The notes under the pieces: model-generated | What the model was told of the DNA's origin: nothing | The model's database searches: none | What the model saw: the letters and a program-made list of their open reading frames with translations, nothing else | DNA from: Modestobacter sp. VKM Ac-2977 | Lineage (GTDB): Bacteria; Actinomycetota; Actinomycetes; Mycobacteriales; Geodermatophilaceae | Direction of reading: 5' to 3' | Assembly (NCBI RefSeq): GCF_026968045.1 | Contig: NZ_JAPVBQ010000001.1 | Span: 509,238 to 573,237, forward strand | Length of the DNA: 64,000 nucleotides | Shown: positions 1 through 64,000 of the stretch, in pieces | How the letters are laid out: each line of letters starts with the position of its first letter | Position numbering within the stretch: position 1 is the stretch's first letter | Program-made: the position numbers and the translations under genes

Positions 1-473
1 GAGATGGTCTCGCCCTTGTTGGCCCCGACCTGGAAGGTGCCCGAGTAGCTGCCGTCCAGCAGCGCCTTGCCGTTGAAGTTCGTGGTGTCGGCGATGCGGT
101 TGAGCTCGGACTTCAGCTGGCCGATCTCGGACTGGATGTTCTTCTTGGCGTCGGCGTTGAGCCCACCGTCGTTGGAGGCCTGCACCGACAGGTCGCGCAT
201 GCGCTGGAGGATCTTGTGCGTCTCGGTGAGCGCACCTTCAGCGGTCTGCACGACCGAGATGCCGTCCTGGGTGTTGCGGACGGCGACCTTGAGGCCGCCG
301 ATCTGCGAGCGGAGGCCCTCGGAGATGGCCAGACCGGCAGCGTCGTCGGCGGCGCGGTTGATGCGGAAGCCGGAGGAGAGCTTCTCCAGCGACTTGCTCA
401 TCTGGCTGTCGGTGACCGACAGGTTGCGGTACGAGTTCAGCGCCGCGATGTTGTTGTTCACGGTCAGACCCAT
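1..473 (-). CDS. fliC: Flagellin, N-terminal part (gene runs off the left edge)
   Basis: This is the main filament protein exported by the flagellar type III system. The visible 157 residues begin MGLTVNNNIAALNSYR and contain the conserved D0/D1 helices, including SSGFRINRAADDAAGLAIS, which is almost invariant in bacterial flagellins. The D1 region continues to the window edge and the C-terminal half is missing. The start is fixed by AAGGAGG seven bases upstream of ATG. The protein closely resembles the complete flagellin just upstream on the same strand, so the two are tandem paralogues. The GGA of the Shine-Dalgarno could be a CsrA target, since csrA lies in the same locus. Identification is certain; the fliC/hag name is by family only. 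Confidence 0.97.
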   Translation of the reverse strand, partial: MGLTVNNNIAALNSYRNLSVTDSQMSKSLEKLSSGFRINRAADDAAGLAISEGLRSQIGGLKVAVRNTQDGISVVQTAEGALTETHKILQRMRDLSVQASNDGGLNADAKKNIQSEIGQLKSELNRIADTTNFNGKALLDGSYSGTFQVGANKGETI

Positions 474-534
474 GGGGGTTCCTCCTTGGACGGGGTGACC
501 GCGGCATCCGTGCCGCAGTCGTCGTACCCCTGTC

Positions 535-561
535 AACGGAGCAGGTCGGCCGGTCCTTGAG
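535..561 (-). promoter_or_regulatory. Candidate FliA-type promoter for the first flagellin
   Basis: Reading the minus strand, CTCAA (561-557) is followed after 16 bases by TCCGTT (540-535), and the flagellin ATG lies about 60 bases further on. The -35 half fits the CTCA(A/C) element I recall for actinobacterial flagellar sigma factors. The -10 half matches GCCGAA only at CCG. No better promoter is visible in this 135-base gap between the flagellins. Confidence 0.3.
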
Positions 562-608
562 GGCCACTCGGCGATGTCCCCCGTTCGGGTGGGTCAGCCG
601 GTCCCGGG

Positions 609-1772
609 TCAGGCCAGCAGCTGCAGCACCCCGCGCGGGGACTGGTTCGCCTGGGCCAGCATGGCCGTACCGGCCTGGTTGAGGATCTGGGTCCGGCTGA
701 AGGCGGTCATCTCCGTGGCCATGTCGGTGTCTCGGATCCGGCTCTCCGAGGCAGCGGTGTTGTCCAGCGCCGCGCCGAGCTTCGCGACGTTGTGCTCGAA
801 CCGGTTCTGCACCGCGCCCAGGTCTCCGCGGATGACCGACACCTGGCCGATCGCCGCGTCGATGGCGGCGATGGCGGACGAGGCGCCGGTCGCCGGGGTG
901 AACCCGACGGTCACCGCCGCCAGCTCCTGCGCCGACGCCCCGGAGGGCGGGGCCGTGCCGGTGACGACCAGTCCCCCGGAGTTGGTCGCGGTGACCGCTC
1001 CGGCGCCGAAGGTCGCGGTCAGTGCGGCGTTCACCCGGTCCAGTCGCTGGGCGGCGGAGTCGGTGTCGCGGAACCGGATCGAGGCGAGGTCGAGGGTCCG
1101 GCCCCGGTAGGAGACGGCGCCGTCGAGTCGGTCGAAGTCCCCGCCGGTCAGGGTGGAGCTGCCCAGCGTCACCGCGGAGGGGCTGCCGGCCGAGGGCGCT
1201 GCCGAGGCCGTGCGGGCGGTGGTCCCGCCGTCCCGGGCGGTGACGTCGACACCGGCCACGCCGAGGGCGGCCGCTGAGGTGCCCGAGCGGACGTCGATGG
1301 CGAGGGTCTGCCCGACGTCGGCGCCGACCTGGAAGGTGCCGCGGTAGCTGCCGTCGAGCAGCCGTCGGCCGTTGAAGGACGTGGTGCCGGCGATCCGGTC
1401 GAGCTCGTCCCGCAGCTGGCCCATCTCGGCCTGCACCGCTGCGCGCGCGTCGGGGTCCAGCGCGCCGTCGTTGGCGGCCTGGACGGCGAGGTCGCGCATC
1501 CGGTGCAGCACGTCGTGCACCTCGGTCAGCGCGCCCTCGGCGGTCTGGAGCACCGAGATGCCGTCCCGGGTGTTGCGCAGCGCCACCTTGAGCCCGCCGA
1601 TCTGGGCGCGCATCACCTCGGAGATCGCCAGGTTCGAGGCGTCGTCCGCGGCGCGGTTGATCCGCAGGCCGGAGGAGAGGCGCTCCACCGACGCGGTGAG
1701 CTGCCGGTCGGCGATGCCCAGACTGCGTCCGGCGTTCAGTCCGGCGATGTTGCTGTTGACGACCAGGCTCAT
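609..1772 (-). CDS. fliC: Flagellin (complete, 387 aa)
   Basis: This is the second, complete flagellin, starting MSLVVNSNIAGLNAGRS. It has the conserved N-terminal D0/D1 helices (SSGLRINRAADDASNLAIS near residues 33-51) and a C-terminal D1/D0 segment ending NQSPRGVLQLLA. Between them is a variable D2-like domain of about 110 residues, rich in Ala, Thr and Gly, which would be surface exposed. At 387 aa it is of ordinary size. The Shine-Dalgarno is a GGAGG sequence about seven bases before the ATG. It lies upstream of the partial flagellin on the same strand with a 135-base gap, so both could be one transcript or separately promoted. Two flagellins may be mixed in the filament or used differently. 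The sequence does not show which. Confidence 0.97.
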   Translation of the reverse strand: MSLVVNSNIAGLNAGRSLGIADRQLTASVERLSSGLRINRAADDASNLAISEVMRAQIGGLKVALRNTRDGISVLQTAEGALTEVHDVLHRMRDLAVQAANDGALDPDARAAVQAEMGQLRDELDRIAGTTSFNGRRLLDGSYRGTFQVGADVGQTLAIDVRSGTSAAALGVAGVDVTARDGGTTARTASAAPSAGSPSAVTLGSSTLTGGDFDRLDGAVSYRGRTLDLASIRFRDTDSAAQRLDRVNAALTATFGAGAVTATNSGGLVVTGTAPPSGASAQELAAVTVGFTPATGASSAIAAIDAAIGQVSVIRGDLGAVQNRFEHNVAKLGAALDNTAASESRIRDTDMATEMTAFSRTQILNQAGTAMLAQANQSPRGVLQLLA

Positions 1773-1804
1773 GCGGACCCTCCGTGGACCGGGAACGAGA
1801 AGGA

Positions 1805-1826
1805 CCCGCCGCAGCCGTGCGGCGGG
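1805..1826 (-). promoter_or_regulatory. Hairpin in the flagellin 5' leader
   Basis: A perfect 9-bp stem (CCCGCCGCA with TGCGGCGGG) and a 4-base loop lie between the presumed promoter and the start codon of the complete flagellin, about 35 bases upstream of the ATG. Position and stability suggest a leader structure affecting translation or mRNA stability. There is no direct evidence for a regulator. Confidence 0.4.
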
Positions 1827-1851
1827 ATCGCTCTCTTCTACGGTCCGGTGG

Positions 1852-1877
1852 GTCGGGTCTCAACCCGAACGGGTGAG
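1852..1877 (-). promoter_or_regulatory. Candidate FliA-type promoter for the complete flagellin
   Basis: On the minus strand CTCAC (1877-1873) is followed after 15 bases by CCCGAC (1857-1852), resembling CTCA(A/C)-N15/16-GCCGAA. The predicted leader is about 70 bases. A 12-base palindrome (ACCCGAACGGGT, 1863-1874) sits across the -35 region and spacer and may be an operator or coincidence. Confidence 0.35.
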
Positions 1878-1906
1878 GTCCGCGGTGCGGATGTGACTCA
1901 GGTGGC

Positions 1907-2830
1907 TCAGGCGGGGAGGGCCGCCGCGCCACGTTCGGGGACCACCCAGTCGTGCCGGGCCCGACCCCGCGGCTGGGGCACCGGGAACGGGGGAGGGGTC
2001 GTCGTGGCCCGGCCGGCGGTCTGCCGGGCGGCGACCCGTTCGACGTAGGCGCGCTGCTGGTTGCGGGCACGCACCCCACCGTCGGCTGGGACGGCGGTGC
2101 CGTCCCAGATCTCGCTCATCGCGGCGTGCAGCAGGGTGAGGGCACGGGCCCGCATCTGCGAGACGCGGGAGAGGGTGACGCCGAGGGAGTCGGCGATGTC
2201 GGTGAGCGACTCGTCGCCGAAGAAGTTCCGCTCCACGACCTCGTCGAGCCGGTCGGGGAGGGCGCGGATCGCCTCGTGCAGGTGCCGGGCGCGCTCGCCG
2301 CGCAGCAGTGCGCGCTCCGGGGAGTCGCCGGTGTCGGGCAGGTCCAGGGACCCGCCCTCGGTGCCGGTCTCGGCGTCCATGCTGACCATCACCGCGCGGT
2401 GCACGTCGATCTGGAGCGAGTCCAGCTCCGAGCGCTGGACGCCCAGGTTGGAGGCCAGCTCCTCCTTCGTCGGCGGCCGGCCCAGGCTGATCGTCAGCGC
2501 GTCGGCCGCGGCGTCCGTGCGCCGCGCTGCGGCCCGGACCGAGCGGCTGGCCCAGTCGCCGGAGCGCAGCTCGTCGAGGACGGCGCCCTGCAGCCGCGGC
2601 AGTGCATAGGTGGCGAAGGTCGCGCCGGCGGCCGGGTCGAAGCGGCGGGCGACCTCGACCAGCGCGACGCTGGCACAGGAGAGCAGGTCGTCCCGGCTGA
2701 CGTGGCTGGGCAGGGAGATGCGGGAGGCCACCGCGTTCACCGCGAACTGGGCCAGCGGCAGATGGGTGGTCACCATCGCGTCGACGTCGGCAGGGCGGCG
2801 CTCACTCACGGCGGGGCGGGCTGCGGTCAC
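1907..2830 (-). CDS. fliA: FliA/WhiG-type sigma factor
   Basis: RNA polymerase sigma-70 family factor of the flagellar (group 3) type, expected to direct late flagellar genes including the flagellins. Region 2 spans the first ~100 residues (DLLSCASVALVEVARRFDP, then FATYALPRLQGAVLDELR, typical of FliA/WhiG). Region 3 contains GRPPTKEELASNLGV. Region 4 carries the HTH ESLTDIADSLGVTLSRVSQ. A proline/arginine-rich tail of about 50 residues follows and is unusual. The start is uncertain: I used the GTG at 2830, which has AAGGAGG very close upstream. An ATG at 2872 with weaker spacing would add 14 residues and an ATG at 2776 would remove 18. It is divergent from the flgN operon. Confidence 0.88.
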   Translation of the reverse strand: MTAARPAVSERRPADVDAMVTTHLPLAQFAVNAVASRISLPSHVSRDDLLSCASVALVEVARRFDPAAGATFATYALPRLQGAVLDELRSGDWASRSVRAAARRTDAAADALTISLGRPPTKEELASNLGVQRSELDSLQIDVHRAVMVSMDAETGTEGGSLDLPDTGDSPERALLRGERARHLHEAIRALPDRLDEVVERNFFGDESLTDIADSLGVTLSRVSQMRARALTLLHAAMSEIWDGTAVPADGGVRARNQQRAYVERVAARQTAGRATTTPPPFPVPQPRGRARHDWVVPERGAAALPA

Positions 2831-2906
2831 GCCCTCCTTCTCGGCTGACCGTGCACCGCGTGGCACCGCCATCGACACATTTCCCGCCGGCCTCGGCCCA
2901 TCTCGG

Positions 2907-2933
2907 CTTGACCGGGCCCGGCCGGGTGCCGAA
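2907..2933 (+). promoter_or_regulatory. Candidate FliA-type promoter of the flgN-flgK-flgL operon
   Basis: CTTGA (2907-2911) and GCCGAA (2928-2933) are separated by 16 bases in the divergent gap between the sigma-factor gene and flgN. The -10 matches the actinobacterial flagellar consensus I recall exactly; the -35 is one or two bases off. The predicted start is about 75 bases before the flgN ATG. Confidence 0.4.
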
Positions 2934-3015
2934 GTGGAGATCGACAGCGCCCGCCGGTCCCGGTGGGCGCCGGCCTGCACGACGGGCCGCACACGACGAC
3001 GGAAAGGCGGCCGGC

Positions 3016-3504
3016 ATGGACCACCAGCACCTGTCGACGTTGCTCTGGCGAGAGCAGGAACTGCTGGACCTCCTGCTCTTCAAGGCGGAGGAGAAGCAGT
3101 ACCTGATCGTCACCGGCAAGAGCCGGTGGCTGGCCCGCATCGCCCACGAGATCGAGGTGGTCCTGGAACAGTTGCGGACCCTCGAGATCGAGCGGGCGGC
3201 GGCCACCGAGCAGATCGCCGGCCGACTGGGCCTGGAGGTCAACCCGTCGCTGCGCCAGCTCGCCGACTCGGCCCCCGCCCCGTGGGACGACCTCTACGCC
3301 AAGCACCACGAGGCACTGCTGCTCATGGTGGCCGAGCTGCGCGGGCTCTCCGACGCCAACAAGGAGCTCATCGAGAGCGGCCTGGCCGTCATCAACGACG
3401 CCCTGGCCACCAGCCAGCCGCCCACCGCAGCCGGCACGTACACCCAGACCGGCCGGGCTGCCGGCAACGCCCACCGCTCGGTCACGCTGGACGGTGCGAT
3501 GTGA
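3016..3504 (+). CDS. flgN: FlgN-type flagellar export chaperone
   Basis: Small helical protein (162 aa) that in the FlgN family binds hook-associated proteins FlgK and FlgL in the cytoplasm and delivers them to the export apparatus. The N-terminal half (LSTLLWREQELLDLLLFKAE) and the long amphipathic helices with few aromatic residues fit the family. Position immediately before flgK supports the call more than sequence alone. The start at ATG 3016 is preceded by GGAAAGG. Its stop overlaps the GTG start of flgK by 4 bases (GTGA), indicating translational coupling. Confidence 0.85.
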   Translation: MDHQHLSTLLWREQELLDLLLFKAEEKQYLIVTGKSRWLARIAHEIEVVLEQLRTLEIERAAATEQIAGRLGLEVNPSLRQLADSAPAPWDDLYAKHHEALLLMVAELRGLSDANKELIESGLAVINDALATSQPPTAAGTYTQTGRAAGNAHRSVTLDGAM

Positions 3505-4934
3505 GCTCCTTCAGCGGCCTGAACACGGCGACGACGGCCCTCTGGGCGCAGCAGCGCGGGCTGGACGTCACCGGGCAGAACATCGCCAACGTCAACACCG
3601 CGGGCTACTCGCGTCAGCGAGCGGAGCTGCAGTCGATCGGTGGCAACGCCGTCCCGGCGATGTACGCGATCAGCAACCAGGTCGGCCAGGGCGTCGACGC
3701 CGACAAGGTGATCCGCATCCGGGACGCGTTCCTCGAGGGCAGGGCGCAGATCGAGTCCGCCTCCACCGCGCGGATGACCGCGCAGGACGCCACCCTCGCG
3801 CAGATCGAGCAGGCGTTCCGCGAGCCCGGCGAGACCGGCATCCAGGCCAAGCTCACCGCCGTCTTCACCGCGTGGGGCGACGTGGCCAACCACCCGACCG
3901 AGGACGGCGCCCGGACGGCCGTGCTGCAGAAGACCGCCACGCTCGTCGCGGAGCTGCACACCACGAGCAGCAACCTGGACAAGCAGTGGACCCAGACCCG
4001 CGACAGCCTGGACACGCTGACGCAGGACGTGAACGCCAAGACCCAGTCGATCGCCGACCTGAACCGGGCGATCAAGCGCGCGACCCAGGCCGGCCTGCCG
4101 GTCAACGAGCTGGCCGACAAGCGTGACGCCCTGGTGATGGACCTGGCCACCTCCATCGGTGCCACCTCCAGCCCCGGGGACGACGGGCAGGTGAACGTCT
4201 CCGTCGCCGGCGCGACGCTGGTCTCCGGCACCAACGCACTCGGGATCAGGGCCGTGGGCACCGCGGTCCCGGCCGAGGCCACGGCGACGGACCCCTCGTT
4301 CGTCACCGACCCGGGCGGCACCCGGCTCGCCCTCGGCGGCAAGGCGGGCGGTGCGCTGACGGCGCTGAGCCAGACGATCCCGAAGTACCAGCAGCAGCTG
4401 GACGTCGTGGCGCAGCAGCTGGCCGACCAGGTCAACGCCGTGCACGCCGGTCCGCCGCTTGCCTACGACAAGAACGGCGACCCGGGCGGGCCGATGTTCG
4501 GGTCCGGCACCGTGCCGGCCAAGCCGATCACGGCAGCCAACATCACCCTTCTGATCGACAAGCCGGACAAGCTCGCGGCCGCGGCGGTCGGGACGGTCCC
4601 GTTGGTGCCGGGGAAGGCATCGGCCGACGCCGGCAACGCCGCGAAGCTCGCCGCCATGGCGAAGGCGGACTCCGGCGTGGCCGTCGCCTACCGGCGGCTG
4701 ATCGTCGACCTCGGCGTCGAGGCGTCGGTGGCCACGAGCAACCTGCAGACCCAGACGGTGGTCGCCGCGCAGGTGGACGCCTCCCGCGAGTCCGTCTCGG
4801 GGGTCAACCTCGACGAGGAGATGACGAACATGCTGCGGTTCCAGCACGCCTACTCCGCCGCCGCGCGGATGATCACCACCATCGACGAGACGCTCGACGT
4901 GCTGATCAACCGCACCGGCCGAGTGGGGCTGTGA
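3501..4934 (+). CDS. flgK: Flagellar hook-associated protein 1 (FlgK)
   Basis: Hook-filament junction protein (477 aa), exported and placed between hook and filament. The N terminus has the rod/hook-family motif NIANVNTAGYSRQ. The C terminus has VNLDEEMTNMLRFQHAYSAA and a final amphipathic helix ending in IDETLDVLINRTGRVGL, as in FlgK proteins. The start is the GTG at 3501 overlapping the flgN stop; translation from there gives SSFSGLNTATTALWAQ, the standard FlgK opening. The 477-aa length is somewhat short for FlgK because the central domains are compact. The flgL gene follows after 4 bases. Confidence 0.96.
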   Translation: MSSFSGLNTATTALWAQQRGLDVTGQNIANVNTAGYSRQRAELQSIGGNAVPAMYAISNQVGQGVDADKVIRIRDAFLEGRAQIESASTARMTAQDATLAQIEQAFREPGETGIQAKLTAVFTAWGDVANHPTEDGARTAVLQKTATLVAELHTTSSNLDKQWTQTRDSLDTLTQDVNAKTQSIADLNRAIKRATQAGLPVNELADKRDALVMDLATSIGATSSPGDDGQVNVSVAGATLVSGTNALGIRAVGTAVPAEATATDPSFVTDPGGTRLALGGKAGGALTALSQTIPKYQQQLDVVAQQLADQVNAVHAGPPLAYDKNGDPGGPMFGSGTVPAKPITAANITLLIDKPDKLAAAAVGTVPLVPGKASADAGNAAKLAAMAKADSGVAVAYRRLIVDLGVEASVATSNLQTQTVVAAQVDASRESVSGVNLDEEMTNMLRFQHAYSAAARMITTIDETLDVLINRTGRVGL

Positions 4935-4938
4935 CCTG

Positions 4939-5850
4939 ATGCGGATCACCCAGCGCGCACTCGCCGTCACCGCACTGCAGGGCCTCAACCGGAACCAGGA
5001 GGCCATCGCCAAGCTGCAGGCGCAGCTGACCTCCGGCAAGACGATCAACAAGCCCTCGGACGACCCGACCGGCACGAACGCCGCGATGCAGACCCGCCAG
5101 GAGCTCGCCGGCGCCGCGCAGTACGCCCGGAACATCAACGACGGGATCGGCCTGCTCGACGCAACCGACTCCGCCCTGCAGAACACCATCAAGCAGGTCC
5201 AGCGGGTGCGGGACCTGACGGTCAAGGGCCTCAACGACGGGTCGCTGTCCGAAGCGTCCCGGGTGGCCATCGCGACCGAGGTGGACGGTCTGCGGAAGAG
5301 CCTCATCGGACTGGCGAACACCACCGTGCAGGGCCGGCCGATCTTCGGTGGCCCCACCAGCGGCGCAACGGCGTACGACGTCGCCACGGGTGCGTACACC
5401 GGCTTCGGTGGGACCTCCGTGCCCGCGATGCCGGTGATCTCGATCAACCGGCAGGTGTCCGACGCGGACGCGATCCGGGTGGACCTCACGGGGCCGGAGG
5501 CCTTCGGGGACCCTGCCACCGGCGACCTGTTCACGCTCGTCGGCTCGATCGCCACCGATGTGGTGTCCGACCCGGCAGCCCTGGCGGGCCACCTCGGTGA
5601 CCTTGACGTCGCCATCGATCGGCTGCTCAAGTCAGTGGCCGACATCGGCACGCGCACGACCCGGATCGAGACGGCGCAGCAGGTGAACATGGACCTGCAG
5701 CTGTCGCTGACCAGCCGGTCGGCGGCGATCGAGAACGTCGACCTGCCGAAGACGATCATGAACCTGCAGATGCAGCAGGTCGGCTACGAGGCCGCGCTGG
5801 GGGCCACCGCGAAGGCCATCCAGCCGTCTCTGCTGGACTTCCTGCGGTGA
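4939..5850 (+). CDS. flgL: Flagellar hook-associated protein 3 (FlgL)
   Basis: Second hook-filament junction protein (303 aa), a structural relative of flagellin. The N terminus MRITQRALAVTALQGLNRNQ and the segment QLTSGKTINKPSDDPTGTN are diagnostic of FlgL. The C-terminal helix VDLPKTIMNLQMQQVGYEAA resembles the flagellin D0 helix. It starts 4 bases after flgK and completes the flgN-flgK-flgL operon. Two strong hairpins follow the stop codon. Confidence 0.96.
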   Translation: MRITQRALAVTALQGLNRNQEAIAKLQAQLTSGKTINKPSDDPTGTNAAMQTRQELAGAAQYARNINDGIGLLDATDSALQNTIKQVQRVRDLTVKGLNDGSLSEASRVAIATEVDGLRKSLIGLANTTVQGRPIFGGPTSGATAYDVATGAYTGFGGTSVPAMPVISINRQVSDADAIRVDLTGPEAFGDPATGDLFTLVGSIATDVVSDPAALAGHLGDLDVAIDRLLKSVADIGTRTTRIETAQQVNMDLQLSLTSRSAAIENVDLPKTIMNLQMQQVGYEAALGATAKAIQPSLLDFLR

Positions 5851-5857
5851 CACCGCG

Positions 5858-5886
5858 GCAGGTGGCCCTTTCCCGGGGCCACCTGC
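5858..5886 (+). terminator. Terminator hairpin after flgL
   Basis: A perfect 10-bp stem (GCAGGTGGCC with GGCCACCTGC) and a 9-base loop begin 8 bases after the flgL stop codon. There is no U-tract, as is usual for actinobacterial terminators. Confidence 0.65.
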
Positions 5887-5902
5887 CGAGAAAGCAGGTG
5901 CA

Positions 5903-5930
5903 GGGGGCGCCCACCCGGGTGGGCGCCCCC
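5903..5930. terminator. 28-base perfect palindrome after flgL
   Basis: GGGGGCGCCCACCC is followed directly by its exact complement, giving a 14-bp arm pair without spacer. It follows the flgL hairpin and precedes csrA by 60 bases. It could act as a second terminator, an mRNA-stabilising structure or a protein-binding palindrome. Confidence 0.5.
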
Positions 5931-5992
5931 AGTCCCGCCGACCGGCGGGGCGATGCCACGGACGGCCCACACGAACCCATGGAGGGGTACCC

Positions 5993-6241
5993 ATGCTCAC
6001 TCTCACCCGCAGCGTCGGCGAGAGCATCCGGATCGGCGAGGACATCGAGGTCTACGTCGTCGAGGTCCGCGGCGGCACCGTGCGGCTGGGCTTCAAGGCC
6101 CCCCGCGAGGTGACGATCCACCGCGAAGAGGTCTACAAGCAGATCGCCGAGGCCCAGAGCCTGGCCGCCGAGGTCGCTGCGGACGCGCTGGGTGCCTTGT
6201 CGGCATTTGCGCCAGGTCCGGATCGGCCGACTGGCAAGTAG
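5993..6241 (+). CDS. csrA: Carbon storage regulator CsrA
   Basis: Homodimeric RNA-binding protein (82 aa) that represses translation by binding GGA motifs at ribosome-binding sites. The family core is complete: MLTLTRSVGESIRIGEDIEV, then VRLGFKAPREVTIHREEVY, including the conserved RLGFKAP and the Arg of the RNA-binding edge strand. A non-conserved tail of about 20 residues follows. GAGGGG precedes the ATG. In Gram-positive flagellar loci CsrA controls flagellin translation and is antagonised by FliW. No fliW is visible here; it may lie beyond the left edge. Confidence 0.95.
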   Translation: MLTLTRSVGESIRIGEDIEVYVVEVRGGTVRLGFKAPREVTIHREEVYKQIAEAQSLAAEVAADALGALSAFAPGPDRPTGK

Positions 6242-6383
6242 TGCCATGAGGTTGGTCGATACGGACCAATAACAGCTCACCTCAGCCGTCACAGTAGTCA
6301 CAGGGCGGCGAGTCTCGCCGTCCGTGGCTCCGATCGTGCGCAAGTCTTCCCCCACAGCACCACGGTTACAGGGGGAGACGAAC

Positions 6384-6977
6384 ATGGAACTCAGCGCACT
6401 CGCATCGGGCCCGGCAGTCGACATCGAGCTGTCCGTCGACCTGCGCGTCGGGCCGTCCGGCTCCGACGGCCTGCGTCTGTGTGGTGCCGTCGACGGCTCC
6501 TCCGGCGAGCCGGCCACCGCGGGAGCGGACTGGTCGGAGACGGTCGTGGTGCACGTCCAGCTGCGTCCCCGCCGGTCGGCCACCCGCCGGTGCCTCGCCG
6601 CCCTCGCGGAGCTGGCCGCCCGGCACGACTCGGTGGCCTTCGCCCTGACCGGGCTCAGCGGCGACGACCGCGCCGTCCGGGTCACCGTCGGCGTCGAGCT
6701 CGGCCCGCGCGAGCTGATCGCGAAGTTCTCCGACCAGGCGCAGGCCGCCTACGCGTTCGTCGACGGGCTCTTCACCGACCTCTACGACTTCATGCCGGTG
6801 TACGTCGCCGAGCCGAACGAGGTCGAGCGTGCAGCCGCCGCCGGTGTGCTCGAGGCCGTCGAGAACCCCCGGCCGCGGGCGCCGCGGGTCCCGACCCCGC
6901 GCATCCCCTCGCCGCGCCGTCCCTCCGCTGACAGCGTCCACGCCCCCGCTCGCCGCGGGGTCCCCGCCCTCGTCTGA
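6384..6977 (+). CDS. Protein of unknown function in the flagellar locus
   Basis: I do not recognise this 197-aa protein. It starts MELSALASGPAVDIELS behind GGGGGAG. Residues 1-145 look like an alpha/beta domain with two repeated ELSV/VELG-like strands (VDIELSVDLRVG and VRVTVGVELGPRE) and the helix AAYAFVDGLFTDLYDFMPVY. The last 50 residues are a low-complexity Pro/Arg/Ala tail. No signal peptide or membrane helix is present. It lies between csrA and a sigma-like gene on the same strand, so a flagellar or chemotaxis-linked role is possible, but only by position. Confidence 0.75.
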   Translation: MELSALASGPAVDIELSVDLRVGPSGSDGLRLCGAVDGSSGEPATAGADWSETVVVHVQLRPRRSATRRCLAALAELAARHDSVAFALTGLSGDDRAVRVTVGVELGPRELIAKFSDQAQAAYAFVDGLFTDLYDFMPVYVAEPNEVERAAAAGVLEAVENPRPRAPRVPTPRIPSPRRPSADSVHAPARRGVPALV

Positions 6978-7080
6978 GGCCGGAGGTGGTCGGCCCACGA
7001 GGGCCGCGTCCCACCCGCTGCAGCAGCAACACCCAGGCACGCCCCACCCAGCCCGCCTGCACTTCCCCTCAGGAGGACCG

Positions 7081-8178
7081 GTGTCCCAGGACATGCTCAC
7101 CGCCCAGCTCGCCACCGACCCCGCCCGCACCCGTGAACCGCTGGTCTTCGGTGGGCTCACCGAGGCCGAGGGCTGGGCACTGGCCCCGATCACCCCCCGC
7201 GACCGGGTGCACTTCCGCACCGACCGGGAGCTGCCCCTCACCGAGTTCCGGGCCGCCATGCCGGCCGGGGTCACGGTGACCTACGACGAGGGCGACGGCC
7301 TGTACCGGGTCGATGGCGACACCGGAACGGGCGAGGCGCTCGCCGGCCTGATCCGCGCCTGGTGCGCCGCCGAGGGCTACGCCACGGTCGGACTGCGGCC
7401 GGAGGCCGGCGTGCGCCGTCGGGCCCCCCGCGACCTGCCCGCCGCGTTCCTGGACGGCCTGTGCCGGCACTACTGCCGGGTCAGCCTCAAGCGCCTGCAG
7501 CGGAACATGAGCACGATCCGGCTCCACCTGCCCGACAACGACGACGTCGACCAGCAGGTCGCCGAGTGGGTGTTGAAGGCGGTCAGCCAGTACGACGAGA
7601 CCAAGTCCGTCCCCTTCGGGGCCTTCCTGGCCACCCAGCTCTCCAAGTGGGTGCACGACCTGGGGCGCAACGCCTACGGCCGGACCGCCGCCGACACCGA
7701 GAACAAGCAGCAGAAGGCGGTCGCCGCCTTCACCGCGGAGAACCAGCGCCGGCCCAGCGAGAAGGAGCTGGCCGCCTACATGGGCCAGAGCGTGGCCACG
7801 CTGCGCCGCAACTCCCAGACCGTCGCCACCCTCAACGGCCTGCGCAACCTGCAGTCCCTGGACGGCGGTACCGACACGGTCGAGTTCGTGGTGCCCGACA
7901 GTGCCGAGGTGCCCGACGAGATCATGGGCGAGGCCGAGCAGAGCCTGCTGTCGCACGCCCTGACCGCCGCGTGCGCCCCCGACCCGACCGCCCGCCGGGA
8001 CCAGCGCGCGGCGCAGCCGAACGTGCTGGGCTGGGCGACCTGGTACCTGACCACCTGGGGCGGGCAGACGAAGACCCAGCTGTCGGCCGACCTGGGGACG
8101 TCGGTGCGCAACATGAACGTGCACGCCGACCGCGCCGAGAAGGCCCTCAAGGAGCGGCTCACCGAGCTCGGCGGCTGA
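7081..8178 (+). CDS. Divergent sigma-70-like protein
   Basis: A 365-aa protein starting at GTG 7081, with AGGAGG four bases upstream. The first ~120 residues are an unknown domain. After that, QQVAEWVLKAVSQYDETKSV and PFGAFLATQLSKWVHDLGR resemble sigma region 2 as in FliA. RRPSEKELAAYMGQSVATLR matches the region 3 pattern (pteeELA..lg). The C-terminal TKTQLSADLGTSVRNMNVHA resembles the region 4 HTH. Key residues of -10 recognition are not obviously kept, so it may be an alternative sigma, a degenerate sigma or a sigma-derived regulator. It sits in the flagellar cluster and is distinct from the fliA gene at 1907-2830. The function is inferred from fold resemblance only. Confidence 0.7.
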   Translation: MSQDMLTAQLATDPARTREPLVFGGLTEAEGWALAPITPRDRVHFRTDRELPLTEFRAAMPAGVTVTYDEGDGLYRVDGDTGTGEALAGLIRAWCAAEGYATVGLRPEAGVRRRAPRDLPAAFLDGLCRHYCRVSLKRLQRNMSTIRLHLPDNDDVDQQVAEWVLKAVSQYDETKSVPFGAFLATQLSKWVHDLGRNAYGRTAADTENKQQKAVAAFTAENQRRPSEKELAAYMGQSVATLRRNSQTVATLNGLRNLQSLDGGTDTVEFVVPDSAEVPDEIMGEAEQSLLSHALTAACAPDPTARRDQRAAQPNVLGWATWYLTTWGGQTKTQLSADLGTSVRNMNVHADRAEKALKERLTELGG

Positions 8179-8375
8179 GCTCCGCCAGGCGCTCCGCACG
8201 TGCGGCGGACCGGTGTCCGGGAACTGGCCAGAGCGGGCGGAAAAGGTTGCGATCCGGGTCCATCGGGCCTCTCACCTGCCGATATCCAAGTCGTGACCGC
8301 GCCGGAGCCCCCTCGCCACAGTGCGGGGGACGGTCCTCCAGTCGGGTCCGGAGCCCGTCGTCCGGCGGTGGGGGA

Positions 8376-8723
8376 GTGAGCGGTCCGCCCGCCGGGGACC
8401 CGGCCCAGGCGGTGCTCGTCCCGCACTGGTTGAGCAGCCCGGACCGGCTCGAGGTCGAGCGAGCCGTGCAGGCCGCGCTCGACGGAGGGCCGCTGCACCC
8501 GGTGGTCGCCGTCCACCTGGGCGAGGTGCTCACCGAACTGCACGTGGCCGCTGCCCGCGAGGTCGTCTGGCCCGCGCCCACCGCGCGCGTCCGCCGGGCC
8601 ACCGGCTGGTCGGACGACGTGGTCCCGGTGCGGCTGTCCGCCGTCGAGCTGGCGAGTGTGTTGTCCCTGCCCGGTCTGCCGACCGTGGCCCGAGAAGCCC
8701 TGACCGGAGGACGCAGCGCATGA
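8376..8723 (+). CDS. Small protein of unknown function
   Basis: An acidic-to-neutral 115-aa protein starting VSGPPAGDPAQAVLVPHW at GTG 8376. No family is recognised and no membrane segment is seen. It contains a run DRLEVERAVQAALDG and the segment PVVAVHLGEVLTELHVAA, suggesting a small helical/strand fold. The start is uncertain because the purine-rich GGTGGGGGA abuts the GTG. The stop overlaps the next ATG (ATGA), so the two genes are almost certainly translated together and probably act together. Confidence 0.6.
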   Translation: MSGPPAGDPAQAVLVPHWLSSPDRLEVERAVQAALDGGPLHPVVAVHLGEVLTELHVAAAREVVWPAPTARVRRATGWSDDVVPVRLSAVELASVLSLPGLPTVAREALTGGRSA

Positions 8724-9481
8724 CCGGAGCGCTCTTCGGCACCCCGGGCGGTCTCCTCCAGCGACTGAACCGGGCCGAGGTCCGGGTGACCGACGTGCGG
8801 GCCGCCGTGGAGCTGTTGGTCGACCGGGGGGTCGACCCGGACCTGGAGCTCGGCGTCACCGACGGCGCGGGCCGCGGCCCGATGCTGGTGCTGGTGGACA
8901 CCGGTCGCCGCACCCGCGTGCTGCTCGCCGAGCTCGCCGAGCAGATGACCCGGGCCCGGGTGCCCGTCGCGGCCGAGTCGGTCGCCACCGCGCTGGACGC
9001 CTGGCTCGCGCGCCGCCCGGTGCCCGACCCGATCGCGCTGGCCGCCGGCATCGCCGTCCTGGACTGGTCCGACGCCCGGCAGACCGCGCTCGGCTGGCGG
9101 GTGGTGGTCGCGCGGAACCAACTGGTCGTGCCCTGGCGGCCGTCCCGCACCGCGTCCCTGCCCCTGGTCCACCAGGGGCGCTCGGCTGCGCTGGGCCGGG
9201 CCGCCGTCGTCCGGACCGCGCTGCGGGTCGAGGGTCCGCTGGGTCTGTGGACCTCGGCCGGCGTGCCGGGCGTGGACACCGCGGTCCTGGTCCGCCCCGA
9301 GGAGCTGCTCGTCGAGATGGCCGCCGCCGGCCTGCGGCTGCACGACATGCACGTCGTGGTCACCCCCGGCCGGCCGGTCGCCTGTGCGGACGCCGCCGTG
9401 GCGCGCCGGCTGGTGGCCGAGGCGACCGACGCCTGCGCGATCCTGCCGTGGCGGGAGCTCGCCGACCTCGGCTGGGTCTGA
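8720..9481 (+). CDS. Protein of unknown function coupled to the preceding gene
   Basis: A 253-aa protein starting MTGALFGTPGGLLQRLNRAE. It overlaps the previous stop by 4 bases. Recognisable features are a strand-rich segment PMLVLVDTGRRTRVLLAELA (residues 54-73) and a repeated pattern of predicted strands. There is no signal peptide or transmembrane helix. I do not recognise the family. The conserved last residues WRELADLGWV and the coupling to the 115-aa protein suggest a two-component cytosolic unit. It is the last plus-strand gene of the flagellar-side cluster and faces the peptidoglycan-hydrolase gene, with 22 bases between the stops. Confidence 0.7.
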   Translation: MTGALFGTPGGLLQRLNRAEVRVTDVRAAVELLVDRGVDPDLELGVTDGAGRGPMLVLVDTGRRTRVLLAELAEQMTRARVPVAAESVATALDAWLARRPVPDPIALAAGIAVLDWSDARQTALGWRVVVARNQLVVPWRPSRTASLPLVHQGRSAALGRAAVVRTALRVEGPLGLWTSAGVPGVDTAVLVRPEELLVEMAAAGLRLHDMHVVVTPGRPVACADAAVARRLVAEATDACAILPWRELADLGWV

Positions 9482-9503
9482 CCCGCCGCGCCCTCTCGGC
9501 CGA

Positions 9504-11429
9504 TCAGCTCAGGACGCCGTACTCCCAGTGCCACGGCTCGGGGTTCTGCCCGCGCGCCTGGGCCCAGTCCGGTTGCCGCCACCCGTAGTGCCCGGCGTTG
9601 AGCTGCATCCACGCCGTCTGCGCGGTGCCGAACCGGTTGATGCCGCCGCACAGGTCGACCGCCAGGGCCCAGCCGTGGTTCGAGGTGCCCGGCACCGCGG
9701 TGATCCCCGGCTTCCGGTGGTGGACGTCGACCTGCGCGCCCAGGGAGCGGTAGGAGTCGGTGATGCACAGCGGGGTGCCGAAGGTCTGCGCGTAGGCCGC
9801 GGCCATGGCCTGGTAGGCGGCCGCCGCGTCACAGCGCAACCGGTGCCCGCTGCTGATCGAGCAGAGCTGGTCGGCCGGGATCTGCCCGTTGGCCCAGCCG
9901 CCCCACGCGCCGGTCGCCGGCCCGGGCGTGCTCCCCGGGGCGGGCAGCGGTGCGCTGCACGTCGCCGGGACGGGGCCGGTGACCGGCAGCGGTGCGAGCG
10001 TGGACGGCGGCACGGTCACCCGGACGGCGGTGCTCAGGTCGGCCAGCTCGCGCACTGCCACCTGCCGGCGGTCGGCGGAGGCGGAGAGCACGCTCGTGCC
10101 GCCCAGGTACAGGCCGACGTCGTCCAGGCCGCTGCGCGGGTCGGTGCGGAACACCAGGTCGCCGACCTGGAGCTGTCCGGCCGGGACGGGGGTGCCCTGG
10201 GCCCACTGGCCGGGCAGGTCGCCGGGCAGGCCGATGCCGCCCTGCGCCCATGCCGTGGCGGTGAGCCCACCGCAGTCGTAGCCGTCGGGCCCGTGCTGCC
10301 CGACCAGGTAGGGCCTGCCGAGCTGGGCGAAGGCGGCGCTGACCGCGGCGACGGTCTCGGCGGGGAGCACGGTCAGCGTGCCGCCGGCGGCGTAGGTGGT
10401 GGCCGTGCCGGGCACCGGCGCACCCGCGGCGTCGCGCAGCGGGGCCAGCCCGGCCGGCAGTGCGCCCGGGTCGGTCAGGGTCGCGGCGGGGGGCGGGGTG
10501 ACCCCGGCCGCGGCCAGCCGTCCCAGGTAGTCCTGCCATCCGGTCAGCGCGGTGGCGTTGCGGGCCTGCTGGTCGGCAGCGGCGGCGCTGGTCGAGAGCG
10601 CAGCCCATCGGGCGCTGACGGTCGGGTCGAGGTCGGCGACGATCTCCCGGACCTCGATGAGCACCTCGGCGGCCCGGCTGCGCGCCTGGGCCGCGGCCGC
10701 GTCGGCCGCGGCGGCGGTGTCGGTGTGCTGCGCCGCCTGCACGGCGGCCAGCGCGGCCCGGGCGACCGAGGCGTCCTGCTGCTCGGTCAGCTGCTCGGCC
10801 AGGCCCTGCGCATGCAGGACGTCGGGCGTCGAGCCGGGGGAGTGCAGGGAGAGCTGCGCCAGCGGCCAGCGCTCGTCCGGGCTGCGCCGGTAGGCGGCGG
10901 CGGCATGGGTGCCCACGGCAGCGCGGTCGGCGGCGACGACGGCCAGCGCGGCCGCGCCGTCGTCCCGGGCCTGCTGCGCCTGGGCGGTGAGGCTCTCGGC
11001 CTCGGACAGTGCGGCCCGGTGGCGGGCGGCGGCGTCGGCGAGGGTCGCGGCGGTGGCCTCGGCCTCGCTGGCGACGGCGGCCGGTGCGGAAACCTGGCCG
11101 GCCTCGGTGGGCGGCTGGGCGGTGACGGCCAGGACGCCGATCAGGGCCAGGGTGGCGCCGCTGACGACGGCCAGGCGGTGCCACCAGCGCTGGGCGGCAC
11201 CGGGGGTGCGGGTGCGCCGCGGTGCGGGGCGGCGATTGCTGGGTGCCGGACGGCGGCCGGCCGGGGTACGAGGGGCGGGCTTCCTCCCCGCGGGCTGCCG
11301 GACCGGCGCCTTCCGGGTGGCGGGCTTCCTGGTGGATGGCTTCCGGGCGGGTGGCTTCCGGGTGGACCGGCCGGTGGCGGACTGCGCACGGGGCCGCGGC
11401 GCAGGAGCTTGCGCGCGTGGTGCGGGCAC
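9504..11429 (-). CDS. Membrane-anchored NlpC/P60 - VanY double peptidoglycan hydrolase
   Basis: A 641-aa protein, counted from the GTG at 11429 that follows GGGGGGA. Residues 1-80 are a basic Pro/Lys/Arg repeat tail in the cytoplasm (TRKPATRK, RKPAPRTPAG). Residues ~86-104 are one membrane helix. Residues ~115-310 are an Ala-rich coiled coil. An NlpC/P60-like domain follows with YDCGGL (Cys about 386) and PGDLPGQWAQGTPVPAGQLQ. The C-terminal ~150 residues are a VanY/M15 carboxypeptidase domain (CITDSYRSLGAQ, SNHGWALAVDLCGG, EPWHWEYGV with its metal ligands). In the first domain the usual catalytic His of HVG(I/L)YLG is replaced (DDVGLYLGG), so it may be inactive. The likely role is cell-wall remodelling. 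The start is moderately certain. Confidence 0.88.
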   Translation of the reverse strand: MPAPRAQAPAPRPRAQSATGRSTRKPPARKPSTRKPATRKAPVRQPAGRKPAPRTPAGRRPAPSNRRPAPRRTRTPGAAQRWWHRLAVVSGATLALIGVLAVTAQPPTEAGQVSAPAAVASEAEATAATLADAAARHRAALSEAESLTAQAQQARDDGAAALAVVAADRAAVGTHAAAAYRRSPDERWPLAQLSLHSPGSTPDVLHAQGLAEQLTEQQDASVARAALAAVQAAQHTDTAAAADAAAAQARSRAAEVLIEVREIVADLDPTVSARWAALSTSAAAADQQARNATALTGWQDYLGRLAAAGVTPPPAATLTDPGALPAGLAPLRDAAGAPVPGTATTYAAGGTLTVLPAETVAAVSAAFAQLGRPYLVGQHGPDGYDCGGLTATAWAQGGIGLPGDLPGQWAQGTPVPAGQLQVGDLVFRTDPRSGLDDVGLYLGGTSVLSASADRRQVAVRELADLSTAVRVTVPPSTLAPLPVTGPVPATCSAPLPAPGSTPGPATGAWGGWANGQIPADQLCSISSGHRLRCDAAAAYQAMAAAYAQTFGTPLCITDSYRSLGAQVDVHHRKPGITAVPGTSNHGWALAVDLCGGINRFGTAQTAWMQLNAGHYGWRQPDWAQARGQNPEPWHWEYGVLS

Positions 11430-11569
11430 CGTCGTCCCCCCAGCTGCGTCGGATCGGCCCGGCCGCCAGGCGGCGTCCGGTGTCCTGATCCCATCGACGT
11501 GCCCCCCGGGGTGGTGGAGGTCCCTCACCGGTTCGGGGGGGTGCAGCTCACCCCTCGGGGGGAGACGAC

Positions 11570-11603
11570 GAGGCCCCGCCGTCCAGGTGGACGGCGGGGC
11601 CTC
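11570..11603 (-). terminator. Terminator after citrate synthase
   Basis: A perfect 15-bp stem (GAGGCCCCGCCGTCC with its complement) and 4-base loop lie 24 bases downstream of the citrate synthase stop codon on the same strand. Confidence 0.8.
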
Positions 11604-11626
11604 GGGCGGTGCGGGTGGTCTCTCGG

Positions 11627-12928
<1,302 letters not shown>

Positions 12929-13207
12929 CAGGTCTGCACGCTACTGCTTTCCCCACCGGATGCGCGCGGCGGCTCGACCGGCGCATCCGGCGGAGGGGTC
13001 CGGTCTGGAGGTCCGGGTCCCCGGGCGTGGTCCTGGTGCCAGGTGGCACCGCGCCGGACGGGGGCCGGCCACGGCTCGCGCAGCAGCAGTTCCGGCGACT
13101 CGTCCGTCGGCGCAGAGGGGGGCCCGGGCACGCGAGTCGGGATCGTCCAGGATGTGCACCGGACCGCTCGCGCGGCGGGCGACGACCGACGACGGTGGGG
13201 GTGGGCT

Positions 13208-13846
13208 GTGCAACGGCTGGTCGTGATGGGTGCCGGTGGGCACGCGCGCGAGGTGCTCGACGTCCTGGGGTCCATGCCCGACGGGCCGTCCCGCGAGCGG
13301 ACGGTCGTCTTCGCCGAGGCCGGGACGACGACCGACGCGGCGGCGGCCCTGGTCCGGGAACGGGGTCACACGCTGGTCGACGCCCTCCCGGCGGACGCCA
13401 CGCACTACCTGCCGGCCGTGGGCGACCCGGCGCTCCGGGGGCGGCTCGTGGCCCTGGCCGAGAGCCGGGGCCTGCTGCCGACGCAGGCGGTGAGCCCGCT
13501 GAGCACCGTCCCGGACGCGCTCCGGGACGTACCGGGCCTGGTGGCCTTCCCCCGAAGCCACATCAGCACCAATGTGTCGCTCGGCCGCCACTGCCACCTC
13601 AACACGGGCTGCCAGGTGAGCCACGACGGGTGGCTCGGCGACCGGGTGACTCTCGGACCGGGGACACTGCTCGCCGGCGCGGTCACGGTCGAGGACGACG
13701 CGTACCTCGGGATCGGTGTCGTCGTCCTGCCCGGTCGCCGGATCGGCCGAGGAGCCGTCGTGGGGGCAGGCGCGGTGGTCGTCCGCGACGTGGCGCCCAG
13801 GACGACGGTCGCGGGGAACCCCGCTCGCCCGCTCGGAGGAGGCTGA
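13208..13846 (+). CDS. NeuD/PglD-type sugar acetyltransferase
   Basis: A 212-aa acyltransferase of the NeuD/PglD family, which acetylates amino groups of UDP- or dTDP-amino sugars or hydroxyls of sialic acids. The N terminus VVMGAGGHAREVLDVL is the family's nucleotide-sugar-binding Rossmann start. The second half is a left-handed beta helix of hexapeptides (ISTNVSLGRHCHLNTGC, VSHDGWLGDRVTLGPG, VEDDAYLGIGVVVLPG), and the catalytic His is probably in QVSHD. It ends VAGNPARPL as usual. The start GTG 13208 is preceded by a G-rich sequence. It converges with an aminotransferase gene, a pairing used for acetamido-sugar synthesis, possibly for flagellin or surface glycans. Confidence 0.88.
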   Translation: MQRLVVMGAGGHAREVLDVLGSMPDGPSRERTVVFAEAGTTTDAAAALVRERGHTLVDALPADATHYLPAVGDPALRGRLVALAESRGLLPTQAVSPLSTVPDALRDVPGLVAFPRSHISTNVSLGRHCHLNTGCQVSHDGWLGDRVTLGPGTLLAGAVTVEDDAYLGIGVVVLPGRRIGRGAVVGAGAVVVRDVAPRTTVAGNPARPLGGG

Positions 13847-13855
13847 GCCCTCCCT

Positions 13856-13878
13856 CGCGGCCCCGCTCCGGGGCCGCG
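13856..13878 (+). terminator. Terminator after the acetyltransferase gene
   Basis: A 10-bp GC-rich stem (CGCGGCCCCG with CGGGGCCGCG) and a 3-base loop start 9 bases after the acetyltransferase stop codon. Confidence 0.6.
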
Positions 13879-13913
13879 GTGTCGCTCGGGTCACGGCAGA
13901 CGGCAGGCCGGAT

Positions 13914-13949
13914 GACCCCTGGTACCGGGCGACCCCGGTACCAGGGGTC
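13914..13949. terminator. Bidirectional terminator between convergent genes
   Basis: A perfect 16-bp stem (GACCCCTGGTACCGGG with its complement) and 4-base loop lie 4 bases from the aminotransferase stop codon and between the two convergent genes. Confidence 0.75.
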
Positions 13950-13953
13950 GGGG

Positions 13954-15246
13954 CTACGGACGCACGACCCCGGACGGGTCCGTCCCGGCGTGGCCCACCA
14001 GGCTCTCGGTGCGCGCCGCCCGCCGGGGCCCCGGGACCCCGGCCGAGGGGGACGCGGCCGCGACGGCCAGCGCTGCCCGCGCCGTGCGGCGCTCGGCGCC
14101 CCGGGCCACCGGCGTGACGGTCGCCCGCACCAGGTCGCGGATCCGTTCCAGCGACGACGCGCCGATGTCGTTGGCCATCGGCAGGCCGATGATCCGCTGG
14201 GACAGGGACTCGGTGACCGGCAGGGCACCAGCCCGCCGGGAGGACGCGAGCGCCGGGAGCTTGTGCATCGGCGGCTCGAAGTACGCGCGGACCTCGATCC
14301 GGGCGTCGTGCGCCCGCTGCAGCAACAGGTCGCGGGCAGCTGCGGTGGGCAGCGCGACCGGCATGAACTGGAACGTGGAACCTGCGGAGCCGGCCTGGAA
14401 GGCGACGCCGGTGGACTCCAGCTCGTCCCGCAACCACGCGGCAGCCGCGCGCCGGTGCGCCAGCACGTCGTCGAAGCGGTCGAGGACGGCGAGACCCACG
14501 GCCGCGGTCAGCTCGGGCATCTTCCCGTTGATGCCGAGGTGCCCGGTCACCGAGCGGTTCGGGTCGAAGCCGAAGTTGATCAGCTGGCCCACTGCCTCGA
14601 GCACGTCGGCGGAGCGGGAGGTGACGAGCCCGCCCTCGCCGATCGCGAAGGGCTTGGTGGCGTGGAAGCTGAAGACCTCGATGTCACCCTGGTCACCGAG
14701 GAGGCGGCCGTCGTCGTCGACGGCACCGAACCCGGCCGCGGAGTCGACGACGACCGGCACGCCCAGGTCGCGCGCGACGGCGGCCAGCGACGCCCGACGC
14801 GCCTGGCTGGGGGCAGTGCCGAAGGTGGAGCACTGCAGCACGCCGGCGAGTGAACCGCGCAGTTCCCGCAGTCGGGCGAGTGACTCCTCGGAGGGCTGCC
14901 AGTCATCGGGGTCGATGTCGATGAACACCGGCTCGAAACCCGCCCAGACCACCGCGTTGACGCTGGCGACGAACGTGAACGACGGAACCGCGACCAGGCG
15001 TCGCTCGCCCTCCGGGCTGCCGAGGCAGGCGCGCAGCGCCACCATCAGCCCGGACGTCGCGTTGTTCACCGCGACCCCGGGGTGCTCGAGCCCCAGCCGG
15101 TCGGCGCACGCGCGCTCCAACCGGGCGACGCACGGGCCGCCGTTGGAGAACCAGCGCATCCGCTCGGACTCGGCGAACCAGGGCTCGACCTCACGGAGGC
15201 TGGGCAGCGAAGGTGCCTGGAAACGAATCAGCTCGTGCGCGTCCAT
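13954..15246 (-). CDS. DegT/DnrJ/EryC1-family PLP aminotransferase
   Basis: A 430-aa fold-type I, PLP-dependent sugar aminotransferase that turns a keto nucleotide-sugar into an amino sugar. Family features are NNATSGLMVALRA near the PLP phosphate site, VPSFTFVASVNAVVWAGFEP, VVVDSAAGFGA (the Asp that contacts the pyridine N), and the internal Lys of FSFHATKPFAIGEGG. The C-terminal segment ESLSQRIIGLPM is also typical. The last 50 residues are an Ala/Arg/Pro-rich extension. The start ATG 15246 has GGGAGGAG eight bases upstream. Its convergent neighbour is a NeuD/PglD acetyltransferase, so together they could make an N-acetylated amino sugar. The substrate cannot be read from sequence. Confidence 0.9.
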   Translation of the reverse strand: MDAHELIRFQAPSLPSLREVEPWFAESERMRWFSNGGPCVARLERACADRLGLEHPGVAVNNATSGLMVALRACLGSPEGERRLVAVPSFTFVASVNAVVWAGFEPVFIDIDPDDWQPSEESLARLRELRGSLAGVLQCSTFGTAPSQARRASLAAVARDLGVPVVVDSAAGFGAVDDDGRLLGDQGDIEVFSFHATKPFAIGEGGLVTSRSADVLEAVGQLINFGFDPNRSVTGHLGINGKMPELTAAVGLAVLDRFDDVLAHRRAAAAWLRDELESTGVAFQAGSAGSTFQFMPVALPTAAARDLLLQRAHDARIEVRAYFEPPMHKLPALASSRRAGALPVTESLSQRIIGLPMANDIGASSLERIRDLVRATVTPVARGAERRTARAALAVAAASPSAGVPGPRRAARTESLVGHAGTDPSGVVRP

Positions 15247-15582
15247 CGTGTGCGCTCCTCCCGTGACAGGGCCCGCCCGCGTGGCTGCCCGTGGCGTCCG
15301 CAGACGGTCCCGGTGCACCCGGCTGGGGTGCTGTGGGAGCGCTCCGACCACACGGGCCGGTCGGTGGAGAGTGCCCCGGGTGGGGTCTGCTCCGGGCCGA
15401 CTCCGGACAAGGAGCATCGTCACTCGCCCGAAGTGCTCGCGCCCGACGACGCGCCGCTGTTGTCGGACTACTCGGCGTAACCTGCGTCGCACGGGTGTCA
15501 CTGCGCCCCACGAGTCACAGCCGCCCCGGCCGCCCCAGGGCGGTGCGGCCGGGGAGAGCGGGGCCCGGGGAGCGGAGCCGGG
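15247..15582. other. Non-coding stretch upstream of the aminotransferase
   Basis: These 336 bases lie between the fumarase stop and the aminotransferase start, both on the minus strand. They hold the aminotransferase Shine-Dalgarno and presumably its promoter. I see no convincing -10/-35 pair, RNA gene, repeat or conserved small gene. Confidence 0.6.
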
Positions 15583-16986
15583 TCAGGGGTGGGTCATGGA
15601 CAGCACGTCGAGGGCGGCGTCCAGCTGCTCCTCGGTGAGCTTCCCCTGCTCCACGTAGCCGCGCTCCACCACGACCTGGCGGATGGTCTTCTGCTCGGCC
15701 AGCGACTGCTTGGCGACCTTGGCCGCCTCCTCGTAGCCGATGTACTTGTTCAGCGGCGTGACGATCGAGGGGGAGGACTCGGCGTAGGTGCGGCACTGCT
15801 CGACGTTGGCGGTGACCCCGTCGACGCAGCGGTCGGCCAGCAGCCGGCTGACGTTGGCCAGCAGCCGGATCGACTCCAGCACGTTGCGGGCCATCAGCGG
15901 CAGCGTCACGTTGAGCTCGAAGACGCCGGTGGTGCCTGCGTAGGTGACGGCGGCGTCGTTGCCGATCACCTGCGCACCCACCTGGATCACCGCCTCGGGG
16001 ATCACCGGGTTCACCTTGCCCGGCATGATCGAGCTGCCCGGCTGAAGGTCGGGCAGGGCGATCTCGCCCAGGCCGGTGCGCGGGCCCGAGCCCATCCAGC
16101 GGAGGTCATTGGCGATCTTGATCAGGCCGACGGCGATCGTCTTGAGCTGACCGGACCCCTCGACCAGGGCGTCCCGGGAGCTCTGCGCCTCGAAGTGGTC
16201 ACGGGCCTCCGACAGCGGCAGGTCCAGCTCGCCGGCCAGGCGCTCGATGATCGCGGCGGCGAATCCGGGCGGGGTGTTGATGCCGGTGCCGACGGCGGTG
16301 CCGCCCAGCGGGAGCTCACCGATCCGGGGGAGCGAGGCGTGCAGCCGCTCGATGCCGTAGCGGACGGCGGCCGCGTAACCGCCGAACTCCTGGCCCAGAG
16401 TGACCGGGGTGGCGTCCATCAGGTGGGTGCGGCCGCTCTTGACGACCTCGGCGAACTCGGTGGCCTTGCGCTCCAGGGAGCCGGCCAGGTGCTCCAGCGC
16501 GGGCACCAGGTCGCGCACGATGGCGCCGGTCGCCGCGACGTGGATGGCGGAGGGGAAGACGTCGTTGGACGACTGCGAGGCGTTGACGTGGTCGTTCGGG
16601 TGCACCGGCGAGCCGAGGGACTCGGTGGCCAGGGTGGCGATGACCTCGTTGGTGTTCATGTTGCTCGACGTGCCGGACCCGGTCTGGAAGACGTCGATCG
16701 GGAAGTGCGCGTCCCAGTCGCCCCGGGCGACGGTCGCCGCCGCCTCGGTGACGGCGTCGGCGACGTCCTGCGGCAGCACGCCGAGAGAGGCGTTCACCCC
16801 GGCGGCGGCACCCTTGATCGCCGCCAGCGCACCGATCAGCTCGCGCTCGATGGGCGTGCCGGAGATCGGGAAGTTCTCCACGGCCCGCTGGGTCTGGGCG
16901 CGCCACTTCGCCCACGAGGGGACGCGGACCTCCCCCATGGAGTCGTGCTCGATGCGGTACTCCCCGCCGTCTGTCTCGGTGGCCAC
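15583..16986 (-). CDS. fumC: Class II fumarate hydratase
   Basis: Interconverts fumarate and L-malate in the TCA cycle as a homotetramer without an iron-sulfur cluster. At 467 aa it is of normal length. Conserved segments are [54 protein letters not shown], and the family signature [12 protein letters not shown] with the catalytic Ser. The C terminus ENSP-like loop is here [18 protein letters not shown]. The start is the GTG at 16986, with GGGGAG six bases upstream. The fum-glpX neighbourhood is conserved in actinobacteria (compare Rv1098c-Rv1099c). Confidence 0.97.
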
Positions 16987-17435
16987 GCTGCGCTCCCCGG
17001 GTGTGATGTGTGCTGATGGTCCTGCGGGAGCGACCCTAGACACCACGGGCGGGCGCCTGCTCCGGAGACCTCGTGTGCACTACGGGCTGGTCACGTCATC
17101 GGCAGATGCCGCGTTCGGCGTGACCGGACACGGAGACGGGTCATGACGATGGGCCGACAGCCCGAGCGACTGCTGAGCCGGAGCCACCCGGACGCCGCCG
17201 GGTCGCTGCCCTGCTGACGTCGGCCGGTCGTCGTCTTCCGGCGTGCTCGCTCGGATGCGCACGATCGACGGCCGGGTCTTCGACGGCTTGGCCGGCCTCT
17301 CGTTGATCGACTCGGCCAGCGTGGGCGTGATGACACCTGTGGGGGTCGTCAGCTGGTCGGACCCCTGGCCTGCTGGAGGAGGTCGCCGCTGTGCGAGTCG
17401 CTCCCGATGAGCTGACCGTGCCCTAAGGTCCGCCC
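16987..17435. other. Intergenic region with a possible gene fragment
   Basis: These 449 bases lie between the divergent fumC and DUF1707 genes and should hold both promoters. A 51-codon plus-strand frame (17255-17410) reads RVFDGLAGLSLIDSASVGVM, faintly resembling the first helix of LysE/GAP-type membrane transporters, then loses that character. It may be a decayed fragment or chance. No RNA gene or strong hairpin was found. Confidence 0.4.
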
Positions 17436-18110
17436 ATGAACTCGGAGTCCCTCCCCAGCGGCCGGTCGGAGACTCCGCCGCTCACCGCCACCGTCCGGGC
17501 CTCCGACGCCGAGCGCGAGGCGGTGGTGACCCGGCTGCAGGCCGCCCTCGGCGAGGGTCGGATCAGCGTGGACGAGTTCACCCAGCGGGCCGACGTCGCC
17601 TACGCCGCGGTGACGACGGCCGACCTCGACCAGCTGCTCGCCGACCTCCCCGCCCCGGCGACGGCCGTCCCGGCGGTCGGGGAGATCGTCGGCGAGCGGA
17701 CGACGGGCACGATCGCCACCGTCTTCGGGGACGTGAAGCTGACCGCGACCACCAGCGTGCCGGAGCGGGCGAGCACCGTCTTCGGCGACGTCCGCATCGA
17801 CCTCCGCGGCCTGCGCACCTCGGAGGAGGTGGTGGCGCTGCAGCTGGGCACGGTCTTCGGCGACGTCGAGGTCATCGTCAGCGAGGGCGTCGCCGCCGAG
17901 ATCGAGGGGTGGACCGTCTTCGGTGACCGCAAGACCGAGCTCGCGCCGGTGCCTCGACTCCCGGGCACCCCGCGCGTCCTCGTCCGGGGCTGGACCGTCT
18001 TCGGTGACCTGAAGCTGCGCAGCCTGGCGCCGGGGGAGTCGCCCAGCCGGTGGCGCGCCGTCCTGGACCGGCTGGCCGAGCGCCGGTCGGCCCCGCCGCC
18101 CGGCTCCTGA
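17436..18110 (+). CDS. DUF1707 / LiaF-like cell-wall-active domain protein
   Basis: A 224-aa soluble protein. Residues ~20-70 are a DUF1707 (SHOCT-like) domain: VRASDAEREAVVTRLQAALG and GRISVDEFTQRADVAYAAV. The rest is a beta-helical region with five repeats of TVFGD (about residues 89, 110, 136, 155, 187), the pattern of LiaF-type C-terminal domains. In Firmicutes LiaF takes part in envelope-stress signalling; for the actinobacterial DUF1707 form the function is not established. No membrane helix is present. It stands alone between fumC and glpX. Confidence 0.85.
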   Translation: MNSESLPSGRSETPPLTATVRASDAEREAVVTRLQAALGEGRISVDEFTQRADVAYAAVTTADLDQLLADLPAPATAVPAVGEIVGERTTGTIATVFGDVKLTATTSVPERASTVFGDVRIDLRGLRTSEEVVALQLGTVFGDVEVIVSEGVAAEIEGWTVFGDRKTELAPVPRLPGTPRVLVRGWTVFGDLKLRSLAPGESPSRWRAVLDRLAERRSAPPPGS

Positions 18111-18134
18111 GCCGGGGCGGCGGGGGCCGACGGC

Positions 18135-19190
18135 TCAGGACTCGTCGTCGCCGAAGGGGACGGCCGAGTACTCGTTGAGCTTCTGCAGCGAGTGCAGGCT
18201 CTCGATCGAGCGGATGGTGCCCGAGCGGGAGCGCATCACCAGCGACTGGGTGGTGGCCCCGCCGGCGCGGTACTGCACCCCGCGGAGCAGCTCGCCATCG
18301 GTGATGCCGGTGGCGACGAAGAACACGTCGCCGCGGACCAGGTCGTCGATCGCCAGCACGCGGTCCAGGTCGTGTCCCGCGTCCAGTGCCCGCTGCCGCT
18401 CGGCGTCGTCCTTGGGCCACAGCCGACCCTGCAGCGCACCGCCCATGCACTTCAGGGCGCAGGCGGTGATGATCCCCTCCGGGGTGCCGCCGATGCCCAT
18501 GAGCAGGTCGACGCCGGTGCCCTCGCGGGCTGCGGCGATCGCGCCGGCGACGTCGCCGTCGGTGATGAACTTGATCCGGGCGCCGGCCTCGCGCACCTCG
18601 CGGACCAACGTCTCGTGCCGCGGCCGGTCCAGGATGCAGACGGTCACGTCGCCCACCGAGCTGCGCTTGGCCTTCGCCACCCTGCGGACGTTCTCCGCCA
18701 CCGGTGCGGTGATGTCGACGACGTCGGCGGCAGCCGGGCCCGTGGCGATCTTGTCCATGTAGAAGACGGCGGACGGGTCGTACATCGCCCCCCGGTCGGC
18801 CACCGCCATCACCGCGATCGCGTTGGGCATGCCCTTGGCCATCAGCGTCGTACCGTCGATCGGGTCCACCGCGACGTCGTAGTCGTTGCCCCAGCCGTCG
18901 CCGACGTGCTCGCCGTTGTAGAGCATCGGGGCCTCGTCCTTCTCGCCCTCCCCGATCACCACGACGCCGCGCATGTGCACCGTGCCGATGAGCGCGCGCA
19001 TCGCGTCGACCGCGGCGCCGTCGCCACCGTTCTTGTCACCCCTGCCGACCCACCGGCCGGCGGCCAGCGCGGCGGCCTCGGTGACCCGGACCAGTTCCAG
19101 GGCCAGGTTGCGGTCCGGGGCCGGTCGGTCGGCGCGCAGGGTGGAGGCCGGCCTGGCCTGCAGCGGGCCGTCGGGCAGGGGAAGGGACAC
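18135..19190 (-). CDS. glpX: Class II fructose-1,6-bisphosphatase (GlpX)
   Basis: Hydrolyses fructose 1,6-bisphosphate to fructose 6-phosphate, the committed step of gluconeogenesis. In most actinobacteria this is the only FBPase. At 351 aa it is normal for GlpX. Metal and phosphate motifs are visible: [45 protein letters not shown], and [16 protein letters not shown]. The start is the GTG at 19190 behind AGGAGG. It is divergent from the DUF4245 gene, as in mycobacteria (Rv1099c/Rv1100). Confidence 0.97.
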
Positions 19191-19260
19191 AGGACCTCCT
19201 GAGAGCCGTCGGGCGACGCTGCCCAGCGGGGTGGTGGAGCGGTGCTGCGATCCTAGGGGC

Positions 19261-19923
19261 ATGCCCGACACCGGCCAGGACGGCGAGCAGCCCCGGCCCG
19301 CCCAGCCCTCCGTCACCGCGACCGACGCCTCGACCGGCGCGTCTCCCGACGCCGGCGGCCCGGCCCCCGCCGCGTCCCCGGCCGTCGACCGGATGCACCG
19401 CTTCACCTCGGCCAACATGATCCGGTCACTCCTGCCGCTGCTGGTCATCTGCCTGGTGATCGTGGGCGTCACGGCGCTCCGGCAGAACCCGGCGGACCCG
19501 GTCCGCGACGTCGACCCCGCGAGCGCGCAGCGGGCGGCCGCCGAGCGGGCGGACTACGAGCTGCTGGTGCCGACCGACCTCCCCGACGGGTGGCGGTCGA
19601 CGAGCGTGCGCACCAACGCGGGCTCCGTGCAGGCCGGCGACCCGGTGACCCTGGAGATCGGCTGGTTCACCCCGAGCGAGGAGTACGCCGGGTACGTGGT
19701 CAGCGACGACCCGGGCGCAGCTGCGCTCGCCGACGTCCTCGAGGGCGCGACCGCCGACGGCACCGAGCAGGTCGACGGACAGACGTGGGAGCGGCTCGAC
19801 ACCCAGCGCGGGGAGACGGCGCTCACCCGGACCGCGGACGGCGCCACCCTGGTGGTCAGCGGTTCGGCGTCGGAGGAGGAGCTGGCGACCCTGGCCGGCT
19901 CCCTGGCCCCCTACGCCCCCTAG
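19261..19923 (+). CDS. DUF4245 membrane-anchored protein
   Basis: A 220-aa protein with a cytoplasmic Pro/Ala-rich N terminus, one membrane helix ([18 protein letters not shown], about residues 59-76) and an extracytoplasmic domain with [20 protein letters not shown] and the [20 protein letters not shown] segment characteristic of DUF4245. The function is unknown; the family is conserved next to glpX in actinobacteria. No Shine-Dalgarno precedes the ATG, so the mRNA may be leaderless. Its stop codon overlaps that of xseB on the other strand by two bases (CTAG). Confidence 0.88.
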
Positions 19924-20141
19924 TCGTCCTGCCCGGGGGCGGCGGCAGCCAGGCGTTCGCGGGCCCGGTCGAGCCAGTGCTGGCACAGCTCGGCCAGTTG
20001 CTCGCCGCGCTCCCAGAGGGTCAGCGACTCCTCCAGGGTGAGGCCGCCGGCCTCCAACCGGCGCACCACGTCGGCGAGCTCCTCGCGGGCCTGCTCGTAG
20101 GTCTGGGTCGGCTCGACGGCCTGCTCGGGCTGTTCGGTCAC
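19920..20141 (-). CDS. xseB: Exodeoxyribonuclease VII small subunit
   Basis: Small subunit (73 aa) of ExoVII, a single-strand-specific exonuclease used in repair. The helical hairpin is typical: [20 protein letters not shown] followed by [19 protein letters not shown] and LDRARERL. The start GTG 20141 overlaps the xseA stop by 4 bases (GTGA), so the subunits are translationally coupled. Confidence 0.96.
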
Positions 20142-21373
20142 GGTTCCCCATCCTCCCCGGCGGGCGTGCGGTCGACCCGCACCGGTAGCCGGCCGCCGGC
20201 CACCCGGACCTGCAGCCGCTCGCCGTCGTCCACCCCGGCGGGGTCGCGGACCAGCGCGCCGTCGGCCCGCTGGACCACCGCGTAGCCGCGCTCCAGCGTC
20301 GCGGCGGGGGACAGTGCGGCGACCCGGGCACGGGCGTGCACGAGGTCGCGTTCGGCGCCCTCCACCCGGTGCGTCAGCGTGCGGGTGGCCCGGGTGCGCA
20401 GCGCGGTGACGTCGTCGGCCCGGCCGGCCAGCAGCCGCTGGGGATCGGCCAGCACCGGGCGGCTGCGCACCGACTCCAGCCAGCGTTCCTGCTGGTCCAG
20501 GCGGCTGCCCAGCAGGTGCCGGGCCCGGGCGCGCAGCCCCTCGACCAGCCGCGTCTGTTCGCCGATCTCCGGGACGACCCGGTGCGCGGCGTCGGTGGGG
20601 GTGGCCGCCCGGACGTCGGCCACGTGGTCGACCAGCGTGGTGTCGGTCTCGTGCCCGACGGCGGTGACGACGGGCGTGCGGCTGGCCGCGATCGCTCGCA
20701 CCAGGCCCTCGTCGGAGAACGGCAGCAGGTCCTCGACCGAACCGCCACCGCGGGCGATGACGATGACCTCCACCGTCGGGTCGGCGTCCAGCCGCTGCAG
20801 TCCGGCGATCACCGACTCGGCCGCCGTCGGACCCTGCACGGCGCAGTTGTGCATCGCGAGGCGGACCGCGGGCCAGCGCCGCCGGGCGGTGACCAGCACG
20901 TCGCGCTCGGCGGCGCTGTCCCGCCCGGTGATCACGCCGACGACGGCCGGGGCGAAGGGCAGCGGGCGCTTGCGGGCGGCGTCGAACAGCCCCTCGGCGG
21001 CCAGCAGCCGGCGGATCCGCTCGATCCGGGCCAGCAGCTCGCCGAGGCCGACCGCCCGGATCTCGGTGGCGCGCAGCGAGAAGGACCCGCGGGCGACGTA
21101 GTAGTCGGGGCGGGCGCGGACGATGACCCGGGCGCCCTCGGTGAGCTCCAGGCCCGGCCGGTCGGCGACGTCCCGGTGGCAGGTGACCGGCACCGAGAGG
21201 TCCGCGGCGGGGTCGCGCAGGGTGAGGAAGACGGTCGCGGCGTTGCCGCGCCGGGACAGCTGGGCGACCTGTCCCTCGACCCACACCTCACCGAGCCGGC
21301 CGATCCACTCGGCCACCTTGCGCGCCACGGTGCGGACCGGCCAGGGCGACTCGGGGGAGGACGGACTGCTCAC
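20138..21373 (-). CDS. xseA: Exodeoxyribonuclease VII large subunit
   Basis: Catalytic subunit (411 aa) of ExoVII. Residues ~10-100 form the OB-fold DNA-binding domain ([40 protein letters not shown]). The catalytic domain follows with [37 protein letters not shown] and [20 protein letters not shown], which carry the conserved active-site residues. After that come the coiled-coil arm and the C-terminal [15 protein letters not shown]. It is somewhat shorter than the E. coli protein, as usual in actinobacteria. The start is GTG 21373. Confidence 0.97.
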
Positions 21374-21452
21374 CCGGCCGAGCCTGCCAGACGGAGGACC
21401 CGCTCCTCCCCGAGCCCGGCGAGCTCGGGTCGTGCCCCGGGAGGGTGCCGTC

Positions 21453-22316
21453 TCAGCCGGGGTAGCCCGGAGCCGCGGGGAGCCCGAAGAACTCCTCCAT
21501 GGTGGCTGTCCCGGTGTGCTGCATCTCCGTGGCCAGCGGGGCGCCCACGTACCGGACGTGCCAGGGCTCGTACTTGAACCCGGTCACGTCCTGCCCGCCC
21601 TCGGGGTACCGCACGAGATAGCCGAACTCGGCGGCGTGGGCGGCCACCCACTGGCCCTCGGCCGTGGTGGCGAAGCAGCTCTCGATGTCGCACCCGCCAC
21701 CGCCGACGTCGGCCGCCAGTCCCGTCTGGTGCTCGCTGTGGCCGGGCCGGGCCACCTGGATCTCGGCCCGGTCCTCGCCGAAGCGGCTGACCTGGGCCTC
21801 GAAGAGCGCCACCTGGTACTCGTAGGACCGGTAGGCGCTCTGCACGCTCAGGTCGATGCCCTGGGCAGCGGCGGCGTCGATCATCGCGTCCATCGCCTGC
21901 GCGGCCTCTGCGCGCAGCTGGTACCCGTTCCCGATCGGGACCAGGTCGGCCGGGGCCCAGTCGATCGGGCTGAGCGGGCGGGCCTTGTTGACGACCACCC
22001 AGGTGCTGGCCGGGTCGGTGATCGACTGCTGGGTGCGGTCGAACGTCGGCGTCGGCGTGGGTGTCGGCGTGGGTGTCGGGCTCGGGGCCGTGGGCGATGT
22101 GGTGGTGGTGGGGGCGCCGACGGCCGTCGGGGTCTGCTCGTCATCCGCCCCGGCGCCCCGCAGCCAGACGGCCACCCCGACCGCGACCACCAGCACGGCG
22201 ACCAGCGCGAGCACCAGGACGAGCCCCCGACGTCCCCCCGTGTCCCCGTTGCGGTTCGTGTGCCTGCTGCCCGTCGTGCCCCCGTCGCCCACCGTCTCCG
22301 CTGCCTGCCTCGTCAC
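21453..22316 (-). CDS. VanY-type D-alanyl-D-alanine carboxypeptidase (M15B)
   Basis: A 287-aa membrane-anchored zinc peptidase that trims the terminal D-Ala of peptidoglycan stem peptides. The N terminus is cytoplasmic and basic. A membrane helix ([20 protein letters not shown]) covers residues ~31-50. A Pro/Thr linker ([12 protein letters not shown]) spaces the enzyme from the membrane. The catalytic domain has [23 protein letters not shown] and EPWHVRYVG, which supply the zinc ligands and catalytic Glu of the VanY family. Here it is more likely housekeeping than a vancomycin-resistance gene, as no vanHAX or vanRS is nearby. Confidence 0.9.
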
Positions 22317-22326
22317 TGCCGCCGGC

Positions 22327-23472
22327 TCAGCCGCGGTCGGCGCTGAGCTTCTCCAGCCGGTTCTGCAGCAGCGTCACGTAGGGCGCGCGGGCGCGGGTGG
22401 CCCGCTCGTAGTCGAGCAGGTCGGCCACGGTCTCGGTCGGGTAGGCGCGCAGGTGCCCGCGCAACGCCGGGATGCTGAAGGAGTCGTAGCCCTCGACCGG
22501 GCTGACCGGTGCCCCGTCGGCGGCCGGCCCGGTCGCCTCGGCCGGCGTGTCGGCGGGGACCAGCGGGTCGCTGGCGGCGCTGTCGGTGACCGCGCTGCCG
22601 GGCGTGACGCTCTCCGCCGCCTCCGGTCCGCCGAGGTCGACCAGCTCCTCGGTCGCGTCGTCGAGCGCGGGGACGTCGGGCACCGCGTCGTCGACGATCC
22701 GGGTCTGCCCGGGCACCTGCTCGGGGGAGATGTCGTCCAGCGTCGACACCCCGGCCGCGAGGACCTCGGCGGGCGGGGTACCGGGCACCGCGGGTTCGGC
22801 GACGAGCTCGTCGGCGACCGCCGCCTCGATCTCGACCTCGTCCTCGGCGATGTCGGCGACGGTGTCGGCGGTGAGCTCCTCGAGCACCTCGTCCGGGACG
22901 GCGTCGGGCACCTCGGCCGCCACCTCGTCGGCGACCTCGGCAGCCAGTTCGTCGACGACCGCGGTCACCGCGTCGGCCTCCGGGTCGTCCGGCAGCGCGG
23001 CGACCTCACCGGGGGAGAGGTCGGGGACGGTGTCGTCGGAGCTGGCCGCCAGCACGGCCGCCACCTCCTCGGAGAGGTCGTCGGGGTCGGCCACCGGCAG
23101 GTCGGCGGCGGCGAGGTCGTCGGCCAGCGTGTCGGCGAGCTCCTCGGGCGTGGGGTCGTCGTCGAGGTCCACGACCCGGTCGAAGGCCGAGCCGCGCCCG
23201 GCGGAGGCCGGCCGGGGAGCGGGGGCCTCGTCCTCGTCGTCGAAGGTGGCCAGCCCCGGTCCGGCGTCGCCGCGCAGGCTGGTGAGCACCTCGTCGCCGC
23301 GGGCAACGAGGCCGGAGTACTGCTGCTGCAGGTGCAGCGAGGTCTGCAGGGCCTGCCCGATCAGCCGGACCGGGAGCCCCGGCAACGTCGTGGGGAGCTT
23401 GCGTGCTTCGTCGAGCACGGTGGCGGCCAGTCCGGCTGCCGCGCGGACCACCTCGGGGATCTCTCGAGCCAT
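22327..23472 (-). CDS. Lipid-droplet-associated-type protein with long acidic insert
   Basis: A 381-aa protein. The N terminus [20 protein letters not shown] with [20 protein letters not shown] resembles the actinobacterial lipid-droplet-associated family (Rv1109c position, between xseA and ispH). The C-terminal 55 residues ([40 protein letters not shown]) are the conserved second domain. Between them is an unusually long, strongly acidic region of about 240 residues rich in Ala, Asp, Glu, Val and Pro, probably disordered. The role is inferred from family and synteny. Confidence 0.75.
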
Positions 23473-23616
23473 GGGGCCCAGGGTGCCGCACGTGGCGATC
23501 ACCGGCAGCCCGACCGTGTGCGCCGTCCCCCGTCCGGGCGGACGTCGTGGGGCCTCAGCGTGTCCAGCGCCACCCGGTCCGGGCCGCAGCGGCCGGTCCT
23601 GTGCCGTGGGCACACC

Positions 23617-23622
23617 TACAGT
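23617..23622 (+). promoter_or_regulatory. Possible leaderless -10 element of ispH
   Basis: TACAGT lies 7 bases before the ispH ATG and no Shine-Dalgarno is present, the arrangement of actinobacterial leaderless transcripts. A -35 element is not obvious. Confidence 0.4.
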
Positions 23623-23628
23623 GGGGGC

Positions 23629-24600
23629 ATGGCTGAACCGCGCGGACGCGTCCTGCTGGCCGACCCCCGGGGGTACTGCGCCGGCGTCGACCGGGCGGTC
23701 ATCGCCGTCGAACGGGCGCTGGAGATCCACGGCGCCCCGGTCTACGTCCGGAAGCAGATCGTGCACAACAAGCACGTCGTGGCGACCCTCGAGCGCCGGG
23801 GTGCGGTGTTCGTGGAGGAGACCGACGAGGTGCCCGAGGGCGCGGTCGTCGTCTTCAGTGCGCACGGCGTCTCCCCGGCGGTCAAGGCCGAGGCAGAGCA
23901 GCGGTCACTGCGGACGATCGACGCCACCTGCCCCCTGGTGAGCAAGGTGCACATGGAGGCCAAGCGCTTCGCCAAGGACGACTACGACATCCTGCTGATC
24001 GGCCACCGCGGGCACGAAGAGGTCGAGGGCACGATGGGCGAGGCCCCGTCGAACACCCAGCTCGTCGACGGCGCCGAGGACATCGCCAACGTCCAGGTGC
24101 GCGACCCGGAGAAGGTCGTCTGGCTCTCCCAGACCACGCTGTCGGTCGACGAGACGCTGGCGACGGTCGACTCGTTGAAGAACCGCTTTCCCGGTCTGCA
24201 GAGCCCGCCCAGCGACGACATCTGCTACGCCACGCAGAACCGTCAGCAGGCCGTCAAGCAGATGGCCGCCGAGTGCGACCTGGTGCTGGTCGTCGGCTCC
24301 ACCAACTCCTCGAACTCGGTCCGGCTGGTCGAGGTGGCGCTGGAGGCCGGTGCCCGGGACTCCCACCTGGTCGACTTCGCCTCCGAGGTGGACGAGGCCT
24401 GGCTGGACGGCGTCGGCACGGTCGGGGTCACCAGCGGCGCCTCGGTGCCCGAGATCCTGGTCAGCGAGGTGCTCGACTGGCTGGCGGCTCGCGGGTACGC
24501 CGACGTGGAGACGGTCAAGGCAGCAGAGGAACGGCTGGTGTTCGCCCTGCCGCACGAGCTGAAGCCGCGTCGGGAGGCGCTCGCGGTCGAGACCGACTGA
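23629..24600 (+). CDS. ispH: 4-hydroxy-3-methylbut-2-enyl diphosphate reductase
   Basis: Last enzyme of the MEP isoprenoid pathway; makes IPP and DMAPP using a 4Fe-4S cluster. At 323 aa it is of normal length. The three cluster cysteines are in [26 protein letters not shown] and [12 protein letters not shown]. Active-site motifs [20 protein letters not shown] and [16 protein letters not shown] are present. Equivalent to mycobacterial lytB2 (Rv1110) by position. A strong terminator follows. Confidence 0.98.
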
Positions 24601-24640
24601 CGGTCCCGCCGCCCTGCGCTGAGCCAGGGCGGGACGCGAG

Positions 24641-24670
24641 AGGGCCGGCACCCGTGGGGGTGCCGGCCCT
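24641..24670. terminator. Terminator between ispH and the DUF6542 gene
   Basis: A perfect 13-bp stem (AGGGCCGGCACCC with its complement) and 4-base loop sit between the convergent ispH and DUF6542 genes and probably serve both. Confidence 0.75.
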
Positions 24671-24688
24671 TCGTGCGTTCGAGGTGGG

Positions 24689-25288
24689 TCAGCGGCGGGC
24701 GGCCAGCCGCCCGAGGGTGATCACGAGCGCGGCGCCGGTGGCCAGGCCCATGGCCGGGAAGCCGCGCACGAGCAGCGTCGCCAGCGTCGGGAGGTTCAAG
24801 CTGGCCGACGGCGCCAGGCCGATGTTCAGCAGGGCCACCGCGACGAACACCAGGGGCGGGGCGACCAGGACGCTCAGCAGGTCGCTCCGGCGGGTGACCA
24901 GGGCGGCCCCGATGGTCCCGACGGTGAGCGCCACCAGCGTGATCAGGCCGAGGCCGAGGCCGATGTAGGAGTCGGCCGCCGCGGCGACCAGGGTGACCAG
25001 GAAGACACCGGCGATCGCGAAGGCGCCGCGGATCCCGGTGCTGTGGGAGCGGCTGCCGTACGCAGAGGAGCCGGTGCGTCGTCCGTCGCGGGGCGCAGCG
25101 GAGGGCGCGGGGTGGGGGGACTCGTCGGGGTGGCGGCCGCCGCGACCGGCGGCCCGCGGGTCGGGGGCACGACGCTCGGGCGCGCCGGGTGATCGTGGGG
25201 CACGGCCGCCGGGCGCGCCGCCGGCGGCCCGGGGCGACGGGTAGCCGGGGCCTGCGGCTCGGCCGGCGTCGCTGCGTTCTGCACGCAC
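24689..25288 (-). CDS. DUF6542 membrane protein
   Basis: A 199-aa protein with a ~70-residue Arg/Pro/Ala-rich cytoplasmic N terminus and a C-terminal domain of four predicted membrane helices: GAFAIAGVFLVTLVAAAADS, GLGLITLVALTVGTIGAALV, VLVAPPLVFVAVALLNIGLA and GFPAMGLATGAALVITLG. The layout matches actinobacterial DUF6542 proteins, found next to ispH (compare Rv1111c). Function unknown. The start is chosen at GTG 25288 because GGGAGG lies five bases upstream; a longer form is possible. Confidence 0.7.
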   Translation of the reverse strand: MRAERSDAGRAAGPGYPSPRAAGGAPGGRAPRSPGAPERRAPDPRAAGRGGRHPDESPHPAPSAAPRDGRRTGSSAYGSRSHSTGIRGAFAIAGVFLVTLVAAAADSYIGLGLGLITLVALTVGTIGAALVTRRSDLLSVLVAPPLVFVAVALLNIGLAPSASLNLPTLATLLVRGFPAMGLATGAALVITLGRLAARR

Positions 25289-25690
25289 GGCGTCCTCCCG
25301 CCTGTCTCGAACTCGGGCATCGACAGTGACCGGAGCGATGGTGCACCTCCTCGTCGGCAGCGGAGGGCCGAGGCCGTCCCACTGGTCGGGCCACGGTATC
25401 GGCCCTCCCTGAGTGAACGCTGGACCCGGCCGGGAGTGGCGGGCCAGAACTCGCCGGTGTCGGCCCACCGAGGTGGCGCATTCTGGGCACGAGGACCTCA
25501 CTCGCCCCACGCGTCCCCGAGGTCACCCGAACGGCTGAGGAGGACGTGGCGGTTCGGTGACGATCCCGACACGCGGGCATGAACGGGGAGCCGCCGGGGG
25601 ATCGACGACAGGCTGGTCCACGCCGAGGGGCGGTCGCCGGCTGTGCGGGCACCGCGCCCGCCACGACCCCGTCCAGGAGGACCTGCCCGC
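25289..25690. other. Divergent intergenic region
   Basis: These 402 bases separate the DUF6542 and YihY-family genes and should hold both promoters. I see only the AGGAGG of the YihY gene (about 11 bases before its ATG). No RNA gene, repeat or conserved small gene is evident. Confidence 0.5.
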
Positions 25691-26686
25691 ATGAGTTCGG
25701 TGAGCTTGGTCCCCGAGGTCGCCGCGCGGGACGAGGAGCGGCTGACCGCCCGCGCCGCGTGGGCGGTCCTGCGCAGCTGCCGGGTCGGCGAACTGTGGCG
25801 CGCCTCGTGGGCCCGCTTCCGCTACGGCGACGGCTTCTCCCACGCCCGGGCGCTCGGGCTGCAGTTGTCGCTGGCCGCGGTGCCGCTGCTCATCGCCGCG
25901 ATCGGCCTGAGCAACCTGTTCAAGACGCCCTCGTTGCGGTTGCTGATCGACCGGACGGTGCTCCAGCTGTCGCCCAGCTCCTCCGACCCGATGGTCCGGC
26001 GGGTGCTGTCGCCCTGGAGCGACCAGCCCGACGGGATCCCGCTCGCCACGGCTTTGGGGCTCGCCGCGGCGACGCTCGCGATGGCGACCGCCATGGGCCA
26101 GCTCGAACGCGGGGCCAACCGCATCTACGGCATCCAGCGCGACCGGCCCACCGTCGAGAAGTACCGCCGCGCGCTGGGCCTGGCGGTGATCGCCGGGGTG
26201 CCGCTGCTGGTGGGGTCGGTGCTGGTGACCACGCTCATCGCCGCGGCCGAGGCGATGGACGACGTGTACGGCGTCGAGGAGGAGGTGGTCGTGCTCCTGG
26301 TCGGCCCCGTCGCCGTCGGACTCCTGCTCGCCGCGATCACCCTGATGCTGCGCCGGGCCCCGTACCGCCTCCAGCCGGCCTGGTCGTTGCTGGTGCTGGG
26401 GAGCACGCTCGCGCTGGTGCTGTGGACCGGCTTCACCTTGCTGCTGGCGGGGGCGCTCAGCCTGATCGGCTCCCTGGGGTCGGCCTACGGGCCGCTGACC
26501 GGCGTCATCGCCCTGCTCTTCTGGGCGCAGCTGACCTCCGGTGCGATCTTCCTGGCCTTCGCCGTCTCCGCCGAGCTGGAGCTGACGGCCATCCAGGTGG
26601 CCGAGGCCCGCCTCGCCGAGGCCGGTGCACCGGCCCCCGGTCCTTCGCTGCCGGGTGGATCGGCGACCACCGAGGTGCTCACCTGA
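25691..26686 (+). CDS. YihY/UPF0761 family membrane protein
   Basis: A 331-aa polytopic inner-membrane protein of the YihY family (once called ribonuclease BN, a function now assigned elsewhere). The N-terminal part has RYGDGFSHARALGLQLSLAA and the family segment MATAMGQLERGANRIYGIQR. At least five membrane helices follow (for example LGLAVIAGVPLLVGSVLVTT, VVLLVGPVAVGLLLAAITLM and YGPLTGVIALLFWAQLTSGA). The function is unknown. It is monocistronic. Confidence 0.88.
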   Translation: MSSVSLVPEVAARDEERLTARAAWAVLRSCRVGELWRASWARFRYGDGFSHARALGLQLSLAAVPLLIAAIGLSNLFKTPSLRLLIDRTVLQLSPSSSDPMVRRVLSPWSDQPDGIPLATALGLAAATLAMATAMGQLERGANRIYGIQRDRPTVEKYRRALGLAVIAGVPLLVGSVLVTTLIAAAEAMDDVYGVEEEVVVLLVGPVAVGLLLAAITLMLRRAPYRLQPAWSLLVLGSTLALVLWTGFTLLLAGALSLIGSLGSAYGPLTGVIALLFWAQLTSGAIFLAFAVSAELELTAIQVAEARLAEAGAPAPGPSLPGGSATTEVLT

Positions 26687-26712
26687 CCGATCGACGTCGA
26701 GCCGGGGGCGGG

Positions 26713-27783
26713 TCAGCCGGTGGTGCCGTCGCGTTCCTCGAACCCGGGCAGCTCCGGAGACGGCGGCCGCAGCGCGCGGACCGTGCCCTCGACCGGTGCC
26801 GGGGTCGGCACCGGTGCGGCCGCGACGCCGAGGTCGTCGAACCGCCGGGTGGCCACCAGCACCGAGCGCTCGTAGGAGCCGACCGTCTCGTTGTACCGGG
26901 TCAGCGCCGACCCCAGGGCCGAGCCGAGTCGGGTCAGGTGTCCGGACAGGGTGCTCAACCGGGCGTGCACGGTGCGTCCGGCTTCCAGCACGGCGGCGGC
27001 GTCGTGCGCCAGCCGCTCCTGCCGCCAGGAGTAGGCGACGGTGCGCAGCAGGGCCAGCAGGGTGCTCGGGGTGGCGATGATGACGTCGCGGCCGAAGCCG
27101 TGCTCGAGCAGCGCCGGCTCGGCCTCCAGCGCCGTGGTGAGGAACCCGTCGGCGGGGACGAAGAGCACGGTGAACGGTGCCGCGGTGCCGAAGGCGGTCG
27201 GGTACCGGCGGGCGGCGAGGATGTCGACGTGGGCGCGCAGCTGCCGCGCGTGGTCGGCGACCCGCTGGGCACGCACCGCCGGGTCGGTGGCCTGGACCGC
27301 CTCGATGTACCCGGTGAACGGCACCTTCGCGTCGACGATCACCTGCCGGCCGTCGGCCAGGGTGACGACCAGGTCGGGGCGCACGGCCGAGCCCTGGTCC
27401 GTGGTGCCGGACGGCTGCTCGACGAAGTCGCAGTGCTCCAGCAGCCCGGCCACCTCCACGACCCGGCGCAGCTGCAGCTCGCCCCAGCGCCCGCGCACGT
27501 GTGGGGTGCGCAGCGCGGTGACCAGCGCGGCGGTCTCCTGGCGCAGCAGGGCCGAGGTCTGGCCGATGGTGCCCACCTGTTCCCGCAGCTCACCGTGGGC
27601 GGTGGCCCGGTCGCGCTCGATGCCGGCCAGCAGCCGGTGCAGGTGGTCCAGCGACTCGTGCACCGGCTCGAGGGCCTCCGTCGGCGCCCCGGCCCGCCCA
27701 CGCACCGCCACCACCCCGAGGGTGACGGCGGCGGCCAGGAGTGCACCGATGAGGAGCCCGACGAGCAGGGAGGCGGCGTCCAT
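26713..27783 (-). CDS. rmuC: RmuC family DNA recombination protein
   Basis: A 356-aa member of the RmuC family, a nuclease-like fold linked to limiting recombination at inverted repeats. One N-terminal membrane helix (LLVGLLIGALLAAAVTLGVV) is followed by a coiled coil. The conserved domain contains RGRWGELQLRRVVEVAGLLE, VRPDLVVTLADGRQVIVDAK (the Asp/Lys of a PD-D/ExK-like core), PFTVLFVPADGFLTTALEAE and VIIATPSTLLALLRTVAYSW. It ends with a Pro-rich tail. Start ATG 27783. It is followed on the same strand by no close gene. Confidence 0.93.
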   Translation of the reverse strand: MDAASLLVGLLIGALLAAAVTLGVVAVRGRAGAPTEALEPVHESLDHLHRLLAGIERDRATAHGELREQVGTIGQTSALLRQETAALVTALRTPHVRGRWGELQLRRVVEVAGLLEHCDFVEQPSGTTDQGSAVRPDLVVTLADGRQVIVDAKVPFTGYIEAVQATDPAVRAQRVADHARQLRAHVDILAARRYPTAFGTAAPFTVLFVPADGFLTTALEAEPALLEHGFGRDVIIATPSTLLALLRTVAYSWRQERLAHDAAAVLEAGRTVHARLSTLSGHLTRLGSALGSALTRYNETVGSYERSVLVATRRFDDLGVAAAPVPTPAPVEGTVRALRPPSPELPGFEERDGTTG

Positions 27784-27836
27784 GCCGGTCAGGCTGCCGG
27801 ACGGGTCCGACAGTTCCCGGGAGGCGGCCGGAGGTG

Positions 27837-28373
27837 TCACCCGGCCGGGACCGGGGAGTGCTCGGCCTCGTGGTCCAGCAGCCAGCGCTTGACCGGCGTC
27901 CCCCAGCGGAAGCCGCCGAGGCCGCCGCCGGTGGACAGCACCCGGTGGCAGGGGACGAACAGCGCGGCGGCGTTGCGCGCGCACGCCCCCGCCGCCGCCC
28001 GGACGGCGGACGGGCGGCCGCAGCGCTCGGCGAAGGAGGCGTAGGTGTCCGGCTGACCGGCGGGCACGGTGCGCAGCACCTCCCAGGCGTCGGTGAGGAA
28101 GGGCCCGGAGCGCTGGCGCACCGGCACCGTGTCGATCGCGGTCACGTCGCCGGCGGTGAAGGCGTCGACGACGTCGAGCACCGGCAGCTCCTCGGCGCGC
28201 TCCACCCAGGTCGGCCGCAGCGAGCGGTGCACGACCGGCAGCAGCTCGCCGACGTCGTCGGTCCAGCCGCTGGCGAGCACGACGTCCGCGCCGTCCGGGC
28301 CGTCGGTGACGAGCACGGTGAACGGGCCGGGCGGGGTGTCCACGGTGCCGTAGCGGGCAGCTGCGGTGGTCAT
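27837..28373 (-). CDS. ogt: Methylated-DNA-[protein]-cysteine S-methyltransferase
   Basis: Suicide repair protein (178 aa) that takes methyl groups from O6-methylguanine onto a cysteine. The active site is visible as NAAALFVPCHRVLSTGG. The HTH segment around TYASFAERCGRPSAVRAAAG and the C-terminal GGFRWGTPVKRWLLDHE are typical. The ATG overlaps the stop of the upstream ada-alkA gene by 4 bases (ATGA), making a two-gene alkylation-repair operon. Confidence 0.96.
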   Translation of the reverse strand: MTTAAARYGTVDTPPGPFTVLVTDGPDGADVVLASGWTDDVGELLPVVHRSLRPTWVERAEELPVLDVVDAFTAGDVTAIDTVPVRQRSGPFLTDAWEVLRTVPAGQPDTYASFAERCGRPSAVRAAAGACARNAAALFVPCHRVLSTGGGLGGFRWGTPVKRWLLDHEAEHSPVPAG

Positions 28374-29872
28374 GACGGGCTCCGATCGGGAGTGGTGCCG
28401 CGGGTGAACAGAGACGGGACGGCCAGCGCCCACAGGTGCATCACGGCGTAGGAGCGCCACGGCCGCCAGCGGGCTGCGGCGTCGGCGTCGGAGCTGCCGA
28501 GCGCGGCGAGACTGCGCCGCAGCGCCAGGTCGCCGGGGAGCCAGACGTCGGGGTCGGCCAGCCCGCGCAGCCCGACCAGGGCCGCCGTCCACGGGCCGAT
28601 GCCGGGCAGGGCCAGCAGCTGACGGCGGGCCTCGTCGCGGTCGGCGCCGGGGTCGAGGGGCACGCTGCCGCTGGCCAGCGCCGCGGCCAGGGTGTGCACC
28701 GTGCGCCGGCGGGCCCCGGTCAGGCCGACCGCGGACAGATCGGCGTCGACCAGGGCGTCGGCGCGGGGGAAGGCGTGGGTGAGGGTGCCGACCGGCTCGG
28801 CCAGCGGCCGGCCCGCCGCGGTGACCACGCGGGCGGTGAGCGTCCGGGCGCCGGCCACCGAGACCTGCTGGCCCAGCACCGCGCGGACCGCCAGCTCCTC
28901 GGCGTCGGGGGCGGCCGGGACCCGCCGTCCCGGGGCACCGGTCACCAGCGGGGCGAGCGCCGGGTCGGCGCCGAGCAGCGCGTCGACGGCGGCGGGGTCG
29001 GCGTCCAGGTCGAGCAGCCGCCGGCACCGGGAGACAGCTGCGCCGAGGTCCCGCAGCTCGGTCAGCCGCAGCCGGGCCAGCACCGCCGGCCCGCCGTCAG
29101 GGGCGGGGGAGAGCTGGACCACGGCGGGGCCGTGCGGCAGGTCCAGCACCCGGGAGAACGTCGTCCCGTCCCACTCCTCCAGGCCCGGGGTGGCGTGCGC
29201 GCCGAGGAAGAGCAGCACCTCGTCGGCGGCGAAGGGCGAGCGGGCGGCCAGCCGCAGGGTCAGCCAGCCCGGGGTGCCGCCGTCGCTGCGCGGCGTGGCC
29301 GGGCGGAGTGCGGAGGGCGTCGTCCCGAACACCGACCGCACCGTGTCGTTGAACTGCCGGATGCTGGCGAAGCCGGCCGCGAACGCGACGTCGGCCATCG
29401 GCAGCAGCGTGGTCTCGATCAGCAGCCGGGCGGTCTGGGCGCGCTGCGCGCGGGCCAGCGCCAGTGGGCCGACCCCCAGCTCGGTGGTGAGCAGCCGGTG
29501 CAGCTGGCGTTCCGAGTAGCCCAGCCGGGCCGACAGCCCGCCGACCCCGCCGCGCTCGACCTCGCCGTCGGCGATCAGCCGCATCGCCCGGGCCACGACG
29601 TCGGCGCGTACGTCCCACTCCGGTGACCCGGGGACGGCGTCCGGGCGGCAGCGGCGGCAGGCGCGGAAGCCGGCCGCCTGCGCCGAGGCTGCGGTGGTGT
29701 GGAAGGAGACGTTGTGCTCCAGCGGCGTGCGCGCCGGGCAGGACGGGCGGCAGTAGATGCCGGTCGTGTGCACCGCGGTGACGAACCACCCGTCGAAGCG
29801 GGGGTCACGGCTGGTGACGGCGCGGTAGCAGTGCTCCACGTCGAGCCGTCCCCGCTCCAGCACCTCGGTCAT
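28370..29872 (-). CDS. alkA: AdaA - AlkA fusion: alkylation-response regulator and DNA glycosylase
   Basis: A 500-aa fusion. Residues ~1-80 are the Ada N-terminal zinc domain with four Cys (GIYCRPSCPAR and FRACRRCRPD), one of which accepts methyl from phosphotriesters. Residues ~90-185 are an AraC-type HTH (FAAGFASIRQFNDTVRSVFG). The remainder is an AlkA-type 3-methyladenine glycosylase with the HhH motif LPGIGPWTAALVGLRG and the catalytic Asp in WLPGDLALRR. This architecture is common in actinobacteria (M. tuberculosis AlkA, Rv1317c). It probably senses methylation damage and activates its own operon with ogt. Confidence 0.95.
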   Translation of the reverse strand: MTEVLERGRLDVEHCYRAVTSRDPRFDGWFVTAVHTTGIYCRPSCPARTPLEHNVSFHTTAASAQAAGFRACRRCRPDAVPGSPEWDVRADVVARAMRLIADGEVERGGVGGLSARLGYSERQLHRLLTTELGVGPLALARAQRAQTARLLIETTLLPMADVAFAAGFASIRQFNDTVRSVFGTTPSALRPATPRSDGGTPGWLTLRLAARSPFAADEVLLFLGAHATPGLEEWDGTTFSRVLDLPHGPAVVQLSPAPDGGPAVLARLRLTELRDLGAAVSRCRRLLDLDADPAAVDALLGADPALAPLVTGAPGRRVPAAPDAEELAVRAVLGQQVSVAGARTLTARVVTAAGRPLAEPVGTLTHAFPRADALVDADLSAVGLTGARRRTVHTLAAALASGSVPLDPGADRDEARRQLLALPGIGPWTAALVGLRGLADPDVWLPGDLALRRSLAALGSSDADAAARWRPWRSYAVMHLWALAVPSLFTRGTTPDRSPS

Positions 29873-30015
29873 GACACGAGCATGGCACCGTCCGGCCCGG
29901 CCGACTGGCGGCTTTCGGACACGACGGTGACGGCCTCCGCCGTCCACCGATCGGTGGACGGCGGACCCACGCTCCGGTGGTCCCGGCGGGCCCGGCGCGG
30001 CGACAGGGTCAGGGC

Positions 30016-30918
30016 ATGACGACGACGGAGGCAGCGCCCCTGCCGACCACGACCGGCGGGCTCACCCCGGCCGTCGAGGTCCGCGGGCTGCGGAAGAGCT
30101 ACGGGGGGAAGGCCGTCCTCGACGGACTGGACCTCGAGGTGCGGCGCGGGGAGTGCTTCGCGCTGCTCGGGCCCAACGGCGCGGGCAAGACCACGACGAT
30201 CGAGGTGCTCGAGGGCGTCCGGCGGCGCGACGCCGGCGAGGTCGCGGTGCTGGGGGAGGACCCGGCCACCGCGGGTCGTGCCTGGCGGGCCCGGATCGGG
30301 GTGGTGAGCCAGGGCGAGGGGGCGGGCCAGGCGCTGAGCGTGCGGGAGACCCTCGACCACTTCGCCCGGTACACCTCCACGCCGCGGCCCACCGCCGAGC
30401 TGCTCGCGGCGGTCGGTCTGGAGGAGAAGGCCGACACCCGGGTGGGGCGCCTCTCCGGCGGCCAGCGGCGCCGGCTCGCGGTCGCCCTCGGGGTGCAGGG
30501 CCGGCCCGAGCTGGTCTTCCTCGACGAACCGACCACCGGGATGGACCCGGTGGCCCGCCGGCAGTTCTGGCAGCTCGTGCGTGACCTGCGGGCCGGTGGG
30601 ACGACGGTGCTGCTGACCACCCACTACCTCGACGAGGCCGCCGAGCTGGCCGACCGGGTCGGGGTGATCGCCGGTGGCCGGCTGGTCGAGGTCGCCCCGC
30701 CGGCCGAGCTCGGCGCCGCGCTGCGCCGGGAGGCCACGGTCCGCTGGCGGGAGGACGGCGGCTGGCGCGCGGTGCCCACCGAGACCCCCGCCGCAGTCCT
30801 GCGCGACCTGCTCGCCGCCTCCCCGCACGGCGAGGTCCCCGGCCTGACAGTCACCCGCCCCGACCTGGAGGACGTCTACCTCCAGCTGGTCGGCACCCCC
30901 GGAGGAGAGCCCCGATGA
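30016..30918 (+). CDS. ABC transporter ATP-binding protein (drug/antibiotic exporter type)
   Basis: A 300-aa ATPase of an ABC-2 exporter. Walker A GPNGAGKTT, signature LSGGQRRRLAVALG, Walker B LVFLDEPTTGMDP and the H-loop TTHYLD are intact. The C-terminal ~80 residues form the accessory domain common in drug-exporter (DrrA-like) ATPases. It opens an operon of four genes that overlap pairwise by ATGA: ATPase, permease, histidine kinase, response regulator. The substrate is unknown; lipids, peptides or antibiotics are plausible. Confidence 0.95.
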   Translation: MTTTEAAPLPTTTGGLTPAVEVRGLRKSYGGKAVLDGLDLEVRRGECFALLGPNGAGKTTTIEVLEGVRRRDAGEVAVLGEDPATAGRAWRARIGVVSQGEGAGQALSVRETLDHFARYTSTPRPTAELLAAVGLEEKADTRVGRLSGGQRRRLAVALGVQGRPELVFLDEPTTGMDPVARRQFWQLVRDLRAGGTTVLLTTHYLDEAAELADRVGVIAGGRLVEVAPPAELGAALRREATVRWREDGGWRAVPTETPAAVLRDLLAASPHGEVPGLTVTRPDLEDVYLQLVGTPGGEPR

Positions 30919-31739
30919 CCGTCCTGACCACTGCCCGCCCCGCACCGCCCTCTACCGCCCACATCGCGCTGGCCCGGGTCGGCGTGGAGCTGCGACTGTT
31001 CGCCCGGGAGCGCCAGCAGGTGGTGTTCTCCTTCGCCTACCCGGTCGTGATGATGGTCGTCTTCGGCTCGGTGCTCGGCGGTGACGTGCTGCCCGGCGGC
31101 GTGCCGTTCCCGCAGTACTTCCTGGCCGGGATCGCGGCCACCGGCATCATGCTGACCAGCTTCCAGGCGGTCGGGACGGCGATCGCCGACGAACGCGAGG
31201 CCGGCCAGCTGGAGCGGCTGCAGCTGCTGGGAACGCCGCCGGCGGCCTACTTCGCCGGCAAGGCCGGGCAGGTGCTGGTGACCACCGCGGCGCAGCTGGC
31301 GCTGTTGCTGCCGGTGGCCCGCTACGGCTACGACGTGCCGCTGCCGGTCGACCTCGGGCACTGGCTGACGTTCCTCTGGGTCGCCGCGCTCGGCGCGCTC
31401 GCCGGCACGGTGCTCGGCATCGCGGTCTCGGCGCTGCCGGGCAGTGCGAGCTCGCTGACCACCTCGATCTCGGCGTTCGCGATCGTGCTGCAGTTCTTCT
31501 CCGGCGTCTTCTTCGCCTTCCCCGAGCTGCCGGGCTGGATGCAGCAGGTCGCGGCGGTGTTCCCGCTGAAGTGGCTGACCCAGGGGATGCGCTCGGCGTT
31601 CCTGCCCGAGCAGGCGGGCGCGTTCGAGATCGCCGGCGGGTGGGAGCACGGCAGGACTGCCCTGGTGCTGGTGGCATGGGTGATCATCGGCGTCATGGTG
31701 TGCGTGCGCACGTTCCGCTGGCGCCGGGCCGACGGATGA
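30915..31739 (+). CDS. ABC-2 type permease
   Basis: A 274-aa membrane subunit of the exporter with six predicted helices. Recognisable ABC-2 segments are VVFSFAYPVVMMVVFGSVLG, YFLAGIAATGIMLTSFQAVG, and a glycine-rich fourth helix WVAALGALAGTVLGIAVSAL. The motif region FFSGVFFAFPELPGWMQQVA just before LKWLTQGMRSAF is typical of DrrB-like permeases. The ATG overlaps the ATPase stop by 4 bases. Confidence 0.93.
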   Translation: MTVLTTARPAPPSTAHIALARVGVELRLFARERQQVVFSFAYPVVMMVVFGSVLGGDVLPGGVPFPQYFLAGIAATGIMLTSFQAVGTAIADEREAGQLERLQLLGTPPAAYFAGKAGQVLVTTAAQLALLLPVARYGYDVPLPVDLGHWLTFLWVAALGALAGTVLGIAVSALPGSASSLTTSISAFAIVLQFFSGVFFAFPELPGWMQQVAAVFPLKWLTQGMRSAFLPEQAGAFEIAGGWEHGRTALVLVAWVIIGVMVCVRTFRWRRADG

Positions 31740-32977
31740 CCGTCGGCTCCCGGCTCCGGTCCGCCGTCCTCCCCGCCTGGCGCGAGGAGGGCAGCGCGCC
31801 GGTGTCCGAGGCGGGGTGGCGGGCCACCGTGCTGGCGTGGCACGTTGCCGTCGCCGCCATGCTGGGGACGGCGCTGGTGCGAGCGGTCGCCGTCGTCGAC
31901 GCGGACGGCGGGCCGCGCGCCCTGCTCGTCGGTGCGTTGACCTCCTGGGCCGCGGCGTACGCGCTGCTGGGTGCCCCGGCTCTCGTCAGCCGGCACGGAC
32001 GGCGAGCGAACGCCTACCTCGCGGTCATGGTCGCGGCGATCGGCGTCGTCGGCTGGGTCGAGCCCTCGCTGCTCTTCCTGATGTTCCTGGCCTACCCGCA
32101 GGTCTGGTTCCTCGCGGAGTCCGTCGCGGCCGGTGTGCGGTGGACGGTCGCGGCGGCGGCGGCGAGCACGGCCGGACCCCTGCTCGCCTGGACCCGCGGT
32201 GACGAGCCGCTGTGGGGTCCCGGGCAGACGCTGGTGGGGCTGGCCTTCAGCCTCGCCATGGGGCTGTGGGTGAACGGGCTGCTGGCCAAGAGCGGGCAGC
32301 GGGCTGCGTTGATCGAGGAGCTGGAGTCGACCCGCGCCGAGTTGGCCGCCGCGCACCGCGAGCAGGGCGTCGCGGCGGAGCGGGAGCGCTGGGCCCGCGA
32401 GGTGCACGACACCCTGGCGCAGGGCTACACGAGCATCGTCGTCCTGGCCCAGACCGCCGCGGCCCAGCTGCCCGGCGACCCTGGTGCGGCCGCGGAGCGG
32501 GTGGCGCTGATCGAGGAGGTCGCCCGGGAGAACCTGGCCGAGGCCCGGGCGATGGTCGCCGCTTTCGCGCCGGTGGCGCTGGACTCCTCGACGTTGCGGG
32601 AGGCGCTGGAACGGCTCGCCGAGCGGTTCGGCCGGGAGACCGGCCTGCCCACCCGGCTGGACACTGCTGCGCTGGCGGACGACGCCGGCCTGACCCGGGC
32701 GGAGGAGATCGTGCTGCTGCGCGGAGCGCAGGAGGCGCTGGCCAACGTCCGTCGGCACGCCGCGGCCAGCGCGGTGGTGCTGCGGATCGGGGTGGGGGAG
32801 GCGGGGCAGGTGTCGGTGCACGTCTCCGACGACGGGGTGGGCTTCGACCCGGAGGCTGCGGCCGGCGTCGGGCTGGCCGGGCTGCGGGACCGGGCCGAGC
32901 AGGTGGGCGGCGCGGTCGACGTGGTCTCGGCCCCGGGGGAGGGCACCCGGGTCACGGTGCAGGTGCCGGCGCGATGA
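31736..32977 (+). CDS. NarL-type sensor histidine kinase
   Basis: A 413-aa kinase. The first ~190 residues hold four to six membrane helices without a large external domain, as in intramembrane-sensing kinases. Then come the HisKA_3 dimerisation box with the phospho-acceptor His (RERWAREVHDTLAQGYTSIV) and an HATPase_c domain (EALANVRRHAAASAVVLRIG, VSDDGVGFDP, GLAGLRDRAEQVGG). It overlaps the permease stop by ATGA and the regulator start by ATGA, so the kinase probably senses or is controlled by the linked exporter. Confidence 0.94.
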   Translation: MTVGSRLRSAVLPAWREEGSAPVSEAGWRATVLAWHVAVAAMLGTALVRAVAVVDADGGPRALLVGALTSWAAAYALLGAPALVSRHGRRANAYLAVMVAAIGVVGWVEPSLLFLMFLAYPQVWFLAESVAAGVRWTVAAAAASTAGPLLAWTRGDEPLWGPGQTLVGLAFSLAMGLWVNGLLAKSGQRAALIEELESTRAELAAAHREQGVAAERERWAREVHDTLAQGYTSIVVLAQTAAAQLPGDPGAAAERVALIEEVARENLAEARAMVAAFAPVALDSSTLREALERLAERFGRETGLPTRLDTAALADDAGLTRAEEIVLLRGAQEALANVRRHAAASAVVLRIGVGEAGQVSVHVSDDGVGFDPEAAAGVGLAGLRDRAEQVGGAVDVVSAPGEGTRVTVQVPAR

Positions 32978-33612
32978 CCCGTGTCCTGGTGGTGGACGAC
33001 CACCCTGTCGTGCGCGGCGGGCTGGTCGGCTGGCTGGCCGCCCAGCCGGACCTGGAGGTCGTGGGGGAGGCCGGCGACGGGCTGGCTGCGCTGGCGGCGG
33101 TCGCCGAGCACCAGCCGGACGTCGTCCTGATGGACCTGCGGATGCCGCGGATGGACGGCGTCACGGCGACCGGCCGGATCGCGGCCGCGCACCCGGGCGT
33201 GCGGGTGCTGGTGCTGACCACCTACGACACCGACGCCGACATCGTGCGCGCGGTCGAGGCCGGGGCCACCGGCTACCTGCTCAAGGACACGCCGTTGCCG
33301 CAGTTGGCCGACGCGGTGCGGGCAGCGGCCCGTGGGGAGACCGTGCTGGCGCCGCCGGTCGCGGCCCGGCTGGTGTCCCGGCTGCGGGCGCCGGCGGCGG
33401 AGGCGCCGACGGCCCGGGAGCTGCAGGTGCTGTCCGGGGTGGCGCGCGGGCTGACCAACGCCGACATCGGCCGGGAGCTGTTCATCGGTGAGGCGACGGT
33501 GAAGACGCACCTGCTCCGGGTGTTCGCCAAGCTCGGGGTCGACGACCGCACCCGGGCGGTCCTGGTAGCGGTCGAGCGCGGCCTGCTGGCGGGCCCCGGC
33601 TCGGCCGGCTGA
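32974..33612 (+). CDS. NarL/LuxR-type response regulator
   Basis: A 212-aa response regulator. The receiver domain has the acidic pocket VVDDHP, the phospho-acceptor Asp in DVVLMDLRMPRMDG, and the switch Thr/Lys in LTTYDTD and LLKDTP. The C-terminal LuxR HTH is TARELQVLSGVARGLTNADI followed by EATVKTHLLRVFAKLGV. It is the partner of the overlapping kinase gene and likely regulates its own operon, including the exporter. Confidence 0.95.
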   Translation: MTRVLVVDDHPVVRGGLVGWLAAQPDLEVVGEAGDGLAALAAVAEHQPDVVLMDLRMPRMDGVTATGRIAAAHPGVRVLVLTTYDTDADIVRAVEAGATGYLLKDTPLPQLADAVRAAARGETVLAPPVAARLVSRLRAPAAEAPTARELQVLSGVARGLTNADIGRELFIGEATVKTHLLRVFAKLGVDDRTRAVLVAVERGLLAGPGSAG

Positions 33613-33711
33613 CCGCGACTGGAGCGGGCCTGTCAAGAGCCTGCTCGCATCTGTGGAAAGGGCCCTGACCTGCGGATTCGTGTTGCTTGGGGTCCTCGAC
33701 GGCGGCAATAT

Positions 33712-33727
33712 TCGTACACACGTTCGA
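33712..33727 (+). promoter_or_regulatory. LexA (SOS) box
   Basis: TCGTACACACGTTCGA matches the actinobacterial SOS box TCGAAC-N4-GTTCGA at 11 of the 12 defined positions. It lies 19 bases before the start codon of the DUF222/HNH gene, so LexA binding would block its transcription. Confidence 0.75.
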
Positions 33728-33745
33728 ATGCGTCGGGAGGTGTCC

Positions 33746-34945
33746 GTGAGCGAGTTGATGTCAGCTCTGGACGCCTTGGCGGCCGAGGAGCTGCACGGGT
33801 TGACGGACGGCGGCGTGCTGGACCGGGTCGCCGAGTTGGTGGCCGTGCAGAACCGGGTCGCCGCGGAGCTGACCCGCACCGTGCGGCGCGCGGACACCAC
33901 CCAGGCCGCCGAGCACGACGGGTTGAAGAGCATGCGGTCGTGGTTGATCGGGCACACCCGGCTGTCGGCGAGCGACGCGTCGCGGATCCTGCGGTCGGGT
34001 CGGGCGTTGGAGCACTTCCCTGCGTTGGCGGCTGGTTTCGCTGACGGGCAGGTCACTGCGGCGCAGGTGAACGTGGTGGCCGAGAAGGTGGGGGAGTCCG
34101 AGGTCGCCCGGGCGGCTGAGCAGGGCATCGACCTGGCTGCCTTCGATCAGGTGTGGGCGCTGGTGGCGGCCGAGTCGCCGCACCAGTCATTGGTCGCTGC
34201 GGTGCAGGCCTTCGAGGACGCGCTGGACCCCGACGGCCCGGAGCCCGACCCCACCGAGGGTCGTCGGCTGAGCATCGCCAAGCACTCCGATGGCAGCATC
34301 ACCGGCCGCTTCGATCTGGATGCCGTCGGTGGGGAGAAGGTGCAGGCCGCGATCGAGTCGATCGTGCAGGCCGACCGCCCCCAGGGTGATGAGCGGACCC
34401 GGGCGCAGCAGAACGCCGACGCGCTGGTGCAGCTGTGTGACAACCAGTTGGCCAGCGGTGATCTGCCGATCCTGCGGACGGTGAAGCCGCACGTGGTGGT
34501 GGGCATCGACCTCGACGACCTGGTCGACCCGGCCACCGGCCCGGGGGCGGCCAGCACCGGGTTCGGGGCGACGATCTCCGCGGCGCGGGCCCGGTGGATC
34601 GCCTGCGAAGCCAGCATCTCCCGCATCGTCATGGGCCCCGACGGCGTGCCGCTGGACCTGGGCCGGGACCACCGGGTGGTCACTCCCGGGCTGCGCAAGG
34701 CCGTGGAACGGCGGGACAAGGCCTGCGTGTTCGCCGGCTGCGGCGCCCCGAGCTGGTGGTGCGACGTCCACCACCTCATCCACTGGCTGCACGGCGGGGA
34801 GACGTCGTTGCAGAACTCAGCCTTGCTCTGCGAACGGCATCACACCAAGGTCCACCACGGTTTCCGGGTGCAGCGAGATCCCGGCGGGCGATGGCGCACC
34901 TACCGCCCCGACGACACCGAGATCCTCATCGGCCCACCGCTGTAG
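33746..34945 (+). CDS. DUF222 / HNH endonuclease (13E12 repeat family)
   Basis: A 399-aa protein of the family repeated many times in actinobacterial genomes (REP13E12 in mycobacteria). The N-terminal DUF222 domain spans residues ~1-290 and includes HTRLSASDASRILRSGRALE and DGQVTAAQVNVVAEKVGESE. The C-terminal HNH motif is complete: KACVFAGCGAPSWWCDVHHL, IHWLHGGETSLQNSALLCER, HHTKVHHG, with zinc-binding Cys and the catalytic His pair. The start is GTG 33746, five bases after GGGAGG. A LexA box lies immediately upstream, as reported for relatives that are DNA-damage inducible. The cellular function of the family is not settled. Confidence 0.93.
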   Translation: MSELMSALDALAAEELHGLTDGGVLDRVAELVAVQNRVAAELTRTVRRADTTQAAEHDGLKSMRSWLIGHTRLSASDASRILRSGRALEHFPALAAGFADGQVTAAQVNVVAEKVGESEVARAAEQGIDLAAFDQVWALVAAESPHQSLVAAVQAFEDALDPDGPEPDPTEGRRLSIAKHSDGSITGRFDLDAVGGEKVQAAIESIVQADRPQGDERTRAQQNADALVQLCDNQLASGDLPILRTVKPHVVVGIDLDDLVDPATGPGAASTGFGATISAARARWIACEASISRIVMGPDGVPLDLGRDHRVVTPGLRKAVERRDKACVFAGCGAPSWWCDVHHLIHWLHGGETSLQNSALLCERHHTKVHHGFRVQRDPGGRWRTYRPDDTEILIGPPL

Positions 34946-35010
34946 CGGCCTGCACTCGAACGGTCCTGCACTCGGACGGACCGCTCCTCAGACGACCCTG
35001 CGCTCGGCGG

Positions 35011-35346
35011 TCAGCTCGCTGGGGTGTCGCCGGTGTTGACCGTCGCGCTCGGCTCGACCAGCAGCACCTGGGCGCCGTCCGGGCTGTACGGCTGGTGCGT
35101 GGTGCCCTTCGGCACGACGTACAGCTGACCCGGGCCGAGGGTGACGTCGCCGTCGTCCATCCGGATCGTCAGCGAGCCGGAGAGGACGAGGAACACCTCG
35201 TCGGTCTCCGGGTGGCTGTGCCGGGTGAACTCGCCGCGGGTGTGCACGACGCGCAGGTCGTAGTCGTTCAGCACGGCGACGGTGCGGGGTGACCACGGCT
35301 GGTCGACGGTGCTCAGGACGGCGGCGAGATTCACGGGTTCGGGCAC
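35011..35346 (-). CDS. Small cupin protein
   Basis: A 111-aa single-domain cupin. The metal-binding motifs are HSHPETDEVFLVLSGSL (motif 1, with two His and a Glu) and LYVVPKGTTHQPYSPDG (motif 2). It begins VPEPVNLAAVLSTVDQPWSP from the GTG at 35346, seven bases after GAGGA; a GTG 18 bases upstream is an alternative start. The family binds sugars or small metabolites or acts as a dioxygenase/isomerase; the substrate is unknown. It is divergent from ychF. Confidence 0.88.
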   Translation of the reverse strand: MPEPVNLAAVLSTVDQPWSPRTVAVLNDYDLRVVHTRGEFTRHSHPETDEVFLVLSGSLTIRMDDGDVTLGPGQLYVVPKGTTHQPYSPDGAQVLLVEPSATVNTGDTPAS

Positions 35347-35383
35347 CTGCTCATCCTCGCCCACCGGGGGAGCGCGTCAACGC

Positions 35384-35389
35384 CCGTAA
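35384..35389 (+). promoter_or_regulatory. Probable leaderless -10 element of ychF
   Basis: TAAGCT lies 11 bases before the ychF GTG and no Shine-Dalgarno separates them. This is the spacing of a leaderless transcript starting at or next to the start codon. Confidence 0.4.
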
Positions 35390-35400
35390 GCTGGTTCCCC

Positions 35401-36474
<1,074 letters not shown>

Positions 36475-36504
36475 CGGATTGGAAACCTGCAGTTCAGCGG
36501 CTCG

Positions 36505-37614
36505 TTAGAGGCGTCCAGTCCGCACAGAGTCCGCAGGATCGTCGAGTGCTGCGGACATCAGGCCGTCCGTGGCGGCCCGGGTGCGGTCGTCCGCGTCGGG
36601 CCACAGGTGTCCGTAGGTGTTCAGCGTCGTGGTCGCCGAGGCGTGCCCGAGGGCGCGCTGGACGGTGACCACGTCGCAGCCGGAGGCGATGAGGCCGGAG
36701 GCGAAGAAGTGCCGGAGGTCGTGCAACCGCAAGCCGGTCAGCCCGGCCGCGGAGAGCGCCTTCCGCCACTGGTGGCCGACGGTGTTCTGGTGCGGCGGCG
36801 TGCCGGTCGGGGTGGGGAAGAGCCAGCGGTCCGGGCCGCCGGCGGTCAGGTGCCGCTCGACGTGCCCGGCGATGAGGGTGAGCAGCCGGTCGGGGACGAC
36901 CACCGTCCGTTCCGAGCCGTGCTTGGGTGCCCGCAGCTCGGCGGTGCCGTTAGGTCCGCGCTGCACCTGGCGGCTGACGACCACCCGGCGGCGGAGGAAG
37001 TCGACGTCGCCGACCTGCAGCGCGGCCGCCTCGCCGAGCCTGAGGCCGCCGAACGCGCAGACGGCGATGAAGGCGGCGAACCGCTCGTCGGCGGAAGCGA
37101 GCAGGACGCCGACCTGGCGCGGCGTGGGGATGCTCATGGCGTGCTCGCGGCGCCGACGGCGGGGGAGCGTCACCCCGTCGCTGGGATCGGTGGCGATCAC
37201 CCGGTCCCGGACGGCGCCGCGCAGGACGGCGCGCACGTTCTGCACCCGGGTGTGGATGGTGCCCGGGGCCAGGCCAGCCGCGGTCATCTGCTTCACCCAG
37301 TACTCAACGTGCGAGCGGCGGAGCAGTCGCAGCTCGACATCGGTGAAGGTCGCGGACCGGACGGCGAGGCTCATCGCCAGCTCGGTGCCCGGCGCCCACA
37401 CCTGGCGAGCGGCCCAGGTGGCGTAGAACGCCGAGAGGGTCACGCGGCCGGCCTTCGGGTCGACGTACGTGCCGGTGACGACGGAGGCGGTGACCTCGTC
37501 GAGCCAGCGCTGAGCATCCACCTTCCGCTTGAAGTGCCGGGCGTGCTCCTTGCCGTCGGCATCGCGGTACCGCGGGCGGTACGTGCCGTCGGGTCGCCGC
37601 GCGATGCTCGCCAT
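36505..37614 (-). CDS. int: Tyrosine-family site-specific integrase
   Basis: A 369-aa recombinase. Residues ~1-55 are an AP2-like arm-binding domain (YRPRYRDADGKEHARHFKRK). Residues ~58-145 are the core-binding SAM-like domain. The catalytic domain has Arg192 in GGLRLGEA, a candidate Lys231, His298/Arg301 in LHDLRHFFAS, His324 in ALGHASATTT and the nucleophile Tyr334 in NTYGH. The gene is intact. GAGGAGAG precedes ATG 37614. It ends 28 bases from the left core repeat and two AGTCCGCA arm-like repeats lie within its 3' end. It should integrate and, with the adjacent HTH protein, excise the element at ychF. Confidence 0.95.
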   Translation of the reverse strand: MASIARRPDGTYRPRYRDADGKEHARHFKRKVDAQRWLDEVTASVVTGTYVDPKAGRVTLSAFYATWAARQVWAPGTELAMSLAVRSATFTDVELRLLRRSHVEYWVKQMTAAGLAPGTIHTRVQNVRAVLRGAVRDRVIATDPSDGVTLPRRRRREHAMSIPTPRQVGVLLASADERFAAFIAVCAFGGLRLGEAAALQVGDVDFLRRRVVVSRQVQRGPNGTAELRAPKHGSERTVVVPDRLLTLIAGHVERHLTAGGPDRWLFPTPTGTPPHQNTVGHQWRKALSAAGLTGLRLHDLRHFFASGLIASGCDVVTVQRALGHASATTTLNTYGHLWPDADDRTRAATDGLMSAALDDPADSVRTGRL

Positions 37615-37704
37615 GTCTCTCCTCGGCTGGTCAGGCCCTGCTCGGAGGTCAGCCTGCCGGGAGCGGCCGCCGCTGTGCGATGGCCGAGCCGCCGATCTGT
37701 GGAC

Positions 37705-37902
37705 TCACCGGCTGCCTCCGTTGAGCTGCCCGGTGACCTTGGCCTGCCACCAGCGATCGCACTCGGTCTCCTCGTAGAGGACGCGGCGGCCGACGCGGAC
37801 GCCTTCCGGCCCGATCCCGATGTGCCGCCAGTAGCGGACCGTGGCGGGGCTGGTGCGGAACCGAGCCGCCACCTCCTCCGTGGTCAGCAGTCGAACGGTC
37901 AT
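37705..37902 (-). CDS. Excisionase-like MerR-type HTH protein
   Basis: A 65-aa DNA-binding protein with one winged HTH: LLTTEEVAARFRTSPATVRY and WRHIGIGPEGVRVGRRVLYE. This is the short form used as excisionase or directionality factor by actinobacterial integrative elements. GGGAGA precedes the ATG. It lies 90 bases upstream of the integrase start on the same strand, as expected for xis-int. Confidence 0.85.
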   Translation of the reverse strand: MTVRLLTTEEVAARFRTSPATVRYWRHIGIGPEGVRVGRRVLYEETECDRWWQAKVTGQLNGGSR

Positions 37903-38047
37903 CGAGGTCTCCCGGTTGTGGACGGCGGCTGCTGGGGGCTGCAGCTGGCTACACGGAGGAGGCGCCGACCAGCCTCGATCGCTGCCAGTCAGCACCGACC
38001 GGACATGTCACCCCGTTGTCACCCCAGACGCGCCGGCGGTGATGACC

Positions 38048-38539
38048 TCAGCTGCGGTAGGGGCGACGACGGAATGCCGCGATGACCTCGTCGACTGCAC
38101 GGGCGACCGCGGGCAGCTCCCGGTCGTACAAGAGCCCGCGGTCGATCTGCCCGGCTAGTTCGCGCAGCACGTCGGCCCACTCACCGTGCCGTGGCGCTCT
38201 CGGCTGCGCTGGAGGAGCTGGGGTGACGACGATGCGCTCGACGACTTCCACCGCGGACCGGCCCGATCCCGCGGCTCGTGTCTGCTCCCAGGCGCGATGC
38301 CGGCAGGTGGTCGAGCACCACTTGGGGATTGGACCTCGGGACCGCGGGGTTATCGGGCCGTGGCACCAGCCACAGGTGGTCGCTGCCGCACGCCTCGCCC
38401 GGCCGTCCGTAGAGGGCTGCGCCGAGTTCTTGGCCGCCGGTGGATCTCGTCGCACGGCCGCTCGCTCCTGTGCCGCTCGGCGCCGACGCTTTCCCTCCCG
38501 AGGCCGAGCCCGGTACTCGGGGGATCCCTTGCTGCTCAT
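38048..38539 (-). CDS. Zinc-ribbon protein of unknown function
   Basis: A 163-aa basic protein. Residues ~1-55 are Arg/Lys/Ala-rich. A zinc ribbon follows: CGWCHGPI with PKWCSTTCRHRAWEQ (CxxC and CxxxC), a form often seen in actinobacterial phages and integrative elements. The last 45 residues (WADVLRELAGQIDRGLLYDR) are helical. The start ATG 38539 gives MSSKGSPEYRARPREG. It may bind DNA or RNA of the element. It belongs to the left, int-proximal part. Confidence 0.75.
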   Translation of the reverse strand: MSSKGSPEYRARPREGKRRRRAAQERAAVRRDPPAAKNSAQPSTDGRARRAAATTCGWCHGPITPRSRGPIPKWCSTTCRHRAWEQTRAAGSGRSAVEVVERIVVTPAPPAQPRAPRHGEWADVLRELAGQIDRGLLYDRELPAVARAVDEVIAAFRRRPYRS

Positions 38540-39082
38540 GCCCCCAGCGTCTGGAGGAACGTGCATCAACACGTCACCACGAGTTCTCGGACCGACGGTG
38601 CAAGAGGTGTGTCGGACATGATCTTGCTTGTTCAGGGTGCCGCCTGATCGGGGTGACTGACCGATGGGTGTCCTTCGGGGTGAACACTTTCAAGGGCGCC
38701 TGCTCATGTTGAGGCCGACGCGCGTATCGGTTCGGTGCCGATCCGGGTCTCGTGCCCGGCAGCTGTTCTGGACCTGCGGTCGCCTGCGGGCTGCCTCGCT
38801 CCTATCGGGTTGGCGCCGCTACGGATTGCCGGCTTCACCCCGGCGGCCGGTCACCGCCGGTCGTCTCCTTCAGCGCGGCCGGTCGGCCTGGCTCGCCGCC
38901 GGCGGCGAGCCTCGGGCATGCCGCCCCGCCGTGGCGACGGTCGAACAACATAACGTCCTTTATGTTGTATCCGCGCAGTTCGCCTTTAGGCAGGGCGGTA
39001 GCGGTGTGTGCTCAAGGGAGCGAAGCAGCGAGTCACCTTGACCCCCAGTCACCCGCCTGAGCGTCATCGGTCGTTAGCGGGA
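38540..39082. other. Non-coding stretch holding a palindromic site
   Basis: These 543 bases hold no gene I can support; short plus-strand frames here lack conserved sequence and start signals. The notable feature is the palindromic site at 38945-38968. The end contains TCGTTAGCGGGATCAGTCGG, vaguely like the inverse of the intergenic repeats further right. Confidence 0.5.
38945..38968. repeat. Palindromic recombination-like site, copy 1
   Basis: Nine-base arms ACAACATAA and TTATGTTGT flank the 6-base centre CGTCCT. The central 14 bases (ATAACGTCCTTTAT) recur exactly at 40324-40337 in the same orientation. Arms with a short asymmetric centre resemble core sites of tyrosine recombinases. Confidence 0.55.
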
Positions 39083-39697
39083 TCAGTCGGTCGTTGGCGT
39101 GGGCAGGCCCAACTGCTGCCGCAACTTCCGGTGCTCGACGGCTGCGTCGGCCACGATGCCCTCGGGCCAGACGTGTTCTTGGTTGCTGTAAGTGATGTAG
39201 TTGCTCGGACTTGCCATTGTTTGCACGTTCAGGGGAAAGCTCCCCAGCTTCACCCAAGTTTGCCGGTGGTCTACCTGTGCTTCGACCGTCGCAGTTACTG
39301 GATGTCCGTGGAGTAGTGGCACGGGCGATGTGTTCATGGCGAACTCCACCATTCGTGTATCAACGGAGCGCCCAGTCACGCTGTAGGCGTGTGCAAAGTC
39401 CTCGACATCGTCGGCGTCAGTACGCAATGACCGGCGCAAGGTTCTGAAGTGCATGAGCGCTTCGTCGCCAACTTCTGACGCCAGGCGGAGTCGAAGGTCC
39501 GTTACGACGAGCGGTACGGCACCACTATTGAAGATGCTCAGTGGGATGCGCAGCGCCGCCTTGTTTCGATAGAGGTATCCCGAGAAGTTCTGCACCGGGT
39601 AGCAGGTGAGGTGTCCGCGGCGTGCTTGCAACCACCAGAAAGAAGTAGTGGTGAACAGTAGAGCGCAAGTTGAGATGATGATCGAAGCGAGCGCCAT
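39083..39697 (-). CDS. Membrane-anchored protein of unknown function
   Basis: A 204-aa protein with an N-terminal membrane helix (LASIIISTCALLFTTTSFWW) followed by a mostly beta domain with conserved-looking PLVVTDLRLRLASEVGDEAL and a His/Val-rich end. The start ATG 39697 has GGGAAG nine bases upstream; an ATG six codons earlier has a poorer site. Base composition is clearly less GC-rich than the flanking chromosome, indicating recent acquisition. No family is recognised. Together with the Rid gene it is bracketed by the two palindromic sites. Confidence 0.75.
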   Translation of the reverse strand: MALASIIISTCALLFTTTSFWWLQARRGHLTCYPVQNFSGYLYRNKAALRIPLSIFNSGAVPLVVTDLRLRLASEVGDEALMHFRTLRRSLRTDADDVEDFAHAYSVTGRSVDTRMVEFAMNTSPVPLLHGHPVTATVEAQVDHRQTWVKLGSFPLNVQTMASPSNYITYSNQEHVWPEGIVADAAVEHRKLRQQLGLPTPTTD

Positions 39698-39894
39698 GCG
39701 ATCAGCTTCCCGCATTCATTCTTCGATGTCCAGGTAGCTTTCCGGCGCCGACAATCGTGAGAGTTGCTGAGCTAATACGACGGATCAGATATTCCGTCGC
39801 GGTAGATCAGGCCCGGCTCTGATCCCGCCTTCGCACCCGGCAGGAGGGTCACCTCGGCCAGGCTGCCGGCTGACCAGCAGGGCAGGTGGACCTG

Positions 39895-40296
39895 CTACTC
39901 GACCAACGCGATTGCGTCGATCTCCACGAGCTGGTTCGCGTAGCCGAGGGCGGCGACACCGAGCAGAGTGCTCGGGGGCTCGTTTTCGGCGAAGGTGGCA
40001 TGGGTGACGTCCCAGGCGGCGACCAGGTCGGACTGGCGTGAGGACGCCACATAGATCGTCGTGCGCACCACCGTCGAGTAGCTTGCGCCGGCCTCCTCAA
40101 GCGCTGTCTGGAGGTTGGCTAACGCTCGCCTTGTCTGGGCCGCGACGTCTCCCACCTCGACGACCGCGCCAGTGAGGTCGATCGGGCACGCTCCGGCGCA
40201 GAAGACGATCTGAGTGTGGGCCGGGAGGACGGCGGCGTAGGCGTACTCGGCGACGGACGACAGCTTGGCCGTGCGGACGAAGCGAGCCTCCGGCAT
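39895..40296 (-). CDS. Rid (YjgF/YER057c/UK114) family protein
   Basis: A 133-aa homotrimer-forming protein. RidA proper hydrolyses reactive 2-aminoacrylate. Family segments are AGACPIDLTGAVVEVGDVAA, QTRRALANLQTALEEAGASY and VEIDAIALVE. The Arg that binds the substrate carboxylate in RidA (PARS motif) is replaced: the sequence is PPSTLLGV. The protein is therefore more likely one of the non-archetypal Rid subgroups with another substrate. AGGG precedes the ATG. It lies on a mobile element between two palindromic sites. Confidence 0.88.
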   Translation of the reverse strand: MPEARFVRTAKLSSVAEYAYAAVLPAHTQIVFCAGACPIDLTGAVVEVGDVAAQTRRALANLQTALEEAGASYSTVVRTTIYVASSRQSDLVAAWDVTHATFAENEPPSTLLGVAALGYANQLVEIDAIALVE

Positions 40297-40321
40297 GAGT
40301 CGACCCTAGCGACCGACCCGC

Positions 40322-40339
40322 AGATAACGTCCTTTATCT
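40322..40339. repeat. Palindromic recombination-like site, copy 2
   Basis: Arms AGATAA and TTATCT flank the centre CGTCCT, the same centre and inner arms as the site at 38945-38968. It sits 26 bases upstream of the Rid gene start and overlaps the stop codon of the DinB-family gene. Confidence 0.55.
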
Positions 40340-40910
40340 AACGGTCGCTGGCAGCCGTCCGTGCTGCGGCTTCGATGCGCAACCGGTGTGCCGCCCAGTC
40401 GTCGTCGGCCGTCTCCAGGTTGCTGGCGGCCACCTCGTCCAGCTGTTCGCGCAGGATGTCTGCATGACCGGCATGTCGGGTCGTTTCCGTCAGGACGTGC
40501 ACCATCACGTTGAACAGCTGGACGTCTGGCTGCGGCCACCAGGGCACGAAACCGGTCGCGTTGATCGGTAGGGCTTCGATCGTGACGTCGGCATGAGCGC
40601 ATGCCCGCCGGTAGCCGTCGAGGACGTCGCCGCGCGACTCCCGTTCGGTGACCCAGAGGGTGTCGCGGTTCGAGTAGTGCGGATCGCTGAAGTTCGGGAT
40701 CGGCTCGGGGTACGGCCGCCCGAAGATGTCACCGAGGTAGCGCGCTTCAGACAGGGTCAAGTGCTTGATCAAGCCGAGCACGTTGGTGCCCGTCCTCGTA
40801 AGGGGACGACGAACGTCGTACTCGGTGAGACCGTCGACCTTGCTGAGAATTGAATTGCGCACCGAACGCAGGTCGTCATGGAGGTACGTCTTCGCATCGT
40901 CGTCGTCCAC
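40338..40910 (-). CDS. DinB-superfamily protein
   Basis: A 190-aa four-helix protein of the DinB/DUF664 superfamily, whose members are metal-dependent thiol transferases or hydrolases of unknown substrate. Recognisable are DGLTEYDVRRPLTRTGTNVL, GLIKHLTLSEARYLGDIFGR (first metal His) and VHVLTETTRHAGHADILREQ (the HxxxH-type second and third ligands), with WAAHRLRIEAAART at the end. The start GTG 40910 has no Shine-Dalgarno and was chosen because the family begins there. The stop lies inside palindromic copy 2, so the present 3' end may have been shaped by recombination. Confidence 0.8.
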   Translation of the reverse strand: MDDDDAKTYLHDDLRSVRNSILSKVDGLTEYDVRRPLTRTGTNVLGLIKHLTLSEARYLGDIFGRPYPEPIPNFSDPHYSNRDTLWVTERESRGDVLDGYRRACAHADVTIEALPINATGFVPWWPQPDVQLFNVMVHVLTETTRHAGHADILREQLDEVAASNLETADDDWAAHRLRIEAAARTAASDR

Positions 40911-40962
40911 AGGCCGAGCATGGCACCGACGGTTCCGTGGGGACCCGCTTGTCCTGGTCAAC

Positions 40963-41870
40963 TCAGGTGTTCGGGGCAGCCAGCAAGGCTGTGACGTGCT
41001 CGTCGACGAGGCAACCGCAAGGTCGGGCGATTGCGACGATGACCGGCTCACGTTGCCCGCGGACGCGGGCGTACTGCTCCTCTACGCCGGTGGTCGGGCA
41101 AGTGCAGCTCGGGCAGCCAGGTGAGTGGCCGGCCGGCCAGTCGAGTGCCTCCAGCTCTTCCCCGCCGCGGCGCCCCGTCCGCCCCAGCAACTGGATCGCC
41201 GGGAGCACTGTCAGGTCCGCGGACGAGACGGGCGCCGGCTCGGCCGCTTGGGCCGCTGGCTCTGGCAGCTCCAGGACGGTCTGCTCAGCATGGGTGCCGG
41301 CCCCCACCGGGTCGGTTGGGGTGGCAGGCGCTTGCGCCAGTGCGCGCACCAGGGAACTGCGGCCAACACCCGAAGTGGCCGCAATCTGGATCAGCGTCAT
41401 GCCCCGGGCGCGCATCGCCTGCGCGGCGGTGAGCCGCTCGGAGGTCATGACGGTGGGGCGTCCGCCGGCCCGGCCGCGGGCTCGGGCGGCGACGAGACCG
41501 GCGCGGGTGCGTTCGCTGATCAGGCGTCGTTCCATCTGCGCGACGGCGGCGAAGATGTGGAAGACGAGTTCCCCGCCGACGGTGGTGGTGTCGATGGCTT
41601 CGGTCAGGGACCGGAACTGGATTCCGCGGGCACCGAGGTCGTTGACGATGGTGGTGAGGTCGGCGACCGAGCGGCCGAGCCGGTCGATCCGCCACACCGC
41701 CAGGGTGTCTCCGGGGCGTAGGAAGTCCAGGCAGGCGATTAGCTGTGGGCGGGCGGCGGTGGCGCCGGAGGCGTAGTCGGTGAACACCCGCACCGCCCGG
41801 CGGCGGTCAGCGCGTCATGTTGCAGCGCCGGGTCCTGCTCGAGGGTGGACACCCGGGCGTAGCCGACCAT
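40963..41870 (-). pseudogene. Serine recombinase (resolvase/invertase), frameshifted
   Basis: The N terminus, from ATG 41870, reads MVGYARVSTLEQDPALQHDA and contains the catalytic Ser of the resolvase family. About 25 codons in, the frame shifts: the original frame stops within about 20 codons, while the rest of the protein continues in another frame from about 41793 (RVFTDYASGATAARPQLIAC, RIDRLGRSVADLTTIVNDLG, IFAAVAQMERRLISERTRAG). It has a recombinase HTH (RGMTLIQIAATSGVGRSSLV) and a Cys-containing C-terminal extension of about 110 residues (GCPSCTCP). Without frameshifting the protein has no nucleophile. A sequencing error or programmed frameshift cannot be excluded. As it stands it is inactive. 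Confidence 0.8.
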
Positions 41871-42223
41871 GTTCACGCGCGCAGGTTAGCGGGAGCGGCC
41901 CACAAACGTCAGGGGTCGCCGGATTCGGTCCGTTGATTTCGGGCACGGGTTTTGGGCCGGTTGACTCATCGGCTGGCCTGCGGAAACGCCCGACGGGTTA
42001 AGGGGTGCGCGAAGAGGCCCAGAAACGGGTGGTTGTGAGCCGCGGTTTCGGAACCCCTTTCTGGTCACGCAGAGCGACACGGCCGATTTCTGCTAGTCGC
42101 TCCTCGTTCTCTCGGCAGGGGCCCTCGCCACCGACATGCCCCTTCTGTCGGAGCCGCTGGACACCGTGCATAGAGGCTGTCGTCCGGGTGTAACGCAGGA
42201 GTGGCATCCGGCCATGAGGGGGT
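41871..42223. other. Non-coding stretch with repeat and promoter of the ECF sigma gene
   Basis: These 353 bases separate the recombinase remnant from the sigma gene. The region holds the first 83-bp repeat (42024-42106) and presumably the sigma-gene promoter in its last 100 bases. No coding sequence is supported. Confidence 0.6.
42024..42106 (+). repeat. 83-bp direct repeat, left copy
   Basis: It begins AACGGGTGGTTGTGAGCCGC and matches 43875-43957 at 79 of 83 positions in the same orientation. The two copies bracket exactly the ECF sigma and partner genes. Confidence 0.9.
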
Positions 42224-42775
42224 GTGAGCGAGATGGGGCAGGCGGAGGAGCGGTTCAGCGCGGTCTATGCCGCGCACTACGGCCGCGTGCTCGCGTTCTG
42301 TCTGCGGCGGGCCGTGCCGGACGCTGCTCGGGACGCTGCGGCGGAGACGTTCCTCGTTGCCTGGCGGCGCCTCGATGACCTGCCTGCTGAACCGCTTCCG
42401 TACCTGATGAAGACAGCTGGCTTCGTGCTCCGCGACCAGAGCCGATCGAGCCGCCGCCAGGACCGGGTGGCTGCGCGCATCTCAGACACCCCGTCTCCTG
42501 CGATGCCTGATCACGGGGAGGCGGTTGCAGCCTCGGTCGACGTGGAGCGGGTGCTGCAGCGGCTCAGCCCCTCGGATCGGGAACTGCTGATGCTCAGCGC
42601 CTGGGACGACCTCGACGCCGCAGCGATCGGTGCGGTCGTGGGCTGCTCGACGGCCACGGCACGGGTGCGGCTGCACCGTGCGCGCCGACGCTTCGCCCAT
42701 CAACTTCAGCAGCTCACCGGGGCCCTCGACGTCCAGGTCCCTGCATCCAGTCGAACCACGAGGGAGACAGCGTGA
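42224..42775 (+). CDS. ECF-type RNA polymerase sigma factor
   Basis: A 183-aa sigma factor with region 2 (AVYAAHYGRVLAFCLRRAVP, ETFLVAWRRLDDLPAEPLPY, FVLRDQSRSSRRQ) and region 4 (LQRLSPSDRELLMLSAWDDL, AIGAVVGCSTATARVRLHRA). It starts at GTG 42224 or ATG 42233; GAGGGGG lies just upstream and spacing favours the ATG. Its stop overlaps the GTG of the membrane-bound partner gene (GTGA). The pair forms a complete sigma/regulator module, flanked by 83-bp direct repeats within the mobile element. Confidence 0.92.
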   Translation: MSEMGQAEERFSAVYAAHYGRVLAFCLRRAVPDAARDAAAETFLVAWRRLDDLPAEPLPYLMKTAGFVLRDQSRSSRRQDRVAARISDTPSPAMPDHGEAVAASVDVERVLQRLSPSDRELLMLSAWDDLDAAAIGAVVGCSTATARVRLHRARRRFAHQLQQLTGALDVQVPASSRTTRETA

Positions 42776-43815
42776 ACCAGCAGCGGTACGCCGATCAGGT
42801 GCTGCGCGCGGCCGATCCCGCCGCTGGTGACACCCCTGAGCTCGACGACCGGGCGAGGACGGACCTGGCGCGTATCCTGGCCACCCCGCGCCAGACCCCG
42901 ACCGCCGCCCCAGTGGGTCACCGCCGCCGTGGCCTGCACATCAGCATCCCGCGCCCGCGGCTGACCTTCACGGTCCTGGCAGCTGCCGTGCTGGCCGTGG
43001 TGGCAATCGCGCTGACGACTGTCCTCCCCAGTGGCGGTGGACGAGGCGCCTACGCCGCGACCCCCGCTGAGCTCACGGTCCTCGACACGTCGGCATTTGC
43101 AGCTGCTGGGATGGACCCGACCGCGACGGCCCCGCAGCTGCTGGAGACCATCGCCGAGCGGGCGGCGGCGCTACCGGACGACACCAGTGCCGGCCGGTAC
43201 GCGCGCATCCGCACCGAAAGCTGGGACCTCTTCACCCAGGTGGACGGGGAACAGGTCACCAGCGAGGTGGTCCCCCAGGCGACGACAACGTGGACTGCAG
43301 CAGATGGCAGCGGCCAGACCATCCGCTCTTACCTCTGGCCAGACGGCGACACCGATACCGAGACGACCGAATGGCCGGCCGGACGGACCTTGGCGTGGCC
43401 ACTCGGCTCGCTGTCCAGCGACCCCGATGTCCTCGCGCAGCAGCTCGAGGAGGCACACCCGGTGGCGAACGGCCCGGCCGAGCGGCTGGTCGCCGTCCAA
43501 GACCTGTACCGGGAGCAGCCGCTGACCCCGCAGGTCCGCGCCGCGGTGCTCCGGTACCTGGCTGCCACGCCGGGGCTGGAGGTGACCGGCATGGTGCTGG
43601 ACCGAGCCGGGCGCACCGGCCTGGCCATCCACCTGGACAACGACCTGGGTGGGCTGCCCAACCGCGAGACGATGGTCATCGATCCTGCCGACGGCAGGGT
43701 GTTGGCCGCGGAGACCCGGCTCACCGAGACCGCCGGCGCGCTGAACGTCCGGGTCCCAGCGGTGATCAGCTACGAGAGCTACCTCGAAGCGTCCTACGTG
43801 AACGACGTCAACTAA
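42772..43815 (+). CDS. CU044_5270-type membrane partner of the ECF sigma
   Basis: A 347-aa single-pass membrane protein. The cytoplasmic N terminus (~60 residues: YADQVLRAADPAAGDTPELD) would be the sigma-binding part. The helix FTVLAAAVLAVVAIALTTVL spans residues ~65-84. The external domain (VLRYLAATPGLEVTGMVLDR, AIHLDNDLGGLPNRETMVID) matches the CU044_5270 family that accompanies such sigma factors in actinobacteria. The likely role is an anti-sigma or signal-sensing regulator, from family context. It has no zinc-binding anti-sigma motif. Confidence 0.85.
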   Translation: MNQQRYADQVLRAADPAAGDTPELDDRARTDLARILATPRQTPTAAPVGHRRRGLHISIPRPRLTFTVLAAAVLAVVAIALTTVLPSGGGRGAYAATPAELTVLDTSAFAAAGMDPTATAPQLLETIAERAAALPDDTSAGRYARIRTESWDLFTQVDGEQVTSEVVPQATTTWTAADGSGQTIRSYLWPDGDTDTETTEWPAGRTLAWPLGSLSSDPDVLAQQLEEAHPVANGPAERLVAVQDLYREQPLTPQVRAAVLRYLAATPGLEVTGMVLDRAGRTGLAIHLDNDLGGLPNRETMVIDPADGRVLAAETRLTETAGALNVRVPAVISYESYLEASYVNDVN

Positions 43816-43840
43816 AAGCTGTTGGGCATCGGTGCTCGGC

Positions 43841-43894
43841 GGCCCGAAAACCGTCGGGTTTCGGTCAGTCCGCTAACGGGTGGTTGTGAGCCGC
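43841..43894 (+). repeat. Intergenic repeat, copy A
   Basis: A 54-base unit starting GGCCCGAAAACCGTCGGG and ending GGTTGTGAGCCGC. It matches copy C (44835-44888) at 47 of 54 positions and partly matches copy B. The right part merges into the second 83-bp repeat. Confidence 0.75.
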
Positions 43895-43957
43895 GGTTTC
43901 GGAACCCCTTTCTGGTCACACAGAGCGACACGGCCGTTTTCCGCTAGTCGCTCTTCG
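43875..43957 (+). repeat. 83-bp direct repeat, right copy
   Basis: The second copy of the repeat at 42024-42106, with four substitutions and no gap. It starts 60 bases after the stop codon of the sigma partner gene. Confidence 0.9.
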
Positions 43958-43964
43958 CTTCCCC

Positions 43965-44010
43965 GGCCCGAGACGATCGGATAGTGGTCAGTCCGCTCAC
44001 GGGTGTTTGT
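43965..44010 (+). repeat. Intergenic repeat, copy B (diverged)
   Basis: It reads GGCCCGAGACGATCGGATAG then TGGTCAGTCCGCTCACGGGT, a degenerate version of copies A and C, directly after the 83-bp repeat and before the next gene's 3' end. Confidence 0.6.
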
Positions 44011-44075
44011 GGTCGGGTCCTTCGATCAGGACGTACGCCTAGCGTCCAATCGCTAGAGAACGGGGCTGGCGCCGG

Positions 44076-44741
44076 TCAACGTCGCAGGCTGGACTCGAAC
44101 GCCCGCCGCAGGATCAGCTCCCCCGTGGTCGGATCGGCGGCTGCCGGGTCCGAGCACACCACGGCTCCCGGTGCCAAGAGGTGCCACCAGCTGCCTTTGA
44201 CCTCCAGTACGACGGCGCTGGCTCGCACCGCCCCGAAGTCCACCCGCCGGTCGAAGGCGACGTCCTCGGCGACTTGACGGACCAGCCGGTACGGGAAGCT
44301 GCCTTTCCGTTCGTCGCGCTGTTCGAGCGAGAGCTGATTCACCCAGCGGTGCGCGTGCGGAAAAGTTTCGACCGCGGCCCGCTGCAGCGCTGGACGGTCA
44401 GCGAGGGCAGCGAAATCCGGCGGCGACCCGGCCTGCTCGCGCCGCGCTTGCAGCGTCTCCCGTACCGCCGACATGCCCGGGTCCGCAGGCTCCTCCTGCA
44501 TCTGCACTTGGAAGCCGAGCACGGTCGCCCACCAATCGGTCCACTGCTGCCCCGCCTCCTTGCGCTCCTCGGTAGAGAGCAGACCGCGGTGGTCCGGGAT
44601 CGTGCCGGAAAGCGGCGGCGGCACCGCTGGCCCTGGCAGCACCGGCAACCCAAGGGCGTCACGGATGAACAGGGCGACGTGCGACATTTCGTCGCGGTCA
44701 GATTCGGCGAACCGCCACGACGTTGTTCCGGCGAACTTCAC
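44076..44741 (-). CDS. Protein of unknown function on the mobile element
   Basis: A 221-aa soluble protein starting MKFAGTTSWRFAESDRDE from GTG 44741, with GGGAGG eight bases upstream. It has a Trp-rich centre (QQWTDWWATVLGFQVQMQ), a helix LADRPALQRAAVETFPHAHR and a C-terminal strand region VRASAVVLEVKGSWWHLLAP. No signal peptide, membrane helix or known catalytic motif is present. I do not recognise the family. It is flanked by intergenic repeats B and C. Confidence 0.7.
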   Translation of the reverse strand: MKFAGTTSWRFAESDRDEMSHVALFIRDALGLPVLPGPAVPPPLSGTIPDHRGLLSTEERKEAGQQWTDWWATVLGFQVQMQEEPADPGMSAVRETLQARREQAGSPPDFAALADRPALQRAAVETFPHAHRWVNQLSLEQRDERKGSFPYRLVRQVAEDVAFDRRVDFGAVRASAVVLEVKGSWWHLLAPGAVVCSDPAAADPTTGELILRRAFESSLRR

Positions 44742-44834
44742 AACCTGCCTCCCTTAGACGTGGACACGCTCTCGCAACGCACCGCCGCCGTCTAGCGGAC
44801 GCGCAGCGCGGCCTCAGCCCCGCCAGGGCTCGCC

Positions 44835-44888
44835 GGCCCGAAGACGGTCGGGTAGCGGTCAGTCCGGTAACGGGCGGTTGTAAGCCGC
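44835..44888 (+). repeat. Intergenic repeat, copy C
   Basis: A 54-base unit starting GGCCCGAAGACGGTCGGG, containing GGTCAGTCCGGTAACGGG and ending GGTTGTAAGCCGC. A short further copy of the central part (GGTCAGTCCGGTTTGCGGG) follows at 44923-44941. Confidence 0.75.
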
Positions 44889-44997
44889 TTGGGATCCCGT
44901 AGACGAGGAGGGATCTGGCACTGGTCAGTCCGGTTTGCGGGCATCCTCGCTCTTCCCCTTGGTCGTGGCGGAGCGTTGCAAGTGTCAAGATCGCCGC

Positions 44998-45621
44998 ATG
45001 GAGGTCTTGGGCACGGTCACCGCGGGGCTGGCGGGTGCATGTGTGGATGAGCGGGGGCGCCTGATCGAGCATTTCCTGCTCGACTACGCCAGCCGTGCAG
45101 CTCGGATCGTTGATCTCGTGCGGTTGGGGAAGCTCGACAACGACAGCGACGCCATCCATGTCGATGCAGGTCCGGTCGGTTGGGCGCCGCTGGACGACGC
45201 TGCACGAGCACTGGCCGAGCAGCCGATGACTCTGGACTCGTGGATCGTCAGTGGGTCCTCGGGCCAGCTTGCTGTGGTCGAGGACCTTGTAAGCACTGGT
45301 GTTTGGAGTCAAGAAGTGACTCCCGTACGTCGCCAGCGCCGGTATGAGACTGGTCGGCCGCGTGATCAGTGGGGTCGGACTGCCGAACGCCGCCTCATCC
45401 GTCCACTAGCGCCCGAGCCGGCCTCGGAACGAGATGCGGCGGTCACCCTTCTGGCCAGCGCGGCTGGCTTGGGCGACGGGGACCATGACGCGGACACGCT
45501 CCTCGTACGCACGGGGGTGGCGCGCTGGGTCTGCGAGCTGGCGTGGCAGATGATCAGCCAGGAGCGGGCGAAAAACTTGGACGCTTTCGGGACCATGCGG
45601 GCTGGAAAGATCACGGGCTGA
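44998..45621 (+). CDS. GPP34 (GOLPH3-like) family protein
   Basis: A 207-aa protein resembling the GPP34 family, known in eukaryotes as the phosphoinositide-binding GOLPH3/Vps74 and common but uncharacterised in actinobacteria. Typical are the N-terminal helices RLIEHFLLDYASRAARIVDL, the beta segment VRLGKLDNDSDAIHVDAGPV with PLDDAARALAEQP, and SSGQLAVVEDLVSTGVW. The end VARWVCELAWQMISQERAKN is more divergent. No Shine-Dalgarno is seen. Bacterial members may bind membranes or affect polyamine/antibiotic regulation; the role here is unknown. It lies between intergenic repeats. Confidence 0.7.
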   Translation: MEVLGTVTAGLAGACVDERGRLIEHFLLDYASRAARIVDLVRLGKLDNDSDAIHVDAGPVGWAPLDDAARALAEQPMTLDSWIVSGSSGQLAVVEDLVSTGVWSQEVTPVRRQRRYETGRPRDQWGRTAERRLIRPLAPEPASERDAAVTLLASAAGLGDGDHDADTLLVRTGVARWVCELAWQMISQERAKNLDAFGTMRAGKITG

Positions 45622-46003
45622 CTTCCCGGCACATGGTTGCTTCAGGCGGCACAAACGCTCGGCTGATCGGGCGCCTTGCTTCGCCTGTCTGCTGGGGACG
45701 TGACCGCGTCGACCGAGCATCCGTTCGCACCGGCGGGCCTCTTCGACCCGAAAGGTGTGGGTATCGGGCCGCTCATTAACGGGCAATTCCGGACAGCGCC
45801 ACCCTGAGTGCCGAGGGTGTCCTAAGCCGCCCTTCGGACGTGTCCCTGAGCGGCTCACTCAGGGACACGTCCACGAGACTCGCGCTGGGTAGCGCTCGAT
45901 CGGCGCAACCCGTAGAACCTCGACGGCCTGATCGACCGAGGGTCCGCCACGGCCGAGCCGGAGCGTCACCTCGTCGAGGAGCTGTCGTCGGCGGTCCCCG
46001 CTC
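45622..46003. other. Non-coding stretch with repeat remnant and hairpin
   Basis: These 382 bases separate the GPP34 gene and the next minus-strand gene. They hold a degenerate copy of the intergenic repeat (about 45747-45790: CCCGAAAGG, GGTATCGGGCCGCTCATTAACGGG in two parts) and the strong hairpin at 45837-45871. No gene is supported. Confidence 0.55.
45837..45871. terminator. 14-bp hairpin between convergent cargo genes
   Basis: A perfect 14-bp stem (GACGTGTCCCTGAG with its complement) and 7-base loop lie between the convergent GPP34 and downstream unknown gene. A terminator is most likely. Confidence 0.6.
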
Positions 46004-46597
46004 TCACCAGTAGTGCGGCTGGTCTTCGCCGGGATCCGCCAGAACCACGTCGAGGTCGATGGCGGCCAGGAGCTCGTCGATCGCGGTGCGGTCGGCACCA
46101 ATACCCGCCCAGTGCGGGTCGACGTCCGCCGTGACGCACCATGCACGGTCCGCCGGCCAAACGAAGGCAGGATGGAGCGGGAACTGGTGCGGCTGATCGG
46201 GCCATCCTCCGGCAGCGCCCGTCAGGTCGGCGGCCACACCGCGCAGCAGGACGTAATCGCGGTTCGGCACGCGCACCCGTGGTGCATGCCACACGGATGA
46301 TGGAAACGCCTGTGGGCCCCAACCGTCCCAGTAGGCGACGTACCAGTCGTCGGGCGTGGTCGTGTAGCTCGCCAACACCTTCAACACGGTGGCCAGCTGG
46401 GCCTGATCCGACGGGTGATTGTCGTCGACCCCGGCGTCGTTCTCCGCCTGTCGGGCGTACACCGGGTCAGGGATGAACCGCAGCCGGGCGTACGCCGTGA
46501 AGCCGGCGGGACCAAACGTGACGAGCTGCCACCACGACACCCGGCTGGTGGTGAGCCAGTCCGCCGCTGAGAGGTCAGTGCACAAGGTCAGCGCCAC
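46004..46597 (-). CDS. Protein of unknown function, last cargo gene
   Basis: A 197-aa soluble, acidic, Trp-rich protein starting VALTLCTDLSAADWLTTSRV. Conserved-looking motifs are TFGPAGFTAYARLRFIPDP, WYVAYWDGWGPQAFPSS and CVTADVDPHWAGIG. Related uncharacterised proteins are frequent in actinobacteria. GTG 46597 was chosen as start because conserved-looking sequence begins there; the ribosome site is weak. It is the last gene before the right end of the element. Confidence 0.65.
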   Translation of the reverse strand: MALTLCTDLSAADWLTTSRVSWWQLVTFGPAGFTAYARLRFIPDPVYARQAENDAGVDDNHPSDQAQLATVLKVLASYTTTPDDWYVAYWDGWGPQAFPSSVWHAPRVRVPNRDYVLLRGVAADLTGAAGGWPDQPHQFPLHPAFVWPADRAWCVTADVDPHWAGIGADRTAIDELLAAIDLDVVLADPGEDQPHYW

Positions 46598-47140
46598 GTG
46601 CCCATGGTCTCGCCTCGGCTGGCCGTCTGCCCCCGGCTCGGTCAGGACTCGCCCAGCGGGGCTGGACGATCCGGCTGGACCGGCCAGTTGGCCCATCCAC
46701 GCAGGTGGCGCCTTACCGTTGTCGCAACATCGGCAGGCCCGTCGAGCTTCGCGCCCTGAAGCGCCGATAACGCCTCGTTCTGTCGGCTTCGCATCGACGC
46801 GTTCTCCTCTAGAGCGAGGGGAGTTGTGCTCGGTTGTGCCGTGCGCCGAGCTGCCTGTCGCGGGCCCCCGGCCGGCGGTGGTGCGCGGTCTGGTGTCGGC
46901 CGGGTGATGTCGGGCCGAGCTTTGGAGCGGACGCAGTCGTGGGTCTACCCCGGTCCGGTCGGCCGGCCGGCGAGCCGCCTCCCTGGGGTTCGAAGGCTTG
47001 GCATTCAGTCCGCAAGAAGTCCGCAGAAGTCCGCAAAACGGTCGTTCTCACCCAGCCGGACCCAACATCACCCAATAGCAAAAGCCCAGGTCGGACGCGT
47101 CTATCATCGAACATCGTCGACGTCCGAACACCCCGTCGAC
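46598..47140. other. Right end of the element, non-coding
   Basis: No gene is supported in these 543 bases. Three direct AGTCCGCA repeats (47007, 47018, 47028) lie about 105-135 bases from the right core repeat. The same octamer occurs twice near the left end, so this looks like attachment-site arm sequence. Confidence 0.5.
47007..47035 (+). repeat. Arm-type repeats near the right end (3 x AGTCCGCA)
   Basis: Octamers AGTCCGCA at 47007-47014, 47018-47025 and 47028-47035, spaced 10-11 bases (one helical turn). Two copies at 36517-36524 and 36528-36535 near the left end have the same spacing and orientation. These are probable binding sites for the integrase N-terminal domain or excisionase. 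Confidence 0.55.
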
Positions 47141-47161
47141 GTTCCGCTTCAACGTCTGACG
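47141..47161 (+). repeat. attR: right copy of the 21-bp core
   Basis: Identical to 36456-36476 over 21 bases, with no similarity beyond the ends on the left side. It marks the right end of the element. Confidence 0.88.
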
Positions 47162-47189
47162 TCGCCTGGACCTGCTGGTCGGGCGCCTG

Positions 47190-47240
47190 TCAGCGTCGTC
47201 CGGTCCGCAGCGTGTTCGCAGGATGGTCGAGTGCCGACAT
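47190..47240 (-). pseudogene. C-terminal remnant of a second integrase
   Basis: Seventeen codons on the minus strand read [16 protein letters not shown] and stop. The end of the intact integrase reads MSAALDDPADSVRTGRL and stop. The distance from the core repeat to the stop codon is 28 bases in both cases. Homology ends just upstream of the enolase-superfamily gene, so the rest of the older integrase is gone. It records an earlier insertion at the same site. Confidence 0.75.
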
Positions 47241-47259
47241 GCGGATCGGGAGGAGTGCC

Positions 47260-48363
47260 ATGCGGATCGCCGAGATCCACCTCTACCAGGTCGACCTGCC
47301 GTTGAACGGCACCGTCTACCGGCTGTCCGAGGGTGCCCACACCGCGCTGGACTCGACGGTCGTGCAGATCGTGTCGGACACCGGGCTCTCCGGGTGGGGC
47401 GAGACGTGCCCCATCGGCCCGACCCACGCCCCGGCCCACGCCCTCGGCGCCCGCGCGGCCCTGACCCAGATGGCCCCGGGGCTGATCGGCCGGACCGTGA
47501 CCGGGCCCTCGGCGGTCCAGCGCGCGCTGCACGGCCTGCTCCACGGCCACAACTACGCGAAGGCCGCGATCGACATCGCGGTGCACGACCTGCTCGGCAA
47601 GGCCCACGGCCTGAGCGTGTGCGACATGCTCGGCGGCGCGACGACCGATCAGGTCGACTCGTACTGGTCGCTGACGCTCGACGACCCCGACGAGACCGCC
47701 CGCGTCGCGGCGGAGAAGGTCGCCGAGGGCTATCCCCGCCTCCAGATGAAGGTCGGTGGACGGCCGGTCGAGGTCGACATCGAGGCGATCCGGAAGGTGT
47801 CGGAGGCGACCGGCCGCACACCACTGGTCGTCGACGCCAACCGGGCGCTGCTCACGCGCGACGTCCTGCGGATCGACCGGGAGTGCGCCGACATCCCGTT
47901 CGTGTTCGAGCAGCCCTGCAACACCATGGAGGAGATCGCCGCGATCCGGCCCCAGCTGGGCCACCCGGTCTACCTGGACGAGAGCGCCGAGGACCTCGGC
48001 GAGGTGCTGCGGGCGATCTCGCTGGGGGTGTGCGACGGGTTCGGCCTCAAGGTCACCCGGCTGGGCGGCCTCGGGGCCATGGCCACCGTCCGCGACGTCT
48101 GCGAGGCACGCTCGCTGCCCCACACCTGCGACGACTCGTGGGGCGGGGACATCATCGCGGCGGCCTGCGTCCACGTCGCCGCGACCGTGCACCCCCGCCT
48201 GCTGGAGGGCGTCTGGATCGCCGAACCCTTCATGGACCGCCACTACGACTCGGCGCACCCGGTCCGGGTCGAGGACGGCCGCATCCAGGTGCCGACCGGT
48301 CCCGGACTCGGCGTGGTCCCCGACGACGGCGCCTTCGGCGACCCCGTCGCATCGTTCGCCTAG
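47260..48363 (+). CDS. Mandelate racemase/muconate-lactonizing (enolase) superfamily enzyme
   Basis: A 367-aa TIM-barrel enzyme that abstracts a proton alpha to a carboxylate with Mg2+ help. The N-terminal capping domain is [15 protein letters not shown] to residue ~125. Barrel motifs are RLQMKVGG (catalytic Lys), VVDANRALL (Asp ligand), [20 protein letters not shown] (Glu ligand), PVYLDES (third ligand) and [13 protein letters not shown] (second catalytic Lys). The EQPCNTMEE form reminds me of cis-3-hydroxy-L-proline dehydratases and related amino-acid enzymes, but the substrate is not certain. GGGAGGAG precedes the ATG. A GntP-like permease follows, suggesting uptake plus catabolism of one acid. 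Confidence 0.88.
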
Positions 48364-48506
48364 ATCGGCTCGGCGCTGCCGGGTGAGGACGAACACCCCG
48401 GCAACGTCCGCCAGTCCGCGGCGGCGGACGATCGTGCCAAGGTGAGCACCCAACGTGGCGACGGCGGTGGTGACCGCGCCACTCCCCGTACCAGGAGGAC
48501 CTGTTC

Positions 48507-49850
48507 ATGGTCGTGGCGCACACCGCGATAGCGATCGCCGTCATCGTCCTGCTCATCATCAAGGCCAAGGTCGACCCGGTGATCTCGCTGATCATCGGGT
48601 CGCTCTACCTCGGCCTCGCGACGGGTGTCGGCTTCGCGGCGACGCTGGCGGCGATCGCGACCGGCTTCGGCGAGATCATGGCCGAGGTCGGCCTGCTCAT
48701 CGGCTTCGGCGTGCTCATCGGGGCACTGCTCCACGCGGTGGGCGCCTTCCGGAAGATGGTGGCGCTGCTCGTCAGCCGGGTCGGTGCGCAGCGGCTCCCG
48801 TACGCGTTGACGGCGGCGATGTCGACGGTCTTCCCGTCGATCTACGTGGACGTGCAGGTCGTGCTGGCCTCGCCGGTGGCGCGGTCGACGGCGCCGTTCA
48901 TCGGCCGGACCGGCCTGCCCCTCATGGCCGGTGCGCTCGGTGCCGGGATCTTCGCCGGCTACGTCTTCGTGATCCCGGGACTGGCCGCGATCTCCATCGC
49001 GGGCCTGCTCGACGTCCCGCTCGGGACCTGGCTGGTCTACGGCTTCGTGCTGGGCCCGTTGACCGCGATCGTGACGACGATCGTCCTGCGGCTGCTCCTG
49101 CGTGGCCGCTACTGGAACGCGGCCACGGACGAGCAGGTGGACGAGGCCATGGCCGAGCAGGAGAGCGCCGAGCTGGTCGAGGAGGAGAGGTCGACGCCTC
49201 CGCTGCTCGTGAGCCTGCTGCCGATCCTCGTGCCGCTGGTGCTGATCGCGTTCGGCGCGTTCGCCGAGCTCCTGGAGTTCTCCAACGACTTCATCGCCTT
49301 CCTCGGCGACGCCAACTTCGCGCTCTTCCTCGGCCTGGTCGGGGCCTACGTGCTCTGCCGGCGCACGCTGGGCTCGGCGGAAACGGACACCGCGATGAGC
49401 GAGGGCTTCCACACCACCGGCGCGATCCTGCTCATCACCGGCATCGGCGGGTCCCTGGGAGCCGTCATCGGGGAGACCGGGCTCGACGCGATCCTGGCCG
49501 GCCTCTTCGCTGCCGACGCGGGGGCGCCGGTCGTCCTCAGCATCCTGCTCGCCTGGCTCATCGCGGCGGTGCTGCACCTGGCGATCGGTTCGGTGTCGGT
49601 GGCGGCCATCGCAGCCGCCGGGATCATCGGCCCGGTGCTCGGGTCGATCGACGTCGCGCCGATCGTCATCGGGCTCGCGATCGCCTCGGGCGCGATGTTC
49701 GCGCTCCAGGTGAACAGCAACTTCTTCTGGATGTACAAGTCGCTGCTCGGGCTGTCGACCCAGGGGACCTTCAAGACCCTGACGATGGGCACCTCCATCG
49801 CCTCGGTCGTCTCGCTGCCGATGGTCATGGCGGTGGCGCTCATCGCATAG
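48507..49850 (+). CDS. GntP-type organic-acid permease
   Basis: A 447-aa polytopic transporter with 12 or so helices of the gluconate:H+ symporter (GntP) family. Characteristic segments are ISLIIGSLYLGLATGVGFAA, LIGFGVLIGALLHAVGAFRK, MAGALGAGIFAGYVFVIPG and GSVSVAAIAAAGIIGPVLGS; a charged cytoplasmic loop with AMAEQESAELVEEER lies in the middle. AGGAGG is nine bases before the ATG. It follows the enolase-superfamily gene on the same strand and probably imports its substrate, a small hydroxy- or amino acid. Confidence 0.9.
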   Translation: MVVAHTAIAIAVIVLLIIKAKVDPVISLIIGSLYLGLATGVGFAATLAAIATGFGEIMAEVGLLIGFGVLIGALLHAVGAFRKMVALLVSRVGAQRLPYALTAAMSTVFPSIYVDVQVVLASPVARSTAPFIGRTGLPLMAGALGAGIFAGYVFVIPGLAAISIAGLLDVPLGTWLVYGFVLGPLTAIVTTIVLRLLLRGRYWNAATDEQVDEAMAEQESAELVEEERSTPPLLVSLLPILVPLVLIAFGAFAELLEFSNDFIAFLGDANFALFLGLVGAYVLCRRTLGSAETDTAMSEGFHTTGAILLITGIGGSLGAVIGETGLDAILAGLFAADAGAPVVLSILLAWLIAAVLHLAIGSVSVAAIAAAGIIGPVLGSIDVAPIVIGLAIASGAMFALQVNSNFFWMYKSLLGLSTQGTFKTLTMGTSIASVVSLPMVMAVALIA

Positions 49851-49892
49851 GGGGAGAAATCGGGCGACCAGCAGGCTGCCGCGCGCGATGCT

Positions 49893-50306
49893 GTGCCGGT
49901 GGACGTGGGCGAGCCGGTCTGGCAGGACCTCGAGAGTCCGCGCGACCTGACCAGGGACGAGCGCCGGTTGCTCGAGCAGTTGGTCGGCGTCGTCGGCGAG
50001 CAGGTGCTGCAGCGTCAGCTGGACGCCGCCGTCGTCACGGCCCGCTGCCGCTGCGGGTGCTCCTCCGTTCGGCTGCACAGCACTGAGGCGCCCGTGGCGG
50101 AGGGGCAGGTCCGCCAGCTCTCGGGCCCCGGCCGCTCGGACCACTTCTCCGTCGATGCGCGCAGTCGCGCTCCGGGGTTCCCGGACGTGCACGTCGTCCT
50201 GCACGTCGTCCAAGGGCGGGTCGAGGAGCTGGAGTTGTTCGCCGGAGAGGGGGTCGCCGTCCCGCTCGCCGACCTCGCTGACCCGACCGACGTCACCGTG
50301 GCCTGA
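49893..50306 (+). CDS. Small hypothetical protein
   Basis: A 137-aa acidic protein (DLTRDERRLLEQLVGVVG, TARCRCGCSSVRLHS, VHVVLHVVQGRVEELELFAG). The CRCGC cluster could bind metal. There is no signal peptide or membrane helix. The start is uncertain (GTG 49893 or GTG 49899). It begins 42 bases after the permease and may be cotranscribed. No family recognised. Confidence 0.6.
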   Translation: MPVDVGEPVWQDLESPRDLTRDERRLLEQLVGVVGEQVLQRQLDAAVVTARCRCGCSSVRLHSTEAPVAEGQVRQLSGPGRSDHFSVDARSRAPGFPDVHVVLHVVQGRVEELELFAGEGVAVPLADLADPTDVTVA

Positions 50307-50382
50307 GCACCTGCGCGCGGGTGCTCAGACCTGCAGTGCGCCGCAGGCCCCGTCGCGGGTCGCCCGGACGAGGGGGCGCGGG

Positions 50383-50856
50383 TCAGCCCAGGGACGCCGT
50401 CATGATGACGTTCTCGGGGGTGACCGTCGTGCACTCGAGGGTGAGCGGCCCGGCGTTCACGCTCTCGCCCTCGCTGCAGGAGACCTCCTGGCCGGCGATT
50501 CCGACGGTGGCCCGGCCGTCCTGGACCTGCCCGAGGGTCACGGTCGTGCCGAGCACCTCCACCTCGGTGCCGTCGCCGGAGAGCGTGACCACGCAGGAGC
50601 TCCCCGAGCACTCCACGCCGGATTCGGTGCTCATGGCGGTGTCGGTCTCGGACGGCATGGCGGTCTCGGTCTCGGTCTCCTCCGCCATCGTCGTCTCGGT
50701 CATCTCGCCGTCGGCGGGGGTCTCGGTCGCGGTGTCCAGTGCACTCGTGGCATCGGACACGGGCTCGTCGGAGCACGCGGAGAGCGGGACGAGCAGCAGG
50801 CCGGCGGCGGCGAGGCCGGACGCCAGGCGGCGGGTGCGGGTCGGAGAAGTGGCCAT
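50383..50856 (-). CDS. Secreted lipoprotein of unknown function
   Basis: A 157-aa lipoprotein. A basic n-region and hydrophobic core lead to the lipobox LSACSDE, with Cys28 as the expected lipidated residue. A Thr/Glu-rich linker (TETTMAEETETETAMPSETD) follows. The C-terminal ~75-residue domain is beta-rich with four Cys (ECSGSSCVVTLSG, SCSEGE, LECTTV) that probably form disulfides. The fold resembles small actinobacterial secreted domains of unknown role. It is monocistronic. Confidence 0.85.
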   Translation of the reverse strand: MATSPTRTRRLASGLAAAGLLLVPLSACSDEPVSDATSALDTATETPADGEMTETTMAEETETETAMPSETDTAMSTESGVECSGSSCVVTLSGDGTEVEVLGTTVTLGQVQDGRATVGIAGQEVSCSEGESVNAGPLTLECTTVTPENVIMTASLG

Positions 50857-51005
50857 GCCGGGAGCGTAATGTGATCCAGATCACTTTGCGCCCGGTGCGG
50901 GCAAAGCTTCACGTCAGCGTGACCTGCCCGCCACCTACGGGCCGGCCCGAGGGCGGGTCGCGTCGCGGATGACTGATCCGCAGCCTCCTGGAGCATCCTC
51001 CTCGC

Positions 51006-51857
51006 ATGCCGGTCGACCTGCACCTGCTCGACGTCCTGGCTGCGGCCGCGGTCGAGGACGTCGACGTCGTCGTCGAGGACGACATCGCGCTCAGCGAGGC
51101 CCTCCAGGCGCTGGCGGTCTTCCTCGCCTCCATCCTGCTCGCGGTGCTGCTGCGGCGGCTGCTGGTCCGCGCCGTCGACCGCGACGCGAACCGGCACGTC
51201 GGGCTCGTCGCCGGTCGCTTCCTCGGGCTGGTCGCGGTCACCGTCGGCGTCGTCTACGCCCTGGACCTGCTCGGTGTGCAGATCGGCCCGCTGCTCGGCG
51301 CCCTCGGCGTGGGCGGCATCGCCATCGCGTTCGCCGCCCAGGACATGCTGCAGAACCTGATCGCCGGGGTGATGTTGCAGATCCGCCGTCCCCTGCGGCT
51401 GGGCGACCAGGTCGCCAGCGGTGACTTCGAGGGGGTCGTCACCGACGTCAACCTCCGGACGACGGTGCTGCAGACCTATGACGGCCTGATCGTCTACCTG
51501 CCCAACTCCGAGGTGCTCAAGAACCCCATCATCAACTACACCAGCACCCCGCTGAACCGGACGACGTTGGCCGTCGGGCTGGCCTACGACACGGACCTGG
51601 TCCGCGCCCGGGAGGTGCTGCTGGCCGCCTGCGCAGCCGCGGACGGGGTCGCGGACACCCCGCCCCCGGAGGTGTGGGTGGAGGAGTTCGGCGACTCCTC
51701 GATCAACCTCGCGGTGCGGTACTGGCACCCTGCGGACATCGCCAGCCGCTGGCGGGTGCGCAGCGGCGTCGCGATCTCCGTGAAGTCCGCGCTGGACCAG
51801 GCCGGCATGACCATCCCGTTCCCCCAGCGGGTCCTCTGGTCGGGGGAGCGGGACTGA
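51006..51857 (+). CDS. MscS-family mechanosensitive channel
   Basis: A 283-aa small-conductance mechanosensitive channel. Helices at residues ~30-48 and ~63-82 precede the pore helix region GPLLGALGVGGIAIAFAAQD and MLQNLIAGVMLQIRRPLRLG, the MscS signature. The beta domain follows with FEGVVTDVNLRTTVLQTYDG and VYLPNSEVLKNPIINYT, then the alpha/beta C-terminal domain. It releases solutes on hypo-osmotic shock. Start ATG 51006. Confidence 0.94.
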   Translation: MPVDLHLLDVLAAAAVEDVDVVVEDDIALSEALQALAVFLASILLAVLLRRLLVRAVDRDANRHVGLVAGRFLGLVAVTVGVVYALDLLGVQIGPLLGALGVGGIAIAFAAQDMLQNLIAGVMLQIRRPLRLGDQVASGDFEGVVTDVNLRTTVLQTYDGLIVYLPNSEVLKNPIINYTSTPLNRTTLAVGLAYDTDLVRAREVLLAACAAADGVADTPPPEVWVEEFGDSSINLAVRYWHPADIASRWRVRSGVAISVKSALDQAGMTIPFPQRVLWSGERD

Positions 51858-51870
51858 CCGGCGCCCGGGG

Positions 51871-52677
51871 TCAGGGCCGGATGACCACGTCGGTGCCCCG
51901 GGCGCGCACCACCAGACCCTCCGCCGCACCCTCGATCGCCGTGAGCTCCTGGCCGAAGGGCAGCGGGTCCAGCGGCACCCGCAGCGAGAACCGCTGCCCG
52001 AGCAGCAGCCGGCTGGCCGGGGCGAGGTCGGACTCGGTGTCCAGCGCGGTGGGGGCGATCGACAGCGCGCCGCCCTGCGGCGACAGCTGGGCCAGTGCGG
52101 AGGCCGACACGGACTGGCCGAGGAGGTCGACCGTCCCGGTCAGCAGCACCTCCTCCCCGGGTGCCGGCCCGAGGCTGACCGGGCGCCCGGTGACCTCGAG
52201 GTAGCGGTTGAGGTCGTCGTAGCCCAGGAACGCCTCCCCGACCGACCGCTCGATCCACACCGGCGCGGGGTCCTGGGTGAGGAGGTCGTGGAAGGAGACG
52301 TGCACGCCGGAGAGCCGGGCGTGCACCTCGTCGACCGACATCGGCCCCGACGACACCTCGCGGAGGCTGACCTCGACGTCGTCGTAGCGGCCGTCCACCG
52401 CCTGGAGCAGGAAGAAGGCGCCGTGCACCTGCACCTGCGGACGGTCGGCGACGCCGGTCGCCTGCTGGATGTCGCGCGCCAGGAGCGACTCGGCCCCCCA
52501 TCGGGCCAGCCGGTCGGTCCCCCACAGCAGCAGCAGCGTGCCCACCACCACGGACACCCCCACGAGCACGGTCCGCCGTGCCGGCCGGGGGCGTGGTGCG
52601 GTCACACCGTGGGCGGTCGCCCCGCCGACGTCCGAGTCGACCCAGCCGTCGTGCGCGGGCTCGTCGCCACCGGTCAC
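51871..52677 (-). CDS. DUF2993 (LmeA-like) phospholipid-binding protein
   Basis: A 268-aa membrane-anchored protein. The helix TVLVGVSVVVGTLLLLWGTD (residues ~36-55) anchors an external domain with the DUF2993 pattern: ESLLARDIQQATGVADRPQV, VQVHGAFFLLQAVDGRYDDV, SVDEVHARLSGVHVSFHDLL, and FSLRVPLDPLPFGQELTAIE. Mycobacterial LmeA of this family binds phospholipids and aids lipomannan maturation. The GTG start overlaps the MMPL stop by 4 bases, so the two may act together in lipid or glycolipid export. Confidence 0.88.
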   Translation of the reverse strand: MTGGDEPAHDGWVDSDVGGATAHGVTAPRPRPARRTVLVGVSVVVGTLLLLWGTDRLARWGAESLLARDIQQATGVADRPQVQVHGAFFLLQAVDGRYDDVEVSLREVSSGPMSVDEVHARLSGVHVSFHDLLTQDPAPVWIERSVGEAFLGYDDLNRYLEVTGRPVSLGPAPGEEVLLTGTVDLLGQSVSASALAQLSPQGGALSIAPTALDTESDLAPASRLLLGQRFSLRVPLDPLPFGQELTAIEGAAEGLVVRARGTDVVIRP

Positions 52678-55079
52678 CGTCGTCCCACCTCCGCCCCCGC
52701 CGGCAGGCTCTCGCGTGCGCCGTCCTCCCGGGCCTGGTCCTCCCGCACCTGGTCCTCCAGCGACTCGTCCCGCACCACCTCCGGGCCTCCGCTCCGGGCC
52801 CCTGCGGCCCCGGTGCGGCGCAGCTCGTCGATCGGCACCGACTCGGTGCGGACCCGCTTGCTGGGCCAGCTGGCCGCCCGTCCCAGCAGGGTGAGCACGG
52901 CGGGGGTGAGCACCGGACGGATCAGGAAGGTGTCGATGAGCAACCCGGCGGCCATGGTGAACGCCACCTGCCGGAACGTCTGCAGCGGGATGATCGCCAC
53001 CATCCCGAAGGTGGCGGCGAGGATCAGCCCGGCCGCGCTGATCGCCCGGGACGTGGCCGGCATCGCCAGCATGATCGCCTTGCTCAGCGGATGTCGGGTG
53101 GCCGCCTCCCAGATGGAGCCGACGGCGAACACGTTGTAGTCCGACCCCAGCGCCAGCAACAGCACGGCGGTCGCGAACGGGACGTAGAAGGCCAGTCCGG
53201 GGTCACCGAGCACCACCTGGAAGAGAAGGACGCTCAGCCCGAGCGCCGCCGCGACGCCCAGCGCGCTGCAGGCCATCAGCACCAGCGGGGCGCAGAGCGC
53301 GCGCAGGTACACGATCAGGATGAGCAGCTCCACCAGCAGCACCGCGGTCAGCGTTGTCCGGAGGTTCTCCCGGGTGATCGCGGCGAGCTCAGCGGCGATC
53401 GCGGTCTGCCCGGTCACCGCCACCTCGGCGTCCTGCAGCCCGGCCTCTGCGGCCAGGGTGTCCAGCTGGTCGGTGAGCCCGCGCAGGTCGCTGATCGCCG
53501 GAGCGGCCAGTGGGTCGCTGTCCAGGATCACGACGAAGCGGGCGGCGTCGCCGTCGGGGGAGAAGACGACGCCGAAGCCGTCGGGGAGCGGGTTCTGGGC
53601 CGGACCGAGCACCTCGGCCACCCCCGGCTGGGCCTCGATGGCCTGCTGCAGCTCCTCCAGCTCCGCCCGCTGCTCGATGACCGCGTCGCCCTCGACGATC
53701 ACCTCGGTGGGGGCGATGACCCCCCGGATCCCGGAGTCCTCGAGCACCGCCGCGCCCCGGCTCACCGGGTCGTCGGCCGGCAGCCCCGAGGTGAAGGACA
53801 GGTCCAGGCGCATCTGCAGCAGCGGTGCCGCGGCCAGGAGCAGCACGACGGTCGCCAGCAGCGTCGCCACCGTCGCGCCGCGCCGGTCGACGACGATCCG
53901 GAGCAGCCAGCTGTTCCCGCGCCGACTCGGGGGGCGGCGTGAGGTGCGCAGGGTCCCCAGCCCGAAGAGCCGCTCGCCCAGGATCGCCATCAGCGCCGGC
54001 ACCAGGGTCAGCGACACCAGGACCCCGATGACGACGGTCAGCGACAGCGCCGGCCCGAAGGCCTGGAACAGCTCGAAGTCCGCGGCCAGCAGGGCCGCGG
54101 TGCCGGCCGCGACCGTGATCCCGGCGACGGCGATGATCGGCGCGTTGGTGCGCACCGCCCGCCGGGTCGCCTCCAGCCGCGGGAGCCCACGGTCCAGCTG
54201 CTGCCGGAGGCCGGCGAAGAACAGCACGCAGTAGTCGGTGACCACCCCGATCAGCAGCGCGGCGATCAGCGGCTGCAACTGGTCGGGGAGCGCGAAGCCC
54301 AGCGCCGCGGCGAGCACCCCGAGGCTGCGGATGGCGACCAGGTACCCCAGCCCGGCGGCCAGCAGGACGACGAAGGGCGCCACGACCGAGCGGAAGGTGA
54401 GCCCGACGACGAGGGCGATCAGCACCAGGGTCGCGACCTCGAACAGGTGCAGCCGCGACTCGAGGTAGTCGGCCTGGGCGACCTGTGCCGGCACCACACC
54501 GGCGACGTAGGTCTGCACCGAGCTCTGGTTGTGGAAGTGGGCCGCGTACTCGCGGGCCAGGTCCCTGGTCCGTTCCAGCGACGTGTAGTTGGAGACGTAC
54601 AGGTAGGTGACCGAGGTCTCCGGCGTCGAGGTGGGCAGCGGGACGGCGGCGACGATCTGCCCGCGCCCGGGCGGCACGTTGCCGTCCAGGTACGCCTGCG
54701 TGTGGGTGGCCGCCCACAGTGCGATGTCGGCCTGGGTGAGGACGCTGAGGCCGTCGGGGTCGTGCACCACCACGGAGGTCTGGGAGAGCACCGGCACCCG
54801 GAACAGCTCCAGAGACCTTTCCTGGACGGCGGCCGCCGGGCTGCCCTCCGGCAGCAGGTTGCCGATGTCGGCGCCGCCCCCACCGCCGGCGGTGGGGAGG
54901 AACGCCGACACCACCACGGTCAGCAGGAGCCACCCCGCCACCACGAACCAGCGGGCCTTGACGACGGCGTCCCGGTAGGCGCGCGCGGCCCGCCGCAGCG
55001 CGTACCGGGCCGGTCGGGTCGCCCATCGGACGGCGGCGGCCAGCGCGGTGAGCCAACGCGGGACGGCCGTGGCTGGCAC
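52674..55079 (-). CDS. MMPL/RND-family transporter
   Basis: An 801-aa transporter with two six-helix halves of the RND superfamily (MmpL/YdfJ-like), moving lipids or drugs with proton motive force. The first helix (WFVVAGWLLLTVVVSAFLPT) is followed by a large periplasmic loop (LSVLTQADIALWAATHTQAY), helices with LIGVVTDYCVLFFAGLRQQL (a GxxxDY proton-relay motif) and a second half with FATAVLLLALGSDYNVFAVG (the second relay DY). The start GTG 55079 has GGAGG five bases upstream. The C-terminal 60 residues are charged and cytoplasmic. It is coupled to the DUF2993 gene. Confidence 0.93.
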   Translation of the reverse strand: MPATAVPRWLTALAAAVRWATRPARYALRRAARAYRDAVVKARWFVVAGWLLLTVVVSAFLPTAGGGGGADIGNLLPEGSPAAAVQERSLELFRVPVLSQTSVVVHDPDGLSVLTQADIALWAATHTQAYLDGNVPPGRGQIVAAVPLPTSTPETSVTYLYVSNYTSLERTRDLAREYAAHFHNQSSVQTYVAGVVPAQVAQADYLESRLHLFEVATLVLIALVVGLTFRSVVAPFVVLLAAGLGYLVAIRSLGVLAAALGFALPDQLQPLIAALLIGVVTDYCVLFFAGLRQQLDRGLPRLEATRRAVRTNAPIIAVAGITVAAGTAALLAADFELFQAFGPALSLTVVIGVLVSLTLVPALMAILGERLFGLGTLRTSRRPPSRRGNSWLLRIVVDRRGATVATLLATVVLLLAAAPLLQMRLDLSFTSGLPADDPVSRGAAVLEDSGIRGVIAPTEVIVEGDAVIEQRAELEELQQAIEAQPGVAEVLGPAQNPLPDGFGVVFSPDGDAARFVVILDSDPLAAPAISDLRGLTDQLDTLAAEAGLQDAEVAVTGQTAIAAELAAITRENLRTTLTAVLLVELLILIVYLRALCAPLVLMACSALGVAAALGLSVLLFQVVLGDPGLAFYVPFATAVLLLALGSDYNVFAVGSIWEAATRHPLSKAIMLAMPATSRAISAAGLILAATFGMVAIIPLQTFRQVAFTMAAGLLIDTFLIRPVLTPAVLTLLGRAASWPSKRVRTESVPIDELRRTGAAGARSGGPEVVRDESLEDQVREDQAREDGARESLPAGAEVGRR

Positions 55080-55172
55080 CGGGGCCTCCAGCCTCGCGGT
55101 CCTACCGGATGGGCTCAGCAGCCGTAGGCTACCGGCGGTTGTGCGCCCGCGCTCGACGGTGAGAGGACGACC

Positions 55173-55736
55173 ATGGCCGACCCCGAGACCGATGCCGGGA
55201 CCAGCTCCCCGGACCCTGACGAGCGGTCCGGCCGTGCGGTGCGGTGGTGGCTGGCCGCGGCCACCTTCGTGCTCGGGGTCTTCGTCGGCGGGCTCGTCGT
55301 CGGGTTGCTGGATGACGGGTCGGCGCCGGTCCCGGTCGCCACCCCGGCCGGGCCGGCGACCGACGTCGGCCTCCCGCTGCCGGACGCCCCGCCCACGGGG
55401 GAGACCGCCGAGGTGGTCGTCAACGCCGCCTGCCTGCGCGCGGTCAACGGGGCGCAGGACGTCGTCGCCGCCATCGACGAGCTGGGTGAGGCGGTCGGCG
55501 AGTTCAACGCGGCCCGGCTGGACGAGGTCATCCGGCAGCTGCAGCCCCTGCAAGGGCGGCTGAGCGGCGACATCGCCGGCTGCCAGGTCGTCAGCGAGGT
55601 CGCGGAGGCGACACCCACGGGAACACCCACGGGGACACCCACGGGGACACCCACGGGGACGGCCCCCGGGACGCCCACGGGCACGTCACCCGCGAGCCCG
55701 GCGCCGCCGGCCACCACCGTCGCGCCGCCGAGCTGA
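55173..55736 (+). CDS. Single-pass membrane protein with Pro/Thr repeat tail
   Basis: A 187-aa protein: acidic N terminus, one helix (WWLAAATFVLGVFVGGLVVG, residues ~25-44), Pro/Ala linker, a conserved helical domain (NAACLRAVNGAQDVVAAIDE, RLDEVIRQLQPLQGRLSGD, with a Cys pair) and a GTPTGTPT tail encoded by 12-bp tandem repeats. Family unknown. It is divergent from the MMPL transporter gene and may share its promoter region. Confidence 0.8.
   Translation: MADPETDAGTSSPDPDERSGRAVRWWLAAATFVLGVFVGGLVVGLLDDGSAPVPVATPAGPATDVGLPLPDAPPTGETAEVVVNAACLRAVNGAQDVVAAIDELGEAVGEFNAARLDEVIRQLQPLQGRLSGDIAGCQVVSEVAEATPTGTPTGTPTGTPTGTAPGTPTGTSPASPAPPATTVAPPS
55611..55682 (+). repeat. 12-bp tandem repeat, six units
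   Basis: The unit ACACCCACGGGG is repeated in frame (four near-perfect and two diverged copies) and encodes Thr-Pro-Thr-Gly. Copy number could vary between strains. Confidence 0.85.
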
Positions 55737-55808
55737 TCGGCCGACGCGCACAGGCAGGACACATGTCGAGCACAGTGGTGTGCGGACGAGCGCCGCGACG
55801 CTGGGGGC

Positions 55809-56102
55809 ATGCCACCGACGACGTTCCCTGTCCACGACGCGACCGCACCAGTCGGAGGGGCGTCGGACATGGACGACGATGCCGGCGCGACCCGGCGGGA
55901 CTTCCCGTTCCCCGAGGCCGGCGACCACCACATGCGGGAGTGGCCGCTGGTCTGGCACCCGCTACGCGGCCACTACGAGCGCACCTGCCCGCACGGCGTC
56001 GGGCACCCCGACCCCGACGACGTCGTGTACCTCCAGTCGGTCGGCGGCGTCTCCGGCGCGCATCCCTGTGACGGCTGCTGCATCGCGCCGCTGCGGGACT
56101 GA
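55809..56102 (+). CDS. Small hypothetical protein with Cys motifs
   Basis: A 97-aa protein starting MPPTTFPVHDATAPVGGA. The second half contains MREWPLVWHPLRGHYERTCP, HGVGHPDPDDVVYLQS and HPCDGCCIAPL; the Cys/His cluster could bind zinc. The family is not recognised. An internal ATG at 55869 (MDDDAGATRRD) is an alternative start. It converges with the methyltransferase-like gene 8 bases away. Confidence 0.65.
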   Translation: MPPTTFPVHDATAPVGGASDMDDDAGATRRDFPFPEAGDHHMREWPLVWHPLRGHYERTCPHGVGHPDPDDVVYLQSVGGVSGAHPCDGCCIAPLRD

Positions 56103-56110
56103 GCCTGCGG

Positions 56111-56842
56111 TCAGCGCGGCTTGGTGGCCAGGTAGACCGTGTTGGTCGCCGGTCGGTCCTGCAGCGGGTTGGGGAAGCTGACGACCTCGGCGGTGACGTC
56201 GACGAAGACCTCGGCCAGCACCGCCAGGTAGCCGTCCTCGGGCGGGTCGTTCGACCACAGCGAGAAGACCCCGCCCGGCCGCAGGTGCCGGGCCAGCCGC
56301 CGCGTGCCGTCGACCCCGTAGAAGCCGGCGCTGCCGTCGGCGAGCAGGTGTTGCGGTGAGTGGTCGATGTCGACGACGACGGCGTCGAACACCCGGTCCG
56401 GCACGGCCGGGTCGAAGCCGGTGCCCGTGGCCATCGTGAAGAAGTCCCCGTGCACGAACCGGCAGCGGGGGTCGGCGGTGAGCGTGGGGCCGACCGGCAC
56501 CAGCCCGCGTTCGTGCCAGTCGATCACCGGCTCGAGCAGGTCGACCACCACCAGCTCGGCCACCCGCGGGTCGGCCAGCACGGCCTCCGCGGTGTAGCCG
56601 AGGCCCAACCCGCCCACCGCGACGGCCAGGCCGGGCGCGTCCGGGGGAGGCGCGTCGAGGCGGGCCAGGGCCAGCTGGGCCACCGCAACCTCGGCCACGG
56701 TGAACTGGGTGGACATCAGGAACTCGTCGCCGAGCTTCACCTCGAAGACGTCCAGGCCGGTCACCGGGTCCCGCCGCCGGCGCAGGCTCACCTCGCCGAT
56801 CGGCGTGGGGCTCCAGTCGAGCTCCTCGAACCGGGCGCTCAT
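56111..56842 (-). CDS. Spermidine-synthase-like SAM-binding protein
   Basis: A 243-aa Rossmann-fold protein of the spermidine synthase/methyltransferase family. The nucleotide-binding loop is VAVGGLGLGYTAEAVLADP, followed by ELVVVDLLEPVIDWHERGLV, CRFVHGDFFTMATG and the acidic-site strand FDAVVVDIDHSPQHLLAD. It lacks a clear polyamine-site signature, so it may be a methyltransferase rather than an aminopropyltransferase. It starts 26 bases downstream of the reverse transcriptase stop on the same strand and may share its transcript. Related proteins also occur without retrons in actinobacteria, so a shared function is unproven. Confidence 0.85.
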   Translation of the reverse strand: MSARFEELDWSPTPIGEVSLRRRRDPVTGLDVFEVKLGDEFLMSTQFTVAEVAVAQLALARLDAPPPDAPGLAVAVGGLGLGYTAEAVLADPRVAELVVVDLLEPVIDWHERGLVPVGPTLTADPRCRFVHGDFFTMATGTGFDPAVPDRVFDAVVVDIDHSPQHLLADGSAGFYGVDGTRRLARHLRPGGVFSLWSNDPPEDGYLAVLAEVFVDVTAEVVSFPNPLQDRPATNTVYLATKPR

Positions 56843-56868
56843 CGGGTGACCACGGTCATCGGCCGAGC

Positions 56869-58218
56869 CTACGAGTCAGCGGGTGCGGTCCAGTCGATCC
56901 GGTCGGCCAGGCGGTGCAGCCGGGCGCCGAACGCCGGGTCGACCGAGGCGGCCCAGGCCACCCGGCCCAGCACGTGGTCGCGGAAGGTGCCGGGGTCGCG
57001 GCCCCGGGTCTGCGTCGTCCAGCCGTGGACGGCGCAGTTGTGCAGCAGCGCCCGCAGCGCGTCCCGCTCCGGCCTGGGCAGCGTGGGGTGGTCGTTGACC
57101 ACGGTGCCCAGCACCGCCTGCCGGCGGGCGGCGCTGGTGGCCGAGGTCTTCGCCGCGTTCACCCGGAAGCCCTCCTCGGTCACCACATCGGTGACCAGGT
57201 CGGCGAACCGGTCGCGGGCGATCCGCCGGTCCCCGCTGAAGGTCAGGTCGTCGACGTACCGGGTGTACGTGCCACCGGAGGCGGCGGCGAGGCCGGCCAG
57301 TCGGCGGTCGAGGCGGTGGCAGACCAGGTTGGCCAGCGCCGGGGACGTCGGTGCCCCCTGCGGCAGGTGCGGCACCGTCAGCCGCTGCTCCAGGCGCCGG
57401 TGCCGCTCCCGCGCCTCGATGCCGTCCGGGGGCGGGATGCGCCGCCACACCTCGGTCGGCAGCACCGTCGTCATCAGGCCGGTGAGCACGTGGGCCACCG
57501 GCTCGGGCAACCCGGCGACGCCGAGCAGCAGGCCGTGCACCCGACCGGCGGCGACGCTGGCGAAGAACGCCTCCAGGTCCATCCGCAGCACGACCGCGGA
57601 CCCGGCGTGCGGGGCGACCGCGGTGCGCACGGAGCGGCCGGGCACGCAGCCGTGGGCGGCGTCGTGCACCGGGACGCGGTCGAGCACGTGCCGCAGCAGT
57701 CGCCGCTGCGCCTCCTTGAGCCGCGGCTTGGGCGCGGCGAGCAGCCGGACCCCGGCCGGGCGCTGGACCACCCGCCACCGGTAGTGCCGCAGCGCCTCGC
57801 CGGCCGTGCGCTCCAGCCGGCGGGCGTCGGCGAACCAGGCCAGCTCGCCGGCGTCGACGTCGAGCAGCCGGGCGACCGCTGCCTGGTCGGGGAGGTCGGC
57901 GACCGGCCGCCGGCGCCGGGCCAGCTCGGTCGGCACCGGCTCCCACCGCACGGGCCGGGGGAGCGGGCGCCGGGACCGCCCGCGTTCCCACCCCCGCGTC
58001 GTCCGGACGACGGCGGCCAGCTCCCGCGGCCGGTCGACCGGGGCGGTGGGGTAGACCGTCTGCACCTCGCCGACCAGCGTGCCCACCCAGGTGCGGGCGC
58101 GGGCCTGGCCCAGTGCCACCGCCACCCGGCGGACCATCTCCCGCCGTCGCCACGGGCCGGCCAGCAGCGCGGTCGCGATCGCTGCGGCGGTGACGGCGGC
58201 CTGCCGCTCGGCGGTCAT
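56869..58218 (-). CDS. Retron-type reverse transcriptase
   Basis: A 449-aa RNA-directed DNA polymerase. RT motifs in order: RPAGVRLLAAPKPRLKEAQR (153-172), DAAHGCVPGRSVRTAVAPH (186-204, place of the retron NAxxH box), LRMDLEAFFASV (211-222, first catalytic Asp), LPQGAPTSPALANLV (285-299), TRYVDDLTFSGDR (319-331, YxDD with two catalytic Asp), EEGFRVNAAKTS (348-359) and RQAVLGTVVN (366-375, place of the retron VTG box). The order and the LPQGAPTSP and YTRYVDD forms are those of retron RTs, not group II introns; there is no maturase or endonuclease domain. About 100 basic N-terminal residues are extra. A structured region with inverted repeats lies just upstream. Confidence 0.92.
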   Translation of the reverse strand: MTAERQAAVTAAAIATALLAGPWRRREMVRRVAVALGQARARTWVGTLVGEVQTVYPTAPVDRPRELAAVVRTTRGWERGRSRRPLPRPVRWEPVPTELARRRRPVADLPDQAAVARLLDVDAGELAWFADARRLERTAGEALRHYRWRVVQRPAGVRLLAAPKPRLKEAQRRLLRHVLDRVPVHDAAHGCVPGRSVRTAVAPHAGSAVVLRMDLEAFFASVAAGRVHGLLLGVAGLPEPVAHVLTGLMTTVLPTEVWRRIPPPDGIEARERHRRLEQRLTVPHLPQGAPTSPALANLVCHRLDRRLAGLAAASGGTYTRYVDDLTFSGDRRIARDRFADLVTDVVTEEGFRVNAAKTSATSAARRQAVLGTVVNDHPTLPRPERDALRALLHNCAVHGWTTQTRGRDPGTFRDHVLGRVAWAASVDPAFGARLHRLADRIDWTAPADS

Positions 58219-58231
58219 CGCAGCTCCCGGA

Positions 58232-58392
58232 GTGCACGGCGGGGCGGGCAGCCGCTCCTCGCTGGAGGCGCCGCCTGGTGCGCGGAGCGCACAGCGCGGC
58301 TCATGACGCGATGCCCGACCTGCTCACGATGCCCCGGGGTTGCCCCGGGGTGATCGGCGGTTGCCGATCGTCCTGCCCGCCCCGTCGTACAC
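58232..58392 (-). ncRNA. Candidate retron msr-msd RNA with a1/a2 repeats
   Basis: On the minus strand, GTGTACGACGGGGCGGGC (58392-58375, a1) can pair with GCCCGCCCCGCCGTGCAC (58249-58232, a2): 16 Watson-Crick pairs, one G-U and one mismatch. Between them are a 7-bp hairpin (GATCGGC/GCCGATC, loop AACC), a CCCCGGGG/CCCCGGGG hairpin with a 3-base CAA loop, and a longer msd-like hairpin at 58270-58300 (5 bp, 3x3 internal loop, 6 bp, loop TCC). The end of a2 is 13 bases from the reverse transcriptase start. This is the layout of retron ncRNAs. The branching G and exact ends are not determined. Confidence 0.65.
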
Positions 58393-58502
58393 CCGGCCAC
58401 CGTAGTGGTGTGCGGACCGCCGCCGGAGTCAGGTGCGGGACAGCCGGCCGCGGGATGCACCAGGATGGGCCCCCGTCGTCCCCGACCCCCTGGAGTGCCG
58501 CC

Positions 58503-59123
58503 GTGACCTCTTCGCCCTCCGGCCAGCCGCCGGCCCCGATGGCCGTGCCGGCCTTCTTCGTCTCGCAGCGGGTCACCATGATGGTCAACCGCTACGAGAT
58601 CCGGGCCGCTGCCCCCGACGGCTCCGAGGGGCAGTTGCTGGCGCTGGCCGAGCAGAAGCGGATGAAGCTGAAGGAGGAGGTGGTCTTCTTCGCCGACGAG
58701 ACGAAGAGCCGCGCGGTCTTCTCCTTCAAGGCCCGCCAGCGGATGGACGTCTCGGCCCAGCACGACGTCTTCGACGAGCACGGTGCACCGCTGGGCATGT
58801 TCAGCAAGCAGTTCGGGGCCAGCCTGCTCCGCTCGACGTGGAACCTGGAGGTGCCGGGGCTCTCCGCCCGGGGGCAGGAGCGCCGCCCGGCGATCGCCGT
58901 CCTGCGCCGGGTCTGGGACCTGGTCCCCATCGTCGGTGACGTACCGGTGCCCTTCGTCTTCCACTTCGACTTCGTCGACACCGCGACCGGCGCCCCGGTG
59001 CTCACCAGCGAGCGGAAGAAGTCCGTCCGCGACCGCTACACCGTCACGGTGCCGGACCCGCGGCTGGACTTCCGGGTCGCCGCCGCGATGGCCGTCGCCC
59101 TGGACGCGCTGCAGAGCCGCTGA
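58503..59123 (+). CDS. LURP-one/scramblase-like protein
   Basis: A 206-aa protein predicted to form the twelve-stranded barrel of the LURP-one/Tubby-like family: FFVSQRVTMMVNRYEIRAA, ALAEQKRMKLKEEVVFFADE, VFSFKARQRMDVSAQHDVFD, GMFSKQFGASLLRSTWNLEV and a final VPDPRLDFRVAAAMAVALDA helix. Bacterial members are uncharacterised; related folds bind membranes or lipids. The GTG start 58503 has GGAG eight bases upstream. It is divergent from the reverse transcriptase; its promoter must lie beside the candidate retron RNA. Confidence 0.8.
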   Translation: MTSSPSGQPPAPMAVPAFFVSQRVTMMVNRYEIRAAAPDGSEGQLLALAEQKRMKLKEEVVFFADETKSRAVFSFKARQRMDVSAQHDVFDEHGAPLGMFSKQFGASLLRSTWNLEVPGLSARGQERRPAIAVLRRVWDLVPIVGDVPVPFVFHFDFVDTATGAPVLTSERKKSVRDRYTVTVPDPRLDFRVAAAMAVALDALQSR

Positions 59124-59135
59124 GCCGGGCGGGCG

Positions 59136-59540
59136 CTACAGGTAGCGGCTCTCCAGCTCCGCGAAGAACGCCTTCGCCAGCGCGGTGAAGTCGGCCTCCC
59201 GGACGGCGATCTCGTCGCCCACCCGGTAGTGGAGCACGGTGCGACCCGGGTCGAGCCTGATCTGCTTGTCGGCGATCATCGTGCGGCCGTGCACCAGCGA
59301 CCCGGCGATCAGCCGCACCTCGTTCAGCGCGTTGCCGTCTGCGCCCTCGATGCCCCGGCCGCGGTGCACGAACCAGTTCTCCAGCACCACGACCAGGTCG
59401 TTGAAGAAGACCGGTTCGAACTCCCGCAGGGCAGCCGGCTCGGTGGCGGCGGCCAGGGCCCGGTAGGCGTCGAGGCGGTCGTCGACCGCCGCACGCCGTC
59501 CGTCGATGTAGTCCAGTGCGTACGTGCTCTGACACAACAC
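59136..59540 (-). CDS. Conserved hypothetical protein
   Basis: A 134-aa protein starting [20 protein letters not shown] from GTG 59540, five bases after GAGGAG. The conserved-looking middle is [20 protein letters not shown] followed by [20 protein letters not shown] and [20 protein letters not shown]. It is mostly helical, without signal peptide. Similar proteins are widespread in actinobacteria; the function is unknown. Confidence 0.8.
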
Positions 59541-59640
59541 GGCTGCTCCTCACCCGATCGCGACGCTGCGTCCCGGCTGGCACCTCCAGGGTGGCACTCC
59601 GTACGGCGATCCGGAACCGGTCCGGGTGCGGGACCGCCGG

Positions 59641-59970
59641 TCAGGCCCAGCTGGAGTCGGGCTGCAGGCTGCGGGGGACCGGCAGCGGGGGGAGCGGGGT
59701 CGGTGTCCGTCGGGGCTGCCCGCGGCCGGGGAGCTGCAGGTCCGGCCGGGTCCGCGGCTCGGGGGCCGCTCGGTCCGGCCGGGGGAGGCGCAGGTCGGCC
59801 AGGTGCACCCAGCTGGCGCGGCGCAGCCCGCCGACGACGGCCTGGACGCGTACCCAGCAGGTGCCGTCGGGCTCGTGCGCCCAGCCGAGCAGGACGGCGG
59901 GGCGCCAGTCGTCGTCGATCAGGAACTCCACCGGCAGTGGCTCGCCCAGCAGCGACGTCATCTCCTGCAC
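59641..59970 (-). CDS. Hypothetical protein
   Basis: A 109-aa protein starting VQEMTSLLGEPLPVEFLIDD. The first 70 residues look like a small beta barrel (WRPAVLLGWAHEPDGTCWVR, VQAVVGGLRRASWVHLADLR), and the tail is Pro/Arg-rich. The GTG at 59970 was chosen because TAAAGT lies 7 bases upstream, consistent with a leaderless mRNA; a GTG at 60000 is possible. It is divergent from the luciferase-family gene. Confidence 0.6.
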   Translation of the reverse strand: MQEMTSLLGEPLPVEFLIDDDWRPAVLLGWAHEPDGTCWVRVQAVVGGLRRASWVHLADLRLPRPDRAAPEPRTRPDLQLPGRGQPRRTPTPLPPLPVPRSLQPDSSWA

Positions 59971-60092
59971 GAGCGCGACTTTAGGTGCGCGGGCGATCAC
60001 TGAGCGGCAGGCGCGCGTGCGCCGCCCCGGCCGGGAAGGGCGCCGGGGCGCCGTGCGTTGTCCCGGACAACCAACGCGAAAGGCTCTTCCCC

Positions 60093-61082
60093 ATGCGCAT
60101 CCCGCTGTCCGTCCTCGACCTCGCCCCGATCGCTCGCGGGGAGACCGTCAGCAGCAGCATCGCGGCCAGCGTCGCCCTGGCGCAGCGCGCGGAGGAGCAC
60201 GGCTACCAGCGGGTCTGGTACGCCGAGCACCACAACATGCCGACCATCGCGTCCTCGGCGACCAGCGTGCTCATCGCCCACGTCGGTGCCCGGACCAGCC
60301 GGATCCGGCTCGGTGCCGGCGGCGTCATGCTGCCCAACCACGCGCCGCTGACCATCGCCGAGCAGTTCGGCACCCTCGACGCGATGTACCCGGGCCGGAT
60401 CGACCTCGGTCTGGGCCGCGCGCCGGGCTCGGACCAGAACACGATGTACGCACTGCGCCGGGACCCGAACTCCGCCGACACCTTCCCGCAGGACGTGCTG
60501 GAGCTGCAGGGGTACCTGACCGGCTCGAGCCGGGTGTCCGGCGTCGACGCGATCCCCGGCAAGGGCTCGGACGTCCCGCTCTACGTGCTGGGCTCCTCGC
60601 TGTTCGGGGCGCACCTGGCTGCCGCGCTGGGCCTGCCCTACGCCTTCGCCAGCCACTTCGCGCCGCAGGCCCTGGAGGCCGCCGTCGCCACCTACCGGCG
60701 GGAGTTCCAGCCCTCCGCCCAGCTCGACGTCCCCCACGTGATCGCCGGGGTGAACGTCATCGCCGCCGACACCGTGCGCCAGGCGGAGGAGAACCTGCAG
60801 GCGGTGCGCCGGACCATGGCCGTCGGCCTGTTCGGCCGGGGCCGCAGCTTCACCGACGAGGAGGCCGACCTGCTGCTCGAGCAGGGGGCCGGGCAGCACG
60901 TCAGCTCGATGTTCACCTACGCCGCGATCGGCACGCCGCGCGAGATCGGCGACTACCTCGAGGGCTTCCGCAAGCAGGCCGACGCCGACGAGCTGATCGT
61001 CGCCCACCAGGCCCCCACCACCGAGGGCCGGCTGCGCTCGGTGACCCTGACCGCGGAGGCCATGGAGTCCGTCAGCGCGTAG
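60093..61082 (+). CDS. Luciferase-like (LLM class) flavin-dependent oxidoreductase
   Basis: A 329-aa TIM-barrel oxidoreductase using FMN or F420. It is of the MsnO8-type subgroup by features: [78 protein letters not shown] and [20 protein letters not shown]. The C terminus ([20 protein letters not shown]) is complete. AAAGG lies ten bases before the ATG. The substrate is unknown; no pathway genes are adjacent. Confidence 0.92.
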
Positions 61083-61087
61083 CCGTG

Positions 61088-62422
61088 TCAGGCGGTGGGG
61101 CGGGTGCCGCCGATGAAGCCGCTCCACCGCATCGACGTGACGCGGAGGACCGAGCCGCTCTGCGGCGCCTCCAGGATCTGACCGCCCCCGAGGTAGATGG
61201 CCACGTGGTGGATGGTCGCGGGGTTGTTCGTGTTGGTGGCCCAGAAGACCAGGTCGCCGCGCTGCAGCTCCGACCGGGAGACCTTGGGCAGGGCCGCGTA
61301 CTGGGCGCGGCTGTTGCGCGGGATCGAGATGCCGGCCTGGGCGTACGCGTAGCGGGTGAGCCCGGAGCAGTCGAAACCGACGATGCCGGCGTCCACGCCC
61401 CAGCCCATGCTCGGTCCGTTGAGCGAGCCGCCACCCCAGGAGTAGATGGTGCCCAGGTGGCGCCGGGCGGCGGAGATCGCGGTCTCGACCGCGGAGGAGT
61501 CGCCGGTGCCGGCGGAGGCGCCGCTCTGCGGTGCGGAGACGAGGGAGCGGGTGGGAGCCGGCGTCCGCTCGGCGGTCGCCCGCTCGGCCGCAGCGCGCTC
61601 CGCCGCAGCCCGCTCGGTCGCGGCGCGCTCGGCGGCGGCCGCCTGCTGGGCGGCGTGTTGCGCGGCAGCGGCGCGGGCGCCCTCCAGGCCGAGGAGGGCC
61701 TGCTGGGCCTGGGCGAGCTCCTGCTCCAGGGTGGCCCGTCGGGCTGCCAGGCCGGAGGCCTGCGCGCGGGCGCCGGCCTCCAGCTCCTCGGCGGCGGCCA
61801 GCGCGTCCTCGGCCTCCTCCTTCAGCGTCGCGGCCTCGGCCAGGGTGGCGTGCGCAGCGGTCTCGGCGGCGCGGGCCCGCTCCTCGGCGGCCGTCACCTC
61901 GACGACGACGTCACCCTGGTGGGCGCCGGCGGCCTCGAGGAGGGCGGCGCGCTCCAGCATCTGGGCCGGCCCGTCGGCGGTGGTCAGCGCCTCCAGCGTC
62001 GGGGAGGTGCTGCCCTGCTGGTAGCTCTGCCGGGCGAACGCGGCGATGGCCGTGCGGGCGGTCGCCAGTTCGGCGGCGGCGGCGTCTGCGGTGGCCGCGG
62101 CGGCGTCGGCGGCGGCCTGGGCGACCTCGTACTCGGCCTGCTCTGCCTGGAAGGTGTCCAGCGCGATCGCCGACCGGGCCCGGGCGGCGTCCACCTCGGC
62201 CTGGGCGGTGGCGAGCTCGGCAGACAGGGCGCCGACCTGCTGTGCGGCGGTGTCCTGCTGCTGCCGGGCAGCGCCGATCTGCTCGTCGGAGGGGTTGGTC
62301 GGGGTCGCTCCGGCGGTGCCGGGAGCCGCCACCAGGCAGAGGGCCGCCACGACGACCACCCCGGCCATGCGGCGCACCGGACGCTGGCCGGTCCGTCGCT
62401 GGGTCGTTGCCTCGGTGCCCAT
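61088..62422 (-). CDS. Secreted NlpC/P60 peptidoglycan endopeptidase
   Basis: A 444-aa RipA-like cell-wall hydrolase. A signal peptide (MAGVVVVAALCLVAAPGTAG, cleavage near AGA-TPTNP) is followed by ~280 residues of Ala/Glu/Gln-rich coiled coil, then the NlpC/P60 domain: YSWGGGSLNGPSMGWGVDAG, the nucleophile in GFDCSGLTRYAYAQAG, IPRNSRAQYAALPKV, ELQRGDLVFWAT and the catalytic His in TIHHVAIYLGGGQILEAP. The active site is complete, unlike the domain of the protein at 9504-11429. The coiled coil may inhibit or bind an FtsEX-type activator. The start could be 18 bases further upstream. Confidence 0.92.
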   Translation of the reverse strand: MGTEATTQRRTGQRPVRRMAGVVVVAALCLVAAPGTAGATPTNPSDEQIGAARQQQDTAAQQVGALSAELATAQAEVDAARARSAIALDTFQAEQAEYEVAQAAADAAAATADAAAAELATARTAIAAFARQSYQQGSTSPTLEALTTADGPAQMLERAALLEAAGAHQGDVVVEVTAAEERARAAETAAHATLAEAATLKEEAEDALAAAEELEAGARAQASGLAARRATLEQELAQAQQALLGLEGARAAAAQHAAQQAAAAERAATERAAAERAAAERATAERTPAPTRSLVSAPQSGASAGTGDSSAVETAISAARRHLGTIYSWGGGSLNGPSMGWGVDAGIVGFDCSGLTRYAYAQAGISIPRNSRAQYAALPKVSRSELQRGDLVFWATNTNNPATIHHVAIYLGGGQILEAPQSGSVLRVTSMRWSGFIGGTRPTA

Positions 62423-62592
62423 GTCCTCGTGTCCCTCCACTGCCCTCGTTCACCCGATCAGGTGACCTGACAGAGAGGTCGGACGTTCCGGCACGCTCCT
62501 TGAGCCTCTCGACACCATGAGTTGTAGAAAGCAACTCGCGGCCTGGGCCTGGTCACTCGGGGCACGGGCAGCGCAGGGGAGACCATGGGGGC

Positions 62593-62790
62593 ATGAACGT
62601 CTTCACCGACTACGCCGAGACGCACTGGGTCCCGATCAACGGCGACATGGTGACCGTGCAGACCATCGACACCGCGGGGAAGCGGGAGACGCACGTGCTC
62701 TCGGTGCCGGACGCGCTGGCCCAGTTCAAGGTCAAGTACCCGTTCGTGGACGACGCCCAGGCCGCCGCGCTCTTCGCCCAGGGCGGCTGA
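62593..62790 (+). CDS. Small conserved hypothetical protein
   Basis: A 65-aa protein: MNVFTDYAETHWVPINGDMV, TVQTIDTAGKRETHVLSVPD, ALAQFKVKYPFVDDAQAAAL. It looks like a compact beta-alpha domain. Codon use and third-position GC are those of real genes here. No family recognised. Confidence 0.65.
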   Translation: MNVFTDYAETHWVPINGDMVTVQTIDTAGKRETHVLSVPDALAQFKVKYPFVDDAQAAALFAQGG

Positions 62791-62849
62791 GCCGCCGCAG
62801 CGAGGTCCGGATCACGGCACACCGGGCGGCATCAGGGCGTTGACCGGGT

Positions 62850-63458
62850 GTGACGCTCCGCTTCCTCGTCCTCGGCGACTCCCTCGCGTTCGGCACCGGC
62901 GCCGCGACGGCGCGGGACACCCTCGGCGCACGACTGACCCGTTCGCTGCAGGAGGCCGGGCACGACGTCGACCCGCAGGTGGTCGCGGTGCCCGGTGCCA
63001 CCTCGCTCGACCTCGCCGCCCAGGTCCGCCGGGTGACCGGGTCCGTCGACGTCGCGTTGATCGTGGTCGGCGCCAACGACCTGACCCGGCAGGTGTCACC
63101 GGTCCGGGCGGCCGAGGCGCTGGGCGCGGCCGTCCAGGACCTCCGGAGGACCGGCGCGGCGGTGCTGGTCGTCCCCACGCCCGACCTGTCGTCGGTGGCC
63201 TGGGTGCCGCCGGCCCTGCGGCCGGTCGTCGCGGGCATCTGCGACCTGCTGCGCAACCGGCAGACCGTCGCCGCGGAGCGGGCCGGTGCCGTCGTCGCCC
63301 CGGTCGCCCCGGAGCTGGCCCGGCGGTTCGCCGCCGACCCCTCGCTGTTCTCCGCCGACCGCTTCCACCCGTCCTCGGCCGGCTACGCGCTGGTCGCCGA
63401 GGCCCTCGCCCCGCCCCTGCTCCGCCTGGTCGACGAGCGCACCGACGCGGCGGCCTGA
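62850..63458 (+). CDS. SGNH/GDSL-type hydrolase
   Basis: A 202-aa esterase/lipase-fold enzyme. Block I is FLVLGDSLAFGTGAA with the nucleophile Ser. Block III is VVGANDLT with the oxyanion Asn. Block V is SADRFHPSSAGYALVAEAL with the catalytic Asp and His. The Gly of block II is in VAVPGATSLDLA. There is no signal peptide, so it is probably cytosolic. The start is the GTG at 62850. The substrate is unknown. Confidence 0.93.
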   Translation: MTLRFLVLGDSLAFGTGAATARDTLGARLTRSLQEAGHDVDPQVVAVPGATSLDLAAQVRRVTGSVDVALIVVGANDLTRQVSPVRAAEALGAAVQDLRRTGAAVLVVPTPDLSSVAWVPPALRPVVAGICDLLRNRQTVAAERAGAVVAPVAPELARRFAADPSLFSADRFHPSSAGYALVAEALAPPLLRLVDERTDAAA

Positions 63459-63459
63459 C

Positions 63460-63849
63460 TCAGCCGGCGTCCGGCGGGGGCACCCGGCAGGCCGCCGTCC
63501 CGCCGGGGAGCCTGTGCCGATTGGCCGCCACCAGCCGGTAGGCGATCGGGGCGACCCACCGCACCGGCGGCACGGAGAGGACGACGCCGGGCACCGACCA
63601 CGGCAGACCCGCCGCCCGCAGGGCCTGCGCGACCGCCGGTGCACCACCGGCCACCGCGCCGTCCCGGTCGAACCACAGCACCTCCGTCTGCGCCCGTGCG
63701 GCGCTCACCCCGGCCGCCGCCAGGTCGGTGTACTGCCACGGGACCACCTGCACGTCGGCCGGCAGCAGCCGCCGGGCGACGTCGGCGCAGCGGGTGCAGA
63801 AGGCGCAGTCGCCGTCGAAGACGAGCGCAGGTCCGGTCACAGGGGTCAT
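63460..63849 (-). CDS. DCC-family thiol-disulfide protein (DUF393)
   Basis: A 129-aa protein with the family motif DxxCxxC: LVFDGDCAFCTRCADVARRL. Further family segments are VQVVPWQYTDLAAAGVSAA, TEVLWFDRDGAVAGGAPAVA, and PPVRWVAPIAYRLVAANRH. The two cysteines suggest thiol-disulfide chemistry; physiological partners are unknown. Start ATG 63849 gives MTPVTGPALVFDGDC. It converges with the hydrolase gene one base apart. Confidence 0.9.
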   Translation of the reverse strand: MTPVTGPALVFDGDCAFCTRCADVARRLLPADVQVVPWQYTDLAAAGVSAARAQTEVLWFDRDGAVAGGAPAVAQALRAAGLPWSVPGVVLSVPPVRWVAPIAYRLVAANRHRLPGGTAACRVPPPDAG

Positions 63850-63879
63850 CGTGCGTCTCCACATCGACTCGCAGGACGC

Positions 63880-63918
63880 CGAACGGGCCGGCACCCCAGT
63901 GGGGTACCGGCCCGTTCG
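63880..63918 (-). terminator. Terminator of the gene entering from the right edge
   Basis: A 12-bp perfect stem (CGAACGGGCCGG with its complement), continuing with one mismatch to a 3-base loop, lies 14 bases beyond the stop codon of the minus-strand gene at the right edge. Confidence 0.7.
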
Positions 63919-63932
63919 GTTGCGTCCTTCGT

Positions 63933-64000
63933 TCAGCTGGTCGGGACGCCGCCGGCCCGCAGCGCGCCGAGCAGGTCGTGGTTCAGCCGGGAGATGGTCT
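63933..64000 (-). CDS. C-terminal end of an unidentified gene (cut by the right edge)
   Basis: The last 21 residues visible read TISRLNHDLLGALRAGGVPT and Ser, then stop. The fragment is too short to identify. The strong hairpin just downstream supports a real gene end here. Confidence 0.5.
   Translation of the reverse strand, partial: TISRLNHDLLGALRAGGVPTS

Follow-up and report, generated by a model that had tools for sequence, protein, structure and literature searches.

A covarying RNA beside a reverse transcriptase gene of Modestobacter and its relatives, the probable template of a widespread retron

The window examined here, a 64,000-nt stretch of the Modestobacter sp. VKM Ac-2977 genome, carries on its minus strand a gene for a retron-type reverse transcriptase (RT), the only RVT_1 match found in this genome, and ahead of it a sequence that folds into a closed RNA of 161 nt (58392 down to 58232; Table 1). 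The first-pass annotation had described this region as an 18-nt inverted repeat that encloses three hairpins and ends 13 bases before the start codon of a retron-type RT on the same strand, and had read it as the RNA template of a retron. The description was accurate: the repeat (58375-58392 with 58232-58249) comprises 16 Watson-Crick pairs, one G-U pair and one A-C mismatch over its 18 positions; the hairpins P1, P2 and a longer P3 lie between its arms, with weaker pairing between hairpins; and exactly 13 nt (58219-58231) separate the repeat from the RT ATG, with the RNA and the RT both on the minus strand. The closing helix was found to extend two pairs inward of the repeat, giving arms a1 and a2 of 20 nt each. 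The interval from P2 to a2 is 80 nt.

Table 1. Features of the RNA and RT locus in the window
Feature	Position	Strand	Basis or remark
-10-like promoter box TACGGT	58399..58404	-	six nt ahead of a1; read from sequence
a1 arm of closing helix, RNA 5' end	58373..58392	-	outer helix covaries
Predicted priming (branch) guanosine, directly 3' of a1	58372	-	role inferred from known retrons (PMC6868368)
Hairpin P1 (msr), GATCGGC-AACC-GCCGATC	58352..58369	-	sequence and covariation
Hairpin P2 (msr), CCCCGGGG-CAA-CCCCGGGG	58332..58350	-	most conserved element
P2-P3 linker	58301..58331	-	self-paired in window fold; no pair in family structure; probable 3' limit of RT-DNA
Hairpin P3 (predicted msd), around TGCGC-TCC-GCGCA	58270..58300	-	covariation
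Template tail	58252..58269	-	putative template; first templated base predicted at 58252
a2 arm of closing helix, RNA 3' end	58232..58251	-	sequence and covariation
Retron-type RT, 449 aa	56869..58218	-	profile match RVT_1
N-terminal helical domain, RT residues 3-83, five helices	57970..58212	-	AlphaFold models
Catalytic box YVDD, RT residues 321-324	57247..57258	-	alignment of 59 RTs

The stability of the fold was compared with chance expectation. The RNA strand was predicted to fold at -106.2 kcal/mol, compared with a mean of -80.3 kcal/mol for 200 dinucleotide shuffles (z -6.04), none of which folded as well; the plus strand with flanks gave a z of -3.75. Repeats of equal quality were detected at one place in the window, in three overlapping registers, and nine of 20 Markov-simulated 64-kb windows contained at least one equally good repeat. 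Because the DNA is so GC-rich, the inverted repeat alone is not decisive, and with equally good repeats not rare in simulated windows, the case rests on comparison, namely on placement and covariation.

Comparison of homologous loci had been set beforehand as the check on the retron reading. Forty-four regions upstream of related RT genes were aligned (alignment A2) and converted to a covariance model, R1, after a1 and a2 had been delimited by a local pairing search whose boundaries overshoot in places (seed L019 was trimmed by hand); A2 was kept, as MAFFT applied to the trimmed RNAs misaligned a1 in two of three settings. R1 matched 95 of 99 sources (the window plus 98 of 110 loci), once each at E <= 0.01, so that the RNA is kept at 94 of 98 RT loci when the window is excluded and at 51 of 55 when the seed loci are removed. 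At three of the four loci that were missed (L090, L098, and L104), relaxing the threshold to E <= 10 still gave no hit ahead of the RT; at the fourth (L075), the locus sequence ends before the upstream side of the RT. At 86 of the 94 loci, the RNA end fell between -60 and +130 nt relative to the first RT residue as extrapolated, and at some loci the RNA overlaps the first RT codons.

Whole genomes were searched in the same manner. Among 94 related genomes, R1 matched 37, at one place each, all adjoining RT sequence; four others had RT sequence without the RNA, including (i) G002, G034, and G049, which hold short RT pieces only; and (ii) G040, in which the match is weak (E 3.9e-4) and may be to another RT. 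In 296 genomes of the phylum, searched with stricter filters and few candidates scored per genome, the RNA was detected in three and the RT (E <= 1e-60) in the same three; one of these is the window's own genome, which leaves two independent cases. No copy of the RNA without the RT was seen in either set. Matching RT sequence was present in 42 of 97 related genomes. Within Modestobacter (23 genomes), 14 carry one full-length RT match, three (G001, G002, and G003) have broken or partial matches, and six have none, with four of these six genomes only 67-72% complete. In a scan of named genomes, the best 80 of 438 RT relatives were distributed over the Actinomycetota, Acidobacteriota, Planctomycetota, Verrucomicrobiota, Myxococcota, and Pseudomonadota, as judged from record titles, several of which denote metagenome bins whose labels may err.

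Compensatory changes were found at levels well above those of shuffled and slid controls. Two alignments were used: A2, which was fitted to no structure, and A3, which was fitted to the model and is biased towards its own structure. Cells changed on both sides and still paired numbered 317 in A2, compared with 131 after shuffling and a maximum of 176 with slid partners, and 917 in A3, compared with 289 and 294, respectively. As a control that preserves relatedness, all 12,171 column pairs were ranked by corrected mutual information. Pairs of the proposed structure made up all of the top ten and 27 of the top thirty in A3, all of the top ten and 25 of the top thirty in the 51 held-out rows, and nine of the top ten in A2; the 13 of the top thirty in A2 (15 within two columns) we attribute to misaligned arms. 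When the helices were examined individually in A3, both-side changes were found in all 14 pairs of the outer closing helix, all seven pairs of P1 and 12 of 13 pairs of P3 (helices 5 and 6). P2 is mostly invariant, with 99.7% of its cells paired and five of its eight pairs changed on both sides. In the closing helix, three inner pairs as drawn are one column off and only 37% paired; they were kept in the counts and reduce the scores. Nearly every examined locus of this RT group thus has a conserved and covarying RNA where the RT gene begins, in the orientation of that gene.

The junctions of the closing helix were also found to be conserved. The column of 58372 holds a G in 73 of 94 alignment rows (a separate and rougher estimate of the boundary gave a G after a1 in 76 of 96 loci), and the G just before a2 is kept in 91 of the 94. 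The priming guanosine of validated retrons lies within the inner end of a1 or immediately after it, and is described in contexts such as TAGC, CAGC, GAGC, CAGA, and ACGC (PMC6868368); in the window, the context is CAGGAC. Ahead of the RNA, a TANNNT box, a motif picked after inspection of the alignment, occurs 4-22 nt ahead of the RNA match at 83 of 94 loci, compared with 17 of 655 control windows taken from farther out. This placement suggests that the RNA is transcribed from the start of a1, behind a -10-like box.

The RT is retron-like by sequence and by fold and has an intact catalytic box, which places it in the retron clade and upholds the enzyme assignment of the first-pass annotation. 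Across 59 aligned RTs, the catalytic box reads YADD in 49 and YVDD in ten. Region Y, for which VTG is typical of retrons, is VLG in the window RT and VTG in 15 of the 59. The region X motif is AVAPH in the window RT; its His is invariant, and the Asn of the NAXXH motif occurs in only two of the 59 RTs, the window RT not among them. Of 16 validated retron RTs, 14 have NAXXH and the other two, Ec48 and Mx65, differ at the Asn (PMC6868368), so the motif is not strictly required. Searches of Pfam, PDB sequences and Foldseek returned no credible match to the N-terminal helical domain, the rows of the fold comparison spanning RT residues 102-449 and being uninformative on the N-terminus. The best PDB sequence hit of this domain, to a circular tendon repeat protein (E 1.4e-6 over 36 positions), was not taken as credible, with no single stretch significant. 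In Amycolatopsis, four of five loci (L047, L049, L055, and L071) encode RTs of 334-341 aa that start 5-32 nt after the RNA and are devoid of the N-terminal domain, with the RNA retained; the domain is therefore usual but not universal.

The RT was next related to described groups. By PADLOC models, the window RT scored 541.7 bits with RT_other (PDLC02949), 509.2 with RT_outgroup (PDLC03740), and 286.1 with RT_XIII, and the six relatives scanned likewise had RT_other best and RT_outgroup second. The match to the first two models is near full length and takes in the N-terminal part (for RT_outgroup, E 2e-153, with residues 9-443 on model positions 6-407 of 407). This RT group is hence already listed in PADLOC, without a type; these entries are protein models only, for which the family described here provides a candidate RNA. 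Among typed retrons, the nearest to the RT core is type XIII, the Mx162-like group (E 1e-85), and an extended RT N-terminus is shared with Mx162 (PMC6868368). The sequences nonetheless indicate that the group is not a member of type XIII. In a tree, the RT family forms one group (support 0.893) apart from six other Myxococcus and Archangium RTs that served as the outgroup. Among these other RTs, L112-L115 lie outside the family and score best with RT_XIII, the opposite of the window RT and its six relatives, and R1 has no match beside them at E <= 1; two of them, L113 and L114, we take to be Mx162-like. Within the Myxococcus and Archangium genomes, the RNA was found beside the family members L118 and L116, and nothing credible was found by R1 beside the other nine RT loci. 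Ec86 (Eco1) differs as well: its RT aligns from residue 11 with residues 102-445 of the window RT, which leaves the N-terminal domain unmatched in Ec86, and its hairpin set is unlike that of the window RNA. A defined effector is described for Ec86 (7v9x).

Assignments to other RT classes were also scored and rejected against the NCBIfam equivalog cut-offs: group_II_RT_mat, for group II intron RTs, reached 44.1 of 300 bits, and the DRT models Drt2 and Drt3a reached 37.5 of 390 and 29.3 of 200 bits, respectively. For the RNA, no Rfam 15 model reached its gathering score in the window, and in 11 related loci only a tRNA model did; at lax thresholds, the window region had two chance matches on the plus strand (E 5.2 and 6.8) and L054 had none. 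PADLOC has retron RNA models of its own (PMC9252829). Among the papers listed by a literature search whose reach did not extend to the surveys Mestre 2020 and Khan 2024, none dealt with a Modestobacter retron or with this RNA. The RNA had been called undescribed-looking at first reading; as far as Rfam 15 goes, this holds for the RNA family, while the RT group had already been catalogued.

Genes neighboring the RT were surveyed for a conserved effector. No neighbor family was found to track the RT across genera in 87 loci, based on frames of at least 90 aa and on the positions and strands of members in the top 25 clusters. Clusters that reached up to nine genera were judged unspecific because their members lay at scattered distances or on both strands, or overlapped the RT 3' end on the other strand. 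In six loci, all of Amycolatopsis or Crossiella (L047, L055, L062, L063, L071, and L092), a pentapeptide-repeat gene lies directly downstream of the RT on the same strand, with PF00805 detected in the three tested and a 4-nt overlap with the RT in L062 and L092. This protein is a possible lineage-specific partner of the RT.

Overall, the data support the retron reading: the RNA accompanies the RT, its helices covary and the RT is retron-like, and the locus is very probably a complete two-part retron, consisting of a promoter-led msr-msd RNA and an RT. By analogy with known retrons, the RT would bind the msr hairpins P1 and P2 and use the 2'-OH of guanosine 58372 as primer, copying the RNA from 58252 back through P3 and stopping in the linker. 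The predicted product is a branched RNA-DNA molecule with a DNA of at most about 80 nt. A role in defending the cell from phage, as for other retrons, may also be proposed with less assurance. With no conserved partner gene, the effector may be encoded elsewhere, may depend on lineage or may be the N-terminal helical domain of the RT itself. A wider proposal, which we offer tentatively and consider rather doubtful, is that the family represents an old and widespread retron class with an undescribed RNA family, in which the unit is the RNA and the RT only, with no dedicated toxin gene, and in which either the effector function falls to the N-terminal domain, directly or by recruitment, or the role is other than toxin-based abortive infection.

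Other explanations of the conserved RNA were weighed. The RT could be a DRT-like defense enzyme that copies the RNA into DNA but is not primed by a 2'-OH at the a1/a2 junction, as in protein-primed or repeat-making synthesis. DRT2 is described as binding a neighboring structured RNA and copying part of it (PMC12039810), protein-primed DRTs exist (PMC12483538, PMC12632851), and the window RT lacks the NAXXH Asn; we nevertheless consider this improbable. Alternatively, the structure might regulate the RT mRNA in cis, as a leader or attenuator with no template function, in agreement with its location in the 5' leader, downstream of a promoter-like box; however, the RNA accompanies this RT family across several phyla, no orphan copies were seen, and its long a1/a2 helix covaries, with a G next to a1 and a conserved G next to a2 on the inner side. 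These features make a purely regulatory role still less probable. An inverted repeat that arose by chance or from a mobile element, with no RNA role, is scarcely credible: the frequency of comparable repeats in simulated windows would allow it, but the compensatory changes, the co-occurrence with the RT and the stability of the fold contradict it.

What the present comparison adds to the first reading is the reach of the family across phyla, the covarying consensus, the absence from Rfam and the missing linked effector. A large RT group listed untyped in a defense database gains an RNA template for which the primer and template ends are predicted, such that production of multicopy single-stranded DNA (msDNA) by this group becomes directly testable. 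The family also prompts one to ask how a retron can function when no effector is linked to it. GC-rich actinobacterial retrons may also provide DNA-writing tools for high-GC hosts.

In Modestobacter, the retron was found on either side of one gene (58503-59123 in the window), the product of which is presumably scramblase-like. It lies 5' of this gene in G000, G005, G009, G014, G017, and G021, as well as in G001 with about 3.7 kb between, and 3' of it in G006, G007, G008, G010, G011, G013, and G020, with a remnant in G002; in G018, the locus is without the retron, which is located elsewhere in the genome. The two positions could have arisen by a local move of the retron, by two separate insertions or by duplication followed by differential loss. 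Among the loci concerned (L001-L013, L132, L135-L138, L140, and L141; region 56869-59123 of the window), the retron is antisense to this gene in those mapped. Decayed copies were also observed, including (i) L135 (G001), in which the RT is split in two overlapping pieces; (ii) L139 (G003), in which the RNA is kept beside a broken RT; and (iii) L138 (G002), in which only short RT remnants persist. The proteins encoded at 58503-59123 (+), 59136-59540 (-), and 59641-60000 (-) had no Pfam match at E 0.01 and recur in related genomes.

Follow-up and report, generated by a model that had tools for sequence, protein, structure and literature searches.

The msd region of a retron RNA is folded as one long hairpin of about 10-50 bp. 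According to the accessible part of PMC6868368, the msr region is composed of one to three hairpins of about 7-10 bp with loops of 3-10 nt, and vertical inheritance is reported there for Mx162 and Sa163. As stated in the available portion of PMC8867640, the retrons whose function has been demonstrated protect against phage; for some others, it is noted there, an effector is not evident in the neighbourhood and the role is an open question. Models of msr-msd RNAs are included in PADLOC, as documented in the accessible sections of PMC9252829.

Among the solved structures, Ec86 (Eco1) is the best counterpart, by sequence and by fold, of the reverse transcriptase (RT) presented here. Ec86 possesses an effector, as given in the title of 7v9x, and its RT, which measures 320-330 residues in most entries, is devoid of the N-terminal extension found in the present enzyme. 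An RT with an N-terminal extension, as here, is known from type XIII, Mx162 and Mx65.

The present locus belongs to Modestobacter sp. VKM Ac-2977, an actinobacterium as the earlier note on this DNA had deduced, whose assembly comprises 4.31 Mb in 16 contigs; the window, to which all coordinates refer, is the whole stretch of 64,000 nucleotides that was analysed. The note had read the region upstream of an RT gene as the RNA template of a retron, a reading now supported by covariation and by the retron type of the RT. The locus is very probably a genuine chromosomal two-part retron, by anatomy and by evolution, in which a structured msr-msd RNA is followed by its cognate RT (Table 1). The fold of the RNA, its covariation, its close association with the RT family and the selection on the RT were demonstrated by computation. 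The RNA had also been called undescribed-looking, which held for Rfam, no match to which was obtained in the window at gathering scores, but not for the RT, whose family is already covered by PADLOC models under untyped names. In the literature searched, which was accessible in part and to which the key classification papers do not belong, no description of the RNA of this clade or of a Geodermatophilaceae retron was found. The comparison of the locus with described families covered Rfam and the PADLOC RT models.

Table 1. Features of the retron locus in window coordinates, and loci with a recurrent downstream gene
Feature	Position or loci	Strand	Basis or remark
Retron ncRNA (msr-msd), predicted 161 nt	58232..58392	minus	Fold, covariation, one full match in the genome
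Putative -10 promoter element TACGGT	58399..58404	minus	Six bases before the a1 arm
a1 arm with CAG at its end; proposed priming guanosine G58373	58373..58392	minus	Alignment pairing
msr hairpin 1, GATCGGC-AACC-GCCGATC, 7 bp, AACC loop	58369-58352	minus	Fold, alignment
msr hairpin 2, CCCCGGGG-CAA-CCCCGGGG, 8 bp, CAA loop	58350-58332	minus	Recurrent hairpin of the clade
Predicted template of the msd, up to about 80 nt	58252..58331	minus	Bounded by hairpin 2 and the a2 arm
msd hairpin GCCGC..GCGGC, apex TGCGC-TCC-GCGCA, bulged, about 13 bp	58300-58270	minus	Fold, alignment
a2 arm	58232..58251	minus	Alignment pairing
Retron RT, 449 aa, ATG start, N-terminal five-helix extension (about residues 1-90)	58218-56869	minus
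Pentapeptide-repeat gene directly after RT	L082, L085, L091, L098, L099, L107, L128, L188-L192, L196		Amycolatopsis, Kutzneria, Crossiella, f15

The reverse transcriptase

The assignment of the same-strand gene to the retron-type RTs, proposed in the earlier note, was borne out by the PADLOC models and by the best matches in the PDB. The model RT_other (PDLC02949) gave 541.7 bits and RT_outgroup (PDLC03740, described as 'retron') 509.2 bits, both over nearly the whole length of the RT, and RT_XIII came third with 286.1 bits, a score at which membership of type XIII was rejected. The first two models represent the same RT family, and their labels carry no retron type. The same order, RT_other best and RT_outgroup second, was obtained, again over nearly the full length, for seven relatives from Actinomycetota, Myxococcota and Burkholderiaceae. 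The top PDB matches by sequence were retron RTs with Ec86 first (E 1.8e-26), and Ec86 was likewise the best fold match (E 5.8e-18) of an AlphaFold2 model with a pLDDT of 86.6. The search against Pfam yielded RVT_1 and no further domain, and the best NCBIfam model, retron_St85_RT, scored 158 bits, below its cut-off of 235. Regarding the motifs, YVDD is present, and LGxVVN is found where more distant relatives carry TGxVVN.

The fold of the N-terminal domain (pLDDT 78) found no convincing match in the PDB, the best E value being 3.4. No match to this domain was detected in 17 of the 80 named loci, including most of those in Pseudonocardiaceae; at five loci whose RT gives no such match (L082, L084, L085, L091 and L107), the ncRNA stands directly before the RT core. 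As judged from dN/dS values of 0.16-0.37 in 12 chosen pairs, the RT is under purifying selection.

The relationship to the myxobacterial retrons could be assessed within one Myxococcus genome, which harbors an RT of the clade (448 aa) together with RTs of 485, 426 and 472 aa, these three being best matched by RT_XIII. The 485-aa enzyme is taken by us to be a relative of Mx162, and the 426-aa enzyme is close in length to the RT of Mx65, for which coordinates in the available part of PMC8934634 give 427 aa. At the three RT_XIII-type enzymes, no same-strand upstream RNA was found by the covariance model described below. Membership of the Mx162/Mx65 group was rejected on these grounds, since the fit of the three enzymes to RT_XIII and the lack of an RNA match beside them imply that this clade and those myxobacterial retrons are separate.

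The noncoding RNA

The candidate ncRNA precedes the RT gene on the same strand, and its end is separated from the ATG by 13 nt (58231-58219), the distance that had been counted before. Its closing repeat, also as previously read, consists of the arms 58392-58375 and 58249-58232, which form 16 Watson-Crick pairs and one G-U pair (T58389/G58235) with a single A-C mismatch (A58385/C58239). The stem extends inward by two further pairs (A58374-T58250 and G58373-C58251), giving 20 positions instead of 18. Among 18-nt inverted repeats whose arms are separated by at least 60 nt, the closing repeat is the top-scoring one of the intergenic stretch (284 nt); its score, 16.5 of 18, was equalled by one of 500 dinucleotide shuffles and by one of 500 stretches of 284 nt taken at random from the window. 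The region 58420-58219 folds at -128 kcal/mol compared with a shuffled mean of -103.7 (z -4.9; 0/200 shuffles as low). These repeat and fold statistics alone are suggestive, and the comparative data decide.

The three enclosed hairpins were recovered by folding as the note had described them, two with AACC and CAA loops and the third one bulged. An upstream ncRNA closed by a1/a2 inverted repeats is present, and its msr hairpins, of 7 bp and 8 bp, lie within the range given for retrons. At the inner end of a1 lies an nAGn motif, which reads CAG in 33 of the 34 family sequences and CGG in one; its C and G are paired in all 34 and its A in 33, with one G-U. An A-G doublet recurs at this position in the wider set (CAGG, GAGA, CAGC, AAGC). 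The motif resembles the retron priming motif of PMC6868368, but CAGG is absent from the tetranucleotides listed in the accessible part of that paper. Judged from its position, G58373 may serve as the priming guanosine. The TACGGT element ahead of a1 is a putative promoter, in which TA and the last T are invariant in 34/34 family sequences and TA..T is frequent in the wider set.

A second copy of the RNA or a chromosomal decoy was considered and rejected, as the genome itself gave one full match and otherwise short ones with E values of 0.007 or worse. The 13-nt msd apex recurs once elsewhere in the window (32718-32730), where the chance expectation for at most one mismatch is 0.70.

Conservation and covariation

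The check suggested in the earlier note, namely covariation upstream of homologous RT genes, was carried out at two depths and disclosed double changes at 9 of 41 pairs in the family and at 34 of 41 phylum-wide. The lack of conservation or of compensatory substitutions that would have spoken against the retron reading was thus not observed. The family alignment, built by sequence alone, contains 34 Geodermatophilaceae sequences out of 36 nhmmer matches, L037 and L052 being excluded as partial. Its 41-pair consensus holds in 97.8% of 1391 cells, and sliding the partner by one to three columns lowers the paired cells to 38.7-49.3%. Both sides change at 9 pairs in 42 cells, compared with shuffled means of 5.2 and 14.9, and 0/500 shuffles are as high. 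The number of pair types is less decisive, being reached by 44/500 shuffles, whereas the other four measures were reached by none. In the msd hairpin, one pair is swapped from G-C to A-U in 11 of the 34 sequences.

A covariance model trained on these 34 sequences was applied to 1.52 Mb of sequence, made up of the window and 99 further loci, which afforded 95 matches at E up to 1. A match beside the RT, on the RT strand, was found at 90 of the 99 loci, 85 by an automatic test and five added; the latter, from Amycolatopsis and Kutzneria with short RTs, had failed only because the test assumes a full N-terminus. As the genomes of L065 and L066 very probably contributed to the training, the count becomes 88 of 97 untrained loci, which span several phyla and in which L063 and L071 are one sequence. 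No intact match was returned at the remaining nine (L052, L046, L094, L111, L121, L126, L132, L134 and L140); in the case of L111, the RT stands at the contig end. Three matches occupy other positions, at L112, L103 and L088, the last being antisense to its own element. Many of the distant matches are weak singly, such as that of Myxococcus L092 (20.6 bits, E 0.5), and their placement beside the RT is therefore the main support. Across whole family genomes, the model gave exactly one match each in 35 of 108, all 35 of which also have an RT match. In some loci the ncRNA overlaps the start region of the RT. At L052 (3570-3908), a decayed copy is seen, in which a partial ncRNA adjoins only the last fifth of an RT.

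The phylum-wide alignment comprises 49 matches from 48 chosen loci of the 99, with 48 distinct rows fitted to the model, and includes one spurious short row (L103, minus strand) that was kept in the pair counts. Since its rows were found by the model and fitted to it, the proportion of paired cells (94.3% of 1855) and the hairpin frequency lean towards the model. Double changes occur in 454 cells compared with a shuffled mean of 120.8, and all five covariation measures were reached by 0/500 shuffles. Hairpin 1 shows double changes at all six modelled pairs. Hairpin 2 is paired in 99.5% of cells across the 48 distinct rows with compensatory variants, and the hairpin CUCCGGGGnnACCCCGGGG recurs; the double changes of hairpin 2 are visible by eye, as the prevailing CTCCGGGGnnACCCCGGGG is accompanied by variants including CTCTGGGGCTACCCCAGGG, CTCAGGGGCAACCCCTGGG, CTCGAGGGCAACCCTCGGG, CTACGGGGCTACCCCGTGG and TCTCTGAGGTTACCTCAGGGG. 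Three of the four outer pairs of the msd hairpin vary on both sides, and its apex is the weakest part with 83% of cells paired.

Distribution and inheritance

An RT match was detected in 16 of 23 genomes of the genus (E up to 1e-40), all 16 being among its 18 good-quality genomes, and in 48/112 genomes of the family, 68/298 of the order and 13/345 of the class (E up to 1e-30). In several genomes (G017, G020, G065, G070 and others) the copy is split or incomplete, which indicates that the RT is dispensable. At E up to 1e-20, matches were present in 0/50,697 phage records and 8/72,556 plasmids, four of the latter being replicons of 0.9-2.8 Mb.

The neighbourhood was compared at 13 loci out of the 16 RT-bearing Modestobacter genomes with 12 neighbours tested, and luciferase-like and NlpC-type neighbours turned out to be common to 12 of the 13 loci. 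None of the 12 tested neighbours was shared with G008 or with eight loci of other genera. In G008, of the same genus (L156 / L014), the RT occupies another chromosomal place. An RT tree of 117 of the 118 loci, from which the frame-broken L066 is missing, requires 13 changes of phylum label compared with 36.6 after shuffling (0/200 as low). The RT history is not purely vertical, in that the RT of G008 is sister to the RTs of genus g3 and two distinct RT lineages occur within the family; from its chromosomal place and the tree, the RT of G008 was probably acquired by transfer.

Divergent from the retron, a 206-aa gene at 58503-59123 is LURP-one-like by eye and gave no Pfam or PADLOC match. Such a gene adjoins the RT in some Modestobacter and lies on its other side in others. 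In Modestobacter sp. VKM Ac-2985 (L066), roughly 3-4 kb of extra genes separate the ncRNA from its LURP-like neighbour, and the reading frame of the RT is disrupted.

Neighbouring genes and the search for an effector

For the clustering of neighbours, 929 genes of at least 70 aa were predicted by a simple gene caller within 5 kb of 99 RTs, and none of the neighbours recurred across the clade, so that a linked or fused effector was not found at these 99 loci. Of the 99 gene clusters, 19 extend over more than one genus and have two or more loci near the RT; most of these are common families (luciferase-like, ABC, MFS). The other cross-genus clusters reflect shared Pseudonocardiaceae neighbourhoods, with a DnaE-like gene upstream and a pentapeptide-repeat gene downstream; the former, named by eye, precedes the RT in six Pseudonocardiaceae loci of three genera. 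The pentapeptide-repeat gene, identified with Pfam, follows the RT on the same strand in 13 of the 32 loci checked (7/12 named and 6/20 others), and those of known family all belong to Pseudonocardiaceae or f15. The gene caller read this gene antisense at L082, L085 and L091. At three loci (L085, L105, L192), a Usp gene comes immediately downstream of the RT.

Given its closeness behind the RT, the pentapeptide-repeat gene is a possible local partner in Pseudonocardiaceae, and its co-transcription with the RT is possible. As a dedicated effector it was rejected, being common in genomes without the RT: the family occurs in 195/298 genomes of the order versus 68 with the RT, many of them without it, and it therefore looks like a resident neighbour rather than a dedicated effector. 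The genome of the window has a member of the family on another contig.

Proposed mechanism and alternatives

In the proposed scheme, the transcript would start at or next to a1, and hairpin 2, which is strongly conserved, would be the chief element by which the RT recognises the RNA. Where the a1/a2 stem ends on its inner side, the 2'-OH of G58373 would then prime reverse transcription of the msd, beginning near 58252 and running in the direction of hairpin 2, and the presumed msDNA would be a branched RNA-DNA with at most about 80 nt of DNA. Production of msDNA by this retron is thus predicted from its sequence. The output is the least certain step: because no dedicated effector is linked, the RT-msDNA complex may act via the N-terminal helical domain of the RT or via an unlinked host protein, and the former idea is weakened by the 17 of 80 loci where that domain finds no match. 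Against the reading as a genuine retron stand the short msd stem with its weak apex, the unlisted CAGG and the dispensability of the RT.

For the cellular role, both an unlinked defence and a non-defence host role are live. The best-surviving rival concerns the output only and holds that the element is an ordinary anti-phage retron, the effector of which is unlinked or was lost in most lineages, so that phage would be sensed and a toxin encoded elsewhere released. We regard this as a serious option at somewhat below an even chance. It agrees with the action of the retrons of shown function (PMC8867640, as far as accessible), and the patchy presence in family and order (48/112 and 68/298 genomes) together with the decay resembles a dispensable defence gene; however, no dedicated neighbour gene was found at 99 loci, the RT was met in no phage record and eight plasmids, the neighbourhood is common to 12 of 13 Modestobacter loci, and the GC3 of 0.97 is host-like. 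A broader and more doubtful proposal, which we advance tentatively, places the locus in a clade of retrons that is spread across the bacteria and whose members mostly stand alone, near but outside type XIII, with the strongly conserved CUCCGGGGnnACCCCGGGG msr hairpin, an N-terminal five-helix RT extension in most members and a largely vertical, chromosomal inheritance; their host job would be other than the toxin-release defence of the typed retrons.

The RNA might instead be a cis-acting leader of the RT mRNA, either an attenuator or an RT-binding autoregulatory element, and no template, as its position directly upstream of the RT and its overlap with the start region in some loci would allow. 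Such a leader would need no closing stem, whereas the RNA is closed by an a1/a2 stem that carries nAGn on its inner side, its short msr hairpins and the third hairpin are arranged as in a retron, and the RT is of retron type, which renders this explanation very improbable. An origin of the repeat and hairpins by chance, in an intergenic region rich in GC, is refuted by the comparative data and deserves negligible weight, for although GC-rich shuffles come near (mean 14.0, maximum 17 of 18) and 44/500 attained the pair-type count of the family, the other four family measures and all five of the wide set were attained by 0/500, and the RNA recurs beside the RT across phyla.

Returning to the retron reading, the clade provides a clean test of the retrons without a clear effector nearby, as a single RNA fold with a common hairpin goes together with a single RT, and a dedicated partner gene is missing; it also offers an alignable phylum-wide set, as well as close relatives for comparison in which the retron was naturally lost or is broken. 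If msDNA is made, retrons native to high-GC actinobacteria would be added, which would be useful for editing there.

Other features of the window

The stretch 36505-46700 carries, as named by eye, tyrosine-integrase-like (36505-37614), excisionase-like HTH and serine-recombinase-like (40963-41793) genes. Most of its genes have a GC3 of 0.70-0.86 versus about 0.95 around, and it is probably an integrated mobile element. The RT as mobile-element cargo was rejected in view of its scarcity on phages and plasmids and of its GC3 of 0.97 versus 0.70-0.86 for most genes of this nearby integrase-bearing stretch. At 609-6241, flagellin-like, FlgL-like and CsrA-like genes were named by eye, which fits the motile host that the earlier note had envisaged.
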